Of a stretch of 64,000 bases of DNA, positions 1-64,000 are shown in pieces (positions within the stretch are counted from its first letter, which is position 1; the number at the start of each line of letters is the position of its first letter). A model generated the notes under the pieces. It made no database searches. It saw nothing but the letters and a program-made list of their open reading frames with translations, and had not been told where the DNA came from. The stretch lies in NCBI RefSeq assembly GCF_009758015.1, contig NZ_WSEL01000003.1, positions 1 to 64,000 on the forward strand, given 5' to 3'. The position numbers and the translations under genes were made by a program. The stretch is from Ramlibacter pinisoli (lineage in GTDB: Bacteria > Pseudomonadota > Gammaproteobacteria > Burkholderiales > Burkholderiaceae_C).

Positions 1-2050
1 TGGTCGTGATGCTGGCAGTGCCCGTGGACGCGTTGATGACCACCGCGCCACCGCCGCTGGCGTCACGATCGGCGTTGAGGTCCACGTTCAGTGCACCTGT
101 ACCGCCGGCCGCGATGGCCACGGAGCCGGTCGTGGCGTTCACCAGCACATCGCGATCGGCGCGCAGCGTCAGCGTCTTCGCGGCGGCGTTGGTGACGGTG
201 ATGTTCTGGTTGACCGTGAGGTCGGCGGCGGCTCCGGTGGCCGTCAGCGTCACATTGCCCCCAGTGCTGATGCCATTCGTGCCGTTGACCGTTCCAACGG
301 TCAGACTGCCGTTGTTGACGACATTGATGTCACCAGCGCCATGGGTGGCGGCGATGGTGGTGAACGAGTTGCCGGCGTTGGTCAGCGCGACCGTTCCGGC
401 GCCTGCCAGCAGCAGACCATTCGACGTGATGGCTGCCGTCTGCGTCACTGCGCCGCCGGCGTTGATCGCCATGCTGCCGGTGAGGGTGATACCGGCGTTG
501 ACGGCGATGTTATGGCCCGCCTGCATGTCCAGGCCGGCACCGTTGGTGGTCATCGCAATCGCGTTGCTCACCGTAATGTCGTTTGTCGCCTGCAGTTGGA
601 CAGTGGTCGCCGACGCGTTGATCGTCGCCGGATCGATAGTCTGCGTCGTGCCGAAATCAGTGAACTCGTCGACGTCGCCCAGTGCCGCCGGCCCGCCGGT
701 AGCCACGATGATGTTCGTCGGATCCAGCAGCCAGTTGCCGACCGTTCCTTGCGGCGCAGACGTGTCGACCGTGGTGGACTTGGCGATCACCAGGCCTTCC
801 TTGCCTGATGTCTCCACCCGGCCACCGTTGCCGCCCTGCGCGCCACCACGGGCACTGATTGCGCCCCCCACGGCCGTCGAGCCATCGGCCCAAACGACGA
901 CCGTGCCGCCGTTACCGCTGTTCACGGCATCGGCGCTGATCTGCGCGCCGGTCGCCATCTGTGTCGCGGATGCGTTCTGCTCCGGTCCCTTGCCCTGCCA
1001 GTTGCCCCCCACCAGCACCGTACCGCCCCCGGCATCGCCACTGGCGTCGACCTTCGCGCCCGCCATCAGGCCGACCTTGTCCCCCAGCACCTTGACCGTG
1101 CCGCCGGTCTCGCCTGTGTTGGCGCCCTTGGCTTCGAGCGTGCCCGAGACGCTCACCACGCCCTGCACCCCGCCGCTCAGCACGATGGTGCCGTTCTGGT
1201 TGGCGATGGTGTTCGCGCGGATCACCCCGCTCTGGTTGATGACTGTCGGGAGCGTGTCCGACAGGCTGCTGGCCAGCACCGCCACCTTGCCGCCGTCGGC
1301 GGTGATGGCGCCGCTGTTGGTGATGGCGGCATTCACCGCACCCGCATCCACCGAGAAGTTCACCAGCCCCGCGCCGGCCGGATCGACCGTCACGCGCGAG
1401 CCGGCCAGCAGGCCGACCGAGCCGCGGGCGGCGTCGATGGTGCCGCTGTTGTTCACCGTGGGGCCCGCCAACACCACGTAGCGCCCGGCCAGGCTGCCCT
1501 GGTTGGTCACCGTGCCCAGGCCGCCGCCGCTGAACTGGTAGCGCCCGGCCAGGAAGTCCGTGTTGCTCAGGTTCAGCGTGGAGGCCACCAGCCCGCCGAC
1601 GTTGACCTCCGCCCCCGGTGCGAACAGCACGCCCGCCGGGTTCACCAGGAACACCTGGCCGTTGGCCTGCAGCGCGCCGGCGATCGTCGAGGCGCCGCCC
1701 GACACGCGGTTGAGCGCCACCGACGCCGCATCCGGCTGCGCGAAGCGCACCAGCTCACCGGTGCCGATGTTGAAGGTGCGCCAGTCCAGGACCGCCTTGG
1801 CCGTGCCCTGGTTCACCAGCATGGTGTTGGCCGTGGAGGTGTCGATGTTGACCTGCCCCGCCGAAATCTTGACGGTGGAGGCATCAGGCAGCGCGCGCGC
1901 CAGCGGCGTGAAGGTGGACACCAGCGTGGCCAGCAGCACGGAGAAGAGACGGCCGGTGCGCAGGCGGTAGGTGGCTTTCAGCTTGCGCGAGATCTGCACG
2001 ACGACGGTGCGGATCTGCAGGCGGTGCGAGGCGGGACGGGTGCTGTTCAT
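1..2050 (-). CDS. TpsA-type filamentous haemagglutinin-like exoprotein, N-terminal part (partial)
   Basis: Secreted partner of a two-partner (type Vb) secretion system. The frame is open from the start codon at 2050 to the window edge, so only the first 683 residues are visible. The N-terminus is a long basic leader (about 53 residues, ending in a hydrophobic stretch and a TPLARA-like cleavage site). The haemagglutination-activity (TPS) domain follows, with the DWRTFNIGTGE and VFLNPAGVLFAPG motifs that mark the TpsB-recognised beta-helix. After that come glycine/asparagine/threonine-rich repeats typical of a right-handed beta-helix stalk. The start lies 27 bp after the TpsB gene, so the pair is probably one transcript. 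The leader is extended but does not show the classic ESPR consensus. Whether it is an adhesin, a contact-dependent toxin or something else depends on the missing C-terminus. Family assignment is firm; function is open. Confidence 0.85.
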   Translation of the reverse strand, partial: MNSTRPASHRLQIRTVVVQISRKLKATYRLRTGRLFSVLLATLVSTFTPLARALPDASTVKISAGQVNIDTSTANTMLVNQGTAKAVLDWRTFNIGTGELVRFAQPDAASVALNRVSGGASTIAGALQANGQVFLVNPAGVLFAPGAEVNVGGLVASTLNLSNTDFLAGRYQFSGGGLGTVTNQGSLAGRYVVLAGPTVNNSGTIDAARGSVGLLAGSRVTVDPAGAGLVNFSVDAGAVNAAITNSGAITADGGKVAVLASSLSDTLPTVINQSGVIRANTIANQNGTIVLSGGVQGVVSVSGTLEAKGANTGETGGTVKVLGDKVGLMAGAKVDASGDAGGGTVLVGGNWQGKGPEQNASATQMATGAQISADAVNSGNGGTVVVWADGSTAVGGAISARGGAQGGNGGRVETSGKEGLVIAKSTTVDTSAPQGTVGNWLLDPTNIIVATGGPAALGDVDEFTDFGTTQTIDPATINASATTVQLQATNDITVSNAIAMTTNGAGLDMQAGHNIAVNAGITLTGSMAINAGGAVTQTAAITSNGLLLAGAGTVALTNAGNSFTTIAATHGAGDINVVNNGSLTVGTVNGTNGISTGGNVTLTATGAAADLTVNQNITVTNAAAKTLTLRADRDVLVNATTGSVAIAAGGTGALNVDLNADRDASGGGAVVINASTGTASITT

Positions 2051-2077
2051 GATCTTCCTTCGGGTACTGCTACAGGC

Positions 2078-3787
2078 TTACAGCCACTTCTGAACGGTCA
2101 GCCACACGCGCGGCTTGTGGTCCGGATCGCTGGCGGGACGGTCGCTGGTGGTGCGCCAGGCGAGTTGCAGCGTGGCCAGGTAGTCACCCCAGGTGCCTGC
2201 CGTCAGGCCGAAGCCCGCCGAGCCCAGGGCTTGCGACTCGGGCGCGGGGAACGGCGCCCCGTCCTGGTGGAAGCGCACCCAGCCCCAGTCGTAGAACACA
2301 CTCCCGCCCAGCGGCACGCCGCCGACGGCGGCGAACTGGTGGCGGTACTCCAGGTTCAGCACGGCGCCGGTGTCGCCCACGGCCTCGCCCACGGGATAGC
2401 CGCGCACGCCGGTCGGGCCACCCAGGCCGATCTGCTCGGCCGAGGTCAGGTTGCGCGAGGCAAGTTGCGCCAGCAGGTTCACCTGGACGCGGTCGCTCGC
2501 GCGCAGGAAGGTCGCGCGCTGGAACTCCAGGTTCAGCTTGCTGAAGGAGCCCGCGGTGTTCAGCCCGAGAGCGGCGCTCGCGTCCAGCGCCTGCGACACC
2601 GGGTCGAGCTTCAGCCGCCCATGGGTGAGGCTGAGCGCATAGCTGCTGAACGAGCTGCCGCCCAGTCCATCGACGAAGTTGCCCAGCGCGCTCAGGCGCA
2701 CCGAATCCACTCGGCGCTCCGCCGTGCTGGCCGGCGTGGTGGTGCGGTCGGTGAGGTCCTTGCGCTCCAGCGCCACGCTGCCGAACAGGTTGTAGGCACG
2801 CGAGCGGATGAAGGGCTGCGTGGCCGAGAGGTTGAACACCTCGGCCTGGCCGAAGGCGCCGAGCGCCGCGAACTGCTTGCCCAGCGCGTACTCCGTGCGC
2901 GCGACCAGCACGCCCAGGCGCGTCGCGTACCGGTCCAGCGTGCTGCTGTAGCCCAGGCGGTAGAGGTTGTTGTCCGAACGGTCGGCCAGTTGCAGGCGCC
3001 CGGACAGCACGTCACCGCGGCCGGCCAGGTTCTGTGCCTCGAGGTCCACGTAGGCCCGGTATTCGCCGGCGGAGCGCACCCCGTAGTTGTCGGCACCCAG
3101 CAGGGCGGCAAAGCGCTTGTCGCTGGGCTTGGCCACCACGACGACGTCGGCCTCGCCGGCATTGGCGCCCGGTTGCACGTCGGCCACCGCCTCGTAGCCG
3201 GCCAGGTCGCGCAGCAGCAGCACCGGCTTTTCCAGCAGCTGCTCGGTGATGGGTGTGCCTGCAGGCAGCGCCTGGCGCACGATGCTGTCGGCCAGGGTCG
3301 GCGACAGGCCGCTGCCCTCGAGGCGCACGGTGGCCTTGCCCACCCGCGCTTCGAGCACCTGGATGGTCACCGTGCCGCCGGTCGCGGAGAACTGCTGCTG
3401 CGGCAGGTAGGCCTCGGTCAGGATGTAGCCGCGCTCGCGATACAGCTGGCGCACGGCGGCCGCCGCCTGCAGCAGGCCGGCCATGTCGATGGACTTGCCC
3501 ACGTAGGGTTGCAGCACCCCCTGGATGTCGGCCTCGGCGATCAGCGTGTTGCCCTGCACCCGGAAGGCCGCGGGCGTCAGTTGGACCGAGCGATCGAAGG
3601 TGGCTGCCGGAGGTGGCACCGGCACCACCACGGCGGGCGGACCGCCCGGCTCCGGCAGCGTCGGGATTTGCCGTGGTGTCTCGAGGATGGTTCCCGCGTC
3701 GGGTCGGGTGCTCAACTGCGCGAATGCGGGCGAAACAAGGAGTCCCATGGCGGCCATTGCGGCCACCCGCGTCGTTCTTCTCTGCAC
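2078..3787 (-). CDS. TpsB/ShlB/FhaC-family outer-membrane transporter
   Basis: Omp85-superfamily pore that recognises the TPS domain of its partner and exports it across the outer membrane. 569 residues, the usual size for ShlB/FhaC/HecB. A signal peptide ends at about residue 23 (SPAFA). A proline-rich linker follows, then a POTRA_2-type domain (about 70-145, including LYRERGYILTEAYLP), a second POTRA-like segment, and a C-terminal 16-strand barrel region. The barrel contains the conserved GPTGVRGYP motif of the L6 loop (VRGY tetrad). The start is GTG at 3787, chosen because GGAG lies about 8 nt upstream and the signal peptide begins there. It is transcribed just before the TpsA gene. Substrate specificity cannot be read from sequence, but the adjacency makes the neighbouring TpsA the obvious cargo. 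Confidence 0.9.
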   Translation of the reverse strand: MQRRTTRVAAMAAMGLLVSPAFAQLSTRPDAGTILETPRQIPTLPEPGGPPAVVVPVPPPAATFDRSVQLTPAAFRVQGNTLIAEADIQGVLQPYVGKSIDMAGLLQAAAAVRQLYRERGYILTEAYLPQQQFSATGGTVTIQVLEARVGKATVRLEGSGLSPTLADSIVRQALPAGTPITEQLLEKPVLLLRDLAGYEAVADVQPGANAGEADVVVVAKPSDKRFAALLGADNYGVRSAGEYRAYVDLEAQNLAGRGDVLSGRLQLADRSDNNLYRLGYSSTLDRYATRLGVLVARTEYALGKQFAALGAFGQAEVFNLSATQPFIRSRAYNLFGSVALERKDLTDRTTTPASTAERRVDSVRLSALGNFVDGLGGSSFSSYALSLTHGRLKLDPVSQALDASAALGLNTAGSFSKLNLEFQRATFLRASDRVQVNLLAQLASRNLTSAEQIGLGGPTGVRGYPVGEAVGDTGAVLNLEYRHQFAAVGGVPLGGSVFYDWGWVRFHQDGAPFPAPESQALGSAGFGLTAGTWGDYLATLQLAWRTTSDRPASDPDHKPRVWLTVQKWL

Positions 3788-3830
3788 TGCTGCTCCGTCT
3801 TTTTTAGATTGCGCGCGGACTCTTACAGTC

Positions 3831-3846
3831 GGACACAGATGTGTCC
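3831..3846. promoter_or_regulatory. Inverted repeat in the divergent tpsB / URC1 intergenic region (candidate operator)
   Basis: GGACACA-GA-TGTGTCC: perfect 7-nt arms around a 2-nt centre, in a relatively AT-rich 213-bp intergenic region. It lies 44 nt upstream of the GTG of the TpsB gene and 155 nt upstream of the URC1-like gene. Shape and place suit a dimeric repressor or activator site; the regulator is unknown and none is encoded next door. Confidence 0.4.
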
Positions 3847-3871
3847 ATCCCTCGTATGGGGTATGTTACTT

Positions 3872-3900
3872 TTGACTGACAGAAATCCGAGGGATAACCC
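3872..3900 (+). promoter_or_regulatory. Possible sigma-70 promoter for the pyrimidine (URC) operon
   Basis: TTGACT at 3872-3877 and TAACCC at 3895-3900 with a 17-nt spacer, pointing towards the URC1-like gene. The -35 is good but the -10 is weak. A TAGAGT at 3970-3975, nearer the start codon, is an alternative -10 without a visible -35. Confidence 0.3.
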
Positions 3901-3969
3901 GCAGAGGGTTACAAGGACCGGAACGCAACGTCGGCGTCCCGCGCCACCACCAACTGGCCTGCGCTTTGC

Positions 3970-3975
3970 TAGAGT
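3970..3975 (+). promoter_or_regulatory. TAGAGT -10-like element 25 nt before the URC1-like start
   Basis: The hexamer TAGAGT follows TTGC. The same TAGA(G/A/C)T form occurs upstream of several other genes in this window (22001, 40064, 51944, 58526, and 16805 on the minus strand). No convincing -35 is present here, so this is weak on its own. Confidence 0.3.
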
Positions 3976-4000
3976 GGCCTTTTGGTCCCAGCGAGACACG

Positions 4001-5265
<1,265 letters not shown>

Positions 5266-5269
<4 letters not shown>

Positions 5270-6534
5270 CGGCCGGCACCGACTTCGTGCGGGAGCGCTC
5301 GCAGGGCGAACTCGCAGCCGCCGCCCTGCGCTCCACGGTCGCGGTACGCGAGCGCTGCGGCCAGCTGCTCGACCGCGCCCGCATCGGCCATTCGGCCTGG
5401 TTTACCCTCGACGAAGGCCGCCTGCGCGACGCCGCCGCCGAGGTGGCCACTGCCACGCGCCGGCGCTACCCCAAGCTGCACATCCCGTTCCACAGCCGCT
5501 GGCGCCACTTCGAGGCCGGCGGCACCGACCGCAAGGCCGAGCTCGAGAAGCTGCTGGGCGACGCCCCGATGTCCGTGCGCGCTCGCGCCATGGTCGACCT
5601 GACGGTGACCAGCGTGCTGCTCGACGCCGGTGCCGGCGCCCACTGGAAGTACATCGAGTCGGCCACCGGCCAGACCTTCACCCGCTCCGAAGGGCTGGGC
5701 GTGGCCAGCTTCCATGCCTTCACCGCCGGCCTGTTCTCCAGCGACAAGCTGCGGCCGCTGCAGGCCGATGCCGAAGGGCTGCGCGCGGTCGACACGGACC
5801 TGCTGGCCGAGGCGTTCCAGGTGTCGGAAAACAATCAGCTGGTGGGACTGGAAGGCCGCGCCGTGCTGCTGCGCCGGCTCGGCGAGGTGATGGCCGAGCA
5901 GCCCGAGGTGTTCGGCGACGAGGCGCGGCCGGCCGGCCTGTTCGACCTGCTGGTGGCCGGCGAGGGCGGCATCGCGCACACCGCCGACGTCGACGTCCAC
6001 GACATCCTGTCGCAGCTGCTGGTGTCACTGTCCCCCATCTGGCCCCTGGGCCACAGCATCGGCGGCATCCCCCTGGGCGACGTCTGGCGCCACGACGCCG
6101 TGCGCGGCGAGGGCGCCTCCGACGGCTGGGTGCCGTTCCACAAGCTGTCGCAGTGGCTCACGTACTCGCTGCTCGAGCCCTTCCACTGGGCCGGCTGCCG
6201 GCTGAGCGGCATCGAGCGCCTGACCGGCCTGCCCGAGTACCGCAACGGCGGCCTGCTGCTGGACACTGGCGTGCTGCAGCTCCGCGAGCCCGAGGCGGCG
6301 CGGCAGGTCTGGCATCCGGGCGACGAGATCATCGTGGAATGGCGCGCCCTGACGGTGGCGCTGCTGGACGAACTGGCGCACGGCGTCCGGCGCGAGCTGT
6401 CGCTGTCCGACGACAAGCTGCCGCTGGCCTGCGTGCTGGAAGGCGGCACCTGGGCCGCCGGCCGCGAACTCGCGCAGCGCGCCCGCAACGGCCTGCCGCC
6501 GTTGCAGGTGCACAGCGACGGGACTGTTTTCTAG
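5266..6534 (+). CDS. URC4/urg3 family protein (DUF1688)
   Basis: 422 residues with the family hallmarks: FHSRWRHFEAGG near residue 78, LLDAGAGAHWKY, TRSEGLGVASFHAF, NNQLVGLEGRA, and the very conserved VPFHKLSQWLTYSLLEP followed by TGLPEYRNGGLLLDTGV. URC4 is one of the gene products required for uracil use in the URC pathway of yeasts; its exact reaction is not settled as far as I know. The start is GTG 5266, overlapping the URC1-like stop by 4 nt, which fixes it. No signal peptide or membrane segments, so cytoplasmic. Placement between a URC1-like gene and upp reproduces the URC1-URC4-URC6 gene set in bacterial operon form. Confidence 0.88.
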
Positions 6535-6571
6535 TCCGCATCGAAGGGAGTCCGCATTCCCGCAGCCTCGC

Positions 6572-6577
6572 TATAGT
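6572..6577 (+). promoter_or_regulatory. TATAGT -10-like element before upp
   Basis: TATAGT (5 of 6 matches to the sigma-70 -10) 30 nt before the upp start, in the 72-nt gap after the URC4-type gene. No clear -35. It may give upp some expression independent of the upstream genes. Confidence 0.3.
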
Positions 6578-6606
6578 CAGCCCGTCCCCTGCTCACCCAC
6601 AGCACC

Positions 6607-7236
<630 letters not shown>

Positions 7237-7240
7237 GTCC

Positions 7241-8419
7241 ATGCGCCCCACCCTCCGGCGGCTCGTGGCCGCCGTTTTTGTGTCCGGCGCGGCACTCGCG
7301 CAGGCGGCGCCCTTCACGCCCGCCTCCGATGAGGAAGTGGTCGAGAAGCTGCCGCTGGCCACCGACGCGGCCGCCAAGCGCGTCGAGGGACTGCGCCGGC
7401 AGCTGGCCGCGCGCCCGGGCGACGCCGCCCTGCGCATCGAGGTGGCGCGCCGCTACTTCGAGCTGGCGATGGCCCAGGGCGATCCGCGCCTGGTGGGCTA
7501 TGCCAGTGCCGCCATCGCGCCGCTGGCGGGCGCCGGTCCGTCCGATCCGGCCTACTGGCTGGTGCGCGGCCAGCTCGAGCAATACAGCCACCAGTTCACC
7601 CCGGCACTCGACAGCCTGGCCCAGGCGGCCAGGCTCGCACCCGACCTGCCCGATGCGCCGGCCTGGCGCGCCGCCATCTTCATGGTGCAGGCGCGCTACC
7701 CCGAGGCGGCGGCCGAATGCGAGCGCCTGGCGCCCATCGCCGATCCGCTGTTCGCCACCGGCTGCAGCGCCTACGTCCAAGCGGCCACCGGTGGCCTGCG
7801 ACCGGCCTACGAGCGGCTCGCGGCGGCGGTGGCCGCAGCGCCGCAGGCCTCGCCCGAGCTGCTGGTCTGGGAGCACACGCGGCTGGCCGAGATGGCGCAG
7901 CGCCTGGGCGACACGGCGGCGGCCGAACACCACTACAAGGCCGCCCTGGCGCAAGGCGTCACCGACCAGTTCCTGCTCGGCGCCTACGCCGACTTCCTGC
8001 TCGATGCCCGCCGGCCGGCCGAGGTGCTGAAGCTGCTGGCCGGCTGGGAGCGGTCCGACGTCCTGCTGCTGCGGCTGGCCCTGGCCGGCAAGGCCACCGG
8101 CGCCCGCCAGGCGGCCGACTGGGCCGACCAGCTGCGCGACCGCTTCGCCGCCGCCGCGCTGCGCGGCGACCGGCTGCACGAGCAGGAGGCCGCCCGCTTC
8201 GCGCTCGACGTCGAGGGCCAGCCAGCCCGGGCGCTGCAGCTGGCCGGCAGCAACTACCAGGTGCAGAAGGAACCGCGCGATGCCTGGATCCTGCTGCGCG
8301 CGGCCCTGGCCGCCCGGCAACCGCAGGCCGCCCGGCCGGCTCTCGACTGGCTGGCCGCCAGCCGCTACGAAGACCCGGCGCTGCAGGCGCTGGCGACGCA
8401 GCTCGGGACCGTCCGATGA
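7241..8419 (+). CDS. Exported TPR-like helical-repeat protein
   Basis: 392 residues. The hydrophobic N-terminus (about residues 6-22, ending in AQA-A) looks like a cleavable signal peptide. The rest is alanine/leucine-rich helical-hairpin repeats of TPR character (for example LAEMAQRLGDTAAAEHHYKA). No catalytic motif. The start ATG 7241 is four nucleotides after the upp stop. The stop overlaps the next start by ATGA, so it is translationally coupled to the HupE-like gene. Together they suggest an envelope assembly or metal-handling pair; the link to pyrimidine metabolism is by position only. Confidence 0.7.
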   Translation: MRPTLRRLVAAVFVSGAALAQAAPFTPASDEEVVEKLPLATDAAAKRVEGLRRQLAARPGDAALRIEVARRYFELAMAQGDPRLVGYASAAIAPLAGAGPSDPAYWLVRGQLEQYSHQFTPALDSLAQAARLAPDLPDAPAWRAAIFMVQARYPEAAAECERLAPIADPLFATGCSAYVQAATGGLRPAYERLAAAVAAAPQASPELLVWEHTRLAEMAQRLGDTAAAEHHYKAALAQGVTDQFLLGAYADFLLDARRPAEVLKLLAGWERSDVLLLRLALAGKATGARQAADWADQLRDRFAAAALRGDRLHEQEAARFALDVEGQPARALQLAGSNYQVQKEPRDAWILLRAALAARQPQAARPALDWLAASRYEDPALQALATQLGTVR

Positions 8420-9546
8420 GCCGGGCACTGCAATGGCTCACCGTCACCCTCCTGCTGCTGGCCGGCAGCGCCTTCGCCCACAAGCCGAGCGACAGCTACC
8501 TCACGCTGCGGGCGTCGCCTGACGGCGCGACCATCGAGGTGCGCTGGGACATCGCCCTGCGCGATCTCGACTACGTGCTGGAGATCGACCGCGACGGCAA
8601 CGGCGAGATCACATGGGGCGAGGTGCGCCGGCGCGGCGCCGACATCCACCAGTACGCCCTGCAGCGGCTGGCGCTGGCCGCCGGCGGCCAGGCCTGCACC
8701 TGGGCCGAACCGGCGCCGCTGCGGCTCGACCGGCACAGCGACGGCACCTACGCCGTCCTGGGCCTGCAGGCGCGCTGCGCGCCCGACGCCGCTTCGCTGC
8801 GACTGCGGTACTCGGCCCTGTTCGACGTCGATCCCACGCACCGAGGACTGGTCCAGTGGCTCGCACCCGGGTCGACCGGCGCCCAGGCCCTGGTGTTCTC
8901 GGCCGAGTCGGCCGAGCAGCCGCTGGCGCTGCGCGGCCCGAGCGCGCTGGAAACCCTGCGCCAGTACATCCTCGAAGGCATCTGGCACATCTGGATCGGC
9001 TTCGACCACATCCTGTTCCTGCTGTCGCTGCTGCTGCCGGCCGTGCTGCTGCGCGCCGGCGGCCGCTGGATGCCGGTGGCGCGGCTGCCCGGCGCGCTGG
9101 GGGCGGTGGTCAAGGTGGTCACCGCGTTCACGCTCGCCCACTCCATCACGCTGAGCCTGGCCGTGCTGGGCTTCGCCAGCCTGCCGTCGCGCTTCGTCGA
9201 ATCGGTGATCGCCGCCTCGGTGGTGCTGGCGGCGCTGAACAACCTGCGCGGAACGGTCGAGAAGCGGCGCTGGGTGATGGCCTTCGTCTTCGGGCTCATC
9301 CACGGCTTCGGCTTCGCCTCCGCTCTGGCCGACCTGGGCCTGCCGCAGGGGGCGCTGGCGCTGGCGCTGGTGGGCTTCAACGTCGGCGTCGAACTCGGCC
9401 AGCTGGCCATCGTGGCGGCCTTCCTGCCGGTGGCGTTCTGGCTGCGCCGCACGGTGTTCTACCGGGTAGGCATCCTGCAGTTCGGCTCCATCCTGATCGC
9501 CATCCTGGCCAGCTGGTGGTTCCTGCAGCGGGCGTTCGACCTCTGA
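8416..9546 (+). CDS. HupE/UreJ-like membrane protein with periplasmic EF-hand-containing domain
   Basis: 376 residues: a signal peptide (to about residue 21, SAFAHKP), a soluble domain of about 160 residues, then a membrane domain with six or seven hydrophobic segments. The membrane domain carries the family motifs GIWHIWIGFDHILFLLSLL and FTLAHSITLS, and GLIHGFGFASAL further on. These conserved histidines and the aspartate are typical of HupE/UreJ nickel or cobalt permease-like proteins. The soluble domain holds a textbook EF-hand loop (DRDGNGEITWGE, 58-69) expected to bind calcium or another divalent cation. Start ATG 8416 overlaps the stop of the TPR gene. The transported ion cannot be named from sequence, and no hydrogenase or urease genes are nearby. 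Confidence 0.8.
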   Translation: MSRALQWLTVTLLLLAGSAFAHKPSDSYLTLRASPDGATIEVRWDIALRDLDYVLEIDRDGNGEITWGEVRRRGADIHQYALQRLALAAGGQACTWAEPAPLRLDRHSDGTYAVLGLQARCAPDAASLRLRYSALFDVDPTHRGLVQWLAPGSTGAQALVFSAESAEQPLALRGPSALETLRQYILEGIWHIWIGFDHILFLLSLLLPAVLLRAGGRWMPVARLPGALGAVVKVVTAFTLAHSITLSLAVLGFASLPSRFVESVIAASVVLAALNNLRGTVEKRRWVMAFVFGLIHGFGFASALADLGLPQGALALALVGFNVGVELGQLAIVAAFLPVAFWLRRTVFYRVGILQFGSILIAILASWWFLQRAFDL

Positions 9547-9572
9547 AGGCGGGAGCGGGAGCGGACAACCGC

Positions 9573-9668
9573 GCGCAGAAGGCGCAGAAGGCCATCCGAT
9601 GAGGTCTTCCTCGATGGCGCCTTCCGCATTTTTCTGCGCCACGTCTGCGCCTTCTGCGCCTTCTGCGC
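9573..9668. repeat. 20-bp perfect inverted repeat with 9-mer iterations
   Basis: Arms at 9573-9592 (GCGCAGAAGGCGCAGAAGGC) and 9649-9668 are exact reverse complements, separated by a 56-nt loop. The right arm is part of about three tandem TTCTGCGCC units extending to 9676. It could fold into a long hairpin after the HupE-like gene, but there is no T-tract, so an intrinsic terminator is not evident. Confidence 0.6.
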
Positions 9669-9769
9669 CTTCTGCGTCGGGGTGTCCGTCCCCGGGTTCC
9701 CGCCCTTGACGTCGCGGCCTCGCTGGCACGACCCTTGCACGACCCGCACGTCCAACAACGAGGAGCCCC

Positions 9770-10768
9770 ATGACCCGCCAAGCCATCTCCCGCCGCACCG
9801 CCGCCGCCGTCCTGGCCGCCACCGCTCTCGCCCCTGGCCTCGCGCTGGCGCAGGCCAAGATCAAGGTCGCCGCCGTCTACACCGTGCCGTTCGAGCAGCA
9901 GTGGGTGAGCCGCATCCACAAGGCGCTGAAGGCGGCCGAGGCGCGCGGCGAGATCGAATACAAGGCCAGCGAGAACGTCGCCAACGCCGACTACGAACGC
10001 GTGATGCGCGAGTACGCCACCGGCGGCGTGCAGCTGGTGGTGGGCGAGTCGTTCGCGGTGGAAGCGGCGGCACGCAAGGTCGCGAAGGACTTTCCCAAGG
10101 TGTCGTTCCTGATGGGTTCGTCGGGCAAGCCGCAGGCGCCCAACTTCAGCGTCTTCGACAACTACATCCAGGAGCCGGCCTACCTGACCGGCATGATCGC
10201 CGGCGGCGTGACCAAGACCAACAAGATCGGCATGGTGGGCGGCTTCCCCATCCCCGAGGTCAACCGCCTGATGCACGCCTTCATGGCCGGTGCCAAGGAA
10301 GTGAATCCGAAGGTGGAATTCACCGTCACCTTCATCAACAGCTGGTTCGACCCGCCCAAGGCCAAGGAAGCGGCCTTCGCCATGGTCGACAAGGGCGCCG
10401 ACGTGCTGTACGCCGAGCGCTTCGGCGTGTCCGACGCCGCCAAGGAGAAGGGCAAGCTGGCCATCGGCAACGTGATCAACACCCAGGACAAGTACCCCGA
10501 CACGGTGGTGGCCTCGGCGCTGTGGAACATGGAGCCCACCATCGACCTGGCGCTCAAGAACGTCAAGGACGGCAAGTTCAAGGCCGAGGACTACGGTCCC
10601 TACTCGACGATGAAGCACAAGGGCTCCGAACTCGCGCCCCTGGGCACATTCGAGAAGAAGGTGCCGACCGAGGTCATGGCCAAGGTGCTGGCCAAGCAGA
10701 AGGACATCCTGGCCGGCAAGTTCCTCGTCAAGGTCGACGACAGCCAGCCGAAGTCGACGGCGAAGTAA
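9770..10768 (+). CDS. BMP/PnrA-family substrate-binding protein of a nucleobase/nucleoside ABC importer
   Basis: 332 residues. N-terminal signal sequence with an SRRTAAAVLAA core, cleaved near ALAQA. The mature part is a periplasmic binding protein of the basic-membrane-protein (PnrA/Med) family. This is shown by VAAVYTVPFEQQWVSRIHKA, an early strand with Y/E ligand positions, and the hinge region PNFSVFDNYIQEPAYLTGMI. The family binds purine nucleosides or related bases. With the downstream ATPase, two permeases and cytosine deaminase, cytosine or another nucleobase is the likely ligand; this is inference from context. It is separated from the ATPase gene by about 120 nt of repeat sequence, so the two may be joined only by read-through. 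Confidence 0.88.
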   Translation: MTRQAISRRTAAAVLAATALAPGLALAQAKIKVAAVYTVPFEQQWVSRIHKALKAAEARGEIEYKASENVANADYERVMREYATGGVQLVVGESFAVEAAARKVAKDFPKVSFLMGSSGKPQAPNFSVFDNYIQEPAYLTGMIAGGVTKTNKIGMVGGFPIPEVNRLMHAFMAGAKEVNPKVEFTVTFINSWFDPPKAKEAAFAMVDKGADVLYAERFGVSDAAKEKGKLAIGNVINTQDKYPDTVVASALWNMEPTIDLALKNVKDGKFKAEDYGPYSTMKHKGSELAPLGTFEKKVPTEVMAKVLAKQKDILAGKFLVKVDDSQPKSTAK

Positions 10769-10840
10769 TGCCGCTTCCCCGCTCCCTCGCGCGCCGGGGG
10801 AGGTCGTCTTCCTTCCTCGCGAGACTTGGGAGGTGCTCGT

Positions 10841-10941
10841 TTTCCTCCCTCCCCCGCTGGGGGAGGGCCGGGGTGGGGGCACGCCCTGGTGGCTGAACCC
10901 GCCCCTTCCCCAGCCCTCCCCCCAGGGGAGAAGGAGCAGAG
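10841..10941. repeat. Oppositely oriented pair of GC-rich intergenic repeats
   Basis: 10841-10880 reads CCTCCCCCGCTGGGGGAGGG then CCGGGGTGGGGG. 10901-10941 is a second copy in reverse orientation (its complement reads TTCTCCCCTGGGGGGAGGGC followed by TGGGGAAGGGG). A third copy is at 61123-61163. The layout (short G/C hairpin plus a GGGGTG-type tail, in head-to-head pairs) resembles REP/BIME elements. Confidence 0.65.
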
Positions 10942-12550
10942 CCGGATCGTCCTGCGCCTGTCCGGCATCACCAAGCGGTTCGGATCGCTGGTCGCCAACG
11001 ACGCCATCTCGCTCGACCTGGCGGCCGGCGAGGTGCTGGCGCTGCTGGGCGAGAACGGCGCCGGCAAATCGACGCTGGTCTCCATCCTGTTCGGCCACTA
11101 CACGGCCGACGCCGGCTCGATCGAGGTGTTCGGCCAGCCGCTGCCACCTGGGCAACCGCGGGCCGCGCTGGCCGCGGGCATCGGCATGGTCCACCAGCAC
11201 TTCACGCTGGCCGACAACCTCTCGGTGCTGGACAACGTGCTCATGGGAACCGAGCCGCTCTGGCGCCCGCTCAGCCGGCGCGCCGCGGCGCGGGCCCGCC
11301 TGCTCGAGGTGGCGCAGCGCTTCGGCCTGCCGGTGCAGCCCGAGGCGCGCATCGGCACGCTGTCGGTCGGCGAACGGCAGCGGGTCGAGATCCTCAAGGC
11401 GCTGTACCGCGGCGCCCGCATCCTGATTCTCGACGAGCCCACCGCGGTGCTGACGCCGCAGGAGAGCGAGGCCCTGTTCGCCACCCTGGGCCAGATGGTC
11501 GCCCAGGGGCTGTCCATCGTCTTCATCAGCCACAAGCTGGCCGAAGTGCTGCGGGTCGCGCACCGCGTGGCCGTGCTGCGTGGCGGCCGGCTGGTGGCGC
11601 AGGCGCCGGCCCGCGGCGCCACCCAGGCGCAGCTGGCCAACTGGATGGTCGGCCAGGCCGTGCAGCTGCCGCAGCGCACGCCACCGGCCGCCGTCGGTGA
11701 CGTGGCCTGCCGGCTCGAAGGCGTCAGCGTTGCCGGCGGCCGCGAGCGCCTCGAAGCCGCCTCGCTGCAACTGCGCAGCGGCGAGATCACCGCCATCGCC
11801 GGCGTCTCGGGCAATGGCCAGCTGGCCCTGGCCGACCTGCTGTGCGGCACGCGCGCCGCTGCCGCCGGCACCGTGTGGCTGGATGGCCAGCCCTGGCGCG
11901 CGCAGCCGGGCTGGGTGGCCCGGCACGGCGTGGCCCGCATCCCGGAGGACCGCCACGGAGTCGGCGTGGTGGGCGACCTGCCGGTCTGGGAGAACGCGGT
12001 GTCCGAGCGGCTGCACTCCCCGGCCTTTGCGCGCGGGCCGTTCGTGCGGCGCGCAGCCGCCCGCGCGCATGCGCAACGCATCGCCCAGGCCTACGACGTG
12101 CGCGGCGCCGGCGTGGAGGCGCCCACCCGCGCGCTGTCGGGCGGCAACATGCAGAAGCTCATCCTGGGCCGTGCCCTGCTGGCGCCGGACGGCCGCACGC
12201 CGCGCCTGATCGTGGCCCACCAGCCCACCTGGGGCCTGGACATCGGCGCGGTGGCCTATGTGCAGCGGCAGCTGCTGGCCGCCCGCGACGCCGGCGCAGC
12301 CGTGCTGCTGCTGTCGGACGACCTCGACGAAGTGCTGGCGCTGGGCGATCGCATCGCGGTGATCCATGCCGGCCACCTCACGGCCACGCGGCCGGCCGGA
12401 GAGTGGACGCGCGAGGCGATCGGGCTGGCGATGGCGGGCGCGGGGGATGCGGACGGCCTGGAGTCCGGCCTTCAAGGGGACGACGGCCACCTGCTGGATG
12501 CGGGTCCCACTCGCAGCGGCAGCGGCATCGGGAGCGGATCGCCCCCATGA
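10889..12550 (+). CDS. ABC importer ATPase (two nucleotide-binding domains, nucleoside/sugar type)
   Basis: About 553 residues with two ABC modules. NBD1 has an intact Walker A (GENGAGKST), signature LSVGERQR and Walker B ILILDEPTA. NBD2 has a degenerate Walker A (GVSGNGQ), signature LSGGNMQK, and a Walker B ending VAHQP instead of DEP. This asymmetry is usual for the RbsA/YufO-like family that energises BMP-type importers. The start is uncertain: there is no ATG before the conserved LRLSGITKRFG. The best candidate is GTG 10889, which lies inside the GC-rich repeat pair, so the first ~20 residues (MAEPAPSPALPPGEKEQ) are repeat-encoded. CTG 10952 is an alternative. The stop overlaps the permease start (ATGA). 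Confidence 0.88.
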   Translation: MAEPAPSPALPPGEKEQSRIVLRLSGITKRFGSLVANDAISLDLAAGEVLALLGENGAGKSTLVSILFGHYTADAGSIEVFGQPLPPGQPRAALAAGIGMVHQHFTLADNLSVLDNVLMGTEPLWRPLSRRAAARARLLEVAQRFGLPVQPEARIGTLSVGERQRVEILKALYRGARILILDEPTAVLTPQESEALFATLGQMVAQGLSIVFISHKLAEVLRVAHRVAVLRGGRLVAQAPARGATQAQLANWMVGQAVQLPQRTPPAAVGDVACRLEGVSVAGGRERLEAASLQLRSGEITAIAGVSGNGQLALADLLCGTRAAAAGTVWLDGQPWRAQPGWVARHGVARIPEDRHGVGVVGDLPVWENAVSERLHSPAFARGPFVRRAAARAHAQRIAQAYDVRGAGVEAPTRALSGGNMQKLILGRALLAPDGRTPRLIVAHQPTWGLDIGAVAYVQRQLLAARDAGAAVLLLSDDLDEVLALGDRIAVIHAGHLTATRPAGEWTREAIGLAMAGAGDADGLESGLQGDDGHLLDAGPTRSGSGIGSGSPP

Positions 12551-13608
12551 GGCTCGAACCCCGCACCTCCACGTCCCCGCTCGCGCTGGCCCTGGCGCCC
12601 CTCGGCGCTGTCGCGTTCACGCTGGCCGTCAGCACCCTGCTCGTGCTGTGGGCCGGCGCGCCGGTCGGCCCGACCTGGGGCCATCTGGTGCGGGGCGGCT
12701 TCGGCTCGGTCTTCGCCTGGACCGAGACGCTGACCCGCGCCACCCCGCTCATCTTCACCGGCCTTGCCGCCACCGTGGCCTTCAAGGCGCGCCTGTTCAA
12801 CATCGGCGCCGAGGGCCAGCTCTATGCGGGCGCGCTGGCCGCCGTGGCCGTGGGCGGCCTGCACGGCGGCGAGGGCTACGGGCTGCCGTCTCCCCTGCTG
12901 TTCGGGCTGATGATGCTGGCCGCCGCGCTGGCCGGTGCGCTGCTGCTGCTCGGCCCGGCCCTGCTCAAGGCCCGGCTGGGGGTGGACGAGGTGGTCACCA
13001 CGCTGCTGCTCAACTTCGTGGTGCTGCTGGGCGTCTCGGCGCTGCTCGACGGCCCGATGAAGGACCCCACGGCCATGGGCTGGCCGCAGAGCGTGGCCCT
13101 GAAGGACGAGCTCTCGCTGGCCCACCTGGTCGAGGGCGCCCGCCTGCACACCGGCCTGCTGGGCGCCGCCGCCCTCGCCGTGGTGGTATGGGCCGTCCTG
13201 AAATTCACCACCTTCGGCTTCGACGTCCGGGCGCTCGGCGCCAACGCGCGCGCGGCCGCTTTCGCGGGCGTGCCGGTGACCCGCACCGTGGTCGGCGTCG
13301 CCCTGCTCTCCGGTGCGCTGGCGGGCCTGGCCGGCGCCGTCGAGGTGGCAGGCCGCACCGGCTACGTGACGCTCGACATGTCGCCAGGCTACGGCTACAG
13401 CGGCATCGTCATCGCCATGCTGGCCGGGCTGCACCCCCTGGGCGTGCTGCTCGCGTCGGTGTTCGTGGCCGGTGTGCTGGTCGGCGCCGACACCATGAGC
13501 CGGGCCATCGGCGTGCCCACCTACATCGCCGACGTCATCGTCGCTGCCTCGCTGCTGGCGGTGCTGGTGGCCACGCTGCTGGCGCAGTACCGGGTGCGGT
13601 GGCGGTGA
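12547..13608 (+). CDS. ABC importer permease (first subunit, BPD_transp_2 type)
   Basis: 353 residues, polytopic inner-membrane protein of the branched-chain/ribose/nucleoside permease superfamily. Family features: PLIFTGLAATVAFKARLFNI followed by GAEGQ, the coupling-helix stretch GVDEVVTTLLLN, and GANARAAAFAGV. These match YufP-like permeases of BMP nucleoside importers. Start ATG 12547 overlaps the ATPase stop by four nucleotides. The second permease normally follows directly, but here a 436-nt repeat-filled gap intervenes. Confidence 0.9.
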   Translation: MRLEPRTSTSPLALALAPLGAVAFTLAVSTLLVLWAGAPVGPTWGHLVRGGFGSVFAWTETLTRATPLIFTGLAATVAFKARLFNIGAEGQLYAGALAAVAVGGLHGGEGYGLPSPLLFGLMMLAAALAGALLLLGPALLKARLGVDEVVTTLLLNFVVLLGVSALLDGPMKDPTAMGWPQSVALKDELSLAHLVEGARLHTGLLGAAALAVVVWAVLKFTTFGFDVRALGANARAAAFAGVPVTRTVVGVALLSGALAGLAGAVEVAGRTGYVTLDMSPGYGYSGIVIAMLAGLHPLGVLLASVFVAGVLVGADTMSRAIGVPTYIADVIVAASLLAVLVATLLAQYRVRWR

Positions 13609-13670
13609 GGGTGGGAGCGATGGTGGCTTGTGCCCGTCTTTCCCGTGATGGCGGGGTCGACCCGCGCTCT

Positions 13671-14040
13671 CGTCATTGCGGGCTTGACCCGCAATCCATC
13701 TCCAGGTTCACGTCGAACCGGGACGGTGATCCGGTCGCTGGCGGGTTCCGCGACGGGAGATGGATCCCGGGTCAAGCCCGGGATGACGAAATGTCGGGTC
13801 AAGCCCGGGATGACGAAATGTCGGGTCAAGCCCGGGATGACGAAATGTCGGGTCAAGCCCGGGATGACGAAATGTCGGGTCAAGCCCGGGATGACGAAGT
13901 GCGGGGTCGGGCCCGGGATGACGAGGCACGGGGGAAAGCCCCGCAACTCCAACCCCGTCATTGCGGGCTCGACCCGCAATCCATCTCCAGGTTCACGTCG
14001 AACCGAGGCGGTGATCCGGCCGCTGGCGGCTTCCGAGCCG
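13671..14040. repeat. Dispersed palindromic repeat cluster between the two permease genes
   Basis: Stem-loop cores of the form ATTGCGGG-CTTGA-CCCGCAAT with a CCATCTCC tail lie at 13671-13703 and 13955-13988. An inverted partner begins at 13755 (GGAGATGGAT, then CCCGGGTCAAGCCCGGG). About 50 nt of spacer after the first core (13704-13755) is repeated after the second core (13989-14040), so an ~85-bp block is duplicated. The second block runs up to four nucleotides before the ATG of the second permease. A degenerate core is visible at 13643-13666. Confidence 0.85.
13768..13929. repeat. 27-bp tandem array derived from the palindromic repeat
   Basis: The 27-bp unit (CGGGTCAAGCCCGGGATGAC plus GAAATGT) occurs four times exactly (13768-13794, 13795-13821, 13822-13848, 13849-13875) and about twice more in degenerate form (to about 13929). 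Each unit contains one half of the stem-loop core, so the array probably arose by slippage or unequal exchange from one repeat. Confidence 0.9.
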
Positions 14041-14044
14041 GGAC

Positions 14045-14968
14045 ATGACCGACCTCCTCGACATCCTCGCCAATCCGGCGTTCTGGATCGCCGTGCTGCG
14101 CATCGCCACGCCGCTCATCCTGGGCACGCTGGGCGTGCTGCTGTGCGAGCGGGCCGGGGTGCTGAACCTGGGCATCGAGGGGATCATGGTCGCCGGGGCC
14201 TTCACCGGGTGGCTGGCCGTGTATGCCGGCGCGAACCTGTGGGCCGGGGTGCTGGTTGCCGCGGCCTGCGGCGCGGTGTTCGGGCTGCTGCACGCCTGGC
14301 TGACGGTGGGACTGGCGCTGTCGCAGCACGTCGCCGGGCTGGGCGTGACCCTGCTGGCCACGTCGCTCAGCTACTACGGCTACCGCGTGAGCTTTCCCAA
14401 GGTGAACACGCCGCCCACCATCCAGCCGTTCCAGCCCATGGACTGGCTCGGGCTGCCGGTGCTCTCGGCGCAGACGCCGCTCACCCTGCTGGCGCTGCTG
14501 CTGGTGCCCGCCATCGGCTGGCTGCTGTACCGCACGCCCGTCGGCCTCGCGCTGCGCATGGTGGGCGAGAACCCGCAGGCCGCCGAGAGCCAGGGGGTCT
14601 CGGTGCTGGGCCTGCGCACCGGTGCCATCGTGGCGGGCTCGGCCCTGATGGGCGTGGCCGGCGCCTTCCTCACGCTGTCGGCGTTCAACTCGTTCTACTT
14701 CAACATGGTCAACGGCCGCGGCTGGATCTGCGTGGCACTGGTGGTGTTCGCCTCCTGGCGGCCGGGCAAGGCGCTGCTGGGCGCCCTGCTGTTCGCGTTC
14801 TTCGACGCCCTGCAACTGCGCCTGCAGCAGGCCGGCGACGCCGCGCTGCCCTACCAGGTCTACCTGATGCTGCCCTACCTGCTGTCCATCCTGGCGCTGG
14901 TGCTGGTGGCCCGCAAGGCCGCCTATCCTCAGGCCCTCATGAAGCCCTACCGCAAAGGAGAGCGCTGA
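14045..14968 (+). CDS. ABC importer permease (second subunit, BPD_transp_2 type)
   Basis: 307 residues, about eight to ten hydrophobic segments. Conserved LLCERAGVLNLGIEGIMVAG and the loop PVGLALRMVGENPQAAESQG are typical of YufQ-like second permeases of BMP-type importers. Start ATG 14045 follows directly on a repeat-derived spacer with no good Shine-Dalgarno sequence, which is odd for a translated operon gene. Its stop overlaps the cytosine deaminase start (TGATG), so transport and deamination are coupled. It forms the heterodimeric channel with the product of 12547-13608. Confidence 0.9.
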   Translation: MTDLLDILANPAFWIAVLRIATPLILGTLGVLLCERAGVLNLGIEGIMVAGAFTGWLAVYAGANLWAGVLVAAACGAVFGLLHAWLTVGLALSQHVAGLGVTLLATSLSYYGYRVSFPKVNTPPTIQPFQPMDWLGLPVLSAQTPLTLLALLLVPAIGWLLYRTPVGLALRMVGENPQAAESQGVSVLGLRTGAIVAGSALMGVAGAFLTLSAFNSFYFNMVNGRGWICVALVVFASWRPGKALLGALLFAFFDALQLRLQQAGDAALPYQVYLMLPYLLSILALVLVARKAAYPQALMKPYRKGER

Positions 14969-16245
14969 TGCTCGATCTCCTGGTCACAAACGCCACCCTC
15001 CCCGACGGCCGCACCGGCATGTCGGTCGCCGTCCAGGGCGGCACCATCGCCGAGGTCACGGCCGGCCTGCGCGCGCCCGCCCGCGAGACCGTCGATGCCG
15101 GCGGCAACCTGCTGGCGCCGCCCTTCTGCGATCCGCACTTCCACATGGACGCAACGCTCAGCTACGGGCTGCCGCGGGTGAACGAGAGCGGCACGCTGCT
15201 GGAGGGCATCGCGCTGTGGGGCGAGCTCAAGCCGCTGCTCAAGGCCGAGGACATGATCGCCCGCGCCCTGGCCTATTGCGACTGGGCCGTCGCGCGAGGC
15301 CTGCTGGCCATCCGCAGCCACGTGGACACCAGCGACCCCAGCCTGCTGCCGGTCGAGGCGATGCTGGAGGTGAAGAAGCGCGTGGCCGGCTACCTCGACC
15401 TGCAGCTGGTGGCCTTCCCGCAGGACGGCGTGCTGCGCACGAAAGGTGGCATCGAGAGCCTGAAGCGGGCGCTCGACTTCGGCGTCGACGTCGTCGGCGG
15501 CATCCCCCACTTCGAGCGCACCATGGCCGACGGCGCGGCCAGCGTGAAGCTGCTGTGCGAAATTGCGGCCGAGCGCGGCAAGCTGGTCGACATGCACTGC
15601 GACGAGACCGACGACCCCCTGTCGCGCCACATCGAGACGCTGGCCTTCGAGGCCCAGCGCCTGGGGCTGCAGGGCCGCGTCAACGGCAGCCACTGCACGT
15701 CCATGCACAGCATGGACAACTACTACGTCAGCAAGCTGCTGCCCCTCATTGCCGAGAGCGGCGTCAGCGTGGTGGCCAATCCGCTGATCAACATCACCAT
15801 CCAGGGCCGCCACGACACCTACCCCAAGCGGCGCGGCATGACCCGCGTGCCCGAGCTGATGGCCGCCGGCGTCACCGTGGCGTTCGGGCACGACTGCGTG
15901 ATGGACCCGTGGTACGGCATGGGTTCGGCCGACATGCTGGAGGTGGCGCACATGGGACTGCACGTGGCGCAGATGACCAGCCAGAAGGGCATCCGGGCCT
16001 GCTTCGACGCGGTCACCCGCCATGCGGCGCAGGTGATGCACCTGCAGGGCTACGGCATCGAACAGGGCTGCGCGGCCAGCTTCGTGCTGCTGCAGGCGAG
16101 CGACCCGGTGGAGGCGATCCGCCTGCGCGCCAACCGGCTGAAGGTGTGGCGCCAGGGCCGGCTGCTGGCCGAGACGCCCGAGGTCTCGTCCCGCCTGCAC
16201 GTGCCAGGGCGCGCCGACCGGGTCGGCTTCGTCCGCCCGGCCTGA
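14968..16245 (+). CDS. codA: Cytosine deaminase
   Basis: 425 residues, amidohydrolase superfamily; deaminates cytosine to uracil and ammonia in the cytoplasm. All expected active-site residues are visible: H57 and H59 in DPHFHMD, H210 and the acid E213 in MHCDETDD, H242 in GSHCTSMHS, and D309 in FGHDCVMDPWY. NPLINITIQGRHDTYPKRRG aligns closely with E. coli CodA. A strong RBS (AAAGGAGA) precedes ATG 14968, which overlaps the permease stop. It is the last gene of the importer operon. The uracil product can feed Upp and the URC-type genes encoded upstream, giving a cytosine-to-uracil-to-breakdown route. Isoguanine or creatinine-like substrates cannot be excluded. Confidence 0.93.
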   Translation: MLDLLVTNATLPDGRTGMSVAVQGGTIAEVTAGLRAPARETVDAGGNLLAPPFCDPHFHMDATLSYGLPRVNESGTLLEGIALWGELKPLLKAEDMIARALAYCDWAVARGLLAIRSHVDTSDPSLLPVEAMLEVKKRVAGYLDLQLVAFPQDGVLRTKGGIESLKRALDFGVDVVGGIPHFERTMADGAASVKLLCEIAAERGKLVDMHCDETDDPLSRHIETLAFEAQRLGLQGRVNGSHCTSMHSMDNYYVSKLLPLIAESGVSVVANPLINITIQGRHDTYPKRRGMTRVPELMAAGVTVAFGHDCVMDPWYGMGSADMLEVAHMGLHVAQMTSQKGIRACFDAVTRHAAQVMHLQGYGIEQGCAASFVLLQASDPVEAIRLRANRLKVWRQGRLLAETPEVSSRLHVPGRADRVGFVRPA

Positions 16246-16261
16246 AACGCTGCGGCTCGCC

Positions 16262-16756
16262 TCAGTGGCGGGCTTGCGAGCCTTCCGGCATCAGGCCGGC
16301 AAACATCTTCTGCCAGGCCTGCACCATGGGTGCGACCGCGCCCATCGCGGCATCGCCGAACCCGTTGCCGGTGCCCTGCGGGCTGCGGGACACCGCCTGG
16401 TCGGCCGGATCGCCGGCCAGCGGCTGCCCGAGCACACGCGAGGTCGTCAGCAGGCATTCCTGCGCATAGAGGGCCCATTCCTGCCACTGCGAGTACAGCA
16501 GCGACGACTGGATCTGCACCACCTCGAGCGGCGAGCCGGCCTTGCGGGCACTGTCGGCCGCCAGGGCGTAGAGCGCGGCGACCCGCTGGCTCGTTTGCGA
16601 ACCGGCGAGTTGCAGCGCGCCCGCGGCGCGGAACGCCGCGGCCGCCCAGTCGGCATTGCGGGCGAACTGCTGCGGCGGGATCGTGGGCGCCGCCTTGGCG
16701 GCAGCGGCAACCTCGCGGCGGGTGTCGGACGTGGTGCCGGTTGCTTTCGTGCTCAT
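16262..16756 (-). CDS. Phasin-like small helical protein
   Basis: 164 residues, alanine-rich and almost wholly helical, without signal peptide. The pattern of amphipathic helices (ALYALAADSARKAGSPLEVV, then QSSLLYSQWQEWALYAQ) resembles phasins, the surface proteins of polyhydroxyalkanoate granules; PHA storage is common in this group of bacteria. The gene converges on codA, with 16 nt between the two stops. It has its own promoter candidate upstream (16805-16832). Phasin is a moderate-confidence call; no PHA synthase is in the window. Confidence 0.5.
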   Translation of the reverse strand: MSTKATGTTSDTRREVAAAAKAAPTIPPQQFARNADWAAAAFRAAGALQLAGSQTSQRVAALYALAADSARKAGSPLEVVQIQSSLLYSQWQEWALYAQECLLTTSRVLGQPLAGDPADQAVSRSPQGTGNGFGDAAMGAVAPMVQAWQKMFAGLMPEGSQARH

Positions 16757-17081
16757 GCCTGTTTCCCCTGGTTGGCGGGCCGCGCGTGGCGACGGGAAAT
16801 GGGCAGTCTAGGTGGGGCCCTGCACCGGGCAAGCTAGTCGGGGCACTTCCGGGTAAGCAGCCGCACGGCCGGCCTGGGTTGCGGCAGCGCTGCCCACGGA
16901 AGGGTCGGGCCGGCGATCAGGGCCCGTGTCGGGCTGCACACGCCCGTGGGAAGCGGCCGCCGCCTCTTGCGCAGCCTGGGATCCAGGGGCTATACAGGTG
17001 TCACGCGACCGCGTCGACCGGCCCCCAAGAGCTGTTGCCGGGCTGACCTCCAGCCGCGTGCATGAACCAGGGAGGGTTCTC
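16757..17081. other. Intergenic region between phasin-like gene and 17082 gene
   Basis: 325 nt without a credible gene. It contains the minus-strand promoter candidate for the phasin-like gene. The plus-strand reading frame open through it (from 16926) lacks coding character before the GTG at 17082. Nothing else recognisable. Confidence 0.5.
16805..16832 (-). promoter_or_regulatory. Sigma-70-type promoter for the phasin-like gene
   Basis: On the minus strand TTGCCC (16832-16827) and TAGACT (16810-16805) are separated by 16 nt, 49 nt upstream of the start at 16756. Confidence 0.45.
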
Positions 17082-17486
17082 GTGAAAGCATTCCATCTCG
17101 AGCGCAGGATGATGTCCTTGCTGGGTGACTTCTATCCCACGGGCCATCTGTTCATCATGTTTCCGTCCGAGGCGCAGGCCCGCAAGGCCGAGACGCTGCT
17201 CACGATCGACGGGCAGGACGTCGGCGAGATCAGCCTGCTGACGCCGCAGGACGTGCTGGACGTGGTGCACATCTTCGACGACCGCGACGTCGCGCTGCCG
17301 ACCGTCGGCGCCGAGGAGCGCACGGCCCGGCACTTCGGCGAACTGGCGCGCGAAGGGCACTACGCCCTGCTCATCCCGGTGCGCAACCTGCAGGCCCGCG
17401 AGCGCGTGATGGCCGCGCTGAAGGACGCCGGCATCTCGTGCGCGGTGCGCTACCGCCACTTCGTGATCGAGGAACTGGTCGAATAG
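17082..17486 (+). CDS. Conserved hypothetical protein, small alpha/beta
   Basis: 134 residues from GTG 17082, chosen because GGAGGG lies 5 nt upstream and because the sequence before it reads as non-coding. No signal peptide or membrane helix. The arrangement (HLFIMFPSEAQARKAETLL at the start, then HYALLIPVRNLQARERVMAA and GISCAVRYRHFVIEELVE) suggests two similar beta-alpha-beta halves, as in ferredoxin-like or YflT-like small stress proteins. I do not recognise the family. The gene converges on the EF-G-like gene. Confidence 0.6.
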   Translation: MKAFHLERRMMSLLGDFYPTGHLFIMFPSEAQARKAETLLTIDGQDVGEISLLTPQDVLDVVHIFDDRDVALPTVGAEERTARHFGELAREGHYALLIPVRNLQARERVMAALKDAGISCAVRYRHFVIEELVE

Positions 17487-17503
17487 CCGGGCGCCAGCCG
17501 GCT

Positions 17504-19552
17504 CTACTCGTCCCTGGGCCGGTACTGCGCCACCAGGTCGGCCTGGACGGCCGGCGGCACCGGCTCGTAGTGGCTGAACGCCAGCGTGTAGCTGCCCTGC
17601 CCGCCCGTCAGCGCGTTCAGCCGGCTCTGGTAGCTGGCCAGTTCGGACAGCGGCGCCAGCGCCATGACGGTCGAGCGGCCGTCCGCCGATGCCTGCGTGC
17701 CGGTGACCTGGCCGCGCCGCGCCGCCAGGTCGCCGGTGACGTCGCCCAGGTTCTGCTCGGGCACGCCGATCTCCACGTCGACGATGGGCTCCAGCACCGA
17801 GGGCCGGGCCTCCCGCACGGCGGCCACCAGCGCCCTGCGGCCCGCCGTCACGAACGCGATCTCCTTGCTGTCCACCGTGTGGTGCTTGCCGTCGTACACG
17901 GTCACCTTCAGGTCAACCACCGGATAGCCCGCGATCACGCCCTGCTCCATCGCCTGGCGCACGCCCTTCTCGACCGCCGGCATGAAGTTGCCGGGGATGG
18001 CTCCGCCCCGCACGGCGTCGACGAACTCGAAGCCGGCGCCGCGCGGCAGCGGCTCGATGCGCAGGAACACCTCGCCGAACTGGCCGGCGCCGCCGGTCTG
18101 CTTCTTGTGCCGGTAGTGGCCCTCGGCCGGGGCGCCCACCGTCTCGCGGTAGGCGATGCGCGGCGGGCGGGTGTCGACCTGGCAGCCGTGCACCTCGGTC
18201 AGGCGGTCCAGCAGCGTGCGCAGGTGCAGTTCACCCAGGCCGTAGACCAGCGTCTCGTGCGTGCCGGCGGCCAGCTCGACGCGCAGGCACGGGTCCTCGC
18301 TCACCACCTTGTGCAGGATGTCGTGCAGGCGCTGCTCGTCGGCGCGCCGCTTCGGCTCGATGGCCAGCCCGTGCACGGGCATGGGGAACTGCAGCGGCTT
18401 GAGGTGGATGTGGGCGTCCTCGGCCGCGTCGTGCAGCACGGCATCGAACTGCAACTCGTCGACCTTGGCGATCGCGCACAGGTCCCCCGGCACCGCCTTG
18501 GCCACCTCCGTCAGCTTGTTGCCCTGCAGCCGGAAGAGGTGGCCGACCTTGAAAGGGCGCCGGCCGTCGCCCACGTACAGCTGGCTGTTGGGGGTGATGG
18601 TGCCCTGGTGCACCCGGATCACGCCCAGCTTGCCCACATACGGGTCCTGCGACACCTTGAAGACATGGGCCAGCACATGTTTGCTGGGGTCGGGCACCGC
18701 CTCGATCGGTTTGGCGGCATCGCCCTCGCCCTCCAGGAAGGCCGGCGGATTGGTCTCGGTGGCGTCGGGCAGCAGCCGCTCGATGATGTCGAGCAGCTCG
18801 GGCACGCCGGCGCCGGTGCGCGCCGACACGAAGCAGATGGGGACCAGGTGGCCCTCGCGCATCGCCTGTTCCAGCGGCGCGTGCAGCTCGGCAGGGTCGA
18901 CGTCGCCGTCCTCCAGGTACCGCTCGACGAAGGCCGCATCCACCTCGACCACCTGCTCCACCAGCGCGCGGTGGGCGGCCTCGACCGAGCCGAAGTCCGG
19001 TGCCGGCCCGCTGCCATCGCGCGACCAGAAACAGTCGACCACCGTCTCGCCCTTCTGCGCCGGCAGGTTGACGGGCAGGCACTCCTTGCCGAACACGGCC
19101 TGGATCTTCTCCACCAGCGCCTGCAGGTCGGCGCCGGTGTCGATGCGGTTGACAACGATCAGGCGGTCGCGATCGCGGTCCTTCGCCCACTGCATCATGC
19201 GCACCGCCATCGGCTCGACGCCGAGGGAGGCGTTGATCACCACCGCCACCGACTCCACCGCCTCCAGCGCCGGCAACGACTGGCCCAGGAAGTCGGGCGC
19301 GCCGGGGGTATCGATCAGGTAGGTGGTGATGCCGCGATGCTCGACATGCAGGAGGGTGGCATTGAGCGAGCGCAGCGACCGTTTCTCCAGCGGGTCCCAG
19401 TCGGAGACGGTGGTGCCCTTCTCCACGCTGCCGGGCGCGCCCAGCGCACCCGCCTTCCACAACACGGCTTCGGCCAGGCTGGTCTTGCCGGCCGCGCTGG
19501 GGCCGACCAGGGCCAGGGTCCGCCGGGAGGCGACGTCACGATGAGCTGGCAC
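17504..19552 (-). CDS. Elongation factor G-like translational GTPase (paralogue)
   Basis: 682 residues from GTG 19552, placed by an AAGGAG seven nucleotides upstream. Domain order matches EF-G: a G domain with GPSAAGKT (17-24), DTPGAPDF (81-88) and NRID (135-138), then domains II to V. These include the domain-IV stretch AYRETVGAPAEGHYRHKKQT and the domain-V stretch RPSVLEPIVDVEIGVPE. The G1 loop (GPSAAGKT in place of GHIDAGKT) and G3 (DTPGAPDF in place of DTPGHVDF) place it in the EF-G-like/FusA2 subgroup. The histidine next to DTPG, needed for ribosome-stimulated GTP hydrolysis in EF-G, is alanine. It is therefore probably not the main translocase; a ribosome-associated regulatory role is inference. 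It stands alone, with no rpsL/rpsG/tufA context. Confidence 0.85.
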   Translation of the reverse strand: MPAHRDVASRRTLALVGPSAAGKTSLAEAVLWKAGALGAPGSVEKGTTVSDWDPLEKRSLRSLNATLLHVEHRGITTYLIDTPGAPDFLGQSLPALEAVESVAVVINASLGVEPMAVRMMQWAKDRDRDRLIVVNRIDTGADLQALVEKIQAVFGKECLPVNLPAQKGETVVDCFWSRDGSGPAPDFGSVEAAHRALVEQVVEVDAAFVERYLEDGDVDPAELHAPLEQAMREGHLVPICFVSARTGAGVPELLDIIERLLPDATETNPPAFLEGEGDAAKPIEAVPDPSKHVLAHVFKVSQDPYVGKLGVIRVHQGTITPNSQLYVGDGRRPFKVGHLFRLQGNKLTEVAKAVPGDLCAIAKVDELQFDAVLHDAAEDAHIHLKPLQFPMPVHGLAIEPKRRADEQRLHDILHKVVSEDPCLRVELAAGTHETLVYGLGELHLRTLLDRLTEVHGCQVDTRPPRIAYRETVGAPAEGHYRHKKQTGGAGQFGEVFLRIEPLPRGAGFEFVDAVRGGAIPGNFMPAVEKGVRQAMEQGVIAGYPVVDLKVTVYDGKHHTVDSKEIAFVTAGRRALVAAVREARPSVLEPIVDVEIGVPEQNLGDVTGDLAARRGQVTGTQASADGRSTVMALAPLSELASYQSRLNALTGGQGSYTLAFSHYEPVPPAVQADLVAQYRPRDE

Positions 19553-19634
19553 GGGACAACTCCTTTCGCGTGGAGGCGAAAAGCATTGTCGTCGGGAGTG
19601 GGCTTTCGCGTAGCTCTGCCATTCGCATTCCGGC

Positions 19635-19662
19635 TTGAATTCACCCGCCCGCGGACTACGGT
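19635..19662 (+). promoter_or_regulatory. Sigma-70-type promoter for the SBP56-like gene
   Basis: TTGAAT (19635-19640) and TACGGT (19657-19662), 16-nt spacer, 30 nt before the start at 19693, in the divergent gap from the EF-G-like gene. Confidence 0.45.
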
Positions 19663-19692
19663 TGCGTCCCCGGCCTGTTCTGGAGTTGCGCC

Positions 19693-21096
19693 ATGGAACC
19701 CCTGTTCCCCGATCCCACCTTCCATCCTTCGCCACGCCTGGCCATGGCCGCGGAACCCGAGAAGCTCGCCTACACCGCCCTTCTCTCGCCGGACCGGTCG
19801 CGGCCCGACGCGATCGCGGTGATCGACGTCGATCCCGCCTCGCCCACCTACGGCCAGGAGCTCAACCGCGCTCTGATGCCGCACAAGGGCGACGAACTGC
19901 ACCACTTCGGCTGGAATGCCTGCAGCTCGGCCCTGTCGCCCCTGTCGGGCCATCCTTTCCTGCAACGCCGGTATCTGATCGTGCCGGGCATGCGGTCGTC
20001 GCGCATCCACGTGTTCGACACGCATCCCGACCCGACGCGGCCGACCCTGCTCAAGACCATCGAGCCGGAGGAGATCGTGCGCAAGACCGGCTATTCGCGC
20101 CCGCACACCGTGCACTGCGGCCCGGAGGGCATCTACATCAGCACGCTCGGCGGCGGCGGCGCCGACGGCACGCAGGGGCCGCCCGGCGTCTTCATCATGG
20201 ATTGCCGGACCTTCGAGGTGCTGGGCCGCTGGGAGATCGACCGCGGGCCGCAGCAGCTGCACTACGACTTCTGGTGGAACCTGCCGCGCGACTACATGGT
20301 GTCGAGTGAATGGGGGTTGCCGCCGCAGTTCGAAAACGGCATCGTGGCCGAGGACCTGCTGGGCAACAGGTACGGCCACCGCCTGCACTTCTGGGACCTG
20401 CGCGACCGCCGGCACGTGCAGACCATCGACCTGGGCGCCAACCACCAGATGGCGCTGGAGGTGCGGCCCGCGCACGACCCCTCGCGCGAGTACGGCTTCG
20501 TGGGCGTGGTCGTGGACACCACCAACCTGGAGGCATCGATCTGGACCTGGTGGCGCGAGAACGGCAGCTTCCACGCCCGCAAGACGGCAGTCGTGCCGCC
20601 CGAGCCGGCCGACCCGGCGGTGCTGCCGGCGCTGCTGAAGGGATTCGGTGCCGTGCCACCGCTGATCAGCGACATCGACCTGTCGCTCGACGACCGGTTC
20701 CTCTACGTGGCGTGCTGGGGCACCGGCCAGCTGCGGCAGTACGACGTGACCGATCCGATGAACCCGACGCTGGCCGGCGACGTGCGCATCGGCGGCGTGG
20801 CCGCGCATGCCGCGCACCCGAGCGGCCGGCCGTTCGCGGGCGGGCCGCAGATGACCGAGATCAGCCGCGACGGCCGCCGCGTGTTCTTCACCAACTCGCT
20901 GTACAGCAGCTGGGACACCCAGTTCTACCCGGACGGCATCTCCGGCGCCCAGGTGATGTGCAAGGTGGGCGCCAATGGTGGGCTCGAGCTGGACGGCGAT
21001 TTCTACGTCGACTTCGGCAAGGACTACGGCGCGCACCAGGTCCGCCTGCAGGGCGGCGACTGCTCCACCGATTCGTTCTGCTACCCGTCGGCTTGA
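19693..21096 (+). CDS. Selenium-binding protein 56 / methanethiol oxidase-like protein
   Basis: 467 residues, full length for the SBP56 (SELENBP1/MtoX) family, a beta-propeller metal protein. Conserved landmarks: DELHHFGWNACSSAL near 55-70, RYLIVPGMRSSRIHVFDT, SRPHTVHCGPEGIYISTLGG, VSSEWGLPP, DIDLSLDDRFLYVACWGTG, and a C-terminal HQVRLQGGDCSTDSFCYPS. The histidines in these motifs are those implicated in copper binding in the family. Known members oxidise methanethiol to formaldehyde, sulfide and peroxide. Unlike the periplasmic methylotroph enzyme there is no signal peptide. The stop overlaps the start of the next membrane-protein gene. Confidence 0.88.
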   Translation: MEPLFPDPTFHPSPRLAMAAEPEKLAYTALLSPDRSRPDAIAVIDVDPASPTYGQELNRALMPHKGDELHHFGWNACSSALSPLSGHPFLQRRYLIVPGMRSSRIHVFDTHPDPTRPTLLKTIEPEEIVRKTGYSRPHTVHCGPEGIYISTLGGGGADGTQGPPGVFIMDCRTFEVLGRWEIDRGPQQLHYDFWWNLPRDYMVSSEWGLPPQFENGIVAEDLLGNRYGHRLHFWDLRDRRHVQTIDLGANHQMALEVRPAHDPSREYGFVGVVVDTTNLEASIWTWWRENGSFHARKTAVVPPEPADPAVLPALLKGFGAVPPLISDIDLSLDDRFLYVACWGTGQLRQYDVTDPMNPTLAGDVRIGGVAAHAAHPSGRPFAGGPQMTEISRDGRRVFFTNSLYSSWDTQFYPDGISGAQVMCKVGANGGLELDGDFYVDFGKDYGAHQVRLQGGDCSTDSFCYPSA

Positions 21097-21761
21097 GCAG
21101 CACCACGGCACTCTGGCTCAGCATCGCCGTGATCGGGGCCTGGCACGGCCTCAACCCGGCGATGGGCTGGCCGCTGGCCGTCGCCAACGGCCTCACCGAG
21201 CGCCGCGCCACCGCGGTGTTCGCCACCCTGCTGCCCCTGGGCGGCGGCCACCTCGCCGCGATGGCGGTCGCGCTCGTGCCCTTCGCCTGGCTGCTGGGCT
21301 ACCTGTCGTGGCGCCACGTCATCCAACTCGCCGCCGGCGCGCTGGTCGTGCTCTACGGCCTGTACAAGCTGGTGCAGCCGCGCCACCCGCGCGCCCTGGC
21401 CCGCGTGCGTCCGACGCAGCTGGCCTGGTGGTCCTTCCTGGCCGCCACCGCCCACGGCGCGGGCCTGATGCTGGTGCCCTTCATGCTGGGGCTGTGTGCG
21501 CAGGAACCACCGGCACGTGGCGGCCTGGCGGCTGCGCATGCGACGGTGATGGGGACGCTGGCCCAGTCGACCGTCGGCCTGGCCTTGGCGGTGGCGGCGC
21601 TCCACACGCTGGCGATGCTGCTGGCCGCGCTGCTGGCGGCCTGGACCGTGTACCGCTACCTGGGGCTGCGCTACCTGTCCAAGGCCTGGTTCAACCTCGA
21701 CCGGGTGTGGGCGGGCAGCCTGGTGGTGGCGGGGGCGGCGGGTATCGCGACGGCGCTGTGA
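21093..21761 (+). CDS. Conserved six- to seven-helix membrane protein paired with SBP56
   Basis: 222 residues from TTG 21093, which overlaps the SBP56-like stop by four nucleotides; no other start fits before the first helix. About six hydrophobic segments. Polar residues conserved inside helices include AWHGLNPAMGWPLA, LLPLGGGHLAA and ATAHGAGLMLVPFMLGLC, where histidines pair with small residues as in metal or thiol-handling transporters. It is a paralogue of the gene at 60198, which shares HGLNPA.GW, GH and THGAGL motifs. The tight coupling suggests it handles a substrate or cofactor (copper, methylated sulfur compound) of the SBP56-like protein; inference only. Confidence 0.75.
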   Translation: MSSTTALWLSIAVIGAWHGLNPAMGWPLAVANGLTERRATAVFATLLPLGGGHLAAMAVALVPFAWLLGYLSWRHVIQLAAGALVVLYGLYKLVQPRHPRALARVRPTQLAWWSFLAATAHGAGLMLVPFMLGLCAQEPPARGGLAAAHATVMGTLAQSTVGLALAVAALHTLAMLLAALLAAWTVYRYLGLRYLSKAWFNLDRVWAGSLVVAGAAGIATAL

Positions 21762-21785
21762 CTGGACAGGGCCGCCTGCCCCTCC

Positions 21786-21930
21786 CCGTCATTCCACGCC
21801 CCACGCCGTCATTGCGGGCTCGACCCGCAATCCATCTCCCAATCGTGGCTCAGGTGCGGCCTCGTTCCGGAGATGGATGCCGGGTCAAGCCCGGCATGAC
21901 GACTCTAGGGGGGCAAGCCCGGCAGGACAC
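21786..21930. repeat. Dispersed palindromic repeat, composite copy
   Basis: ATTGCGGG-CTCGA-CCCGCAAT core with CCATCTCC tail (21807-21838), a 29-nt spacer, then GGAGATGG with an ATGCCGGG-TCAAG-CCCGGCAT core (to 21901). Degenerate half-copies flank it on both sides. It fills most of the gap between the membrane-protein gene and the NfeD gene. Confidence 0.85.
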
Positions 21931-21978
21931 TGTCGGGCGCGCGGCCTCGCGCCAGTCGACAGCCGGGCTACCCGCAGG

Positions 21979-22006
21979 TTGACTGCGCGGCCGGGCAGCC
22001 TAGAGT
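21979..22006 (+). promoter_or_regulatory. Sigma-70-type promoter for the NfeD-slipin operon
   Basis: TTGACT (21979-21984) and TAGAGT (22001-22006), 16-nt spacer, 68 nt before the NfeD start. Best-formed promoter in the window. Confidence 0.6.
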
Positions 22007-22074
22007 GGGTGCAGGAGCCGCTCGGCTGTTCCAAAGGCTCGTAGCACAGCAGCCCCTGAAGCGGAGGTTGCCCG

Positions 22075-23427
22075 ATGGCCCGTGCCCTGTGTCGCCTGCT
22101 CTGCGTGCTGGCCTTGTTTACTTGCAGTCCTGCCGCGTGGCCGCAGGACGCCGCGCGTGCGCCCGTGCTGGTGATGGAGATCGACGGCGCCATCAGCCCG
22201 GCCAGCGCCGACGACCTGCGCCGCGGGCTCGCCCTCGCGCAGCGCCACGCCGCGCAACTGCTCGTGCTGCAGCTGGACACCCCCGGCGGACTCGACACCT
22301 CGATGCGCGGGATGATCCGCGACATCCTCTCATCGGCCATCCCCGTGGCCACCTTCGTCGCGCCGGGCGGTGCGCGGGCCGCCAGCGCCGGCACGTTCAT
22401 CCTCTATGCCAGCCACGTGGCCGCCATGACGCCGGCCAGCAACCTGGGCGCCGCCACGCCCGTCGCGGTCGGCATGCCAGGATCCCCGCCCGCCACCGCC
22501 CCGCACCCGCCCGCCTCCGGTGCCAGCGCGCCGCGCGCGGCGGAAACCGACCCCCTGGGCACCAAGCGCGTCTCCGATGCCGCGGCCTACATCCGCAGCC
22601 TGGCGCAACTGCGGGGCCGCAACGCCGAATGGGGCGAGAAGGCGGTGCGCGAGGCCGTGAGCCTGTCGTCGGCGGAGGCGCTGCAGCTCAAGGTGGTGGA
22701 CCTGGTCGCCACCGACGTGCCCGACCTGCTGCGACAACTCGACGGCCGCGAGCTGCGGCTGGCCGCCGGCACGCAGCAACTGCACACGCGCGATGCGCCG
22801 GTCGTGCGCTTCGAGCAGGACTGGCGCAGCCGCCTGCTGGCCACCATTGCCAACCCGAGCCTCGCGCTGCTGCTGCTGACCGTGGGCCTGTACGCCCTGG
22901 TGTTCGAGTTCAGCTCGCCGGGCCTGATCGCGCCGGGCGTGATCGGCGCGATCTGCGTGCTGGTGGCGCTGTTCGCGCTGCAACTGCTGCCCGTGAACTA
23001 CGCCGGCCTGGCCCTCATCGTGCTGGGCATCGGCTTCCTGGTGGCCGAAGCCTTCGTGCCCAGCGTGGGCGTGCTCGGCGTCGGTGGCGTGATCGCCTTC
23101 GCGCTCGGCGCGGCCGTGCTGATCGACAGCGACTCGCCCGGCTGGGGCGTCCCCCTGTGGCTGATCGCCGTGCTGTCACTGGCGTCCGCGGCCTTCGTGC
23201 TCGGCGTGGTCGGCATGGCGGCGCGGGCCCGGCGCCGCCCCGTGGTCACCGGCCTCGCCACCCTGGCGAACGCGACCGGCGAGCTGGTGGAGTTCGCGGG
23301 CGGCGAAGGCTGGGCACTGGTGCGCGGCGAACACTGGCGGGTGCACGGCCCGGAGTGGCTGCAAGCCGGCGACGCCGTGCGCGTGCTCTCGATGCGCGAC
23401 GGCGTGCTCGAGGTGGCGGCGGACTGA
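22075..23427 (+). CDS. NfeD-family membrane serine protease (ClpP-class, 1510-N type)
   Basis: 450 residues. Signal peptide to about residue 24, then a ClpP/crotonase-fold domain: [38 protein letters not shown] with the nucleophile serine in ASAGT, and a downstream lysine in the helix after [19 protein letters not shown]. Four or more membrane helices follow (about 258-395), then a small C-terminal OB-fold NfeDC domain ([15 protein letters not shown] onward). Known homologues cleave the C-terminus of their partner stomatin; the partner is encoded 29 nt downstream. A Pro/Ala-rich insertion ([20 protein letters not shown]) in the protease domain is seen in many proteobacterial members. Confidence 0.9.
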
Positions 23428-23456
23428 GAACCGGTCACGACAACAAGGAGAACACC

Positions 23457-24233
23457 ATGGCGATCACGGGACTCGGGGTGCTGGTGCTGCTGCTGGCGGT
23501 GCTGCTGGCCAGCTCGCTGCGCGTGCTGCGCGAGTACCAGCGCGGCGTGGTGTTCCAGCTGGGCCGCTTCTGGAAGGTGAAGGGCCCGGGGCTGGTGATC
23601 CTGATCCCTGCCATCCAGCAGATGGTGCGGGTCGACCTGCGCGTGGTGGTGATGGACATCCCGAAGCAGGACGTGATCACGCGCGACAACGTCTCGGTGA
23701 AGGTCAACGCGGTGCTGTACTTCCGCGTGGTCGACCCCGAGCGGGCCATCATCCAGGTGGAACACTTTCTCGAGGCCACCATCCAGCTGGCACAGACCAC
23801 GCTGCGCGCGGTGCTGGGCAAGCACGACCTGGACGGCCTGCTGTCCGAGCGCGAGCGGCTGAACCTGGACATCCAGAAGGTGCTGGACGCGCAGACCGAC
23901 ACCTGGGGCATCAAGGTGACCAACGTCGAGATCAAGGACGTCGACCTGAACGACACCATGGTCCGCGCCATCGCCCGCCAGGCCGAAGCCGAACGCGAGC
24001 GGCGGGCGAAGGTGATTCACGCCGAGGGAGAACTGCAGGCGTCGCACAAGCTGGCCGAGGCCGCGGAAGTGCTGGGGCAGCAGCCGCAGGCGCTGCAGCT
24101 GCGGTACCTGGAAACGCTGACCGTCATTGCGACGGACAAGAACTCGACGATCGTGTTTCCGTTGCCGATGGAGGTGTTGGGGGCGCTGGTGAAGGGGATT
24201 GGGGGCAGAGATGGGGGCGCGAGGGTCGCTTGA
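23457..24233 (+). CDS. Slipin / stomatin-like SPFH-domain membrane protein
   Basis: 258 residues: one N-terminal membrane segment (about 5-20), then a Band 7/SPFH domain ([20 protein letters not shown], then [20 protein letters not shown]) and a coiled C-terminal region rich in Ala/Glu/Arg ([20 protein letters not shown]). Forms oligomeric scaffolds in the inner membrane. An AAGGAG is 6 nt before ATG 23457. Gene order NfeD-slipin is the standard operon of this protease/scaffold pair, involved in membrane-quality control. The short tail (about 250 residues total) matches slipin rather than the longer HflK/HflC or flotillins. Confidence 0.92.
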
Positions 24234-24310
24234 GGATTTGATGCCCTGACCTGCCGGCGCCGCCTGGAGATGTGGCTGCCGATGCGCAGGGGCGGCGAGT
24301 TGGTCGCTGC

Positions 24311-25597
24311 CTACTGCGAGGGTTCCGGCGCCGCACCGATCCGGGGCAGGATGACGGTGAATTGGCTGCCATGCCCGGCCCCGAGGCTGCGCACCTCCAC
24401 CTGGCCCTGATGCTCCGTCACCAGGCGATGGACGAGCGTCAAGCCGATGCCCAGGCCTCCCTCCTTCACCCGGTCGGGAGCGCCCTGGACAAACAGGTCA
24501 AAAATGTGTGGCAACAGATCGCCCGGAATCCCGATGCCGCTGTCGACAACGTCGACGATCGCCGACTCCGCGTCGGCCCGCGACGAGATCTGGATGCTGC
24601 CGCCCGGTGGCGTGTAGCGCGCCGCGTTCTGGATCAGGTTCGAAAAGACCTGCTCCATCCTGGAGGCGTCCGCCACGACCCAGATGGGCTCGGCCTGCAG
24701 CTGGGTCGAGAGATCATGCGATTTGCCGGCGACGACCGCCCCGCTGGTCTCGATCGCCCGCCGCACCACCTGGTTGATGTCGACGACTTCCAGGACGAGG
24801 TCCACCTTCCCCTGGCTGATGCGGGCAACGTCCACGAGGTCATCGACCAGGCGTGCCATCTGGCCCACCTGCCGCGAGATGATCTCCGCACGCCGGACGA
24901 CCTCGTCGTGGCCGAGGTCCCGGCTGCGCCGAAGGATCAACGTCGTCATCTCGATGGTGGCCAGCGGGTTGCGCAGTTCGTGCGCCAGGGTGGTGACGAA
25001 CTGGTTCTTGCGCTCGTCCGCCATTTCGAGGGCGGTCTGCTTGTGGCGCAGTTCCTGGTGGACGGCCATCAGTTCGCGGTTCTGCTCCGCCAGCAGTTCG
25101 TAGGGGGACCGGGCCTTCTGGCCGGCCAGGGTTGTCCGGATCCGGTCGAGTTCCTCCGCGTCCAGCCGCCGCGAACCGCGGGGCAGGTCGATCTCCAGCC
25201 GCACCGATGTTCCGCCACCTTCCGGCGACTCGACGGTCAAGCGATCGGTCAGCCGCTGCGCGCCCTGGATTCCCATCGCCGGGCGGCCGTCGGACCGGGC
25301 GGCGCCCTGAAGGACGCTCCTGATGTCCGCGATGCCTGGCCCCTGGTCACGGACGACGGCGATCACGCATTGGCGCGTCGGGTCCGGGGAAGCGCCGACG
25401 AAGAAGTCGACGGACCCGCCGCCGGCATGCTGGACGGCGTTGCGGACGATCTCCGACAGGGCGGTCGAGAAACGTGCCTGCTGCATCGCATCCAGGCCGA
25501 CGCTGCTGGCGAACGCGCGGGTGTCCGCGCGGATCATCGACACGTCGTGCGTGCGGAAGTCGACGCTCGAGATCGGATGGGCGAATCGCTCCAGCAC
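24311..25597 (-). CDS. Sensor histidine kinase with an extra RsbT/RsbW-type ATPase domain
   Basis: 428 residues from GTG 25597. Residues about 1-140 form a GHKL ATPase of the anti-sigma/switch-kinase kind (N-box SEIVRNAVQHAGGG 48-61, DQGPGI 84-89, GIQGAQRLTDRL). A coiled linker follows, then HisKA with the phosphoacceptor H206 in LAHELRNPL, and a second HATPase with N-box NLIQNAARYT (320-329), DSGIGIP (352-358) and GGLGIGL (380-386). It has no membrane segments, so the kinase is cytoplasmic. The reading frame stays open upstream into the GAF gene, whose stop lies just before this start. The two may act as one sensor, or be the product of an ancestral frameshift. No response regulator is adjacent. 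Confidence 0.8.
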   Translation of the reverse strand: MLERFAHPISSVDFRTHDVSMIRADTRAFASSVGLDAMQQARFSTALSEIVRNAVQHAGGGSVDFFVGASPDPTRQCVIAVVRDQGPGIADIRSVLQGAARSDGRPAMGIQGAQRLTDRLTVESPEGGGTSVRLEIDLPRGSRRLDAEELDRIRTTLAGQKARSPYELLAEQNRELMAVHQELRHKQTALEMADERKNQFVTTLAHELRNPLATIEMTTLILRRSRDLGHDEVVRRAEIISRQVGQMARLVDDLVDVARISQGKVDLVLEVVDINQVVRRAIETSGAVVAGKSHDLSTQLQAEPIWVVADASRMEQVFSNLIQNAARYTPPGGSIQISSRADAESAIVDVVDSGIGIPGDLLPHIFDLFVQGAPDRVKEGGLGIGLTLVHRLVTEHQGQVEVRSLGAGHGSQFTVILPRIGAAPEPSQ

Positions 25598-25628
25598 GGC
25601 TTGTTCCTGACGCGACTGAGTGGCCAGA

Positions 25629-26099
25629 CTACGGCAGGTAGTCGGGCAAGACCTTGGCGACCTGTTGCATGAACTCGAACTCCTCGTCCGAGACCGGCAG
25701 TGGTGGAAAGTCAAAGTGGCAGAACGTACCCACCAGCTGGGCGTCGCCGTCGGCCAGTGGAAGCCCGACGTACGACTCCACGACGCCCTTGTAGGGATGG
25801 CCCTCCAGCCTGTCGTCGCGCAGGCCGTGGTACCGGAAGAATCCGTCACGAAGCACGAACTGGCAAAAGCTCGTCTCGAATGGAACGGCCTTCAGATGGT
25901 CTGGAATGACGTCGCGCTGCTTGTCCACGATCGCAACGTTGCGCATGACGCCACTCTCGAGCCTGTAGACGGCAGTGAACCGGTGGCGCACCCTTCGGTT
26001 GAGGAAATCCAGCGCAGGCGACAGGCCACCACGTTCAAGGAGCCCGCGGACTACTTGCAGGGCCGGCGTTTCACTCACGAGGTCATCATAGCTGACCAC
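25629..26099 (-). CDS. GAF-domain sensor protein, partner of the overlapping kinase
   Basis: 156 residues from GTG 26099. A single GAF domain: SPALDFLNRRVRHRFTAVYR, then ETSFCQFVLRDGFFRYHGLR, and the strand YVGLPLADGDAQLVGTFCHF. GAF domains bind small ligands or sense redox state; the cysteines in SFCQF and TFCHF could be redox-active but this is unproven. It lacks an output domain. The kinase follows in another frame of the same strand, with the probable kinase GTG 31 nt after this stop. Most likely it delivers the input signal to the kinase. Confidence 0.75.
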   Translation of the reverse strand: MVSYDDLVSETPALQVVRGLLERGGLSPALDFLNRRVRHRFTAVYRLESGVMRNVAIVDKQRDVIPDHLKAVPFETSFCQFVLRDGFFRYHGLRDDRLEGHPYKGVVESYVGLPLADGDAQLVGTFCHFDFPPLPVSDEEFEFMQQVAKVLPDYLP

Positions 26100-26398
26100 C
26101 GTTAGTCACAGACTGCACATGGATGCAGTACACGGTCACAAGACCGTCGGCCGAAGACGTCTTCCACGCGTCCCTCGCCTCGGCATGACAAGCGCACGAC
26201 GGGTGGTCGTCACGCCGGCGCGACAAAAGACGTTCAAGGGTGATCAGGAATGCTGCTTAAGCCTTACTCCGAGCGAGAACCAGTGCCAGGCCTTCCTAGA
26301 ATCCTTCGCATGACACAACAGGGACGGGACACGATGCGCACGACCGCATCGACAACAGCAACTACCAGGGCCACGCCCGCACCGCGAGGCCCGCTCCG
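26100..26398. other. Divergent intergenic region upstream of GAF-kinase genes
   Basis: 299 nt, noticeably less GC-rich than its surroundings, with no credible coding frame. Probably holds promoters for the GAF-kinase pair (minus) and for the membrane protein at 26399 (plus). CTAGAAT at about 26296 resembles the recurrent TAGAxT -10. Confidence 0.35.
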
Positions 26399-26779
26399 GT
26401 GAGCGGCCTCACTTCCATCCGAATCGCCGCCCTCCTCGCCATCGGCTACGGCCTGTGGGTGCTGGTCGGCGGGCCAGTGCAGTTCGGGGCCGGCGGCGAG
26501 TCGGTGACCATGCGCCTGAGCATCGCCAGCCCGCTGACCTGGCTGGTGGGCCTGCTGGCCGTGGTAATCGGCTGCTCGTTGTGGGCGCGTTTCGCGTGGG
26601 CCTGGTGGCTCGGGCTGGCGGCGGCGCTGTTCCAGGGCTGGCGGCTGCTGGCACCCGTGTTCGCCGGGGGCCGCTTTCCCCGCATGCCGGGCACGACCAC
26701 GCTGCTGGTGCTGGCCCTGCTGCTGGTGTTCATCGTCCTGCTGTTCATGCCCAAGGCACGCGCCAGCTGCAGCCGCTGA
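26399..26779 (+). CDS. Small hypothetical membrane protein
   Basis: 126 residues from GTG 26399. Three or four hydrophobic helices (about 9-27, 46-62, 66-84, 100-118) and a basic C-terminus. No known motif recognised. It stands alone between divergent or convergent neighbours. The hydrophobic pattern and third-position GC bias support a real gene. Confidence 0.55.
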   Translation: MSGLTSIRIAALLAIGYGLWVLVGGPVQFGAGGESVTMRLSIASPLTWLVGLLAVVIGCSLWARFAWAWWLGLAAALFQGWRLLAPVFAGGRFPRMPGTTTLLVLALLLVFIVLLFMPKARASCSR

Positions 26780-26849
26780 GGGCACGCCCGCAGCTCACCC
26801 AAGCAGGCGGCGCGACGCCGCCTGAGCGCGCTGCACTGGACCGCCGCTC

Positions 26850-27137
26850 TCACACCGCCGGCAGGTGCGCCAGCAGATCCCTCAGCGTCTGTTCCTGCTC
26901 CGGGTTCTCGGCTTCGATGCCCTCGCGGCAGGCCTTCATGCGGAACGAGTGACCGACCGGACCATCGACAAAGACCCGCACCTCCGATTCGCCGCATACC
27001 TTGGCGGCGTCGACCACCGGCACCAGCCGGCTGTTGCCGTGCTGGATCGCATCGTCGGGGATGTCCACCGAGTGCCAGCGGACGTGCGTGAGGCCTCCCT
27101 GGGGGCCCCAGCGAACTCCATCGATCACGTAGTACAT
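26850..27137 (-). CDS. Conserved hypothetical small protein
   Basis: 95 residues. Begins MYYVIDGVRWGPQGGLTHVR and contains an alternating beta pattern (SRLVPVVDAAKVCGESEVRV) with a C-terminal helix. No signal peptide. The start ATG is the only one in range. The family is not recognised; a small beta-rich soluble protein. Confidence 0.55.
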   Translation of the reverse strand: MYYVIDGVRWGPQGGLTHVRWHSVDIPDDAIQHGNSRLVPVVDAAKVCGESEVRVFVDGPVGHSFRMKACREGIEAENPEQEQTLRDLLAHLPAV

Positions 27138-27238
27138 GGCGGCACCCTAGCCTCGCGTGGCGACCTGGCTCGTAGGAGCACGTCCACCCGTGCGCGCAAC
27201 ACCGTCCGGCGACCAGGCCGGTGCTGCCGCCTGGCCGT

Positions 27239-27778
27239 TCAGACCCGCCGGGCGTGCCGGCTGATCGCGCGCGCCGCCACCGGCGCCAGCGCCGTGACGT
27301 CCTCGACCTCCTGCCCGGTGGGCTGGCGGCTTTCGCGGAAGTAGGTGCCGAAGGTGCCGACCACCCGGCCGGCCTCGTCCTTCAGCGGCATGCTCCAGGC
27401 GCCCCGGAAGCCGATGGCCAGCGGCAGGTGCCGCAGTTCCCGCCACTTCTCGTCGGCGTGGAAGTCGGGCGTGAGGACGATGCGGCCGGTGGCGGCGGCG
27501 GCCGCGCAGGTGCCGACCGCGGGATCGGGCCGCAGCCGGTCGATCTGGTCGAGGTAGTCGGCCGGCAGGCTGGGCGAGGCGCCGTTGCGCAGCAGGCCTT
27601 CGCGGTCGAGCGCAAGGATCGACGCGACGGTCGTGCCGTTCGACAGGGTCTCGACGGCGCCCGTCAGTTGCGAGAGCACCTCACGCAGCGGCGCGCCTCG
27701 ATCCAGCAGGGATTCGGCACGCTGGACCGCGGCCGCCACGACATGGTCGCGCTCGGCGGTTCGATCGTTAGCATGCAT
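27239..27778 (-). CDS. GAF-domain protein
   Basis: 179 residues with a canonical single GAF domain: helix AAVQRAESLLDRGAPLREVL, then SNGTTVASILALDREGLL, GASPSLPADYLDQIDRL, the AAAATGRIVLTPDF strand and a closing AWSMPLKDEAGRVVGTFGTY. This is the ligand-pocket layout of GAF modules found at the N-terminus of many sensor kinases, here free-standing. No cysteine or histidine pattern identifies a ligand. Unlike the GAF gene at 25629, no kinase gene follows it. Confidence 0.78.
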   Translation of the reverse strand: MHANDRTAERDHVVAAAVQRAESLLDRGAPLREVLSQLTGAVETLSNGTTVASILALDREGLLRNGASPSLPADYLDQIDRLRPDPAVGTCAAAAATGRIVLTPDFHADEKWRELRHLPLAIGFRGAWSMPLKDEAGRVVGTFGTYFRESRQPTGQEVEDVTALAPVAARAISRHARRV

Positions 27779-27823
27779 TCTTCCGAGTGTAGAAGAATCG
27801 GTCCGCGGCTGGGCTGGCGCGGC

Positions 27824-28237
27824 TCAATCCAGCAGGTTCGCCGGTACCTTGCCTCCATTGGCGGCCATGCGGCGCATCACTTCCTTGTGCAGCCACATGT
27901 TCATCTTGGCGCTGTCGGCCTTGTCGCCGGTGTAGCCCAGTTCATCGGCCAGCTCCTTGCGCTCCTGCAGGCTGCTTTCCATGCCCACCAGCTTCATCAG
28001 GTCGACGATGGAGGTGCGCCAGTTCAGCTTCTGCGGGTTCTTGGAGGCCATGTCGTTCAGCACGGCCTCGATGTCGACCGTCTGCGGGGGAGCGGCCGCG
28101 ACCGCTGCCGCGGCGTTGGCAGCGGCCTGCGCCTCGACGCCGGCTTGCGCCGCCTGCGCGGCGCCGGCGTCCGCCGTGGTCGTTTCCGCCGGGGGCTTGC
28201 CGAAGATGCGGCCGAAGATGTTGCCGAAGATGCTCAT
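27824..28237 (-). CDS. DUF3597-family protein
   Basis: 137 residues from ATG 28237 (AAGGAG 6 nt upstream). Begins MSIFGNIFGRIFGK, followed by an Ala-rich linker and the conserved C-terminal domain (VDIEAVLNDMASKNPQKLNW, then SIVDLMKLVGMESSLQERKE and MNMWLHKEVMRRMAANGGKVP). Structures of this family show a small helical bundle; function is unknown. Often constitutively present in Burkholderiales genomes. Confidence 0.85.
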   Translation of the reverse strand: MSIFGNIFGRIFGKPPAETTTADAGAAQAAQAGVEAQAAANAAAAVAAAPPQTVDIEAVLNDMASKNPQKLNWRTSIVDLMKLVGMESSLQERKELADELGYTGDKADSAKMNMWLHKEVMRRMAANGGKVPANLLD

Positions 28238-28330
28238 GAGGTTCTCCTTCAGATGGCCGGCCATCTTGGAACCCCACAGGGTGCGGCGCTGTCGGACGCA
28301 GTCGCGTACCGCGCGCCGCTGGTCGGGCCG

Positions 28331-29299
28331 TTACTCGGCCTTGGCGCCCGAGAACTGGACGATCTTGGCCCACTTCTCGGTTTCCATCCGGTGCAGCGCC
28401 CAGAACTGCTCGGGCGTGCCGGGGATGGGCACGCCGCCCAGGTCGGCCAGCTTGGCGCGCATGCCGGGGTCGGCCAGCGCGGCATTGATCTCGCGGTTGA
28501 GACGCTCGATGGCGTAGGCCGGCGTGCCCTTGGGCGCCGCGGCGCCGAACCAGGCGCTGGCCTCGTAGCCCGGCACCGACTCGGCCACGGTCTGGGTGTC
28601 GGGCAGCACGGGCGAGCGCTGGGCCGTGGTGACGCCCAGCGCGCGCACGGTGCCGGCGCGGATGTGCGTGATGATCGACGGCATGTTGTCGAAGATCACG
28701 TCGACCTGGCCGCCGATCAGGTCGGTGGTGGCCGGGCCGGCCCCCTTGTAGGGGATGTGCTTCATGTCGATGCCGGCCATCGACTTGAACAACTCACCCG
28801 ACAGGTGGACCGAGGTGCCCGCGCCCGACGAGGCCATGTTCACCTTGCCGGGGTTCTTCTTGGCGTACTCGATGAACTCGCCCACCGTCTTGGCCGGGAA
28901 GTTCTTGGTCACGGTCATGACGTTGGGCACGCGGATGATGCCGCCCACGGGGACCAGGTCGTCCAGGAAGTTGAACGGCAATTTGGGGTACAGCGTGGCG
29001 TTGATGGCGTTGGCCGGGTTCACCAGGAAGATGGTGTAGCCGTCCGGCGCCGCGCGCACGGCGGCCTCGGTCCCGATGTTGTTGCCGCCGCCGGCGCGGT
29101 TTTCGATCAGCACCTGCTGGCCCAGCCGCTGCGACAGCCACTGCCCCATCAGGCGAGCCGTCACGTCGGTGCTGCCCCCGGGCGGGTACGACACGATCCA
29201 GCGCAGCGGACGATTCGGATAGTCGGACTGCGCGGCGGCCAGCCCGACCAGTCCGCACGTGAGCACCACACCGGCGACGATTCTCTGCAGCAAACGCAT
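28331..29299 (-). CDS. Bug/TctC-family tripartite-tricarboxylate-type substrate receptor
   Basis: 322 residues from ATG 29299 (GAGGAG upstream). Signal peptide to about residue 24 (GLAAAQ), then the Bug fold: YPNRPLRWIVSYPPGGSTDV, IENRAGGGNNIGTEAAVRA, KHIPYKGAGPATTDLIGGQ with DVIFDNMPS. These loops clamp carboxylates in known members. It is an orphan: no TctA/TctB membrane genes are near, which is the normal state for most of the many Bug receptors in this bacterial group. Ligand unknown. Confidence 0.9.
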   Translation of the reverse strand: MRLLQRIVAGVVLTCGLVGLAAAQSDYPNRPLRWIVSYPPGGSTDVTARLMGQWLSQRLGQQVLIENRAGGGNNIGTEAAVRAAPDGYTIFLVNPANAINATLYPKLPFNFLDDLVPVGGIIRVPNVMTVTKNFPAKTVGEFIEYAKKNPGKVNMASSGAGTSVHLSGELFKSMAGIDMKHIPYKGAGPATTDLIGGQVDVIFDNMPSIITHIRAGTVRALGVTTAQRSPVLPDTQTVAESVPGYEASAWFGAAAPKGTPAYAIERLNREINAALADPGMRAKLADLGGVPIPGTPEQFWALHRMETEKWAKIVQFSGAKAE

Positions 29300-29423
29300 C
29301 GTGTCTCCTCGTTCTTGAAGGTGCGCCAACAGCGCCCGGCGAGGCTAGACGGTGCCCGCATGGCGCGTCAACGGGGTGACTACCGGGGCACGCGATGCGA
29401 AGGGCCGCGAAGCGACGGGCCCG

Positions 29424-30479
29424 CTACCCGCGCGCCAACGCCTGCGCCACCCGCTCCACGAAGCCCGTTGAATGCGCCGGGTCGAGCCAGCGCACCACCA
29501 CCACGGCCTCGTGCGCCGGGTCGATCCAGACGTAGTGGCCGCCGGCACCCACCATGAACCAGCTCTCGGGCGAGGCCTGCGGGAACATCGCGCCATCGCG
29601 GTTGAGCCAGCTGAGCCAGCCGTAGAACGGCGCGATCGCGCACGGCTGGCGCATGCGCTCGACCCAGCCCCCGGGCAGCAGTTGCACCCCTGCATGGCGC
29701 CCGCCATCGAGCAGCAGCTGGCCCACCCGGGCCTGGTCGCGCGCGCCGACCGAGACGCCGCCGCCCCAGTGCGAGCCGCCCGGCACCGACGGCAGCCGCT
29801 GGCCGTCGAGCGTGACCCAGGCATCGTCGTAGCCCTGCCAGGCAAAGCCTTCGCCACCGCCCAGGGGCCGCAGCACGGTGTCCAGGAACACCTCCTGCAA
29901 CGGCCGGCGGAACAGGTGCAGCAGCGCCAGCGACAGCTGGTTGATGCGCACGTCGTTGTATTCCCAGTAGCTGCCCGGCGCCTGCAGCACCCGCGCCTCG
30001 CCCTTGCGGCCCTGCGGCGGCTTGGGATCGTGGGTCACGCGCCGGTTGTGCTCGACCTGGTCGGGCATGCCGAAGCAGGTGCCGCTCCACTCGCTGGTCT
30101 GCTCCAGCAGGTGGGTCCAGGTGATGGCGCCGTTGTGGTCGCCGTCGAAGCCGATGCCGGGCAGGCGGTGGCCGACCCGCTCGGCCGGATCGAGCAGCCC
30201 CCGCGCCAGGGCCACCCCGGCCAGCAGTGCCAGGTAGGTCTTGGCCACGCTGAAGGTCAGGTCGGCCCGGTCGGGCTCGCCCCAGGCCGCGACCTCATGG
30301 CCGCCGACCCGCACCACCCCGGAGACGCCGCCGCGCGGGTGCACCGGCCCGCGCAGCCGGTTGAAGGGCGCCGGATCGGCGTGGTGCACGCCCCAGCTCG
30401 CCGGGTCGGCGGCGGGGTCGCGCGGCCAGGGAACCTCGTGCGCGCTGGCGTAGGCGATGGCATCGGTGAAGGCGGTCAT
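29424..30479 (-). CDS. Serine hydrolase, beta-lactamase/class C-like fold
   Basis: 351 residues. The SxxK nucleophile motif is SVAK (about 77-80), the second motif is YND in GSYWEYNDVRINQLSL, and HYVWIDPAHEAVVVVRW is near the end in place of KTG. The pattern matches Beta-lactamase (PF00144) hydrolases such as esterases and peptidases rather than antibiotic-resistance enzymes. No signal peptide, so probably cytoplasmic. Monocistronic, divergent from the RND operon. Natural substrate unknown. Confidence 0.82.
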   Translation of the reverse strand: MTAFTDAIAYASAHEVPWPRDPAADPASWGVHHADPAPFNRLRGPVHPRGGVSGVVRVGGHEVAAWGEPDRADLTFSVAKTYLALLAGVALARGLLDPAERVGHRLPGIGFDGDHNGAITWTHLLEQTSEWSGTCFGMPDQVEHNRRVTHDPKPPQGRKGEARVLQAPGSYWEYNDVRINQLSLALLHLFRRPLQEVFLDTVLRPLGGGEGFAWQGYDDAWVTLDGQRLPSVPGGSHWGGGVSVGARDQARVGQLLLDGGRHAGVQLLPGGWVERMRQPCAIAPFYGWLSWLNRDGAMFPQASPESWFMVGAGGHYVWIDPAHEAVVVVRWLDPAHSTGFVERVAQALARG

Positions 30480-30684
30480 GGGCCCCGAGCATACGGATCC
30501 GGCCGGGCCAGGCCCATCGGGGAACCACGGGCCCCGCTGATCGCCCGATCAGCAATGCGCCGCCCTGGTGCGCCCGGGTCAGGGCCGTGTGAATCCCAGG
30601 TAAAGCAGCGCTACAAGGTCCGCACCCCCTTCGCGCTCCGCTGTCGCGCTCGTAAGATCGCAGGTTTCCAGCTGTAACCGAACG

Positions 30685-33600
30685 ATGTCGCTCGTCTCGA
30701 CCGCACTCCGGCGCCCCTACACCTTCCTCGTGATGGCGTTGCTGATCGTGCTGGCCACGCCGCTGGCGCTGCGCAGCATGGCCACCGACATCTTCCCGGA
30801 GATCAACATCCCGGTGGTCAGCATCATCTGGAACTACAACGGCCTGCCGGCCCAGGAGATGGGGCAGCGCATCGCCGCCTCCAGCGAGCGCGGCCTGACC
30901 ACCACCGTCAGCGACATCGACCACATCGAGTCGACCTCGCTGCCCAGCATCTCGGTGATCAAGGTCTTCTTCCAGCCCAACGCCAACATCCAGAGCGCCA
31001 TCGCCCAGACCGTGGCCGCGGTGCAGACCCAGGTGCGGCAGCTGCCGCCGGGCATCACGCCGCCGCTCGTCATCAAGTATTCGGCCTCCAGCATCCCGGT
31101 GGTGCAGCTGGCCCTGTCCAGCGGCACGCTGCCCGAGCAGTCGGTGTTCGACGCCGCCGTCAACATCCTGCGGCCGCGGCTGGTCACCATCCCCGGGGTG
31201 GCCATCCCGTTCCCCTACGGCGGCAAGGTCAAGGTGATCTCGGTCGACCTCGACATCCAGGCGCTGCAGGCGCGCAACCTGGCGCCGGCCGACGTGGTGA
31301 ACGCCGTCAACACCCAGAACCTGATCCTGCCCTCGGGCACGGCCAAGCTGGGCGACACCGAGTTCACGGTGGGCATGAACGGCTCGCCCGACGCCATCGC
31401 CGGGCTGAGCGAACTGCCGGTGCGAACCGCCGCCGGCGCCACCACCTACCTGCGCGACGTGGCCACCGTGCGCGACGGCTTCCAGCCACAGACCAACATC
31501 GTGCGCCAGGACGGCCAGCGCGGCGTGCTGCTGTCGGTGCTGAAGAACGGCGGCGCCTCCACGCTGGACATCGTCAAGAACCTCAAGGCCATGCTGCCCA
31601 TCGCGGGCCAGCAGCTGCCGGCGGACGTCAAGGTCACGCCGCTGTTCGACCAGTCGATCTTCGTCACCGCCGCCATCGAGGGCGTGGTGGCCGAGGCGCT
31701 GATCGCCGCCCTCCTCACCGCCGCCATGGTCTTGCTGTTCCTGGGCAACTGGCGCAGCACGCTGATCATCGCCGTCACCATCCCGCTGTCGATCCTGGCT
31801 TCCATCCTGGCGCTGTTCGCGCTCGGCGAGACGCTGAACATCATGACGCTGGGCGGGCTGGCGCTGTCGGTCGGCATCCTGGTCGACCAGGCCATCGTGA
31901 CCATCGAGAACATCGAGCGCCACCTGCACGAGGGCAAGCCGCTGCTCGAATCGATCGAGGTCGGCGCCGGCGAGATCGGCGTGCCGGCCTTCGTGTCCAC
32001 GCTGTGCATCTGCATCGTGTTCGTGCCGATGTTCTTCCTCACCGGCGTGGCGCGCTTCCTGTTCGTGCCGCTGGCCGAGGCGGTGGTGTTCGCCATGCTG
32101 GCGTCCTACTTCCTGTCGCGCACGCTGGTGCCCACGCTGGTGATGCTGCTGATGAAGCAGCACGGCCAGGACCAAGGCGCGCCGGGCCCGCTGCGCCGCA
32201 TCTACCTGGGCTTCGACCGCCAGTTCGAGCGGCTGCGTGGCGCCTACGCGGTGCTGCTGGCCGGGCTGCTGGCGCGCAAGGGCCGCTTCGGCAGCGTCTT
32301 CCTGCTGTTCTGCGTGGTGTCGTGCGGGCTGGTGCCCTTCCTCGGCCGCGACTTCTTCCCCAGCGTCGACGCCGGCCAGATCCGGCTGCACATGCGCACG
32401 CCCACCGGCACGCGCATCGAGGAGACGGCCCGCATTGCCGACCAGGTGGAGAACGCCATCCGCCAGCTGATGCCCGAGAGCGAGCTGGAGACCATCCTCG
32501 ACAACCTGGGCATCCCCAACAGCGGCATCAACCTGTCGTACAGCAACGCCGGGACCATCGGCACCCTCGACGGCGAGATCCTGCTGTCACTGAAGAAGGG
32601 GCATCGCCCCACCGAGCACTGGGTGTCGGAGCTGCGCCGCGAGCTGCCGCGGCGCTTCCCCGGCGTGGAGTTCTTCTTCCAGCCGGCCGACATCGTCACC
32701 CAGATCCTGAACTTCGGCCTGCCGGCCGCCATCGACGTGCAGTTCACCGGCAGCGACCTGGCCGGCAACGCGCAGCTGGCGGCGGAACTGACCAAGGCCA
32801 TCCGCAAGATCCCCGGCGCCGTCGACGCCCACGTGCACCAGCGGCTGGACGGCCCCATGCTCAGTCTGCAGATGGACCGCACCCGCCTGCAGCAGCTGGG
32901 CCTGTCGGCCACCAACGTGGGCCAGAACGTGCTGATCGCGCTGTCGGGCAGCTCGCAGACCGCGCCGGCGTTCTGGCTCGATCCGCGCAACGGCGTGGTC
33001 TACAACATCGTGGTGCAGAGCCCGCAGTACACGGTCGACTCGATCGATTCGCTGCTGAACATCCCGGTGGGCGCGCCCGGCGGCACCGGCACGCCGCAGC
33101 TGCTGGGCAACCTGGTGTCGGCGCAGCCGGCCCGCCAGCTGCCCATCGTCTCGCGCTACAACATCGCGCCGGCCGTCGACGTCTTCGTCAGCGTGCAGGG
33201 CACCGACCTGGGCAGCGTGGCCACGCAGGTGCGCCAGCTGGTCGACGAGGTCCGACCCAAGCTCAAGCGCGGCAACCAGGTGGAGCTGCGCGGCCAGGTG
33301 CAGACGATGCAGAACTCGTTCGTCGGCCTGGGCGTGGGCCTGGCCGGGGCCATCGTGCTGGTCTACCTGCTGGTGGTGGTGAACTTCCAGTCGTGGATCG
33401 ACGCCGCCATCATCATCGCCGCCCTGCCCGCGGCGCTGGCCGGGATCGCCTGGATGCTGTTCATCACCGGCACCACGCTGAGCGTGCCGGCCCTCACCGG
33501 CGCCATCATGACCATGGGCGTGGCCACGGCCAACAGCATCCTGGTGGTCTCGTTCGCGCGCCAGCAGCGCGAGGCCGGCATGGGCCCGCTGGCGTCGGCG

Positions 33601-33864
33601 CAGGCGGCCGGCGCCACCCGCATCCGGCCGGTGCTCATGACCGCCCTGGCGATGATCATCGGCATGATCCCGATGGCCCTCGGCCTGGGCGAAGGCGGCG
33701 AGCAGAATGCGCCGCTGGGCCGCGCCGTCATCGGCGGCCTGCTGTTCGCCACCGTCTCCACGCTCCTGTTCGTGCCCGTGCTGTATGCCGGCGTGCACGA
33801 ACGCCTCGCACGCCGGGCGGCGCGCCGTGTCCCGCCGCCCACCGCCCTGCCCCAGGAAGGCTGA
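30685..33864 (+). CDS. RND efflux pump inner-membrane transporter (HAE1/AcrB type)
   Basis: 1059 residues, full length. Twelve predicted membrane helices with two large periplasmic loops. TM1 is near residue 12-30. The TM4 stretch GGLALSVGILVDQAIVTIEN contains the acidic residue of the proton relay, and LTGAIMTMGVATANSILVV is the equivalent in the second half. The sequence is nearer the MdtB/MexW-like or heavy-drug exporters than CusA. It heads an operon with the adaptor (8 nt downstream) and the outer-membrane factor. Pump-first gene order is less common than adaptor-first. No regulator gene is next to it. Substrates cannot be predicted. Confidence 0.93.
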   Translation: MSLVSTALRRPYTFLVMALLIVLATPLALRSMATDIFPEINIPVVSIIWNYNGLPAQEMGQRIAASSERGLTTTVSDIDHIESTSLPSISVIKVFFQPNANIQSAIAQTVAAVQTQVRQLPPGITPPLVIKYSASSIPVVQLALSSGTLPEQSVFDAAVNILRPRLVTIPGVAIPFPYGGKVKVISVDLDIQALQARNLAPADVVNAVNTQNLILPSGTAKLGDTEFTVGMNGSPDAIAGLSELPVRTAAGATTYLRDVATVRDGFQPQTNIVRQDGQRGVLLSVLKNGGASTLDIVKNLKAMLPIAGQQLPADVKVTPLFDQSIFVTAAIEGVVAEALIAALLTAAMVLLFLGNWRSTLIIAVTIPLSILASILALFALGETLNIMTLGGLALSVGILVDQAIVTIENIERHLHEGKPLLESIEVGAGEIGVPAFVSTLCICIVFVPMFFLTGVARFLFVPLAEAVVFAMLASYFLSRTLVPTLVMLLMKQHGQDQGAPGPLRRIYLGFDRQFERLRGAYAVLLAGLLARKGRFGSVFLLFCVVSCGLVPFLGRDFFPSVDAGQIRLHMRTPTGTRIEETARIADQVENAIRQLMPESELETILDNLGIPNSGINLSYSNAGTIGTLDGEILLSLKKGHRPTEHWVSELRRELPRRFPGVEFFFQPADIVTQILNFGLPAAIDVQFTGSDLAGNAQLAAELTKAIRKIPGAVDAHVHQRLDGPMLSLQMDRTRLQQLGLSATNVGQNVLIALSGSSQTAPAFWLDPRNGVVYNIVVQSPQYTVDSIDSLLNIPVGAPGGTGTPQLLGNLVSAQPARQLPIVSRYNIAPAVDVFVSVQGTDLGSVATQVRQLVDEVRPKLKRGNQVELRGQVQTMQNSFVGLGVGLAGAIVLVYLLVVVNFQSWIDAAIIIAALPAALAGIAWMLFITGTTLSVPALTGAIMTMGVATANSILVVSFARQQREAGMGPLASAQAAGATRIRPVLMTALAMIIGMIPMALGLGEGGEQNAPLGRAVIGGLLFATVSTLLFVPVLYAGVHERLARRAARRVPPPTALPQEG

Positions 33865-33872
33865 CCGCTCCC

Positions 33873-35063
33873 ATGACCGAAGACACGACCCTGCCCGCCG
33901 GCGGCCCGCCGCCCCGCCAGGTCCAGCGCTGGACCCGCATCGTCACCGCCACCCTGCTGGTGCTGCTGGCCCTCGGGGCCGCCCGCACCCTGGTCAGCCG
34001 CAACAGCAACGCCAAGGCGCTCGACAAGATCGCAGCCGACAGCTCGGTGCAATACGTGCGCACCACCACCGTCCGCGCCGCCGGCACCGGCCAGAACCTG
34101 TCGCTCCCCGGCACGCTGCAGGGCTTCGTGCAGGCGCCGGTGTCGGCGCGCGCCGGCGGCTACCTGCGTCGCTGGACCAAGGACATCGGCAGCCGCGTCG
34201 AGCAGGGCGACCTGCTGGCCGAGATCGAGACGCCCGAGCTCGACCAGCAGCTGTCGCAGGCCGTCGCCGCCCGCAACCAGGCCGCGGCCAGCCTGGAGCT
34301 GGCGCGCACCACGGTCGAACGCTGGGAGGCGCTGCGCCAGCGCGATGCGGTGTCGCAGCAGGAACTGGAAGAACGGCGCAGCGCCTTCACCCAGTCCAAG
34401 GCCAACCTGGCCGGTGCCGACGCCAACGTCGAGCGCCTCAAGCAGCTGGGCGGCTTCAAGCGCGTGGTGGCGCCCTTCGCCGGCGTCATCACCAAGCGCA
34501 ACGTCGACATCGGCGACCTGATCGACAGCAACCGGCCCCTGTTCCTGCTGTCGCAGACCGACCCGCTGCGCGTGTACGTGAACGTGCCGCAGGCCTATGC
34601 GCACCTGGTCAAGCCGGGACAGAAGGCCACCGTGGTGCAGGCCGAGCTGCGTGGCCGCAACTTCACCGGCCAGGTGGCCCGCACTGCCGGCTCCATCGAC
34701 ACCGCCTCCCGCACCATGCAGGTCGAGGTGGCCATTCCGAACAAGGACGGCGCACTGCTGCCTGGCGCGTTCGTGCAGGTGCAGCTCGCGGCCGCCGCCA
34801 GCGGCACGCCCACCATCCCGGCCAATGCGCTGCTCATGCGCGGCCAGGGCGTGCTGGTGGCGCGCGTCGATGCCGTCGGCACGGTGCAGCTGGTGCCGGT
34901 GCGCCTGGGCCGCAACTTCGGCGACGCGGTGGAGGTGCTCGACGGGCTGTCCGGCAACGAGACGCTGGTGCTCAACCCGTCCGACTCGCTGGCGGCCGGC
35001 GACAAGGTGCAGGTCGTCGCGGACGCCAGGGCGTCCGTGGCGTCGGCGCCCAAGGCACCGTGA
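33873..35063 (+). CDS. RND efflux periplasmic adaptor (membrane fusion protein)
   Basis: 396 residues from ATG 33873. One N-terminal membrane anchor (about 23-40). Split lipoyl halves (APVSARAGGYLRRWTKDIGS and VVAPFAGVITKRNVDIGDLI) flank an alpha-hairpin (SQAVAARNQAAASLELARTT onward). A beta-barrel and membrane-proximal domain follow. It bridges the pump and the outer-membrane channel. Its stop overlaps the next gene's start (GTGA), so the two are translationally coupled. Confidence 0.93.
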   Translation: MTEDTTLPAGGPPPRQVQRWTRIVTATLLVLLALGAARTLVSRNSNAKALDKIAADSSVQYVRTTTVRAAGTGQNLSLPGTLQGFVQAPVSARAGGYLRRWTKDIGSRVEQGDLLAEIETPELDQQLSQAVAARNQAAASLELARTTVERWEALRQRDAVSQQELEERRSAFTQSKANLAGADANVERLKQLGGFKRVVAPFAGVITKRNVDIGDLIDSNRPLFLLSQTDPLRVYVNVPQAYAHLVKPGQKATVVQAELRGRNFTGQVARTAGSIDTASRTMQVEVAIPNKDGALLPGAFVQVQLAAAASGTPTIPANALLMRGQGVLVARVDAVGTVQLVPVRLGRNFGDAVEVLDGLSGNETLVLNPSDSLAAGDKVQVVADARASVASAPKAP

Positions 35064-36466
35064 GCGGCCGGCGTCTCGTCGCGGCCGCCGTGCTGGCCGC
35101 GCTGGCCGGCTGCGCGGGCGCGCCGCCCTACCAGCAGCCGGTGGTCGACGTGCCCCCGGCGTGGAAGATCGAGGAGCCGTTCCGGGTCGCCAGGCCCGAC
35201 GACGCCGCGGTGCGCGGGGCCTGGTGGAAGCTGTTCGGCGACCCCCGGCTCGATGCACTGCAGGAGCAGGCCCTGGCCGCCAGCCCCACGCTGGCCGCCG
35301 CCACCGCCCGCCTCGACCAGTCGCGCTCCACGGTCGACGTGGCCAACGCCGGCCTGATGCCGCAGGTGGTGGCGAGCGGGCGCGTCGCGCGCCAGCGCAT
35401 CTCCGCCAACCGGCCGCTGACCAACTACAACGCGCCCAACTTCTCCACCGTCCAGGACGACTTCACCCTCAACTTCACGGCGGCCTGGGAGTTCGACCTG
35501 TTCGGCCGGCTGCGCAGCACGCAGGCCGCGGCCCGCGCCAGCTCCGAGCAGTCGGCGGCCGACCTGCAGAACGTGCGCCTGGCGCTCGGCGCCGACCTGG
35601 CTGCGGCGTACTTCAACCTGCGCGAGCTGGACATCGAGCTGGACGTGCTGGCCCAGTCCATCGCGCTGCAGCGGCGCTCGTTCGACCTGGCCAAGGCCCG
35701 CTACGACCTGGGTGCCACCAGCGGCCTGGACGTCGCGCAGCAGCAGTCGCTGCTCGATGCCACCCTGGTCCAGGTCGACCTGCTGCGCCGCCAGCGCGGC
35801 CAGTTCCAGAACGCCATCGCCACCCTCACCGGGCAGCCGGCCCCGCTGTTCGCCATCGCCCCGGAACTGGGGCCGAGGACGGCGCCGGCCATCCCGGTCG
35901 GCCTGCCCTCGGAAATCCTCCAGCGGCGGCCCGACGTCGCATCGGCTGAGCGCGCCGTGGCCGCCGCCAACGCGCAGATCGGCATCGCCCGCGCCGCCTA
36001 CTACCCGAACATCGCCCTGCTGCCCACCCTGGGCTACGACAGCCGCCACTTCGAGGCCCTGTTCAACACGCCCAGCCTGCTGTGGTCGTTCGGCGTCTCG
36101 GCCTCGCAGGTGCTGTTCGACGGCGGCCGCGCCGATGCCACCGTGGCTTTCGCCCAGGCCGGCTACCAGGCCACCGTGGCCAACTACCGCCGCACCGTCC
36201 TCACCGCCATGCAGGAAGTGCAGGACGCCCTCGACGGCAGCGCCTCCCTCGATCGCGCGCTGGCCCAGGCTCGCCTGGCCGAGCAGAGCGCGCAGCGCGT
36301 GCTGCAACTGGCCACCGACCGATACCAGGGCGGCGCGGCCACCTACCTGGAGGTCATCACCGCGCAGCAATCGCTCCTGAACAGCCAGCGCCTGGCCGCG
36401 CAGCTGCTCGGGCAGCGGCTGCTGGTGACGGTGGCGCTGGTGAAGGCGGTCGGCGGGGAGTGGTGA
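35060..36466 (+). CDS. RND efflux outer-membrane lipoprotein (NodT/OprM family)
   Basis: 468 residues from GTG 35060. Lipobox LAGC with the lipidated cysteine at 18. Two repeated outer-membrane-efflux domains; conserved WWKLFGDPRLDALQEQALAA, AAWEFDLFGRLRSTQAAARA, the domain repeat start PSEILQRRPDVASAERAVAA and QVLFDGGRADATVAFAQAGY. Trimerises into the outer-membrane channel and periplasmic tunnel. Completes the tripartite operon 30685-36466. Confidence 0.94.
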   Translation: MSGRRLVAAAVLAALAGCAGAPPYQQPVVDVPPAWKIEEPFRVARPDDAAVRGAWWKLFGDPRLDALQEQALAASPTLAAATARLDQSRSTVDVANAGLMPQVVASGRVARQRISANRPLTNYNAPNFSTVQDDFTLNFTAAWEFDLFGRLRSTQAAARASSEQSAADLQNVRLALGADLAAAYFNLRELDIELDVLAQSIALQRRSFDLAKARYDLGATSGLDVAQQQSLLDATLVQVDLLRRQRGQFQNAIATLTGQPAPLFAIAPELGPRTAPAIPVGLPSEILQRRPDVASAERAVAAANAQIGIARAAYYPNIALLPTLGYDSRHFEALFNTPSLLWSFGVSASQVLFDGGRADATVAFAQAGYQATVANYRRTVLTAMQEVQDALDGSASLDRALAQARLAEQSAQRVLQLATDRYQGGAATYLEVITAQQSLLNSQRLAAQLLGQRLLVTVALVKAVGGEW

Positions 36467-36516
36467 GGGGGCGGCGGCCTTCGCCGTCCACTGGGACGTC
36501 GTGCCGCTGGCGACCC

Positions 36517-36900
36517 CGTCATGCCAGGCTCGCCCGAGAGTCGTCATGCCGGGCTCGACCCGGCATCCATCTCCTGAACGCGGATCGGGCATGAACGACG
36601 AACCGGAGATGGATTGCGGGTCAAGCCCGCAATGACGGGAGCAACGCTGGAGATCGATCGCGGGTCAAGCCCGCAATGACGGAGTGGGGGGTGACGGGCT
36701 CGGAAAATCGCCGCGCAGGCTCGACCCTGAACGTCGTCATGCCGGGCTCGACCCGGCATCCATCTCCCGAACGCGGATCGGTCACGAACCACGAACTTGG
36801 ATGGATTGCGGGTCAAGCCCGCAATGACAGAGTGGGACAAGCCCGCAGTGAAAACGCGCGGTTCAAGCCCGCGAGGACGGGAGTCCCCGCAACGACGGGG
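36517..36900. repeat. Dispersed palindromic repeat cluster (at least five cores)
   Basis: ATGCCGGG-type cores with CCATCTCC tails at 36541-36574 and 36733-36767, each followed by the conserved spacer GAACGCGGATCGG. Inverted ATTGCGGG-type cores lie at 36604-36638, 36650-36681 and 36797-36828. Decayed half-copies extend to 36900. Fills the gap after the RND operon up to the stop of the small gene at 36903. Confidence 0.85.
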
Positions 36901-36902
36901 CG

Positions 36903-37115
36903 CTACTTCTTCATCGACATGATCCCCATCATCAGGTCCGTGTTCAGCTTCGCCATGGTCTGCATCAGCGTCCACTGCTTGGTCAGGATCTCGGTGAACT
37001 GGGGGTTGGTGGGATTGGCCTGGCCGGTCATCGCCAGTTGCGCCGTGGACTGCGCGATGGCCTGCTGCTCGGTGACGATCTTCTTCACGGCGGCGTTGTA
37101 TTCGTCGAGGGTCAT
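36903..37115 (-). CDS. Small hypothetical helical protein
   Basis: 70 residues from ATG 37115. Highly helical and Gln/Thr/Met-rich (MTLDEYNAAVKKIVTEQQAI at the start, ending MMGIMSMKK); no signal peptide or membrane segment. An upstream in-frame extension to 37184 looks non-coding. Family not recognised. Confidence 0.5.
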   Translation of the reverse strand: MTLDEYNAAVKKIVTEQQAIAQSTAQLAMTGQANPTNPQFTEILTKQWTLMQTMAKLNTDLMMGIMSMKK

Positions 37116-37243
37116 GGCGATCTCCGGGGTGGGTCGGGCGGATTGCCCGCGGCCATCATAGGGACCACAGCCCAGCGCGTGCAATGGTCGGGCAGCTGGC
37201 TCAGCCGCACACGCGGGTGCCGAACTGTCCTATCGTGGGGCGC

Positions 37244-37936
37244 ATGTCGTCCGTCCCGCCTGGATCGCCGGTGCGCCCCGAGCCGTCGGGTTCGCGGCCG
37301 GGCTGGCTCGTCCTGATCGCGCTGGCCGTCGTGGTCGTGCTCGCGCTGGCCTGGTGGTCGGCACGACCGCACGAGGAGGCCGTCACGGTGCTCGACCCGG
37401 CCAGGGTGCGCATCGTGCGCACGCCGGGCGGCATGCTGGAGGTTGCCACGCTGCAGAAGGTCGAGGAGTTCGGCTGGCAGGTCAGCCATACCTGCCCCCT
37501 GGTCGATTGCGGTGAGCTGCTGGGCAAGACCACCTCGCGTGTCAGGGTCACCGCGCATGTCACCTACCGCATCCCCCTGGCCGAGCAGTGGACCCTGCGG
37601 CTCGACGGTGACCACTACGAGCTGGTGGTGCCGCCGCTCGAGCCCAAGCTGCCGGTCGCGTTCGAGACCGCCGGCATGCAGGTGCAGACCGAACGCGGCG
37701 GCTGGTTCAGCCCGGCCGCGGGGCCGAACCGCGAGGCGGTGGTGCGCCAGCTCGGTCCCGAACTGGCGGTGCGGGCCCGGCGCGCCGAGATGAAGCGCCT
37801 GGCCGAGCCAGGCGCCGCCGCCACCGTGGCCGAGTTCGCCAGCCGCTGGATGGCCGAACAAATGGAGCCCGCTGCGCAGCGCCCGATCAGAGTACGCTTC
37901 GAGGGTGAACCGGTGCCGCCGTCGCCGGCCCAGTGA
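37244..37936 (+). CDS. Membrane-anchored protein resembling DUF4230
   Basis: 230 residues from ATG 37244. A proline-rich N-terminus, one membrane helix (about 19-38), then an extracytoplasmic domain with RIVRTPGGMLEVATLQKVEE, TTSRVRVTAHVTYRIPLAEQ and a closing helix before PIRVRFEGE. The order of these elements is that of DUF4230 proteins, whose function is unknown. Two cysteines (HTCPLVDC) may form a disulfide. The DUF match is from memory of the pattern and is only moderately sure. Confidence 0.6.
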   Translation: MSSVPPGSPVRPEPSGSRPGWLVLIALAVVVVLALAWWSARPHEEAVTVLDPARVRIVRTPGGMLEVATLQKVEEFGWQVSHTCPLVDCGELLGKTTSRVRVTAHVTYRIPLAEQWTLRLDGDHYELVVPPLEPKLPVAFETAGMQVQTERGGWFSPAAGPNREAVVRQLGPELAVRARRAEMKRLAEPGAAATVAEFASRWMAEQMEPAAQRPIRVRFEGEPVPPSPAQ

Positions 37937-38036
37937 CTTCGGTTTTCTCTGAGCTCGACGCAGGATTCTTCTGCTTTTTTCTTCGGCTTCCAGCCGCTAC
38001 CTTGTACCGTTCGATCATCTCCCTGGAGACTCTTCC

Positions 38037-38996
38037 ATGAAAAAAGCACTGGCCCTCTTCGCCGTCGCCCTGACAGTGGGCCTGTCGACGCTGTCCATCG
38101 ACGCGGAAGCCGCCCGCCGGCTGGGCGGTGGAAAGTCCACCGGCATGCAGCGCCAGGCGACCCCGCCCCAGTCGGCGCCGGCCCAGACCCCGCCGGCGAA
38201 CAACGCACAAGGCGCGCCGTCCCAGGCCGCACCGGCTGCCGGCGCCGCTGCGACGGCACCCGCGGCCGCGGCCCCGCGCCGCAGCTGGATGGGCCCGATC
38301 GCCGGCCTGGCCGCAGGCTTGGGCCTGGCCGCCCTCGCCTCGCACTTCGGGTTCGGCGAGGCGCTGGCCAACATGATGATGATCGGCCTGCTCGTCATGG
38401 GCGTGCTGCTGGTCATCGGCTTCGTGATGCGCAAGCGCGCGGCCCAGGGTGCCGCACTGGCCGGTGCCGGCGGCGGGGCCGGCCCGTTCCAGCGCCAGCA
38501 GCCCGCATCCATCCTGGAGCGCAACACGCAGGACGAGACCCCGCAAGGCGGCTCGCTGATCGGCTCGCGCCTCGGTGGCGGCATCGGCAACGCGGTCGCG
38601 GCGGGCCAGCCGGCCAGCATCCCGGCCGGTTTCGATGCGGTCGGCTTCGCGGCCAATGCCAAGGGCCAGTTCATGGCGCTGCAGGCCGCGAACGATGCAG
38701 GTGACCTCGCCAGCCTGCGCGAGTTCCTCACGCCCGAGATGTTCGCCCTCGTCCAGGCCGACATCGCCGAGCGCGGCCAGGCGCCGCAGCGCACCGAGGT
38801 GTACGGCCTCGACGCCCGCGTGCTGGCGGTGGCCGAGGAGGAGAGCCGCTACGTCGCCAGCGTGCGCTTCACCGGCAGCGTGCGCGACGAGCCCGGTTCG
38901 CCCACCGAGGACCTGGACGAGACCTGGCACCTGACCAAGCCGCGCGCCGGCCTGGGCGGCTGGGTGATCGCGGGGATCCAGCAGAACGCGGCCTGA
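38037..38996 (+). CDS. Tim44-like domain protein
   Basis: 319 residues. Signal-like N-terminus, an Ala/Pro/Gln low-complexity stretch (about 35-82), two hydrophobic helices (about 84-102 and 112-130), then a C-terminal Tim44-like domain. That domain starts at FDAVGFAANAKGQFMALQAA and includes DLASLREFLTPEMFALVQAD and DLDETWHLTKP. Widespread in Betaproteobacteria; role unproven, thought to be envelope-associated. ATG 38037 has GGAG 9 nt upstream. Confidence 0.85.
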   Translation: MKKALALFAVALTVGLSTLSIDAEAARRLGGGKSTGMQRQATPPQSAPAQTPPANNAQGAPSQAAPAAGAAATAPAAAAPRRSWMGPIAGLAAGLGLAALASHFGFGEALANMMMIGLLVMGVLLVIGFVMRKRAAQGAALAGAGGGAGPFQRQQPASILERNTQDETPQGGSLIGSRLGGGIGNAVAAGQPASIPAGFDAVGFAANAKGQFMALQAANDAGDLASLREFLTPEMFALVQADIAERGQAPQRTEVYGLDARVLAVAEEESRYVASVRFTGSVRDEPGSPTEDLDETWHLTKPRAGLGGWVIAGIQQNAA

Positions 38997-39048
38997 CGCG
39001 CCTCGTCCCCCACCGTGTGCCCTCCTCCCGGAGGGCACACTCGCTTGC

Positions 39049-39945
39049 ATGGCCGCCCCGCTCAACTACCGCCACCTCTACTATTTCTGGGTCGTCGCCA
39101 AGGAAGGCGGCATGGCACGCGCCGCCGCCCGCCTCGACATGGCGGTGCAGACCGTCAGCGCGCAGGTGAAGTCGCTCGAGCAGTCCCTGGGCCACGCGCT
39201 GTTCAAGCCCGCCGGGCGGGGCATGGCGCTCACCGAGGCCGGCACCGTCGCCCTGGCCCACGCGGAACAGATCTTCCAGCTGGGCGAGCAGCTGCCCGAT
39301 GCGGTGCGCGAGGCCGCCACCGGCCAGGGCCTGCGGCTGGCGGTGGGCATCTCCGATGCGCTGCCCAAGCTGGTGGTGCGCCACCTGCTGCAGCCCGCGC
39401 TCGACGAGCACGTGCGCCTGCTCTGCCACGAGGACGAATTCGACCGCCTGCTGGGCGACCTCGCCCTGCACCGGCTCGACGCCGTGCTGTCGGACCGGGC
39501 GGCGCCCCCCAATCCCAACCTGCGGCTGTACAGCCATGCCCTGGGCGAGGCGGTGCTGGACTGGTGGGCGCCGGTGGCCATGGCCCGGGCGGCCCGGCAG
39601 CCGTTCCCGGCCTCATTGGCCGACATGCCGCTGCTGTTGCCCACCGGGCAGTCGGCGGTGCGCACGCGCCTGGACCAGTGGTTCGAGCGCCAGAACCTGC
39701 GCCCGCGCGTGGCCGGCGAGTTCGAAGACAGCGCGCTGCTGGCGGCGTTCGGCCGCAGCGGCCTGGGCGCCTTCCCGGCGTCGAGCTGGTCGCGCGACGA
39801 GCTGTCCACGGACCGCGGCCTGCAGCGGCTGGGCGACACGCCCGAACTGGTCGAGCAGTTCTTCCTGATCTCGGCCGAGCGGCGCATCCAGCACCCGCTG
39901 GTGCAGCGCCTGCTGCCCGCACCGCAGAAACAGGTCGCACGCTGA
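39049..39945 (+). CDS. nhaR: LysR-type regulator of the NhaR type
   Basis: 298 residues. The N-terminal helix-turn-helix NYRHLYYFWVVAKEGGMARA followed by QTVSAQVKSLEQSLG is typical of NhaR, where HLYYFW is a signature. The C-terminal part keeps the NhaR features GISDALPKLVVRHLL, LLPTGQSAVRTRLDQWF, GEFEDSALLAAFG and AERRIQHPLVQRL. E. coli NhaR activates nhaA under sodium stress and pgaABCD. No nhaA gene is nearby, so the target here is unknown. Confidence 0.75.
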   Translation: MAAPLNYRHLYYFWVVAKEGGMARAAARLDMAVQTVSAQVKSLEQSLGHALFKPAGRGMALTEAGTVALAHAEQIFQLGEQLPDAVREAATGQGLRLAVGISDALPKLVVRHLLQPALDEHVRLLCHEDEFDRLLGDLALHRLDAVLSDRAAPPNPNLRLYSHALGEAVLDWWAPVAMARAARQPFPASLADMPLLLPTGQSAVRTRLDQWFERQNLRPRVAGEFEDSALLAAFGRSGLGAFPASSWSRDELSTDRGLQRLGDTPELVEQFFLISAERRIQHPLVQRLLPAPQKQVAR

Positions 39946-40063
39946 GGCCGCCGAAAGCCGTCTGCCGCCGCGCGCACGACGACTGACGGTCCGGCCCGCC
40001 CGCGCATGCCGCGGGCTTCGATTTCCGGTGCGTTCGCGCACCTCGAGTGCCTCCCCCGGTGCC

Positions 40064-40069
40064 TAGATT
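40064..40069 (+). promoter_or_regulatory. TAGATT -10-like element before the small secreted protein gene
   Basis: TAGATT 67 nt upstream of the start at 40136, same form as the other TAGAxT elements; no clear -35. Confidence 0.3.
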
Positions 40070-40135
40070 GCGTTCGTCGAGACAGCAACGCCCGCCGCCC
40101 CGACGCCGTCATCAACCCTTCCGAAAGGCACCGCC

Positions 40136-40573
40136 ATGAACTCGATCCGCTTCACAGTCGCCGCCGTCCTCGCCGCTGCCGCCGCCCTCGCGGTTGCCCT
40201 CGGCAGGCCCGCCCATGCCGGCACCACCATCCCCATCGAGGGTGGCGGCGCCACCGGCATCACCCTCGTCGACATGTCCGTCAACGGCGGCGGCGCCCCG
40301 CGCAGCCGCGCCGACGTTGCCGCCGAGGCCCGCGCCACCTGGCGCCAGATGAACTCGCGCAGCGGCCAACAGACCGATGCCGAAGAGCACCTGCACGTCC
40401 GCGCGACCAGCACGCGCAGCCGCGACGACGTGCGCCGCGAAGCCTTCGCCTTCTCGCGCCAGGCCCACCCGGACGTCTTCGAAGGCGGCCAGAGCGGAAT
40501 GATGACGACGATGCACGCGCGCCTGCCGGCACGCAGCGCCCCCGCCCAGATGGCCGCCAGCACCGCCGACTGA
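40136..40573 (+). CDS. Small secreted hypothetical protein (DUF4148-like repeats)
   Basis: 145 residues. Signal peptide cleaved near HAGTT (about residue 29). The mature part contains two related helical segments, RSRADVAAEARATWRQM and RSRDDVRREAFAFSRQAH, resembling the V..E...A units of DUF4148 proteins common in Burkholderiales periplasms. Function unknown. Converges on the DyP-patatin gene. Confidence 0.6.
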   Translation: MNSIRFTVAAVLAAAAALAVALGRPAHAGTTIPIEGGGATGITLVDMSVNGGGAPRSRADVAAEARATWRQMNSRSGQQTDAEEHLHVRATSTRSRDDVRREAFAFSRQAHPDVFEGGQSGMMTTMHARLPARSAPAQMAASTAD

Positions 40574-40614
40574 GCCGGCGCGCCGGGCGCACGACGCGCC
40601 CGGTGCCGCCACCG

Positions 40615-43600
40615 CTAGGTCGGGTGGCGGATGCGCAGGCTGGACCGCGGCACGGCCCGGTAGGGTTCGCTGTCGCCGGCCTGCAGGAAGGTCTGTTCCA
40701 GGTCGCACAGGGCCGCCAGCAACGCTTGCAGTTCCGCGGCCTGCCCGGGCTCCAGCGGGGTCTCGGAAGGCAGGCTGCGGCTGCGGCGCCCTGGCTTGCT
40801 CAGCGGCGCCTTGGTCTTCGCGGCTTCGATCTGGTCGAGCAGCGGCACCGCATGCCGGTTCATCCGGGCCGCCACGCCGAAGTTGCGGATGCGCTCGCGC
40901 ACCGAAACCAGCAGGCAGTTGAGCCGCACCCAGCGGTGCTCCTGCCAGCCGACGGACTGGAACTTCTCGATGAACGCCCGCGCCGCCGGCGTGCCGTAGG
41001 TCGTGCCCAGCCGGCGGATCCGGTCGGGTGGCATGCGGATGTTGACGCCGCCCTCGCCCTCGGTCAGGTACAGCCGCACCACGCGGTCGCGCACGCCGGG
41101 CATGCGCATCATGGTGCTGTCGTTCCAGCGCCAGGTCGTGCGCCACAGGCTGCCGAGGAAGCCGGCCAGTTGCCAGGGCCGGGTCTCGGGCCCATGGTCC
41201 CAGGTGTCGGCACGGCCGCTGGTGTGGAAGGCCGGCAGCCGCACGGCCTCCCGGTTGTTCTCGTCGCGCGTCTCGAGCGAGATGCCGAAGGTCGGCCACA
41301 TCGGCAGGAAGCTGTCGAACAGGTGGATGGGGAAGTTCGAGCACAGCCCGCCGTCGGACATCCAGCAGCGGCCCATGCGCCGGGCGCCGTGCTCCACGGC
41401 GTACAGCGGCACGGCCGAGATCAGCAGGGGGAAGCTCATCGCCAGGCGGGCCGCCACCACGATCGGCAGGTCGGCCACCGGCAGTTCGAGGAAGCCGGGA
41501 CGCACCGTGTCGGCCGGCGGGTCGGCCTCGCTGCGCGCCGCGTAGGGGTTGGACAGCGCCGCCAGGTACTGCACCAGCCCGCGTGGGAAGTAGTTCTCCA
41601 GTTCCTCGACGCGGAAGAACAGCCGGCCCATGTCCTCGGTCTCGTCGAGCGGAAACCGGTACGGCCGCCCATGCGCCAGGTTGCTGGCATAGACCTCCAG
41701 GTTGATCGAGCGCGCCCCGGTGCCGTGCACCTCGAAGCCGAGCGCCTTGTCGGCGGCGCCCGGTGCATCCCAGAGATCGCGGAAGGTCAGCGGCTTGTCG
41801 TGCAGGCCGCGCCCGGCCACCGCCTGGATGGCGTAGTGCAGGAAGGCGGCCAGGTCGGGCGAGTCGACCGGCGCCTCGGGGTCCCAGCCGCGGCAGAGGC
41901 CAAAGCCGTTGCGCACCAGGCCGCGGTGCACGTCCCAGCAGATCCCGGCGACCAGCGCGGCGAACGCGCCCGTGCCCAGCGCCAGCAACGCGGCGGCGGT
42001 CCAGGAGACCAGCGGCCACAGGCAAGGCGCCGCGGCCGGGCCCGACCAGCACTGCAGCGCCGTCTGGATGGGCCCGGCCAGCACGATGGCGGCCAGCACG
42101 ATCGTGAGGCCGGCGACCAGACGGCGGTACTGCCACAGCGCCGCGGCCAGCCCATGCACGACCTGCGACACCGGCCCGCTGCGCTCCAGCGTGGCGAGGA
42201 AGATGCCGAACAGCCGGCGCGTGGAATGCTGCGGCACGAACACCCGCTCGAGCCGCGTGCGGCCGTCCTCCTCGCGGGCCAGCTCCTGCGGCAGTTTCGC
42301 CAGCCGGTCGAAGCCGTCGCCCGAGCCGTGCCGGCGCCGGTATTCCGCCGCCGCCGCCAGCGCCGCGGCGAAAGCGCCGATGGAGCTGCCGCCGATGCTG
42401 CGGAAGCGGTAGTGGCGCGCCAGTTCGACCACCGCCGATGCGTAGATGACGCCGCTGGTGATGCCGCCCTCCATCACGAGGTCGCAGAAGCGGTCGTTCG
42501 GTGCGTCGATCGGCTCGGGCCCGGGCCCTGCATCCGGCACGGTCGACGGCTGGTGCGCCGGGCGGGCCGCGTGGGCGTGCGTCGGATTCCGCAGGGTCGC
42601 GCCGGCGGCGAGGGTCTCCAGCGCCCGTCGGCTGGGGAACAGCGCATACAGGGTGCCGCGCGTGCGCACGAAAGCCTCGAAGCCGTCCAGCGCGATCTGC
42701 CGGCCGCCGGGCAGCGGGATGAGGAACTGCGCCTGCGGCTCGTCGTGGCGGCCCACCAGCGGGTCCTTGGCCCGGCCGCGGTTGGGCGGGCCCATGGGGT
42801 TCTTCTCCAGCCACTCGGACACCAGGTGCTCGAACTGGTCGTCGATGCGGGCACAGAAGAACAGGCCGAACAGGCCGACCTCGTCGTCGCCCACCGCACC
42901 GTACGGGATGCCGCGCCGGAACAGCGTGCGGTCGCGCTGGGGCATCAGCGGATCGGTGCGCGGATTGGCGCGCCGCATGTGGGCGCCGAACGGGCAGCCC
43001 AGCCCCTCGCGGTCCTGCTCGAAGTCGACCTGCGCGAGGCGCGCGGCGTCCGGCGCGGGCGGCTCCTCGGTCTCCCCGGGCAGCACCGGCGCGCCATTGG
43101 GCCAGCGCCCGACCATCTTGGCCTTCAGCCAAGTCGGCGTGACGAATGCGTGGCCGGCCGCCCGCAGCTCGGCGGCCTTCCCGTCCAGGTAGCGCTGCAG
43201 CCGGCACTCGTGCTGCTCGAGCTTGCGCAGGACGCCGAAGCTGCCATGGCGCAGGAAATGCGCCACGTCGTCCGGCGTCTTCCCGGCGGTCCACAGGTCG
43301 GCGCCGTCGTTGTTTGGATAGCCGAGCAGCAGCTCGCCCGGCCGGGGCCGGAACGCCTGCCCGTCCGGCCCGGGGCGGCCCAGCAGGCGCTGGCGGTCGA
43401 GGATGCTGGGCCGCGTGATGCCGTCGCGCAGGCCGAAGTGCACGCGGGTGGCCCGGGGATCCTGGTCGTCGCGCAGCTGCTGGCCGTCGGGCAGGGCCGC
43501 AGCCGGCTCCCAGCCCGCGAGCCCGTCGGCGCCGCGCAGCTGTCGCAGCCGGCGCACCGCTTCGTCGAGCGTGGCGGCGTCGTTGCCGTGGATGGCGATC

Positions 43601-43995
43601 CAGGCATGTGCCCGGTCGTGGTGGAACACCGCATCCCAGCGCTCGGCCGCGCTCTCGCCGGCATCGCCCAGGTGGCGCGCCGCGCGCACGTCGGCGCCCT
43701 CGGCGAACGCCGGCGACTTGTCCCTGAACGCGACCAGCACCGACGCCGGCGCGCCGAGCGCGCGCAGGCCCTGGTGGGTGAAGCCGATGTTGATGCCGCA
43801 GTCGAGGCCGCGGGCCGTGCCCCGGGCGCCGAACGCGAGCAGCTGCGCATCGAGCAGGTTGGCGAGGAACTTCCGCGCACGGGCGGCATCGGTCACGGCC
43901 AGCAGCAGCGTGCGCATGCGGGGCGCGTTGTAGCCCGTCAGCGCCAGGCGCTGCACCTCCTTCTCCAGGAGCGCGTCGACGGCGTCGTGCGTCAT
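40615..43995 (-). CDS. DyP-type haem peroxidase fused to a membrane-embedded patatin-like phospholipase
   Basis: 1126 residues. Part 1 (about 1-470) is a DyP peroxidase: catalytic Asp in FGLRDGITRP (D191), proximal haem ligand H339 in CPFGAHMRRANPR, distal arginine in LFRRGIPYG (R360/361), then GLFGLFFCARIDDQFEHL. Part 2 (from about 500) is a patatin lipase: oxyanion loop MEGGITSG, nucleophile S538 in GGSSIG, catalytic Asp D881 in SDGG. Two hydrophobic helices (about 627-643 and 662-686) interrupt the patatin core and should anchor it in the membrane. All catalytic residues of both halves are present. The start ATG 43995 overlaps the stop of the P450-like gene (ATGA). The reading frame remains open upstream to 48711, but that stretch opposes no function and shadows the next two genes. 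The fusion suggests hydrolysis of a membrane lipid and oxidation of the product by one polypeptide; that is inference. Confidence 0.9.
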   Translation of the reverse strand: MTHDAVDALLEKEVQRLALTGYNAPRMRTLLLAVTDAARARKFLANLLDAQLLAFGARGTARGLDCGINIGFTHQGLRALGAPASVLVAFRDKSPAFAEGADVRAARHLGDAGESAAERWDAVFHHDRAHAWIAIHGNDAATLDEAVRRLRQLRGADGLAGWEPAAALPDGQQLRDDQDPRATRVHFGLRDGITRPSILDRQRLLGRPGPDGQAFRPRPGELLLGYPNNDGADLWTAGKTPDDVAHFLRHGSFGVLRKLEQHECRLQRYLDGKAAELRAAGHAFVTPTWLKAKMVGRWPNGAPVLPGETEEPPAPDAARLAQVDFEQDREGLGCPFGAHMRRANPRTDPLMPQRDRTLFRRGIPYGAVGDDEVGLFGLFFCARIDDQFEHLVSEWLEKNPMGPPNRGRAKDPLVGRHDEPQAQFLIPLPGGRQIALDGFEAFVRTRGTLYALFPSRRALETLAAGATLRNPTHAHAARPAHQPSTVPDAGPGPEPIDAPNDRFCDLVMEGGITSGVIYASAVVELARHYRFRSIGGSSIGAFAAALAAAAEYRRRHGSGDGFDRLAKLPQELAREEDGRTRLERVFVPQHSTRRLFGIFLATLERSGPVSQVVHGLAAALWQYRRLVAGLTIVLAAIVLAGPIQTALQCWSGPAAAPCLWPLVSWTAAALLALGTGAFAALVAGICWDVHRGLVRNGFGLCRGWDPEAPVDSPDLAAFLHYAIQAVAGRGLHDKPLTFRDLWDAPGAADKALGFEVHGTGARSINLEVYASNLAHGRPYRFPLDETEDMGRLFFRVEELENYFPRGLVQYLAALSNPYAARSEADPPADTVRPGFLELPVADLPIVVAARLAMSFPLLISAVPLYAVEHGARRMGRCWMSDGGLCSNFPIHLFDSFLPMWPTFGISLETRDENNREAVRLPAFHTSGRADTWDHGPETRPWQLAGFLGSLWRTTWRWNDSTMMRMPGVRDRVVRLYLTEGEGGVNIRMPPDRIRRLGTTYGTPAARAFIEKFQSVGWQEHRWVRLNCLLVSVRERIRNFGVAARMNRHAVPLLDQIEAAKTKAPLSKPGRRSRSLPSETPLEPGQAAELQALLAALCDLEQTFLQAGDSEPYRAVPRSSLRIRHPT

Positions 43996-45752
43996 GGGGT
44001 GTCCAGGCCTTCGCGCAGGATGCTGGCCACGCCGACCCGCGGGTAGGCGCTGTAGAAGTAGCCGCCCACCGGCTCGCGGTTGTACTTGCGGATGACGTCG
44101 ACGAACTCCTTGGGGTGCAGCCGGATCGGCGTGGGCGGCGCATCCTCGAGGTAGCGGAACTGCTCGTCGAACAGCGGCACCTTGAGCGCGAAGTGCTCGA
44201 CGTAGGCATCGAAGTCGCCGTCGTACACCGTGTACATGGCCAGGTGGGTCTCGTTCTCGACCAGCCCGAACCAGGCGAAGTGCACGTTCTGCGCGTCCTG
44301 CAGTGCGCGTTCCACCACGGGGGCGCCGGCGCGGGTCAGGACCTTGAGCTTCTGCGCGTTCTCGCGCACCGGCGCCTTGATGGGCAGGACGACGAACAGG
44401 GGTTGCTGGTTGAGCAGGCGGTCGCGCTGGAATCGCAGTGGGAAGCTCTCGCAGATCGCGCCCCAGCGCTTGACCAGCGGACGCGGCAGGTGCGTGGCCG
44501 GGTCGATGTCCAGCGCCAGGCCCGGCAAGGCGAGCACCTGGCGCAGCGTGGCATGCACCAGGGGCAGCGCCAGGTGGCGGCCGACGCAGTTGTGCGGCAG
44601 GCGCGGGTCGTCGACGGCGCCGCCGAACAGCGCGTCCAGGTTGGCCGGCGGCTGCGCGCCGATCGCCAACAGCAGGTGCGCACCGGCCGGAACCAGGAGG
44701 TCGGGGCCGCGCCCCGGGTGGCGCAACTGCAGGGGCTTGACCGCCGTGCGGGCCAGGAACGGGGCCGGCGGCCGGCGTCGCAGGGCATCGTCGACCATCT
44801 GCTCCAGCGTCCCGACGTCGCCGTGCCGCGCCGCATGCGTCGCTTGGTCGATGAGCCTCGCGTCCGATGCGTCGGTCGCATGGAAGAAGTGGTCGACGGT
44901 GTTCGCGATGGCCGCCGTGACGTTGCCGACGGTGCCGGCCATCAGCCCGAGCGCCACGGTGCGGGTGTCGCCCGCGTCCTCCCCCAGCGCACCGGCCAGC
45001 CGGGCGCTGCAGGTGCCCTCGTGGTCGATCACGCCCTCGTCCCACCACTCCTGCGGATCCTCCACGCCGATGGCCCGGTCCACGTGTTCTTCCAGCCGGG
45101 CCTTGAGGTCCAGCGCGGCGTCCGACCCGGAGGGCGGCAGGCCGTCGTCCGGCACGAAGTGGCGCCCGATGATCTGGAAGGTGAGCCGCGTGTAGGTGGC
45201 CCGCAGCGCCCGCTCCAGCAGGACATGCGACTTCGCCGGCAGGCCGAACACCACCGCGACCAGCCGCAGGGCCGCCTGCTCGGCCACGTCGGTCACCAGG
45301 TCGAACTGGTGGTGCTTGCGCGGCAGCACCAGGGCCCGGTCGATGGCCGCCGTGACGCAGGCTTCGATGGTGGCGGGATCGAGATCCAGGGCGTCGAGGG
45401 CGGCCCGGCGCTGCCGGGCGTGCGGGCAGTCCGGCCGCCCGTCCAGGTCGTCCTGGCCCAGCATGAAGCGCCCGCCGCTGTCCAGGGCCGCGTAGGGCGC
45501 GACGCTGCCGGCTGCCAGCGCCGCCTCGACGTGTTCGCGTGCCGTCAGCAGGTACACGTCCTCGCTCGGCCAATGCGCGGTCCCCCCGGTGCGCAGCACG
45601 CTCTTGAAAACCAGCGGCGGAAAGCCCTCGACCGCCAGCTCGCGGTACAGCAGCGCGCGCTTGCGGTCGTTGCGCAGGGTCTCGAACAGCTTGCGGTTCT
45701 GCCGCAGGGGGTCGGCCTGCATCCGGATGCTGGCCAGCCTGGAGTGTTCCAT
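43992..45752 (-). CDS. P450-like haem-thiolate protein with extra C-terminal domain
   Basis: 586 residues. Residues about 1-430 follow a cytochrome P450 layout. The K-helix is DALRRRPPAPFLART (DxxR in place of ExxR, 322-325). The haem loop is LPHNCVGRHLALPLVHATL with ligand C389 but without the usual FGxG lead. The I-helix MAGTVGNVTAA (271-281) lacks the acid-threonine pair used for O2 activation. Those departures are shared with P450s that rearrange or use peroxides. Residues about 450-586 are an added domain of alternating strands and helices (HFAWFGLVENETHLAMYTVY), perhaps a dimeric alpha-beta barrel. No membrane anchor. It lies 45 nt after the cyclase/STAND gene and overlaps the DyP-patatin gene. 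A hydroperoxide-using reaction on lipid is a plausible inference. Confidence 0.75.
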   Translation of the reverse strand: MEHSRLASIRMQADPLRQNRKLFETLRNDRKRALLYRELAVEGFPPLVFKSVLRTGGTAHWPSEDVYLLTAREHVEAALAAGSVAPYAALDSGGRFMLGQDDLDGRPDCPHARQRRAALDALDLDPATIEACVTAAIDRALVLPRKHHQFDLVTDVAEQAALRLVAVVFGLPAKSHVLLERALRATYTRLTFQIIGRHFVPDDGLPPSGSDAALDLKARLEEHVDRAIGVEDPQEWWDEGVIDHEGTCSARLAGALGEDAGDTRTVALGLMAGTVGNVTAAIANTVDHFFHATDASDARLIDQATHAARHGDVGTLEQMVDDALRRRPPAPFLARTAVKPLQLRHPGRGPDLLVPAGAHLLLAIGAQPPANLDALFGGAVDDPRLPHNCVGRHLALPLVHATLRQVLALPGLALDIDPATHLPRPLVKRWGAICESFPLRFQRDRLLNQQPLFVVLPIKAPVRENAQKLKVLTRAGAPVVERALQDAQNVHFAWFGLVENETHLAMYTVYDGDFDAYVEHFALKVPLFDEQFRYLEDAPPTPIRLHPKEFVDVIRKYNREPVGGYFYSAYPRVGVASILREGLDTP

Positions 45753-45797
45753 CGCTCCCTCCCGTGCGGCCCGGCCGGCCGCGTTGTGTGAGACGAC

Positions 45798-48700
45798 TTA
45801 CGCAGGCGCGCGCAGCGCCGCCAGGCGGGCCATCGCCCAGTCGACGTCGCGCGTGCCGATTCCCCCTTCGACCGCCTGGCGGGCCGGTGCCAGGATGGCC
45901 AGTGCTTCCTCGGGCCTCCCCTGCCCTTCCCGCAGGTCGGCCAGGTCCAGTGCCGCCCGCAGCGCCAGCGAGGCAAGCCGGCGCGCCTGGGCACAGGCCT
46001 GCGCCTGCAGCAGCCACCTCTCGGCTTCGCCGGCGCGGTCCAGCCCGGCCCGCAGCGCGCTCTGCAAGGTCAGCCGCCCGGTGAGCCGGCGGATCTCGGC
46101 CTCGTAGTAGCGCTCGCCGGTGCGCTCGACGATCGCCAGCGCCTGCTCCAGCAGGGCGAGGCCGGCCTCCGGCCGCTGGTCGAGCGCGTGGCCCTCGGCG
46201 CGCATGGTCAGGTAGAACGGCGTGGTCACCACGGCGCCCGAATCGGACCAGGCCTCGAAGCCTTGCCGCATCTCCTCGACACCCGCCGCCACGTCGCCCA
46301 GGTCGGCGGCAATGCGGCCGCGCATCACGCGCGCGTGGGCCAGCCAGACCGCGAAACCGTTCTCCTCGCAGACCCGGATGGCGCGCTCGGCCGCGTCCAG
46401 CGCGGCGCGGTTCTCGCCGCGGAAGTGCAGCACCGCGGCACGGAAGCCGTCCGCCACGCCGATGCTGAAGCGGTGCCCGATCTCCTGCGCATGCGCCGAC
46501 ACGGCCAGCACGCGGCGCCTGGCCTCGTCGGGACGGCCCAGCTGCCAGAGGGACCAGGCCGAGTAGCACAGGCACATGACGCCGGGGTCCTGCACCGCCT
46601 CGGGCCGGTGCTCCAGGCGCAGGTAGTCGGCATGGCAGGCGTCCATCTCCTGCACCGCCTCCAGCATCTGGCCCTGGTGCATCCGGATGTTGGCCAGGGC
46701 CCACCGGGACTGCACGCGCTGGATGGGGCCGCCGCTGCCGCTGCCGGCCCGGGCCGCGGCGTCCAGCACGTAGGAGCGTGCCTTGGCGAAGTCGGCGCGC
46801 ATGAAATGGAAGCCCTCCAGGCCCAGCAGCACGCGCATGGCGGCGCTCTCGTCGCCGAGCAGACGCGCCAGTTCCATCGCCCGGGCATAGGCGCGCTCGA
46901 CCCGTTCGGAGCCGTAGCCGCGGGTGGCGATCAGGCGCGCAGCCAGCAGCAGTTGCAGGCGCAGTTCGAGCCGTGCGCGGTCCTCGCCGGCCGGCATGCG
47001 TGCCAGCACGGCGAGGGCGCGGTCCGCATGGGCGATGGCCTCGGCATGGGCGGAGCGCGACGCGGCCCGGCGCACCGCCGCCTCCCAGAACCGCAGCGCC
47101 TCGGCGTCCAGGCCGGCTTCGGTGTAGTGGTCGGCCAGCAGTTCGGGCTGGCGCTCGGCGAGGTCGGCAAAACGCTCGCGGATCACGCCGGCGATGACCT
47201 GGTGCAGGCGCAGCCGGTCGCGCTCGAGCAGCGAGCCGTAGGCGGCATCGCGCATCAGCGCATGGCGGAACGCGTAGCGCGGACCGTCGCCGTCGCGGCG
47301 GGCCAGCAGCATGCCGGCACGCACGAGCTCTGCCAGCGCCGCCGCCGGGGCCGCCACGGCGATGGGAGAGCCGGGGTGCTGCAGCACGGCCTCGAGCAGC
47401 GCGAGCGGGAACTCGCGCCCGATCGTGCCGCCCACCTGCGCCACCTGCTTGGACGCACCCAACCGGTCGAGGCGGGCCGTCAGCAGGTCCAGCACCGTGG
47501 CGGGCACGGCCCGGGCACCGGTCGGCGGAACGTCCCCGCTCGCCTCGGTCTCGAGCGCCATGCGCGTGGACTCCTCGATGAACAGCGGCACCCCGTCGGC
47601 GCGCTCGGCGATCAGCTGCACCACCTCGCCGGGCAGCCGGCGGCCGCCGCTCGCGCCCCGCACCATGGCCCGCGCCAGCTCGGGCGCAAGGCCCTGCAAC
47701 TCGGTCTCGTAGGCCGGAAACCGCGGGCGCCAGCGCAGCTCGGCGTCCGGCCGGGCCGTGACGACGATCAGCAGCGGCAGGGCGCGCGTGACCGCCGCCA
47801 GCCGGTCGAGGAATTCGGCGGAGGAGGGATCGAGCCAGTGCGTGTCCTCGACGATGAGGCAGGCCGGCGCATGCTGCGCGCGCTGCCGGGCCAGCCCCAC
47901 CAGCAGGTCCAGCGTGAGTTCGCGCCGGCGCTGCGCCGGCTGCTCCAGGATGGGATGCGGCGTGGGCAGCGGCAGCGCCAGCAGGTCGGCGAGAAGCGCC
48001 AGCGCGCCCTCCCCGGCCGTGTCGACGCGCGACACCACGGTGCGCAGGCGCGCCAGGCCGGCCTCGGGCAGCTCGTTGCCGCCCAGGCGCAGCTGGTGGC
48101 GCAGCGAGCCGATCAGCGGCTGGAAGGCGCTGTTGGCGTGCTCGGGCGCACAGCGGCACTCGAACACCTGGCCGTCGTCGGCCAGGGCCTGCTTGAACTC
48201 GCGCAGCAGCCGCGACTTGCCGATGCCCGCTTCGCCCAGGATGCGCACGATGCGCAGCGAGCCGGCCTTGACCACCGCCCAGTGCGCCTGCAGGGTCTGC
48301 AGCTCGTCGCGGCGGCCGACGAAGGGCGTGATCGACGGCTGACCGGCCGCGGCCGGGAGCGGCGTGGCTGCGGCCGGCGCCGCGCCGAGCAGCCGGTGGC
48401 AGGCTTGCGGCCCGTCGAAGCCCTTGAGCCCGATGGCGTCGTCCAGCGCCTCGAAGCGGAAGCGGTCCCGGACGATGCGCCGCGTCGACTCGCCCACCAC
48501 GACGGTGGCCGGCGCCGCGAGCGCCTGCAGGCGGGCCGCCAGGTGGATGGCCGAGCCCACCGGCTGGCCGTCGCGCACCACCACCTGCCCCGTGCACACG
48601 CCGATGCGCACGCCCAGCCCGAGCGCCTGCATGGCATCGACCAGTTCCAGGGCGGCTTGCAGGGCCTGCGCCGCTGCGTCCTCCCGCGCCACCGGGGTGC

Positions 48701-49919
48701 CGAAGTAGCACATGGCGCCATCGTCACCCTGGAAGTCGTCGGGCGTGCCGCCGTGCCGGCGCACGATGTCGACGCAGGCCTGGTGGTAGCGCGACAGCAG
48801 GTCGCTATAGGTCTCGGCGCCCAGTTCGCCCAGCAGGCGCGTCGAGCCGGCCAGGTCGATCGACAGGATGGTCACCTGGCGCAGGTTGTCCTCGACCGAG
48901 GCACGGCGGTCGCACAGGACCACGGCGCCGTCGCCGTACAGCTCGGCCCGCAGGGCCGCCAGCGCGGTGGGCCCTGCCGTGCGCCGGAACGCGCCGCGCG
49001 ACGACCGCAGGGCTTCGGCGAGCGGCGCGCCGCGGGCCAGCGCGGCATACAGGGGCAGCAGGAAATCAGCGGCCTGCCCGGCGCCGGCCGGCTCGCAGGA
49101 CAGGAGGTTCAGTCCGTGCCGGCAGGCATCGAGCGCCACCGCGCGGTTCGGCGGCTGCGCCGAATCCGTGCCGGGGACCGTGTTCTGCGACAGCAGCAAC
49201 GGCGGCGGTGACGCCAGCCGGCCGATCGAGCCGATGTCCAGCGGTTCGCCCTCCCACCACCAGAGCACGGAGTCGTCCGGCGCCGGCCGGCCGTCGACCG
49301 GGCCGGCGAAATGGACGATGTCGTTGGCGCCGATCAGCCGCAGCAGGTCGTCACGCGGCAGGTCGTTCGAGGAGACGACGCTGACCGCGACGCCGGCCAT
49401 GCTGCGCAGCCCGGCATTGAGGCGCGACGCGGTCGCAGCAGCCGCACCGCCGCCGGCGACCAGCAGCACTTTCAGGGTGCCGCGCGTGGGGGCCGGTGGC
49501 GCCGCCCGCGCGGCCTCCATGCCGGCCACGATGCGGCGCGCCAGGCGGAACTTCTCGCCGAGGAAGTCCTGGCCGTCCCAGGCCAGCTCCCAGGGCACCC
49601 AGGCCAGCGACCGGTCGAGCTGCAGCGTCAGTGCGCCGGGCGCTGCCTCGCGCAGGAAGGTGGCGATGCCGGGCGGGATGAGCCGGTCCAGCAGCTGGCG
49701 GCCGAACGCCCGCAGGTCGCTGCTGGCATCCGCGGTGGAAGGCGCTTCGGTGTCCAGCCACCGCCCCGACTGCACCTGCAGGTCGAGCAGGATGGCTTCG
49801 GCGGTGTCGATGGTCTCCAGCCTGGCCAGCGGACCGAGGTCGGTCAGCACGGCCGCCAACCCGCCGCGTTGGGGCAGCACGGTCAGGTGCAGTGGCGGGC
49901 CTTCAGTCGGCGGGGACAT
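45798..49919 (-). CDS. Degenerate CHAT domain + class III nucleotide cyclase + STAND ATPase + TPR-like repeats
   Basis: 1373 residues, cytoplasmic. Residues about 1-335 form a CHAT-like (caspase-fold) domain (LDRSLAWVPWELAWDGQDFL, DIVHFAG). The usual GHG histidine is replaced (GPVDG) and the LSACET cysteine is replaced (LLSQNT), so it is probably not a protease. About 346-510 is a class III cyclase domain: metal aspartates D355 (SIDLAGST) and D399/D400 (QGDDG) are present, and the N..R motif reads AIHLAARLQ with R463. About 530-950 is an AAA/STAND NTPase (Walker A GEAGIGKS 562-569, Walker B LIVEDTHWLD). The rest is TPR-like helical repeats. This layout is that of large signal-integrating regulators. 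First gene of the three-gene unit. Nucleotide product (cAMP or cGMP, if any) cannot be decided. Confidence 0.88.
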   Translation of the reverse strand: MSPPTEGPPLHLTVLPQRGGLAAVLTDLGPLARLETIDTAEAILLDLQVQSGRWLDTEAPSTADASSDLRAFGRQLLDRLIPPGIATFLREAAPGALTLQLDRSLAWVPWELAWDGQDFLGEKFRLARRIVAGMEAARAAPPAPTRGTLKVLLVAGGGAAAATASRLNAGLRSMAGVAVSVVSSNDLPRDDLLRLIGANDIVHFAGPVDGRPAPDDSVLWWWEGEPLDIGSIGRLASPPPLLLSQNTVPGTDSAQPPNRAVALDACRHGLNLLSCEPAGAGQAADFLLPLYAALARGAPLAEALRSSRGAFRRTAGPTALAALRAELYGDGAVVLCDRRASVEDNLRQVTILSIDLAGSTRLLGELGAETYSDLLSRYHQACVDIVRRHGGTPDDFQGDDGAMCYFGTPVAREDAAAQALQAALELVDAMQALGLGVRIGVCTGQVVVRDGQPVGSAIHLAARLQALAAPATVVVGESTRRIVRDRFRFEALDDAIGLKGFDGPQACHRLLGAAPAAATPLPAAAGQPSITPFVGRRDELQTLQAHWAVVKAGSLRIVRILGEAGIGKSRLLREFKQALADDGQVFECRCAPEHANSAFQPLIGSLRHQLRLGGNELPEAGLARLRTVVSRVDTAGEGALALLADLLALPLPTPHPILEQPAQRRRELTLDLLVGLARQRAQHAPACLIVEDTHWLDPSSAEFLDRLAAVTRALPLLIVVTARPDAELRWRPRFPAYETELQGLAPELARAMVRGASGGRRLPGEVVQLIAERADGVPLFIEESTRMALETEASGDVPPTGARAVPATVLDLLTARLDRLGASKQVAQVGGTIGREFPLALLEAVLQHPGSPIAVAAPAAALAELVRAGMLLARRDGDGPRYAFRHALMRDAAYGSLLERDRLRLHQVIAGVIRERFADLAERQPELLADHYTEAGLDAEALRFWEAAVRRAASRSAHAEAIAHADRALAVLARMPAGEDRARLELRLQLLLAARLIATRGYGSERVERAYARAMELARLLGDESAAMRVLLGLEGFHFMRADFAKARSYVLDAAARAGSGSGGPIQRVQSRWALANIRMHQGQMLEAVQEMDACHADYLRLEHRPEAVQDPGVMCLCYSAWSLWQLGRPDEARRRVLAVSAHAQEIGHRFSIGVADGFRAAVLHFRGENRAALDAAERAIRVCEENGFAVWLAHARVMRGRIAADLGDVAAGVEEMRQGFEAWSDSGAVVTTPFYLTMRAEGHALDQRPEAGLALLEQALAIVERTGERYYEAEIRRLTGRLTLQSALRAGLDRAGEAERWLLQAQACAQARRLASLALRAALDLADLREGQGRPEEALAILAPARQAVEGGIGTRDVDWAMARLAALRAPA

Positions 49920-50173
49920 GGTCGTCCGTCGATCGTGGTGGGACCATCGCGCGGGAAGTCATGTCGTTGGCGTCCTCGGACGTCCGCATGATCTGCACGG
50001 GTCCCGCGCGCTGTCAATGACTGAATGCCGTGGCGTTGGGCCTGCGTCCCCGATGGGTTACCGCCAGCTCAGCAGGCCACGCGCCCCTCGCGCAGGCGCT
50101 CCATGCGCACAATCGCGCCAGGCGCTGCGCGGGCCACCCTCCGCGCCCTGCACGCCTGATCGCAGGGGAAGCC
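49920..50173. promoter_or_regulatory. Divergent control region between the cyclase/STAND and CRP-like genes
   Basis: 254 nt separating divergent starts, so promoters for both directions should lie here. No TGTGA-N6-TCACA CRP site was found by eye. An imperfect GGGACC/GGGTCCC pair occurs at about 49940 and 50009. Any operator remains undefined. Confidence 0.45.
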
Positions 50174-50881
50174 ATGTCCGCACCGATGCCGCCTTCCAGC
50201 CTGGGGCTGCGCACCCTCGAGCTGCTCCAGGGCCTGCCGCCACAGCGCCTCGACGAGATCTCGCGCCAGTGCCTGTGGCGCCGGTTCGAGCCGGGCCAGC
50301 TGCTCATCGCGCGCGAGCACGACGACCGCGACCTGCACCTGATCGTGGCCGGGGCCGTGCGCGTCACCAGCTATGCGCCGGGCGGGCGCGAAACGAGTTT
50401 CCGCGATCTGCAGGCCGGCATGTCGTTCGGCGAGCTGTCCGCGCTGGACGGGCGGCCGCGATCCGCCGACGTCATCGGTCTGCGCTCCGGGCTCATCGCC
50501 TCCCTGCCACCGGCGGCCTTCCGCGCACTGCTGCAGCAGGAGTGGACCGTGACCGAGCGGGTGCTGCTGCGACTGACCGACCTGGCCCGCAGCCTGATCG
50601 ACCGCGTGCTGGACCTCAGCACGCTGAGCGTGCAACAGCGCGTGTGCCTGGAGCTCCTGCGCCTGGCGCAAGCGGCCGGCGTCGACGGCAACCAGGCCCG
50701 CATCGAGCCGGCGCCCAAGCACGCCGACCTGGCGCACCTGGTCAGCAGCTACCGCGAGCAGGTCACGCGCGAGCTGTCCGCCCTGGCCAAGGCGGGCGTC
50801 GTGGCCCGGCAGGACGGCGCCCTGGTGGTGCGCGACCTCGAGCGCCTGAAGCACATCGCGAACCGGGAGGTGGCGCACTGA
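50174..50881 (+). CDS. CRP/FNR-family cyclic-nucleotide-responsive regulator
   Basis: 235 residues from ATG 50174. N-terminal cNMP-binding beta-roll with the phosphate-binding cassette FGELSALDGRPRSADV, in which the Glu, Arg and Ser equivalent to CRP E72, R82 and S83 are all present. A dimerisation helix follows (VTERVLLRLTDLARSLIDRV), then a C-terminal winged helix (KHADLAHLVSSYREQVTREL). There are no FNR-type cysteines. The intact cassette argues for true cyclic-nucleotide binding, unlike many CRP/FNR members. Divergent from a gene that contains a class III cyclase domain, so the pair may form a local second-messenger loop. Confidence 0.88.
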   Translation: MSAPMPPSSLGLRTLELLQGLPPQRLDEISRQCLWRRFEPGQLLIAREHDDRDLHLIVAGAVRVTSYAPGGRETSFRDLQAGMSFGELSALDGRPRSADVIGLRSGLIASLPPAAFRALLQQEWTVTERVLLRLTDLARSLIDRVLDLSTLSVQQRVCLELLRLAQAAGVDGNQARIEPAPKHADLAHLVSSYREQVTRELSALAKAGVVARQDGALVVRDLERLKHIANREVAH

Positions 50882-50918
50882 GGCGCTGAAGGGCCCCTGA
50901 TCAGGCTCCACACCAACT

Positions 50919-51133
50919 GTCGTCATGCCGGATTTGATTCGGCTCCCGCGTCCTGGCCGTGGGTGATGGGACGGGTCTGATCAGGTATCGGAGATGGATT
51001 GCGGGTCGAGCCCGCAATGACGGGGGTGCGGTGAAGGCTGGCGCACTCCAGGAATTCCGCGGTGCCACCACAACCTGAATTTCCCGGTGCCACCACAACC
51101 GTCGTCATGCCGGACTCGATCCGGCATCCATCC
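50919..51133. repeat. Dispersed palindromic repeat cluster
   Basis: A decayed ATGCCGG core (50919-50942), an inverted ATTGCGGG-type core with GGAGATGG tail (50989-51021) and a direct ATGCCGG core (51101-51133). Between them a ~27-bp unit containing GGTGCCACCACAAC is repeated twice (about 51052-51103). Confidence 0.75.
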
Positions 51134-51226
51134 CCCGTCCACGGCGACGGGGCTACGCCCTATGATCGCGCGCCACCGCCGCCGGCCTCGGCGCGGCGCA
51201 TCCCCCGCCAGTGCCGGCGGCCCCGC

Positions 51227-51946
51227 ATGTCCGATTCCCTCACCCTCCTCTACCTCGACGCCGACCTGGTCGCCATCGACAAGCCGGCCGGCCTGCTCGT
51301 CCATCCGAGCGCGCTCGACGCGCACGAGGAGCGCACCGCGCTGCGCACCCTGGAGGCCCAGCTGGGCGAGCGCCTGTTCCCCCTGCACCGGCTCGACAAG
51401 GCCACCAGCGGCGTGCTGCTGTTCGCGCGCTCGCGCACGGCGGCCAGCCACTGGCGGATGGCGTTCGAGGCCGGCACGGTGGCCAAGCGCTACGTGGCCC
51501 TGGTGCGCGGCTGGCCGCCCGCTGGCGGCGAGATCGACTACCCGCTGGCCCGCGACCCGGAGCTGCCCTCGGCCGGCCAGGAGCGCCTGCCGGCCGTCAC
51601 GCGCTACGAGCGCCAGGCCTGCTTCGAATGGCCGTTCGCCGTCGACGGCCGCCACCCCACCAGCCGCTACGCACTGGTCGAGGTGACGCCGCTCACCGGG
51701 CGCCGCCACCAGATCCGGCGCCACTTCAAGCAGCTGGCGCATCCGGTGGTGGGCGACAGCACGCACGGCAAGGGCGCCCACAACCGCGCCGTCGCCGCCT
51801 GGCTGGGGGTGCAGCGGCTGTGGCTGCACGCGGCCTGCGTCGACTTCCCCCGGGGGCCGCGCATCGAGGCACCATGCGGGCCGGAGTGGAATGTCCTACG
51901 CGAGTCCGCCGCGATGGATCACAGACCGGGGCCGGGCCTTGGCTAG
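51227..51946 (+). CDS. truC: RluA-family pseudouridine synthase, TruC-like
   Basis: 239 residues from ATG 51227. Catalytic aspartate in the RluA motif HRLDKATSGVLLFA (about residue 64). KPAGLLVHPSA near the N-terminus and TPLTGRRHQIRRHFKQLAHP near 150 are strongly conserved, and SDSLTLLYLDADLVAIDKPA begins as in TruC. TruC makes pseudouridine 65 in tRNAs; the short length without an S4 domain fits TruC rather than RluD/RluC. Its TAG stop forms part of the -10-like TAGATT for the next small gene. Confidence 0.85.
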   Translation: MSDSLTLLYLDADLVAIDKPAGLLVHPSALDAHEERTALRTLEAQLGERLFPLHRLDKATSGVLLFARSRTAASHWRMAFEAGTVAKRYVALVRGWPPAGGEIDYPLARDPELPSAGQERLPAVTRYERQACFEWPFAVDGRHPTSRYALVEVTPLTGRRHQIRRHFKQLAHPVVGDSTHGKGAHNRAVAAWLGVQRLWLHAACVDFPRGPRIEAPCGPEWNVLRESAAMDHRPGPGLG

Positions 51947-51949
51947 ATT
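51944..51949 (+). promoter_or_regulatory. TAGATT -10-like element overlapping the truC stop
   Basis: TAGATT 41 nt before the small basic protein gene at 51990; its TAG is the truC stop codon. Confidence 0.35.
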
Positions 51950-51989
51950 GCAGGTGCAGCCGGATGGTCTGGCTGTCGGAAGGACCACC

Positions 51990-52157
51990 ATGCCCCAATC
52001 GACCAAAGACTCCCCGGGCGGGAAGACCCACGCGAAGAAGAAGGGCGCCGCCAAGCCCGCGGTGTCCGACAAGGCCGTCGCCAAGAAGCCGAGCCGCTCC
52101 AGCACGTCGCCCACGGGCCCGAGCAAGCACAGCGAGAAGAAGAGCACGCCGCACTGA
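51990..52157 (+). CDS. Small lysine-rich basic protein
   Basis: 55 residues from ATG 51990 (GGAAGGA about 6 nt upstream). Roughly a quarter lysine, with Ser/Thr/Pro/Ala and repeated AKK/KKP units, so disordered and strongly basic. It resembles the tails of bacterial H1-like proteins. DNA or RNA binding is plausible but unproven. Confidence 0.5.
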   Translation: MPQSTKDSPGGKTHAKKKGAAKPAVSDKAVAKKPSRSSTSPTGPSKHSEKKSTPH

Positions 52158-52377
52158 GTGCCCCGGTGCCGAAAGGCCGGCTCCAAGGCCGAGCCAGCGG
52201 CCGGCCGGCGAGGACGAATGCACGGATCGCGCGGCACCGTCAGATTCCCGCAAGCCGCTGCCCAAGAAAGTGGCACCGCGTGCCAGCCCAATGCCGGCGC
52301 GGCTCGGCGGGGCGCTCCACAAGCTTGTCCACACCCTTCTCCACGCTTGCCGTGGACAGACGGCCCGCCGGCGTGTG

Positions 52378-53253
52378 CTAGGGACGCCGGCGGTAGGCCG
52401 CGGCCACCATGTCGGCCAGCCGCCGCGCCGCCTCGCCCAGGCCCTGCACGGGCCGGTGCACCAGTCCGATGTCGCGGTGGAAGGTGCGCTCGCCCAGGTC
52501 GATCGCGCGCACGCCCGACGGCCAGCGCCGCTGGGCCACCGTCTGGGGCAGCAGGGCGACGCCGGCGCCGTGGGCCACCAGTTGCACGATGGCCTCGAGT
52601 TCGTCGAGTTCGCACACTTCCCGCACCTCGATGTGCGCTGCCCGCAGGAAGCGGTCGACCTGGCGGCCGCCATACGAGGCGCGGTCGTAGCGGATGAACG
52701 GCCGGGTGGCGAGCAGCCCGGCCCAGTCGTTGCCGCGCACCCCGCGCGGCACCACCAGCCGGAATGGCTCATGCGCCAGCGTGGTCCAGCGCAGGTCGCT
52801 CTGGACCGAGAACGGCGGCCGGATGACGACGGCCAGGTCGATCTCGCCGGCGTCGACGAGGTCCACCAACTGCATCGACACCCCGGGCACGACGCGCGTG
52901 CGGCAGCCGGGCAGTTGCCGGTGGAACCGGGCCAGCACGCCGGGCAGCACGGACCGCTGCACCGAGGCGATGGCGCCGACGTTAACGACGGCCGGGGCCG
53001 CGGCCTGCGGCCGGCGCGCCCCGAGGTTGCCGTAGGCCTGCAGCAGGTCCTGCGCCTGCGCCAGCAGGTCGGTCCCCATCGCGTTGAGGCGGGCGGCCCG
53101 GCCGCTGCGGTCGAACAGCTCGAAGCCCAGCTCTTGCTCGAGCCGCTTCATCTGCGCGCTGACGGCGGCCTGCGTCAGCCCGATCCGGTCGCCGGCGGCC
53201 GCGAACGTGCCTTCCCGCGCGACGGCGACGAAGGTCTTGAGTTCGCGAATCAT
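52378..53253 (-). CDS. LysR-type transcriptional regulator
   Basis: 291 residues. N-terminal winged helix (MIRELKTFVAVAREGTFAAA, then GLTQAAVSAQMKRLEQELG) and a C-terminal periplasmic-binding-protein-like effector domain from about 92 (VNVGAIASVQRSVLPGVLAR). It is divergent from the VOC protein gene with 72 nt between starts, the classical LysR arrangement, so the VOC gene is its likely target. Effector unknown. Confidence 0.9.
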   Translation of the reverse strand: MIRELKTFVAVAREGTFAAAGDRIGLTQAAVSAQMKRLEQELGFELFDRSGRAARLNAMGTDLLAQAQDLLQAYGNLGARRPQAAAPAVVNVGAIASVQRSVLPGVLARFHRQLPGCRTRVVPGVSMQLVDLVDAGEIDLAVVIRPPFSVQSDLRWTTLAHEPFRLVVPRGVRGNDWAGLLATRPFIRYDRASYGGRQVDRFLRAAHIEVREVCELDELEAIVQLVAHGAGVALLPQTVAQRRWPSGVRAIDLGERTFHRDIGLVHRPVQGLGEAARRLADMVAAAYRRRP

Positions 53254-53325
53254 CGATTTCCTTGAGGCTCAGCGCAACGAACCATTGATTTTATTTGTGC
53301 CTTCGACTCGGTAGGATCTGCGCCC
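53254..53325. promoter_or_regulatory. Divergent LysR/VOC control region
   Basis: 72 nt, AT-rich in the middle (CATTGATTTTATTTGTG), between the start codons of the LysR gene and the VOC gene. A LysR operator is expected here, but several T-N11-A placements are possible, so none is assigned. Confidence 0.5.
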
Positions 53326-53769
53326 ATGCAAGCCCCGACCACCAATCCCGCCCCGCTCTCGCCCTTCCACCTCGCGTTTCCGGTGCACGACCTCGCCCTC
53401 GCCCGCCAGTTCTATGGCGAGAAGCTGGGCTGCCCGGAGGGCCGCAGTTCGGACGAGTGGATCGACTTCAACTTCTACGGCCACCAGATCGTGGCCCACC
53501 TGGCGCCCCAGGCAACCGGGACGGCGCAGCGCAACGCGGTCGACGGCCACGGCGTGCCGGTGCGGCACTTCGGCATCGTGCTGCCCATGGCCGAGTGGGA
53601 GGCGCTGGCCCAGCGGCTGAAGGCGCAGGGGACCCGGTTCGTGATCGAGCCCTACATCCGCTTCCAGGGCCAGCCCGGCGAGCAGGCGACGATGTTCTTC
53701 CTCGACCCGTCGGAGAACGCGATCGAAGTCAAGGCGTTCGCCGACATCAACAACCTGTTCGCGAAGTGA
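53326..53769 (+). CDS. VOC-superfamily (glyoxalase/dioxygenase-fold) protein
   Basis: 147 residues. Two beta-alpha-beta-beta-beta modules. Metal-ligand positions are visible as H in [18 protein letters not shown] in VRHFGIVLP, and E in [15 protein letters not shown]. That is the H/H/E pattern of VOC metalloenzymes. The [10 protein letters not shown] ending is typical of glyoxalase-like proteins. Probable target of the divergent LysR regulator. Substrate not predictable. Confidence 0.88.
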
Positions 53770-53796
53770 CGGCGGCGGACGCCCTGTTCACGCTCC

Positions 53797-53941
53797 CGTC
53801 GTTGCGGGCTTGACCCGCACCTCTGTCATTGCGGGCTTGACCCGCAATCCATCTCAGGCCCGTCGTACCTGCCCGATCCGCGTTCGGGAGATGGATGCCG
53901 GGTCGAGCCCGGCATGACGACTTCCGGTGTCAGGCCCGGCG
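53797..53941. repeat. Dispersed palindromic repeat, composite copy
   Basis: A decayed ATTGCGGG-type core (53797-53820), an intact one (53825-53856), the spacer GCCCGATCCGCGTTCGGGAG in reverse orientation, and an inverted ATGCCGGG-type core (53886-53920). Ends next to the stop of the NHL-repeat lipoprotein gene. Confidence 0.85.
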
Positions 53942-53946
53942 CGAAC

Positions 53947-55074
53947 CTACTTGCGCTGGAACTTCTGCACCCGCTTGCCGTTGTCGACCTCGCCGGCGTA
54001 GAGGTTGCCCCTGGAGTCGATCGCCAGGTCATGCACCCAGTGGAACTCGCCGGCGTAGCGGCCGGGCCGGCCGAGCGTCTGCACCAGCTGGCCGGTCTCG
54101 CGTTCCAGCGTGACGACCAGGTTGTTGCGGCCGTCGGCCAGGTGCAGCCATTTCTGCTGCGGGTCCCTGGAGAGGACGATGTCCCACACCGAGCCGTTGG
54201 CCGCCGTGCGCGGCGCCACGCTGAACTCCTTGACGTAGCTGCCGTCCTTGCGGAACACCTGCACGCGGTTGTTCAGGCGGTCGCACACGTAGACCAGCCC
54301 GTCGTTGGCGATGCGCACGCAATGCACCGGCGTGCCGAAGTGCTGCAGCTGCTCGTTGGTGGGCGCGACCGACCGGCGCGACTCGGGCTTCTCGGTGGTG
54401 TTGGGCGGGCGGCCATAGGCGCCCCAGTGGCGCTTGTAGGCGCCGGTGGTGGCGTCGAACACGATGACGCGGCGGTTGTGGTAGCCGTCGGCCACGTAGA
54501 CCTCGTTGGCGGCCAGGTCCACCTCCACGCCGGCCGCGCGGCCCAGGCGCGTGGTGTCGGCGCTGTTGGTCTGCGGCCCCACCTTGCCGATCTGCAGCAC
54601 GAACCGGCCCTCGGGCGTGAACTTGATGATCTGGCCGTCGTTGTCGCCGTTGCCGGTGATCCAGACGAACCCCTTGCCGTCGACGTGCACGCCGTGCTCG
54701 TTGCCGGGCCAGTCGTAGCCGGCGCCCGGGCCACCCCACGAGCGCACCAGGCGGCCGTCGGGCCCAAACACCAGCAGCGGCGGCGCCGGCAGGCAGCAGT
54801 CGCCGTGCGGCGGCCGGGCGGCCGCGCCGGCCTCGTCCTCGCTCAGGCTCTTCGGTCGCTGCAGCACGTAGACGTTGTCGTCCGGCCCCACCGCCACGCC
54901 GCTCACCTGGCCCAGGATCCATTGGTTGGGCAGGGCCTGCGGCCACGCCGCATCGACCTGGAACACCGGCGGCGCCGCGCCGCCCGGCGAGCCGGACGGG
55001 GCGGCGCACCCGGCACCGAGCAGGATGGAGGCGGCGGAGGCCACCGCGAGGGCGAGTCGTGCGAGCTGCTGCAT
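53947..55074 (-). CDS. NHL-repeat beta-propeller lipoprotein (amidating-lyase-like)
   Basis: 375 residues from ATG 55074. Lipobox LGAGC near residue 26, so a lipoprotein. The mature part carries NHL-type blades (VSGVAVGPDDNVYVLQRP, NEHGVHVDGKGFVWITGNGD, RAAGVEVDLAANEVYVADGY, VHCVRIANDGLVYVCDRLNN, WVHDLAIDSRGNLYAGEVDN). The arrangement matches peptidyl-alpha-hydroxyglycine amidating-lyase-like proteins of bacteria, whose reaction is mostly untested. Two adjacent cysteines (GDCCLPAP) may be structural. Monocistronic. Confidence 0.8.
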   Translation of the reverse strand: MQQLARLALAVASAASILLGAGCAAPSGSPGGAAPPVFQVDAAWPQALPNQWILGQVSGVAVGPDDNVYVLQRPKSLSEDEAGAAARPPHGDCCLPAPPLLVFGPDGRLVRSWGGPGAGYDWPGNEHGVHVDGKGFVWITGNGDNDGQIIKFTPEGRFVLQIGKVGPQTNSADTTRLGRAAGVEVDLAANEVYVADGYHNRRVIVFDATTGAYKRHWGAYGRPPNTTEKPESRRSVAPTNEQLQHFGTPVHCVRIANDGLVYVCDRLNNRVQVFRKDGSYVKEFSVAPRTAANGSVWDIVLSRDPQQKWLHLADGRNNLVVTLERETGQLVQTLGRPGRYAGEFHWVHDLAIDSRGNLYAGEVDNGKRVQKFQRK

Positions 55075-55178
55075 GGAAGAGGTCTCCGGGCGAGGAAGGA
55101 AGCCGGCGCGCAGGCTCAGCCGTGCGCGAGGCCAGCCTTTATGCCGCAAGAGCCCGCGGCGCGGCCCCCGCAGCAACC

Positions 55179-55685
55179 CTAGCCGTCGCGCAGTGCCGCC
55201 AGGGCCACCCGGATGTCGCCGACCACGATGCGGCACGGCACGGCCAGCATCAGGTTCAGGGGCAGGCCGAACTCTTCCAGCTGCCAGCCGTCGGCATCGA
55301 CCGCCGTCCCGCCCACCGCGGCGGGGTGGCGCTGCCGGATGCGCTGGGCGAAGCTGCCGGACTCCGGCACGTAGCCCACCACCGGCTTGCCGCGCGCGAC
55401 GGCGTAGCCGACCTCGAAGCAGGTGCCACTGTCCGGCTCCGGTCCGCGGAAGAAGTCGAGGTTGGCCAGCACCGCGTCGCAGCCGTCGATGTGGGCCACG
55501 TTGTGCCGGTAGATGCGCGCCGCGGTGGCGGGCACCAGGGGCGCGCCGGGCGGCAGCGATTCGTCGAGCGGGAACACGCCCGTGTAGCCGAACTCGGCAC
55601 AGGCCGCGACCAGCGCGCGGCCATGGGCGGCGGCATCGGGGCGGAACACATCGGGACCGGCGAGGTAGAGGCGTCGGATGGGCAC
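55179..55685 (-). CDS. Nucleoside 2-deoxyribosyltransferase-family protein
   Basis: 168 residues from GTG 55685. Starts with the family motif RLYLAGPDVF. It contains DGCDAVLANLDFFRGPEPDS and TCFEVGYAVARGKPVVGY, where the glutamate is the expected nucleophile of N-deoxyribosyltransferases and the Asp of the ANLD region binds the sugar. These enzymes exchange bases between deoxynucleosides or hydrolyse modified nucleotides. It lies 22 nt after the GNAT gene and is probably co-transcribed with it. Confidence 0.82.
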   Translation of the reverse strand: MPIRRLYLAGPDVFRPDAAAHGRALVAACAEFGYTGVFPLDESLPPGAPLVPATAARIYRHNVAHIDGCDAVLANLDFFRGPEPDSGTCFEVGYAVARGKPVVGYVPESGSFAQRIRQRHPAAVGGTAVDADGWQLEEFGLPLNLMLAVPCRIVVGDIRVALAALRDG

Positions 55686-55707
55686 GCCCGATTGTGGCGC
55701 GCCGCCT

Positions 55708-56181
55708 TCAGGCCACGTCGGACGGCCGCAACCATTTCTCCAGCCGGATCCCGTCGATGGCGCCGCCGTAGCGGCCGGGCCGGATGCCGAGCTCGTGGTA
55801 GCCGTGCTCGTTGTAGAAGGAGCGGCCCGCGACGTTGTCGCGCCGGGCGTCCAGCCGGATGCGCTGCGCACCGGCCGCGATGGCTGAGGCCTCCAGCCAG
55901 CGCAACAGCGCGCTGCCCAGGCCGCGGCGCTGGCTGGCCGCCCGCACGGCGAACAGCACCAGGTGGGAATCCTGGTCGAGGTACTCCATGATCCCGAACC
56001 CCGCCAGGTCGCCGTCCTGGCGCACCACGGCCACGTTGGTCTCCGGGTCGCGGATGGACCGCAGGACGCGTGCCGGCCGCCAGGTCCACGGCAGGCCGTG
56101 CTCGATGAGGTCGCGGGACAACGCGGCAATGCGCCCGGCGTCGCCGGGGGTGGCCAGGTGGATGGGTGGGTCGACGGTCAT
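55708..56181 (-). CDS. GNAT-family N-acetyltransferase
   Basis: 157 residues from ATG 56181. GNAT motif A is recognisable as LVLFAVRAASQRRGLGSALL, containing the acetyl-CoA pyrophosphate loop Q-x-x-G-x-G/A (RRGLGSAL). Motif B follows at RLDARRDNVAGRSFYNEHGY, the usual end of the fold. The acceptor substrate is unknown. First gene of a two-gene unit with the deoxyribosyltransferase-like gene. Confidence 0.85.
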   Translation of the reverse strand: MTVDPPIHLATPGDAGRIAALSRDLIEHGLPWTWRPARVLRSIRDPETNVAVVRQDGDLAGFGIMEYLDQDSHLVLFAVRAASQRRGLGSALLRWLEASAIAAGAQRIRLDARRDNVAGRSFYNEHGYHELGIRPGRYGGAIDGIRLEKWLRPSDVA

Positions 56182-56287
56182 GATGAGGCGCCTCGCGACC
56201 CATTGTCGACCTTTGATCAATTCCTGGGTGGGCGTGGGCCTGGCGTCCCTGTGATCAGGGGCTGGAACCGTCCGCGGTTCAGGTGTG

Positions 56288-56525
56288 GGCTAGTTCCGGA
56301 GATGGATGCCGGGTCGAGCCCGGCATGACGACTTCTTGAGTCGAGCCCGGCATGACGAAATCTTGGGTCGGGCCCGGCATGACGACTCTCCGGGTCGAGC
56401 CCGGCGCGCCCCCTGCCCCGTCATTGCGGGCTTGACCCGCAATCCATCTCCCAGTCGCGGTTCTGGCGCGGCCTGGTTCAGGAGATGGATGCCGGGTCGA
56501 GCCCGGCATGACGACTTCCTGGGTT
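56288..56525. repeat. Dispersed palindromic repeat cluster with short tandem expansion
   Basis: Inverted ATGCCGGG-type core with GGAGATGG tail (56297-56331), followed by three partial tandem copies about 26-30 bp apart (to 56406). Then a direct ATTGCGGG-type core (56418-56450), a spacer, and another inverted ATGCCGGG-type core (56481-56515). Confidence 0.85.
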
Positions 56526-56587
56526 GATCACCCCGCGGGCGAGGAGCCGGCCCCGTCGTATCCTCGGCACGCCCAACCGCGCACCCC

Positions 56588-56923
56588 ATGGACGAGTACA
56601 ACCAGATCGAACCGCCGCCCTCCTTCATCGCCGTCTACAGCACGCCGACGGGGCACCGGCTGACCGCGCCCATGGCGACCGTGCGCGAGCGCTACGAGCT
56701 GTGCGAGGACATGGCGCAGCTGGTGGCCGAGCAGGCGTCGACCAGCCTGTTCAAGACCGGCGGCAGCGAGCGCGAGGTGCTGGAGAAGATCCGGCTGGCA
56801 CTGGCGGGTGACGAGTCGCCGGTGCAGCCGCCCGAGGCGCTGTGGGTGGTGCGCCGGGCCGCCGAGCTGCTCAACTGGGAGATGCCCGCCGACCCCGGCG
56901 CGGACGCCGGGGCGACCGGCTGA
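56588..56923 (+). CDS. Conserved hypothetical protein
   Basis: 111 residues, soluble, no signal. Starts MDEYNQIEPPPSFIAVYSTP, contains a predicted helical core (VRERYELCEDMAQLVAEQAS, then SEREVLEKIRLALAGDESP) and a C-terminal helix before a disordered tail. I do not recognise the family. Codon use supports a real gene. It converges on the ABM monooxygenase gene with 2 nt between stops. Confidence 0.6.
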   Translation: MDEYNQIEPPPSFIAVYSTPTGHRLTAPMATVRERYELCEDMAQLVAEQASTSLFKTGGSEREVLEKIRLALAGDESPVQPPEALWVVRRAAELLNWEMPADPGADAGATG

Positions 56924-56925
56924 CG

Positions 56926-57219
56926 TCAGGCGACGACGTCGAAGTGCTCCACGTGGGGCGGCTGGGTGAAGAACGGGCCGATGATGGCGCGCCACTCGGC
57001 GAACGCCGGCGATTGGCGGAAGCCGACCGTGTGGGCCTCCAGCGTCTCCCAGTCGATCTTCAGCACGAAGCGGCCCGGCGTCTCCTGGCAGGCCAGGATG
57101 GTGTGCGCGCGGTAGCCGGCGGCCTTGGACAGCACGGTGGTGGCGGCGCGCTGGATCGCCTCGGTGAAGGCGGCGCGGTCCTCGGGACGGACGCGGATGT
57201 CGGCGATTTCGATGACCAT
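56926..57219 (-). CDS. Antibiotic-biosynthesis-monooxygenase (ABM) domain protein
   Basis: 97 residues from ATG 57219. Single ABM/dimeric alpha-beta-barrel domain: MVIEIADIRVRPEDRAAFTE, KAAGYRAHTILACQETPGRF, DWETLEAHTVGFRQSPAFAE and a closing VEHFDVV. Family members are small cofactor-less quinone-forming oxygenases or haem-degrading enzymes, but many have no known role. Divergent from the regulator gene at 57308 with 88 nt between starts. Confidence 0.85.
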   Translation of the reverse strand: MVIEIADIRVRPEDRAAFTEAIQRAATTVLSKAAGYRAHTILACQETPGRFVLKIDWETLEAHTVGFRQSPAFAEWRAIIGPFFTQPPHVEHFDVVA

Positions 57220-57307
57220 GGAAGCTCCGGATGGTTGATGTCGGGCCGGCCCGGCGGACTCGGCGCGGACGCAGAGTATGCCGGCGCCGCGGTGTAGCCT
57301 CGCGCCC

Positions 57308-58528
57308 ATGGACTCGCTGATCGCCGCCTCCGCGCGTGCGCTCGCCACCGGCGACGCGCTGGGTGCCCTGCAGCGCATCGCGCTGCGCGAGGACCCGCCG
57401 GCGCTGGCGCTGCGCGGCATCGCCATGGCGCAACTGGGCGAGAACCTGCGCGCCCGCGAGCTGCTGCGGCGCGCGGCGCGCGGCTTCGGCTCGCACGAGG
57501 AGCTGGCGCGGGCCCGCTGCGTGGTGGCCGAGGCCGAAGTGGCGCTGGCCATGCGCGACCTGGGCGGCTCGGACCGCCCGCTGGCCGCTGCGTCGGCCAC
57601 CCTCTCCGCGCACGCCGACCACGCCAATGCCTCGCAGGCGCGCCTGGTCGCCGCGCGCCGGCTGCTGCTGCTGGGGCGGCTCGACGAGGCCGCGGCGGAA
57701 CTCGCCGTCGTCGACCTGCGCGGACTGCCGCCGACGCTGCGCACGCTCGCGGAACTGGCCGCGGCGGAACTGGCGTTGCGCTCGCTGCGCGTGGCCGACG
57801 CGCGCCAGGCGCTCATGCGGGCGCAGGACGCCGCCGACCGCGCGGGCGTCCCCGCCCTGCTGGCCGAGGTGGCCGAGGCGCGGGCAGTGCTCGATCGGCC
57901 CGCGGCGCGGCGGCTGGCGGGCGGGGCGGGACAGCCGCTGCGCCTGGACGAGGTGGCGGCCCTGCTGGCCTCGGACGCGCTGGTGGTCGACGCCTGCCGA
58001 CGCGGCGTCGGCGCAGGCACGGCGTGGCGGCCGCTGGCGCGTCGCCCCATCCTGTTCGCCCTGGCGCGGACGCTCGCCGAGGCCTGGCCGGGCGACGCCG
58101 ACCGGGACGCGCTGATCGCCGCCGCCTTCCGCACCCGGCATCCCGACGCCACGCACCGGGCACGGCTGCGGGTGGAGATCGGCCGCCTGCGCGCGCTGGT
58201 GAAGGACGTTGCGCAGGTCGAGGCCACGCCGCGTGGCTTCACGCTGCGGCCGCTGGGCGAGCGCGAGGTCATCGTGCTCGCGCCGCCCATCGATGGCGAG
58301 CAGGCATCCCTGCAGGCGCTGCTGTCCGATGGCGCGGCCTGGTCGACATCCGCCCTGGCGCTGGCGCTCGATGCCAGCCAGCGCACCGTCCAGCGCGCGC
58401 TGGCCGACCTGGAAGCCGAGGGGCGGGTGCGCTCCATCGGCCGGGCGCGGGCGCAGCGCTGGCTGGCGCCGCCGCTGGCCGGATTCACGACGATCTTGTT
58501 ACTCCCTGCCTCGCTGCCGATTGACTAG
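57308..58528 (+). CDS. Probable DNA-binding regulator with helical repeats and winged-helix domains
   Basis: 406 residues from ATG 57308. The N-terminal ~220 residues are Ala/Leu/Arg-rich helical repeats of TPR character. The middle (about 270-325) resembles an OmpR-type winged helix (HRARLRVEIGRLRALVKDVA, then VEATPRGFTLRPLG). The C-terminus has a second helix-turn-helix (SALALALDASQRTVQRALAD, then LEAEGRVRSIGRARAQRWL). Probably regulates itself and the downstream propeller and DUF899 genes; that is inference from position. Its TAG stop overlaps a TAGAGT -10-like element. Confidence 0.65.
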   Translation: MDSLIAASARALATGDALGALQRIALREDPPALALRGIAMAQLGENLRARELLRRAARGFGSHEELARARCVVAEAEVALAMRDLGGSDRPLAAASATLSAHADHANASQARLVAARRLLLLGRLDEAAAELAVVDLRGLPPTLRTLAELAAAELALRSLRVADARQALMRAQDAADRAGVPALLAEVAEARAVLDRPAARRLAGGAGQPLRLDEVAALLASDALVVDACRRGVGAGTAWRPLARRPILFALARTLAEAWPGDADRDALIAAAFRTRHPDATHRARLRVEIGRLRALVKDVAQVEATPRGFTLRPLGEREVIVLAPPIDGEQASLQALLSDGAAWSTSALALALDASQRTVQRALADLEAEGRVRSIGRARAQRWLAPPLAGFTTILLLPASLPID

Positions 58529-58531
58529 AGT
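58526..58531 (+). promoter_or_regulatory. TAGAGT -10-like element overlapping the regulator stop
   Basis: TAGAGT 43 nt before the start at 58574; its TAG is the stop of the upstream gene. No strong -35 seen. Confidence 0.35.
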
Positions 58532-58573
58532 GCTTCCACGGCGCCGCACAAGGCGCAACGGAAGGACCCGGCG

Positions 58574-59260
58574 ATGGCCAAGACCCACGGCAGCGACAGA
58601 CCCCAGGCGACCGCCCACCCGGCCGAGATCGTGCGCGAGTACGGCCCGTTCGCCGGCAGCGACAAGGTGGCCGGCGTCACGCACGACGGCACCCGGGTCT
58701 GGGCCGCGACCGGCGCCGCCCTGGTGGCCTTCGATCCCGCGACCGGCGAGACCCGGCGCACGCTGGAGCGCGCCTGCGATGCCGGTACCGCCTTCGACGG
58801 CACCTACATCTACCAGATCGCCGAGGCGCGCATCGACAAGATCGATCCGGCCACCAACCAGGTCGTGGCATCCATCCCGGCGCCGGGCCACGGCGCCGAC
58901 TCGGGCCTGGCCTGGGCCGAGGGCAGCCTGTGGGTCGGCCAGTACCGCGACCGCAAGATCCACCAGATCGACCCGGCCACCGGCGCCATCCGCCGCACCA
59001 TCGAGTCGAACCGCTTCGTCACCGGCGTCACCTGGGTCGACGGCGAGCTGTGGCACGGCACCTGGGAAGGCGACGCGAGCGACATCCGCCGCATCGACCC
59101 GCAGACCGGCGACGTGCTCGAGCGGCTCGAGATGCCCGGCGGCGTGTTCGTGAGCGGGCTGGAGTCCGACGGCGCCGACCTGTTCTATGCCGGCGGCGGC
59201 GGCAGCGGCAAGGTCCGCGCCGTGCGACGACCCAGACGCACGACCCCGCCGGCCGCCTAG
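58574..59260 (+). CDS. Beta-propeller (Vgb/YncE or glutaminyl-cyclotransferase-like) protein
   Basis: 228 residues, no signal peptide. About five repeats of the form V.GVTHDGTRVWAATGAALV / AFDPATGE, TYIYQIAEARIDKIDPATNQ, GLAWAEGSLWVGQYRDRKIH / QIDPATG, GVTWVDGELWHGTWEGDAS. These W-x-x-x / IDPATG blades are typical of Vgb/YncE-like and glutaminyl-cyclotransferase-like propellers. It is too short for a full seven-blade propeller. Function unknown; follows the regulator gene by 45 nt. Confidence 0.7.
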   Translation: MAKTHGSDRPQATAHPAEIVREYGPFAGSDKVAGVTHDGTRVWAATGAALVAFDPATGETRRTLERACDAGTAFDGTYIYQIAEARIDKIDPATNQVVASIPAPGHGADSGLAWAEGSLWVGQYRDRKIHQIDPATGAIRRTIESNRFVTGVTWVDGELWHGTWEGDASDIRRIDPQTGDVLERLEMPGGVFVSGLESDGADLFYAGGGGSGKVRAVRRPRRTTPPAA

Positions 59261-59381
59261 CCGCGCCGCATCGCTTTCCCCCGCGCCGGCCGGCCGGCCG
59301 GCACCGATCGCGCCTGGCACCAGGACGCCTGGGCCGCGCATTGCCTGCAACCAACGGCTCGTCGAGCCAAGGAGCGCTTCC

Positions 59382-60170
59382 ATGACCATCGCCACCACCG
59401 GACCCAGCCTGCTGCAGCATCCCGTCGTCCCCCACGAGCGCTGGCTGGCGCAGCGCCGCGCCCTGCTGGCGCAGGAGAAGGAGCTGACGCACCTGCGGGA
59501 CCGCATCGCCGCGCAGCGCCGCGCCCTGCCCTGGGTGCGCCTGGAGAAGCCCTACGTGTTCGACACCACCGAGGGGCAGCGCCCGCTCGCCGACCTGTTC
59601 GATGGCCGCAGCCAGCTGCTGGTGCAGCACTTCATGTTCGGGCCGGGCTGGACGCAGGGCTGCCCCAGCTGCTCGTTCATGGCCGACCACATCGCCGGCA
59701 TGGAAGTGCACCTGGCCCACCGCGACCTGTCGGTGCTGGTGGTCTCGCGCGCGCCGCTGGCCGAGCTGCAGGCCTTCCGCCGCCGCATGGGCTGGCCCTT
59801 CCGCTGGGTCTCGTCGGACGGCAACGACTTCAACCACGATTTCCGGGTGAGCTTCACGCCCGAGGAGCGGGCCCGGGGCGCGGTCGACTACAACTTCGGC
59901 CCGACCGACTTCCCGAGCGAGGAAGCGCCGGGCATCAGCCTGTTCTACCGCGACGATGCGGGCACGGTGTTCCACACCTACTCGACGTACGGGCGCGGCG
60001 TCGAAGCCATGATGGGCACGTACGACCTGCTCGACCTGGCGCCCAAGGGACGCGACGAGCACAACCCGAACTACCCGATGGACTGGGTGCGCCACCACGA
60101 CCGCTACGAGCCCGCATCTGCCGGCAAGGCGCAGGCGGTGGCCGCGTCGTCCTGTCACGCCACGGTCTGA
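59382..60170 (+). CDS. DUF899-family thioredoxin-like protein
   Basis: 262 residues from ATG 59382 (AAGGAG 9 nt upstream). Conserved DUF899 features: VPHERWLAQRRALLAQEKEL, PWVRLEKPYVFDT, then FMFGPGWTQGCPSCSFMADH with a CxxC pair near residue 100, DFNHDFRVSFTPEE, GISLFYRD and FHTYSTYGRGVEAM. The CPSC pair in a thioredoxin-like fold suggests dithiol redox chemistry. It lies 27 nt before the membrane-protein gene at 60198, in the same orientation. Substrate unknown. Confidence 0.88.
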   Translation: MTIATTGPSLLQHPVVPHERWLAQRRALLAQEKELTHLRDRIAAQRRALPWVRLEKPYVFDTTEGQRPLADLFDGRSQLLVQHFMFGPGWTQGCPSCSFMADHIAGMEVHLAHRDLSVLVVSRAPLAELQAFRRRMGWPFRWVSSDGNDFNHDFRVSFTPEERARGAVDYNFGPTDFPSEEAPGISLFYRDDAGTVFHTYSTYGRGVEAMMGTYDLLDLAPKGRDEHNPNYPMDWVRHHDRYEPASAGKAQAVAASSCHATV

Positions 60171-60197
60171 GCAGAACGGCCGCGCGGAGCAAGCGCC

Positions 60198-60839
60198 ATG
60201 ACGTCGCTGTGGCCCTGGCTGGCAGTGGCCGGTTTCGGCGCGCTGCACGGGCTGAACCCGGCCGGCGGCTGGCTGCTCGCCGCCGCCTGGGGCCTGCACA
60301 CGCGGGACCGGCGGCAGGCGCTGCGCGCCCTGCTGCCGATCGCCGCCGGGCACGTGGCGTCGGTCGGGCTGGTGGTGGCTGCGGTGGCGTCCGGCCTGGT
60401 GCCGGACCGGGGCGTGGTGCGGATGGCCGCCGGCGGCCTGCTGGTCGTCGCGGTGGCGCTGCACCTAGGCCATGGCTTGCCCAACCGACTGCGCGCTCCC
60501 GCAGGCCCTGCAGGCCTGGCGATCGGCTCGTTTCTGGCGGGCACGACACACGGCGCCGGGCTGGCGCTGGTTCCTGCCCTGCTGCCGCTGTGCCTGGGTC
60601 AGCCGTCGGCCGATGCCGGTGCGATCGACCTGCTAATGCCGGCGCTCGCGGCCACGGCCGTGCACCTGGCGGCCATGCTGGCCGTCACGGCCCTGGTGGC
60701 GACCGCGGTGGCGCGGCCATTGGCGGTCGTGGTTTGCCGGTTGGGTTGGGGGAAGAGGGAGAACCTCGTCATGTGGGGCATGCCCCCCGAGAGTCGTCAT
60801 GCCGGGGTTGCCCCCGGAAAGTCGTCATGCCGGGGGTGA
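60198..60839 (+). CDS. Membrane protein paralogous to the one at 21093, with repeat-derived C-terminus
   Basis: 213 residues. Five or six hydrophobic segments. It shares with the 21093 product the in-helix motifs HGLNPAGGWLLA, LLPIAAGHVAS and AGTTHGAGLALVPALLPLC. From about residue 185 (GMPPESRHAGVAPGKSSCRG) the sequence is read from the palindromic repeat that begins near 60765, and the stop is inside the repeat. The last helix present in the paralogue is missing. It follows the DUF899 gene closely, as the paralogue follows the SBP56-like gene. May be functional but shortened, or a decaying copy. Confidence 0.65.
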   Translation: MTSLWPWLAVAGFGALHGLNPAGGWLLAAAWGLHTRDRRQALRALLPIAAGHVASVGLVVAAVASGLVPDRGVVRMAAGGLLVVAVALHLGHGLPNRLRAPAGPAGLAIGSFLAGTTHGAGLALVPALLPLCLGQPSADAGAIDLLMPALAATAVHLAAMLAVTALVATAVARPLAVVVCRLGWGKRENLVMWGMPPESRHAGVAPGKSSCRG

Positions 60840-61045
60840 CCCCTGAATGTCGTCATGCCGGGCTCGACCCGGCATCCATCTCCCGAACGATGCAGCGCCC
60901 GCACCGTGTTCAGGGGATGGATTGCGGGTCAAGCCCGCAATGACGTGGCAGGGGTCAAGCCCGCCGTGACGTGGGAGGGGTCAAGCCCGCCGTGACGTGG
61001 GAGGGATCAGTTCCGGAACGACGTGGGAGGAATCAAGCCCGCATC
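60765..61045. repeat. Dispersed palindromic repeat cluster with tandem decay
   Basis: Three decayed ATGCCGGG-type units about 30 bp apart (60770-60855), an intact core with CCATCTCC tail (60851-60886), an inverted ATTGCGGG-type core (60917-60945), then four decayed GGGTCAAGCCCGCCGTGACG-like units at about 25-bp spacing to 61045. The first part overlaps the end of the gene at 60198. Confidence 0.85.
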
Positions 61046-61122
61046 GCATGACGGCTCCCCCACGGCGCAGGCCGCAAGCACCGCATCGAGGAGCGGGCAC
61101 GGCCTCCACCGCATGAAGCTCC

Positions 61123-61163
61123 GCTCCCACTCCCCCTCGTGGGAGAGGGTTGGGGTGAGGGGG
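61123..61163. repeat. GC-rich intergenic repeat (CCCTCTCCC/GGGAGAGGG type)
   Basis: CTCCCACTCCCCCTCGTGGG followed by AGAGGGTTGGGGTGAGGGGG; same type as the pair at 10841-10941. Lies between the palindromic repeat cluster and the BON lipoprotein gene. Confidence 0.65.
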
Positions 61164-61217
61164 TTCGCTGCCCGGGCAGTGTCGTCAGCGGGAGCGTGCC
61201 GGCGACCAGCCGGCGCG

Positions 61218-61532
61218 TCACCCAGTGACGATCAGCTGGTTCTCGACCGACTTCACGCCCTCGACCTTCCGGGCCGTGGCCTCGGCCTTCTGGCGCAGCT
61301 GCACGCTCTTGATCTCGCCGCGCAGGCGGACCACGCCCTGGGTGGTGTCGACGTTGATCTTCAGGGCGCTGAGCTCCGGGTCGGCGGCGAAAGCGGCCTT
61401 CAGCTTGGTGCCGATCGTCGCGTCGTCGACGGCCTGGCCGGTGCTGCGGGTCGGGCCGCCGGGCGATCCCGGCATGCCCGAACAGCCGGCCAGCGCGGCG
61501 GCGGTCATGGCGGCAATGAGCAGCTTTTGCAT
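61218..61532 (-). CDS. BON-domain lipoprotein
   Basis: 104 residues from ATG 61532. Signal peptide with lipobox LAGC (cysteine at about 17), a Gly/Pro linker, and one BON domain (DDATIGTKLKAAFAADPELS, NVDTTQGVVRLRGEI, AEATARKVEGVKSVENQLIV). BON domains bind membranes; single-BON lipoproteins are usually envelope-stress genes. A minus-strand TAGACT lies at 61584-61579. Confidence 0.88.
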   Translation of the reverse strand: MQKLLIAAMTAAALAGCSGMPGSPGGPTRSTGQAVDDATIGTKLKAAFAADPELSALKINVDTTQGVVRLRGEIKSVQLRQKAEATARKVEGVKSVENQLIVTG

Positions 61533-61655
61533 GTGCAGTCTCCTGTCTGGATGATGGATTGCCCTTTGGGGCAAGTCCAGTCTAGGAGGGCCGCCCACGC
61601 TCGGCTGTAGGAGCGTGGCGCAGGCTGGGCCGGGCGTCGGCCTGCGTCCGGGCGG

Positions 61656-62795
61656 CTAGAACTTGAGCTTCAGCAGCTTGGCGGCATTGCCGCCCACGAT
61701 CTGCTCGCGCGCCTCGCGCGGCAGGCGCTTGACCTGCGCGACCATGCCCAGCGGGTCGTCGTCGCCCATGTCGTAGGGGTAGTCGGTGCCCAGCACCACG
61801 TGGTCGGCGCCGAAGCGGTCGATCAGCCGGCGCAGCATCTCGGGGTCGTGAGTGATCGTGTCGAAGTAGAACTTCTCCAGGTACGACGACGGCTTGCGCT
61901 TGATGACCGTGCGGGTGTCGGCGCGGGCACGCCAGGCGTGGTCCATGCGCGCCCAGTAGTGGGCGATGTAGCCGCCGCCGTGCGCCACCAGCACCTTCAG
62001 GCGCGGGTGCCGCGCCATGACGCCGTCGAAGATGAGGTGCGAGACCGCCACCGTCGAATCGAGCGGGTTGCCGATGACGTTGTTGAAGTAGTGGTTGGTC
62101 AGGCGGTCGGCCTGCGTCCAGCCCAGCGGGTGCATGAACAGCAGGATGCCCAGCTCCTCGCAGCGGGCAAAGAACTTGTCCAAGCCCAGGCTGGGATCGG
62201 TGAGGTTCTTGCCGTTGACGTTGGTGCAGATCTCCACGCCGCGCAGGCCGAGGTTCTTCACCGCGTGGTCGAGCTCGCGCACGGCCAGCTGCGCATCCTG
62301 CAGCGGGACCGAGCCCAGGCCCACGAAGCGGTCCGGGGTGTCGGCCACCACCTTCGCGATGCCCTCGTTGACCTCGCGCGCCAGCTGCGCCCCGAGGTCC
62401 GGCTCGGTGAAATAGAAGAAGTGGTACGGCGCCGGGCACACCGCCTGGATGTCCACGCCCATGCGGTCCATGTCGCGCAGCCGCTCCTTCACGCCGGTGA
62501 GCTTGGGCGCGCGGGTGGCCATCTGCTTGACGTTGGTCTCGCGCGTGAGCGCGTTGGCGAACACCGTGGTCGGGTCGTGCTGCGCGGCGTTGAGGTGCGC
62601 CGTCCTGGCGTTCACCTCCGGGTTCAGGTAGTGGCAGTGCAGGTCGACCACCTTGGCCTTGCCCTTGCGGTCGCGCGCCACGGTGCGCCGGGGTGCGGCG
62701 CTGGCCTTGGCGCTGGCAGCGCGGGTGGCCGCGGCGGACCGCGGGCCGTGGTCGTGCGTGGGATCGGTACAGGCAGGGGAACAGGTGTAGAACAA
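61656..62795 (-). CDS. Amidohydrolase_2-family (ACMSD-like) decarboxylase/hydrolase
   Basis: 379 residues. A basic Ala/Lys-rich N-terminus, then the TIM barrel: metal ligands in VVDLHCHYLNPE (HxH), LLFMHPLGW, VLVAHGGGYIAHY and GTDYPYDMGDDDP. These are the residues of 2-amino-3-carboxymuconate-semialdehyde decarboxylase-like enzymes, which include several aromatic-acid decarboxylases such as LigW and gamma-resorcylate decarboxylase. Substrate uncertain. Divergent from the dehydrogenase gene with a palindrome between them, suggesting common control in a catabolic unit. Confidence 0.82.
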   Translation of the reverse strand: MFYTCSPACTDPTHDHGPRSAAATRAASAKASAAPRRTVARDRKGKAKVVDLHCHYLNPEVNARTAHLNAAQHDPTTVFANALTRETNVKQMATRAPKLTGVKERLRDMDRMGVDIQAVCPAPYHFFYFTEPDLGAQLAREVNEGIAKVVADTPDRFVGLGSVPLQDAQLAVRELDHAVKNLGLRGVEICTNVNGKNLTDPSLGLDKFFARCEELGILLFMHPLGWTQADRLTNHYFNNVIGNPLDSTVAVSHLIFDGVMARHPRLKVLVAHGGGYIAHYWARMDHAWRARADTRTVIKRKPSSYLEKFYFDTITHDPEMLRRLIDRFGADHVVLGTDYPYDMGDDDPLGMVAQVKRLPREAREQIVGGNAAKLLKLKF

Positions 62796-62871
62796 GGCGT
62801 CTCCTGGTTGTTGTCGGACGGACCGTCGCCCTGCCGCATGCGGGTATGTCCCCGCGCCGCCGGGCTCCTTG

Positions 62872-62887
62872 TTGATCTTAAGATCAA
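62872..62887. promoter_or_regulatory. Perfect 16-bp palindrome between divergent catabolic genes (candidate operator)
   Basis: TTGATCTTAAGATCAA, fully self-complementary, 24 nt before the dehydrogenase start (ATG 62912) and about 76 nt upstream of the amidohydrolase start (62795). Sits in an AT-rich pocket. Shape fits a dimeric repressor (GntR/FCD, IclR or MarR kind); no regulator gene lies within the window next to it. Confidence 0.6.
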
Positions 62888-62911
62888 TTCATCCGCACCA
62901 TGGAGAAGACC

Positions 62912-63802
62912 ATGCAGATCGGCATCGCAGGCACCGGCAAGATGGGCAGCGCGATCGCGAAGCGCCTGCTGGCCACCGGCCACCCGGTCGTGGCCTGGAA
63001 CCGCACCCGTGAGCGGGCGCAACCCGTGCTGGACGCCGGGGCGGCCTGGGCCGAGACGCCGGCAGCGCTGGCCTCGGAGGCCGACTTGGTCATCACCATG
63101 GTCAGCGACGACGCCGCGCTGGAAGCGGTGCACTTCGGCCCCGACGGCCTGCTGGCCGGCCGCGTCGACGGGCGGCTGTTCATCGACATGAGCACGGTGG
63201 CACCCGACACCCAGCGCAGCGTGGGCCGGCGCGTGCTGGCGGCCGGTGCGCGCTACCTCGAATGCCCGGTGGGCGGCAGCGTCGGCCCGGCGTCGCAGGG
63301 CAAGCTGCTCGGCTTCGCCGGCGGCGATGCGCAGGACGTCGAGCGCGCCCGGCCGGTGCTGGAGCAGTTGTGCCGCCGGCTCGAGCACGTGGGCGGCTTC
63401 GGCGCCGGCGCCACCATGAAGCTGGCCATCAACCTGCCGCTGCTGGTGTACTGGCAGACACTGTCGGAGGCGCTGTCGCTGCTGCAGCCGCTGGGCCTGG
63501 ACCCCGCCCGTGTGGTCGACATCCTGGCCGACACCTCCGGCGGCCCCAACATGCTCAAGGTGCGCGGGCCCATGATCGCGCAGGCGCTGGCCGGGCGCGC
63601 CACCGGCGAGGTGACGGTCGACGTCGCCACCATGCGCAAGGACGTGCGGGCGATGCTGGCGCAGGCCGACGCCACGCGGTACCGCCTGCCCCTCACCTCG
63701 CAACTGCTGCAGACGCTGGAGCAGGCCGGCCGCGCCGGCCTGGACGGCGCGGATTGCACGCAGGTGCCGGTGTGGTGGTTGGCGGCCGCGGGGAAGGCGT
63801 GA
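62912..63802 (+). CDS. 3-Hydroxyisobutyrate dehydrogenase-family oxidoreductase
   Basis: 296 residues from ATG 62912, preferred to ATG 62900 because GGAG at 62902-62905 is correctly spaced for the second ATG. N-terminal Rossmann motif IGIAGTGKMGSAIAKRL, MSTVAPDTQRSVGR (substrate-binding serine), ECPVGGSVGPASQGKL, and the catalytic lysine in GAGATMKLAINLPLL. Family members oxidise beta-hydroxy acids such as 3-hydroxyisobutyrate or tartronate semialdehyde in the reverse direction. Substrate cannot be set. Divergent from the ACMSD-like gene. Confidence 0.88.
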   Translation: MQIGIAGTGKMGSAIAKRLLATGHPVVAWNRTRERAQPVLDAGAAWAETPAALASEADLVITMVSDDAALEAVHFGPDGLLAGRVDGRLFIDMSTVAPDTQRSVGRRVLAAGARYLECPVGGSVGPASQGKLLGFAGGDAQDVERARPVLEQLCRRLEHVGGFGAGATMKLAINLPLLVYWQTLSEALSLLQPLGLDPARVVDILADTSGGPNMLKVRGPMIAQALAGRATGEVTVDVATMRKDVRAMLAQADATRYRLPLTSQLLQTLEQAGRAGLDGADCTQVPVWWLAAAGKA

Positions 63803-63847
63803 ATCGCCCAGGCATCCGGCTCCGCAACAGGCCGCGCACGAGCCGCG

Positions 63848-64000
63848 TTCAGGGGGTGGATTGCGGGTCAAGCCCGCAATGACGGGGGATGACAAGGCGT
63901 CATGCTGGACTTGATCCGGCATCCAGCTCCGGAAACAGGCCGCGCATGAACCGCGTTCAAGGGATGGATTGCGGGTCAAGCCCGCAATGACGGGGAGAAG
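63848..64000. repeat. Dispersed palindromic repeat cluster (runs to window end)
   Basis: Inverted ATTGCGGG-type core (63854-63882), a direct ATGCTGGA/CCGGCAT variant with CCAGCTCC tail (63898-63931), a spacer ending CGCGTTCA, and another inverted ATTGCGGG-type core (63962-63991). Confidence 0.8.

Follow-up and report, generated by a model that had tools for sequence, protein, structure and literature searches.

A conserved gene module in Ramlibacter

Why would a bacterium encode a large nucleotide cyclase/STAND protein, a P450-like protein and a peroxidase-patatin protein side by side, with a CRP-family gene pointing away from them? One locus raises this question in the window, by which we mean the whole stretch of DNA analysed (64,000 nucleotides). 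Its three minus-strand genes encode a 1373-aa protein with CHAT-like, class III cyclase, AAA_16 STAND and TPR-like parts (45798..49919; ORF, Pfam and TIGRFAM match), a 586-aa protein, termed P450L, that joins a P450 fold to a C-terminal domain (43992..45752; ORF, fold and motif comparison), and a protein with a DyP peroxidase domain (42586..43995; Pfam and alignment) and a membrane patatin domain (40615..42516; Pfam and motifs). The CRP-family gene is divergent, on the plus strand (50186..50881; Pfam). The layout originally described for the three genes, with a 45-nt gap, a 4-nt overlap and the divergent CRP gene, was confirmed. Two parts were missing from the domain anatomy given with it. One is a degenerate N-terminal CHAT domain in the cyclase/STAND protein, the other the C-terminal domain of P450L, which we named DAD (DyP-associated domain). 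The host of the module is a soil bacterium.

The original prediction proposed a conserved gene module, and named beforehand that rare co-occurrence of the homologues would speak against it. We found that P450L, DyP and the membrane patatin occurred together in the same 7 of 37 Ramlibacter genomes, and that the cyclase gene adjoined them in identical order in all seven modules. The flanks of these modules differed by eye, and identity fell to 35%. The Ramlibacter gene set is a real conserved module. Nothing beyond ordinary genes was noticed among the neighbours of the seven modules, as judged by eye; Rfam gave no match within 36000-55000, and no tRNA was found across the 64-kb window. A single scan of genome contigs returned one locus.

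DAD-linked peroxidase loci in other genomes

DAD covers aa 449-586 of P450L (43995..44408, minus strand; predicted model and fold comparison). The predicted model (pLDDT 88.8) has an ABM/dimeric alpha+beta-barrel-like appearance. When 47 DADs were compared with Pfam no family was matched, except PF14583 in three of them (best E 0.031), and the domain libraries and literature searched held no description of the domain. With a profile whose seeds were mostly DyP-linked examples, a DyP peroxidase lay within about 1.3 kb of DAD at all 40 loci chosen via DAD. Three more loci brought the set to 43 DAD-DyP loci. DAD-marked loci span four or more phyla (Pseudomonadota, Cyanobacteriota, Actinomycetota and Acidobacteriota).

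A catalase-like partner was present at 17 of the 43 loci and a P450 partner at 13, never both, and the remaining 13 had neither haem partner. The probability of this exclusion by chance was 2.8e-4 by locus, and 0.018 for at most one genus being shared. Lipid enzymes were found at some of the 43 loci with profiles built from few seeds: oleate hydratase at four, thioesterase at four, a PLD pair at one and patatin at one, patatin thus being rare beside DAD-DyP outside Ramlibacter. These neighbours gave independent backing to the lipid theme of the original prediction.

The putative regulator and the CRP-family gene

The 1373-aa protein is a putative sensor or regulator. Pfam matched AAA_16 (1.1e-21), Guanylate_cyc (1.8e-7) and CHAT. 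The TOMM kinase/cyclase model TIGR03903 matched aa 342-1328 (1.1e-135) with 454.2 bits, below the curated cut-off of 705.75 bits; the likeness is in the cyclase-AAA-TPR body, whereas a CHAT-like domain stands in place of the kinase that the model name implies. In passing, no TOMM genes were noticed in the window.

The CHAT-like domain (48978..49709, minus strand) was delimited by Pfam and by aligning it to ordinary CHAT proteins from related genomes, and in the window it keeps neither their His nor their Cys column. Across four aligned module proteins the Cys was kept in none and the His in L012 only. An active protease was rejected on the loss of these columns, and by its residues the domain is a pseudo-protease. 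The CHAT match is valid for the closer lineage; the corresponding part of the other three modules aligned poorly, and for two of these three, in genomes G003 and G008, a genome-wide Pfam CHAT search gave no match at the module.

The class III nucleotide cyclase domain (48393..48884; Pfam, conserved residues) and the STAND-type AAA_16 ATPase (aa 532-719, 47763..48326; Pfam) lie on the same strand. The two metal Asp residues D355 and D400 and the transition-state Arg R463 of the cyclase were invariant in all seven modules, and H459 replaces the usual Asn. In one separate print of the cyclase motifs the rows of L012, L081, L141 and L145 fell on the wrong domain and were left out. The closest solved chain by sequence, the cyclase domain of LipJ/Rv1900c (1ybt, E 5.3e-17), has the same His. 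LipJ likewise ties a lipase to a cyclase, but that lipase is an alpha/beta-hydrolase fused in one chain and not a patatin, and it is not known to be accompanied by haem enzymes. Classical adenylate cyclases read their substrate with a Lys and an Asp; at the positions that we take to be equivalent neither residue is kept, so that the module cyclase may be weak or inactive.

The CRP-family protein carries the cyclic-nucleotide signature GELSALDGRPRSA, and its PADLOC match spans the cNMP-binding part. It had been counted as part of the system. As a fixed member of the module it was rejected, because by translated searches and profiles its gene adjoins only three of the seven modules; moreover, of 59 Ramlibacter genomes 22 have relatives of this CRP, and 9 of the 14 CRP-bearing genomes that were also checked for the module lack it. 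The CRP gene could accordingly be an unrelated neighbour, with the STAND protein alone regulating the module, and we give this somewhat less than even odds. It would fit L122, L123 and L124, in which the CRP gene adjoins a small gene that by eye resembles the DUF4148 gene of L012 (assigned by Pfam) and the stretch yielded no module gene, but it would leave unexplained why the CRP gene lies within about 1 kb of three of seven modules when 0.02 are expected per locus (p 2.7e-4 with loci taken as independent). It also sits poorly with the other genomes, where a CRP gene was found beside 5 of 13 P450-DAD-DyP loci and 0 of 30 other DAD-DyP loci, although four of the five came from one genus, and by genus the count was 2 of 9 (p 0.06). 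A class III cyclase was beside 6 of the same 13 loci and 2 of the other 30, and in genomes G599 and G600 it was the sole PF00211 match of the genome. Cyclase and CRP occurred together at 5 of the 13, all outside the class of Ramlibacter. The tie of the CRP gene to the module is weaker than the original prediction had it, and the pairing of CRP with a cyclase does recur in another class. A near-palindrome at 49930-49949 in the 266-bp divergent region did not stand out from chance.

A candidate lipid-oxidation module

The DyP part, matched by DyP_N and Dyp_perox_C in Pfam, was aligned to 8re3, and in the window D191 (in GLRDG), H339 and R360/R361 are kept. What we take to be the defining motifs of the family, the GxxDG distal Asp, the proximal His and the distal Arg, are thus all present. 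No animal haem peroxidase appeared in the Pfam scan of the three operon proteins and the CRP protein. The patatin part has GSSIG with S538, D881 in DGG and GGITSG at aa 510, with TM-like segments at aa 626-644 and 668-686 and a weaker one at 844-862; GxSxG and DGG are present in the window and in all five relatives compared (L010, L011, L012, L014 and L015, with L013 left out).

We read the locus as an accessory, signal-controlled lipid-oxidation module under cyclic-nucleotide/STAND control, with a probability of about 0.45; its substrates, products, order of steps and purpose are what we infer. The TPR/STAND part would sense a signal and, via ATP, alter assembly, the activity of the class III cyclase joined to it, or both, with the CHAT part serving as a scaffold of dead protease fold. 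A cyclic nucleotide would then act on expression through the CRP-family protein, and/or the STAND protein would recruit the enzymes directly. The membrane patatin would release an unsaturated fatty acid from phospholipid (probably oleate, vaccenate or palmitoleate in bacteria of this kind), and DyP with its DAD partner would carry out the first oxidation. P450L might then cleave or rearrange the fatty-acid hydroperoxide to an oxylipin-like product, lacking the O2-activation acid of ordinary P450s and placing Asn277 over the haem. If true, bacteria would have a lipid-mediator pathway that is gated by a signal and whose parts are unrelated to those of eukaryotes, and DAD would be a named marker of such loci across four or more phyla. 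To our knowledge, the natural substrates of DyP peroxidases are largely unknown, and these enzymes would gain a testable natural role.

The module may instead deal with toxic external fatty acids or lipid hydroperoxides and make no signal, with DyP, P450L and patatin repairing or burning oxidised lipid and the cyclase/STAND protein acting as a stress switch. We consider this detoxification or catabolism unlikely, if a serious contender. Oleate hydratase, hydroxyacyl-CoA dehydrogenase and thioesterase do adjoin DAD-DyP trios, and a second DAD-DyP locus of the same genome (L091) has no P450, catalase-like, cyclase or CRP gene; yet clean-up would hardly call for so large a STAND/CHAT/cyclase regulator (1373 aa) together with a membrane patatin, and the module is sporadic, at 7 of 37 genomes.

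Extending the lipid-oxidation reading further, DyP with DAD would be an unrecognised bacterial fatty-acid oxygenase in the slot of lipoxygenase- or cyclooxygenase-like dioxygenases, with catalase-like or P450 hydroperoxide enzymes as an interchangeable second half. The Ramlibacter module would be its stimulus-controlled form, in which the STAND/cyclase protein acts through cyclic nucleotide and CRP, and membrane lipids are freed and oxidised to an oxylipin signal or toxin, as in phospholipase-cyclooxygenase-prostacyclin synthase cascades. This wider proposal is speculative and, taken whole, rather doubtful.

Defence or abortive infection, in which the STAND part senses phage or stress, the patatin hits the inner membrane and DyP and P450L make toxic lipid products, appears improbable. 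The CHAT, STAND and class III cyclase parts are suggestive of it, as are PADLOC PycC profiles that match the cyclase part weakly (best 5.1e-9) and the variable flanks seen by eye in Ramlibacter, but no PADLOC model matched DyP-patatin or P450L at E 0.01 and the neighbours of the seven modules look ordinary by eye. Patatins of the same subfamily are flanked in Rhizobium beringeri by PtuA-like genes on one side and IetA/IetS-like genes on the other, and in Deinococcus they adjoin LmuA-like and E1-E2-JAB genes, whereas the third annotated plasmid locus examined, that of Tistrella, looks metabolic, several DAD-DyP relatives adjoin metabolic genes, and a multi-step oxidation is apparently slow for abortive infection. 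Pycsar and CBASS also tie an effector to a cyclase sensor, and a CBASS effector can be a patatin (CapV); the module differs from them in its STAND/CHAT architecture and haem enzymes, and PADLOC matched no PycTIR or PycTM effector among the three operon genes. By term counts, "peroxidase", "patatin", "P450" and "catalase" are absent from the main texts of the Kaur et al. 2020 and 2021 eLife surveys.

P450L and known oxygenase-P450 pairs

The P450 fold spans aa 5-444 of P450L (44421..45740, minus strand; fold comparison, motifs). HxCxG with C389 is invariant in all seven modules; the original prediction had depended on haem binding, and in both proteins haem-holding residues are kept. ExxR is retained in none of the seven, so that P450L may hold its haem only loosely or lack it altogether. 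A haem-free, non-enzymatic partner that docks DyP via DAD, like the P450-derived glycosyltransferase activators, is nevertheless highly improbable, for although the missing ExxR, a weak match to TIGR04515 (30 bits against a cut-off of 343) and the lack of a Pfam p450 match would suit it, C389 and HxCxG are invariant and DAD-linked P450s outside Ramlibacter retain Cys and ExxR at 13 of 13.

The I-helix of P450L reads GTVGN277, with G-N in place of the ordinary acid-alcohol pair. N277 falls at the alcohol position by two alignment methods, whereas the register differs in an alternative profile alignment to CYP51. The acid column held no D or E in any of 20 partner P450s. In the part of the source available, prostacyclin synthase (ATQGN287) and plant allene oxide synthase (Asn321) have Asn at the equivalent position (Oliw 2026, PMC13049297), which P450L Asn277 appears to resemble. 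These synthases were not among the best 50 fold matches listed, which carries no weight either way. P450L gave no match on plasmids, and the tree gave no sign that the Ramlibacter P450s descend from other DyP-linked P450s. Nine P450s of the same order matched the P450L profile, with no DAD or DyP in their stretches (L154 being a 5.9-kb contig).

Published precedents cover the logic, a haem oxygenase with a P450 or a catalase, and not this assembly; no paper on this gene set was found in the limited literature searched. Fusions of a catalase-like half with a fatty-acid oxygenase, either a lipoxygenase or a haem dioxygenase, are described for cyanobacteria and corals in the available parts of two accounts (PMC11719350; PMC5617202). 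Catalase-like proteins likewise replace the P450 beside DAD-DyP, whereas the window holds the P450 version, with DyP in the oxygenase position. This swap next to one and the same DyP opens the hydroperoxide idea to direct tests across many genera.

Fungal Ppo/linoleate diol, allene oxide and epoxy alcohol synthases couple a peroxidase-type haem domain to an HxCxG P450, with a distal Asn in linoleate diol synthase, according to the available part of the same source (Oliw 2026, PMC13049297). P450L corresponds in HxCxG (7 of 7), in a non-classical SRS4 (G-N) and, in its predicted alignment, in N277. The module, a putative counterpart, differs in having DyP and DAD and no peroxidase-cyclooxygenase domain, and in adding patatin, STAND/cyclase and CRP. 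Like the two halves of the fungal enzymes, P450 and DyP share a single chain in relatives, and at six loci one open frame encodes P450, DAD and DyP.

Conservation of the module in Ramlibacter

The original prediction assembled a cyclase/STAND protein (gene 1), a P450-like protein (gene 2, P450L), a DyP-patatin protein (gene 3) and a divergent CRP gene into one system with an oxylipin-like product. P450L was present in 7 of 37 Ramlibacter genomes (G000-G036, some incomplete). Patatin was found in the identical seven genomes and in none of the other 30 (E up to 1e-20), and DyP in these seven plus G020, with a second DyP copy in the window's genome (G000, 5.5 Mb) and a second patatin copy in G023. 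Beyond the genus, the same searches returned a weak P450 match with DyP in G051 and patatin in G046. The order gene 1, P450L, DyP, patatin was the same in all seven modules, the P450L of the L012 relative having been located by translated search after the gene caller missed it, and the flanks, judged by eye, varied between genomes. The predicted neighbourhood thus held for this gene order, but a CRP-family gene lay within about 1 kb at only three of the seven modules (window, L012, and L013). Of the named records that carry the module, R. paludis NZ_JAKLTM010000008.1 (L010; 60% identity) was the closest. The module is real and conserved and, by a limited literature search, apparently undescribed; its function is probable in outline and unproved in detail.

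P450L and its relatives

After its P450 fold at aa 5-444, P450L carries a domain that no Pfam family covers; we named it the DyP-associated domain (DAD). Six relatives were 61, 57, 52, 36, 35, and 35% identical to the window protein. Across 20 P450s (7 from Ramlibacter and 13 other DAD-linked), the P450 Cys was present in all, and D/E occupied the I-helix acid column in none. The acid/alcohol columns were invariantly G-N in Ramlibacter (n=7) and P-T-N or P-T-T in 9 of the 13 others; HxCxG was found in 7/7 and 11/13, respectively. The ExxR motif was present in none of the seven Ramlibacter proteins versus 13/13 other P450s, and from this loss P450L may bind haem weakly. N277 fell in the same alignment column by profile-profile alignment, and a CYP51 profile match set the P450L I-helix in another register. 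Oliw 2026 (PMC13049297) places an Asn here in two enzymes, prostacyclin synthase and the allene oxide synthase of plants, and reports that neither prostacyclin synthase nor thromboxane synthase depends on an electron supply. The same source notes fungal enzymes in which the Asn at this I-helix site can be dispensed with, and describes HxCxG in fungal fusion P450s. In a tree of 29 P450s the seven Ramlibacter proteins grouped together (support 100), their placement being insecure (deeper nodes 62 and 79).

Partner genes of DAD-DyP loci

Among 43 DAD-DyP loci, 17 carried a catalase-like partner, 13 a P450, none both, and 13 neither (contig ends truncate L074 and L146). The chance probability of zero overlap was 2.8e-4 with loci treated as independent; after collapse to 35 genera, g260 alone had both kinds, in different genomes, and the probability was 0.018. 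Six loci had P450, DAD, and DyP in a single open frame, 1410-1544 aa long: L075, L077, L082, L090, and, both from genus g267, L081 and L141. For L075 and L082, Pfam also recognised the P450 part. Near the trio were oleate hydratase (L072, L150, L151, and L152), thioesterase (L095, L150, L151, and L153), GMC oxidoreductase (L076 and L079), patatin (L095), and two PLD genes (L032). The partner profiles drew on sequences from these same loci, in some cases on 1-3 seeds; they serve to place genes but may miss others.

In L150-L152, which are alphaproteobacterial plasmids, and in L072, oleate hydratase adjoined catalase-like-DAD-DyP; hydroxyacyl-CoA dehydrogenase also occurred in L150-L152. The window's own genome carried a second DAD-DyP locus (L091:9047-11858, contig C9), with a 337-aa protein lacking a Pfam match between DAD and DyP. 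At L092:8438-8738 a second DAD copy lay 3' of DyP, separated from it by a NIPSNAP gene and followed by a DUF4331 gene; by eye, one gene following DyP in the Streptomyces locus L039 also resembled DUF4331.

Gene 3 and the proposed mechanism

Gene 3 is a DyP-patatin fusion with motif residues of both parts and two or three TM-like segments in the patatin. By our own gene calls, the two were fused in the window and L012 and separate in 5 of the 6 relatives. The patatin search matched 95 records, of which four plasmid loci were inspected: L036, L037, and L040 (annotated) and L035 (without annotation). Same-subfamily membrane patatins lay in defence-like neighbourhoods at L037:7992-9755 (LmuA-like, E1-E2-JAB) and L040:5986-7683 (PtuA, IetA/IetS), that is, at two of the three annotated loci (not L036), so the module may have a defence role. 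Neither patatin was matched by a PADLOC model.

We infer the mechanism wholly, beyond the protein folds. The STAND/cyclase protein would relay a sensed signal to enzyme expression or assembly, patatin would release a fatty acid at the membrane, DyP-DAD would oxidise it, and the hydroperoxide would be processed by P450L or, elsewhere, by the catalase-like protein. Such two-step logic has published precedents: fungal dioxygenase-P450 fusions (PMC13049297) and catalase-lipoxygenase or catalase-haem dioxygenase fusions (PMC11719350). This route presumes a DyP capable of the first oxidation; DyP might instead remove peroxides.

Gene 1 and the cyclic-nucleotide link

Gene 1 (45798-49919, minus strand) comprises a CHAT-like part, a class III cyclase, an AAA_16 ATPase, and weak TPRs. 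Pfam CHAT matched all four closer-lineage members (window, L010, L011, and L012). In L013-L015 this part aligned poorly, and a Pfam CHAT genome search found none at the module in two of that group (G003 and G008; G023 lay outside this sample). When these four were aligned with ordinary CHAT proteins from related genomes, the Cys column proved to be lost in 4/4 and the His column in 3/4. The part is a dead protease fold, and its reading as an active protease was rejected.

In all seven modules the cyclase domain retains its two metal Asp residues and its catalytic Arg. By sequence, the nearest solved domain was that of LipJ, an active adenylate cyclase; His replaces Asn in both LipJ and the window. 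A TOMM kinase/cyclase model match starting at aa 342 scored under the model cut-off. On the Gloeothece plasmid, at L038:1795-9389, TOMM/cyanobactin genes (SagB, leader-peptide binding) adjoin DAD-DyP.

Class III cyclases occurred in 6/13 P450-type loci versus 2/30 others (p 0.0055), and CRP genes in 5/13 versus 0/30 (p 0.0013). For the Ramlibacter modules, three of seven with a nearby CRP-family gene compares with an expectation of 0.02 per locus (17-18 HTH_Crp_2 genes per genome, 3 kb each side). The five CRP-bearing P450-type loci belong to genomes of the same phylum, outside the window's class; by genus the link was 2/9 (p 0.06), because four of the five came from one genus. PF00211 matched only the locus cyclase in G599 and G600, three proteins in G489, and 28 in G587. 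Relatives of the window CRP were found in 22 of 59 Ramlibacter genomes; in the 37 tested for both, CRP occurred in 14, the module in 7, and both in 5 (p 0.056), with the two on different contigs in G021, G023, and G029. All eight CRP proteins found in loci carried the GE...R(S/T)A signature of a cyclic-nucleotide site. In the stretches covered at L122, L123, and L124 no module gene accompanied the CRP relative, and the small gene after it resembled the DUF4148 gene of L012.

Elsewhere in the window, translated frames at 36544-36975 showed, by eye, repeated 'VIAGLTRNP...RHDD' stretches, a kind found at dispersed REP-like repeats.
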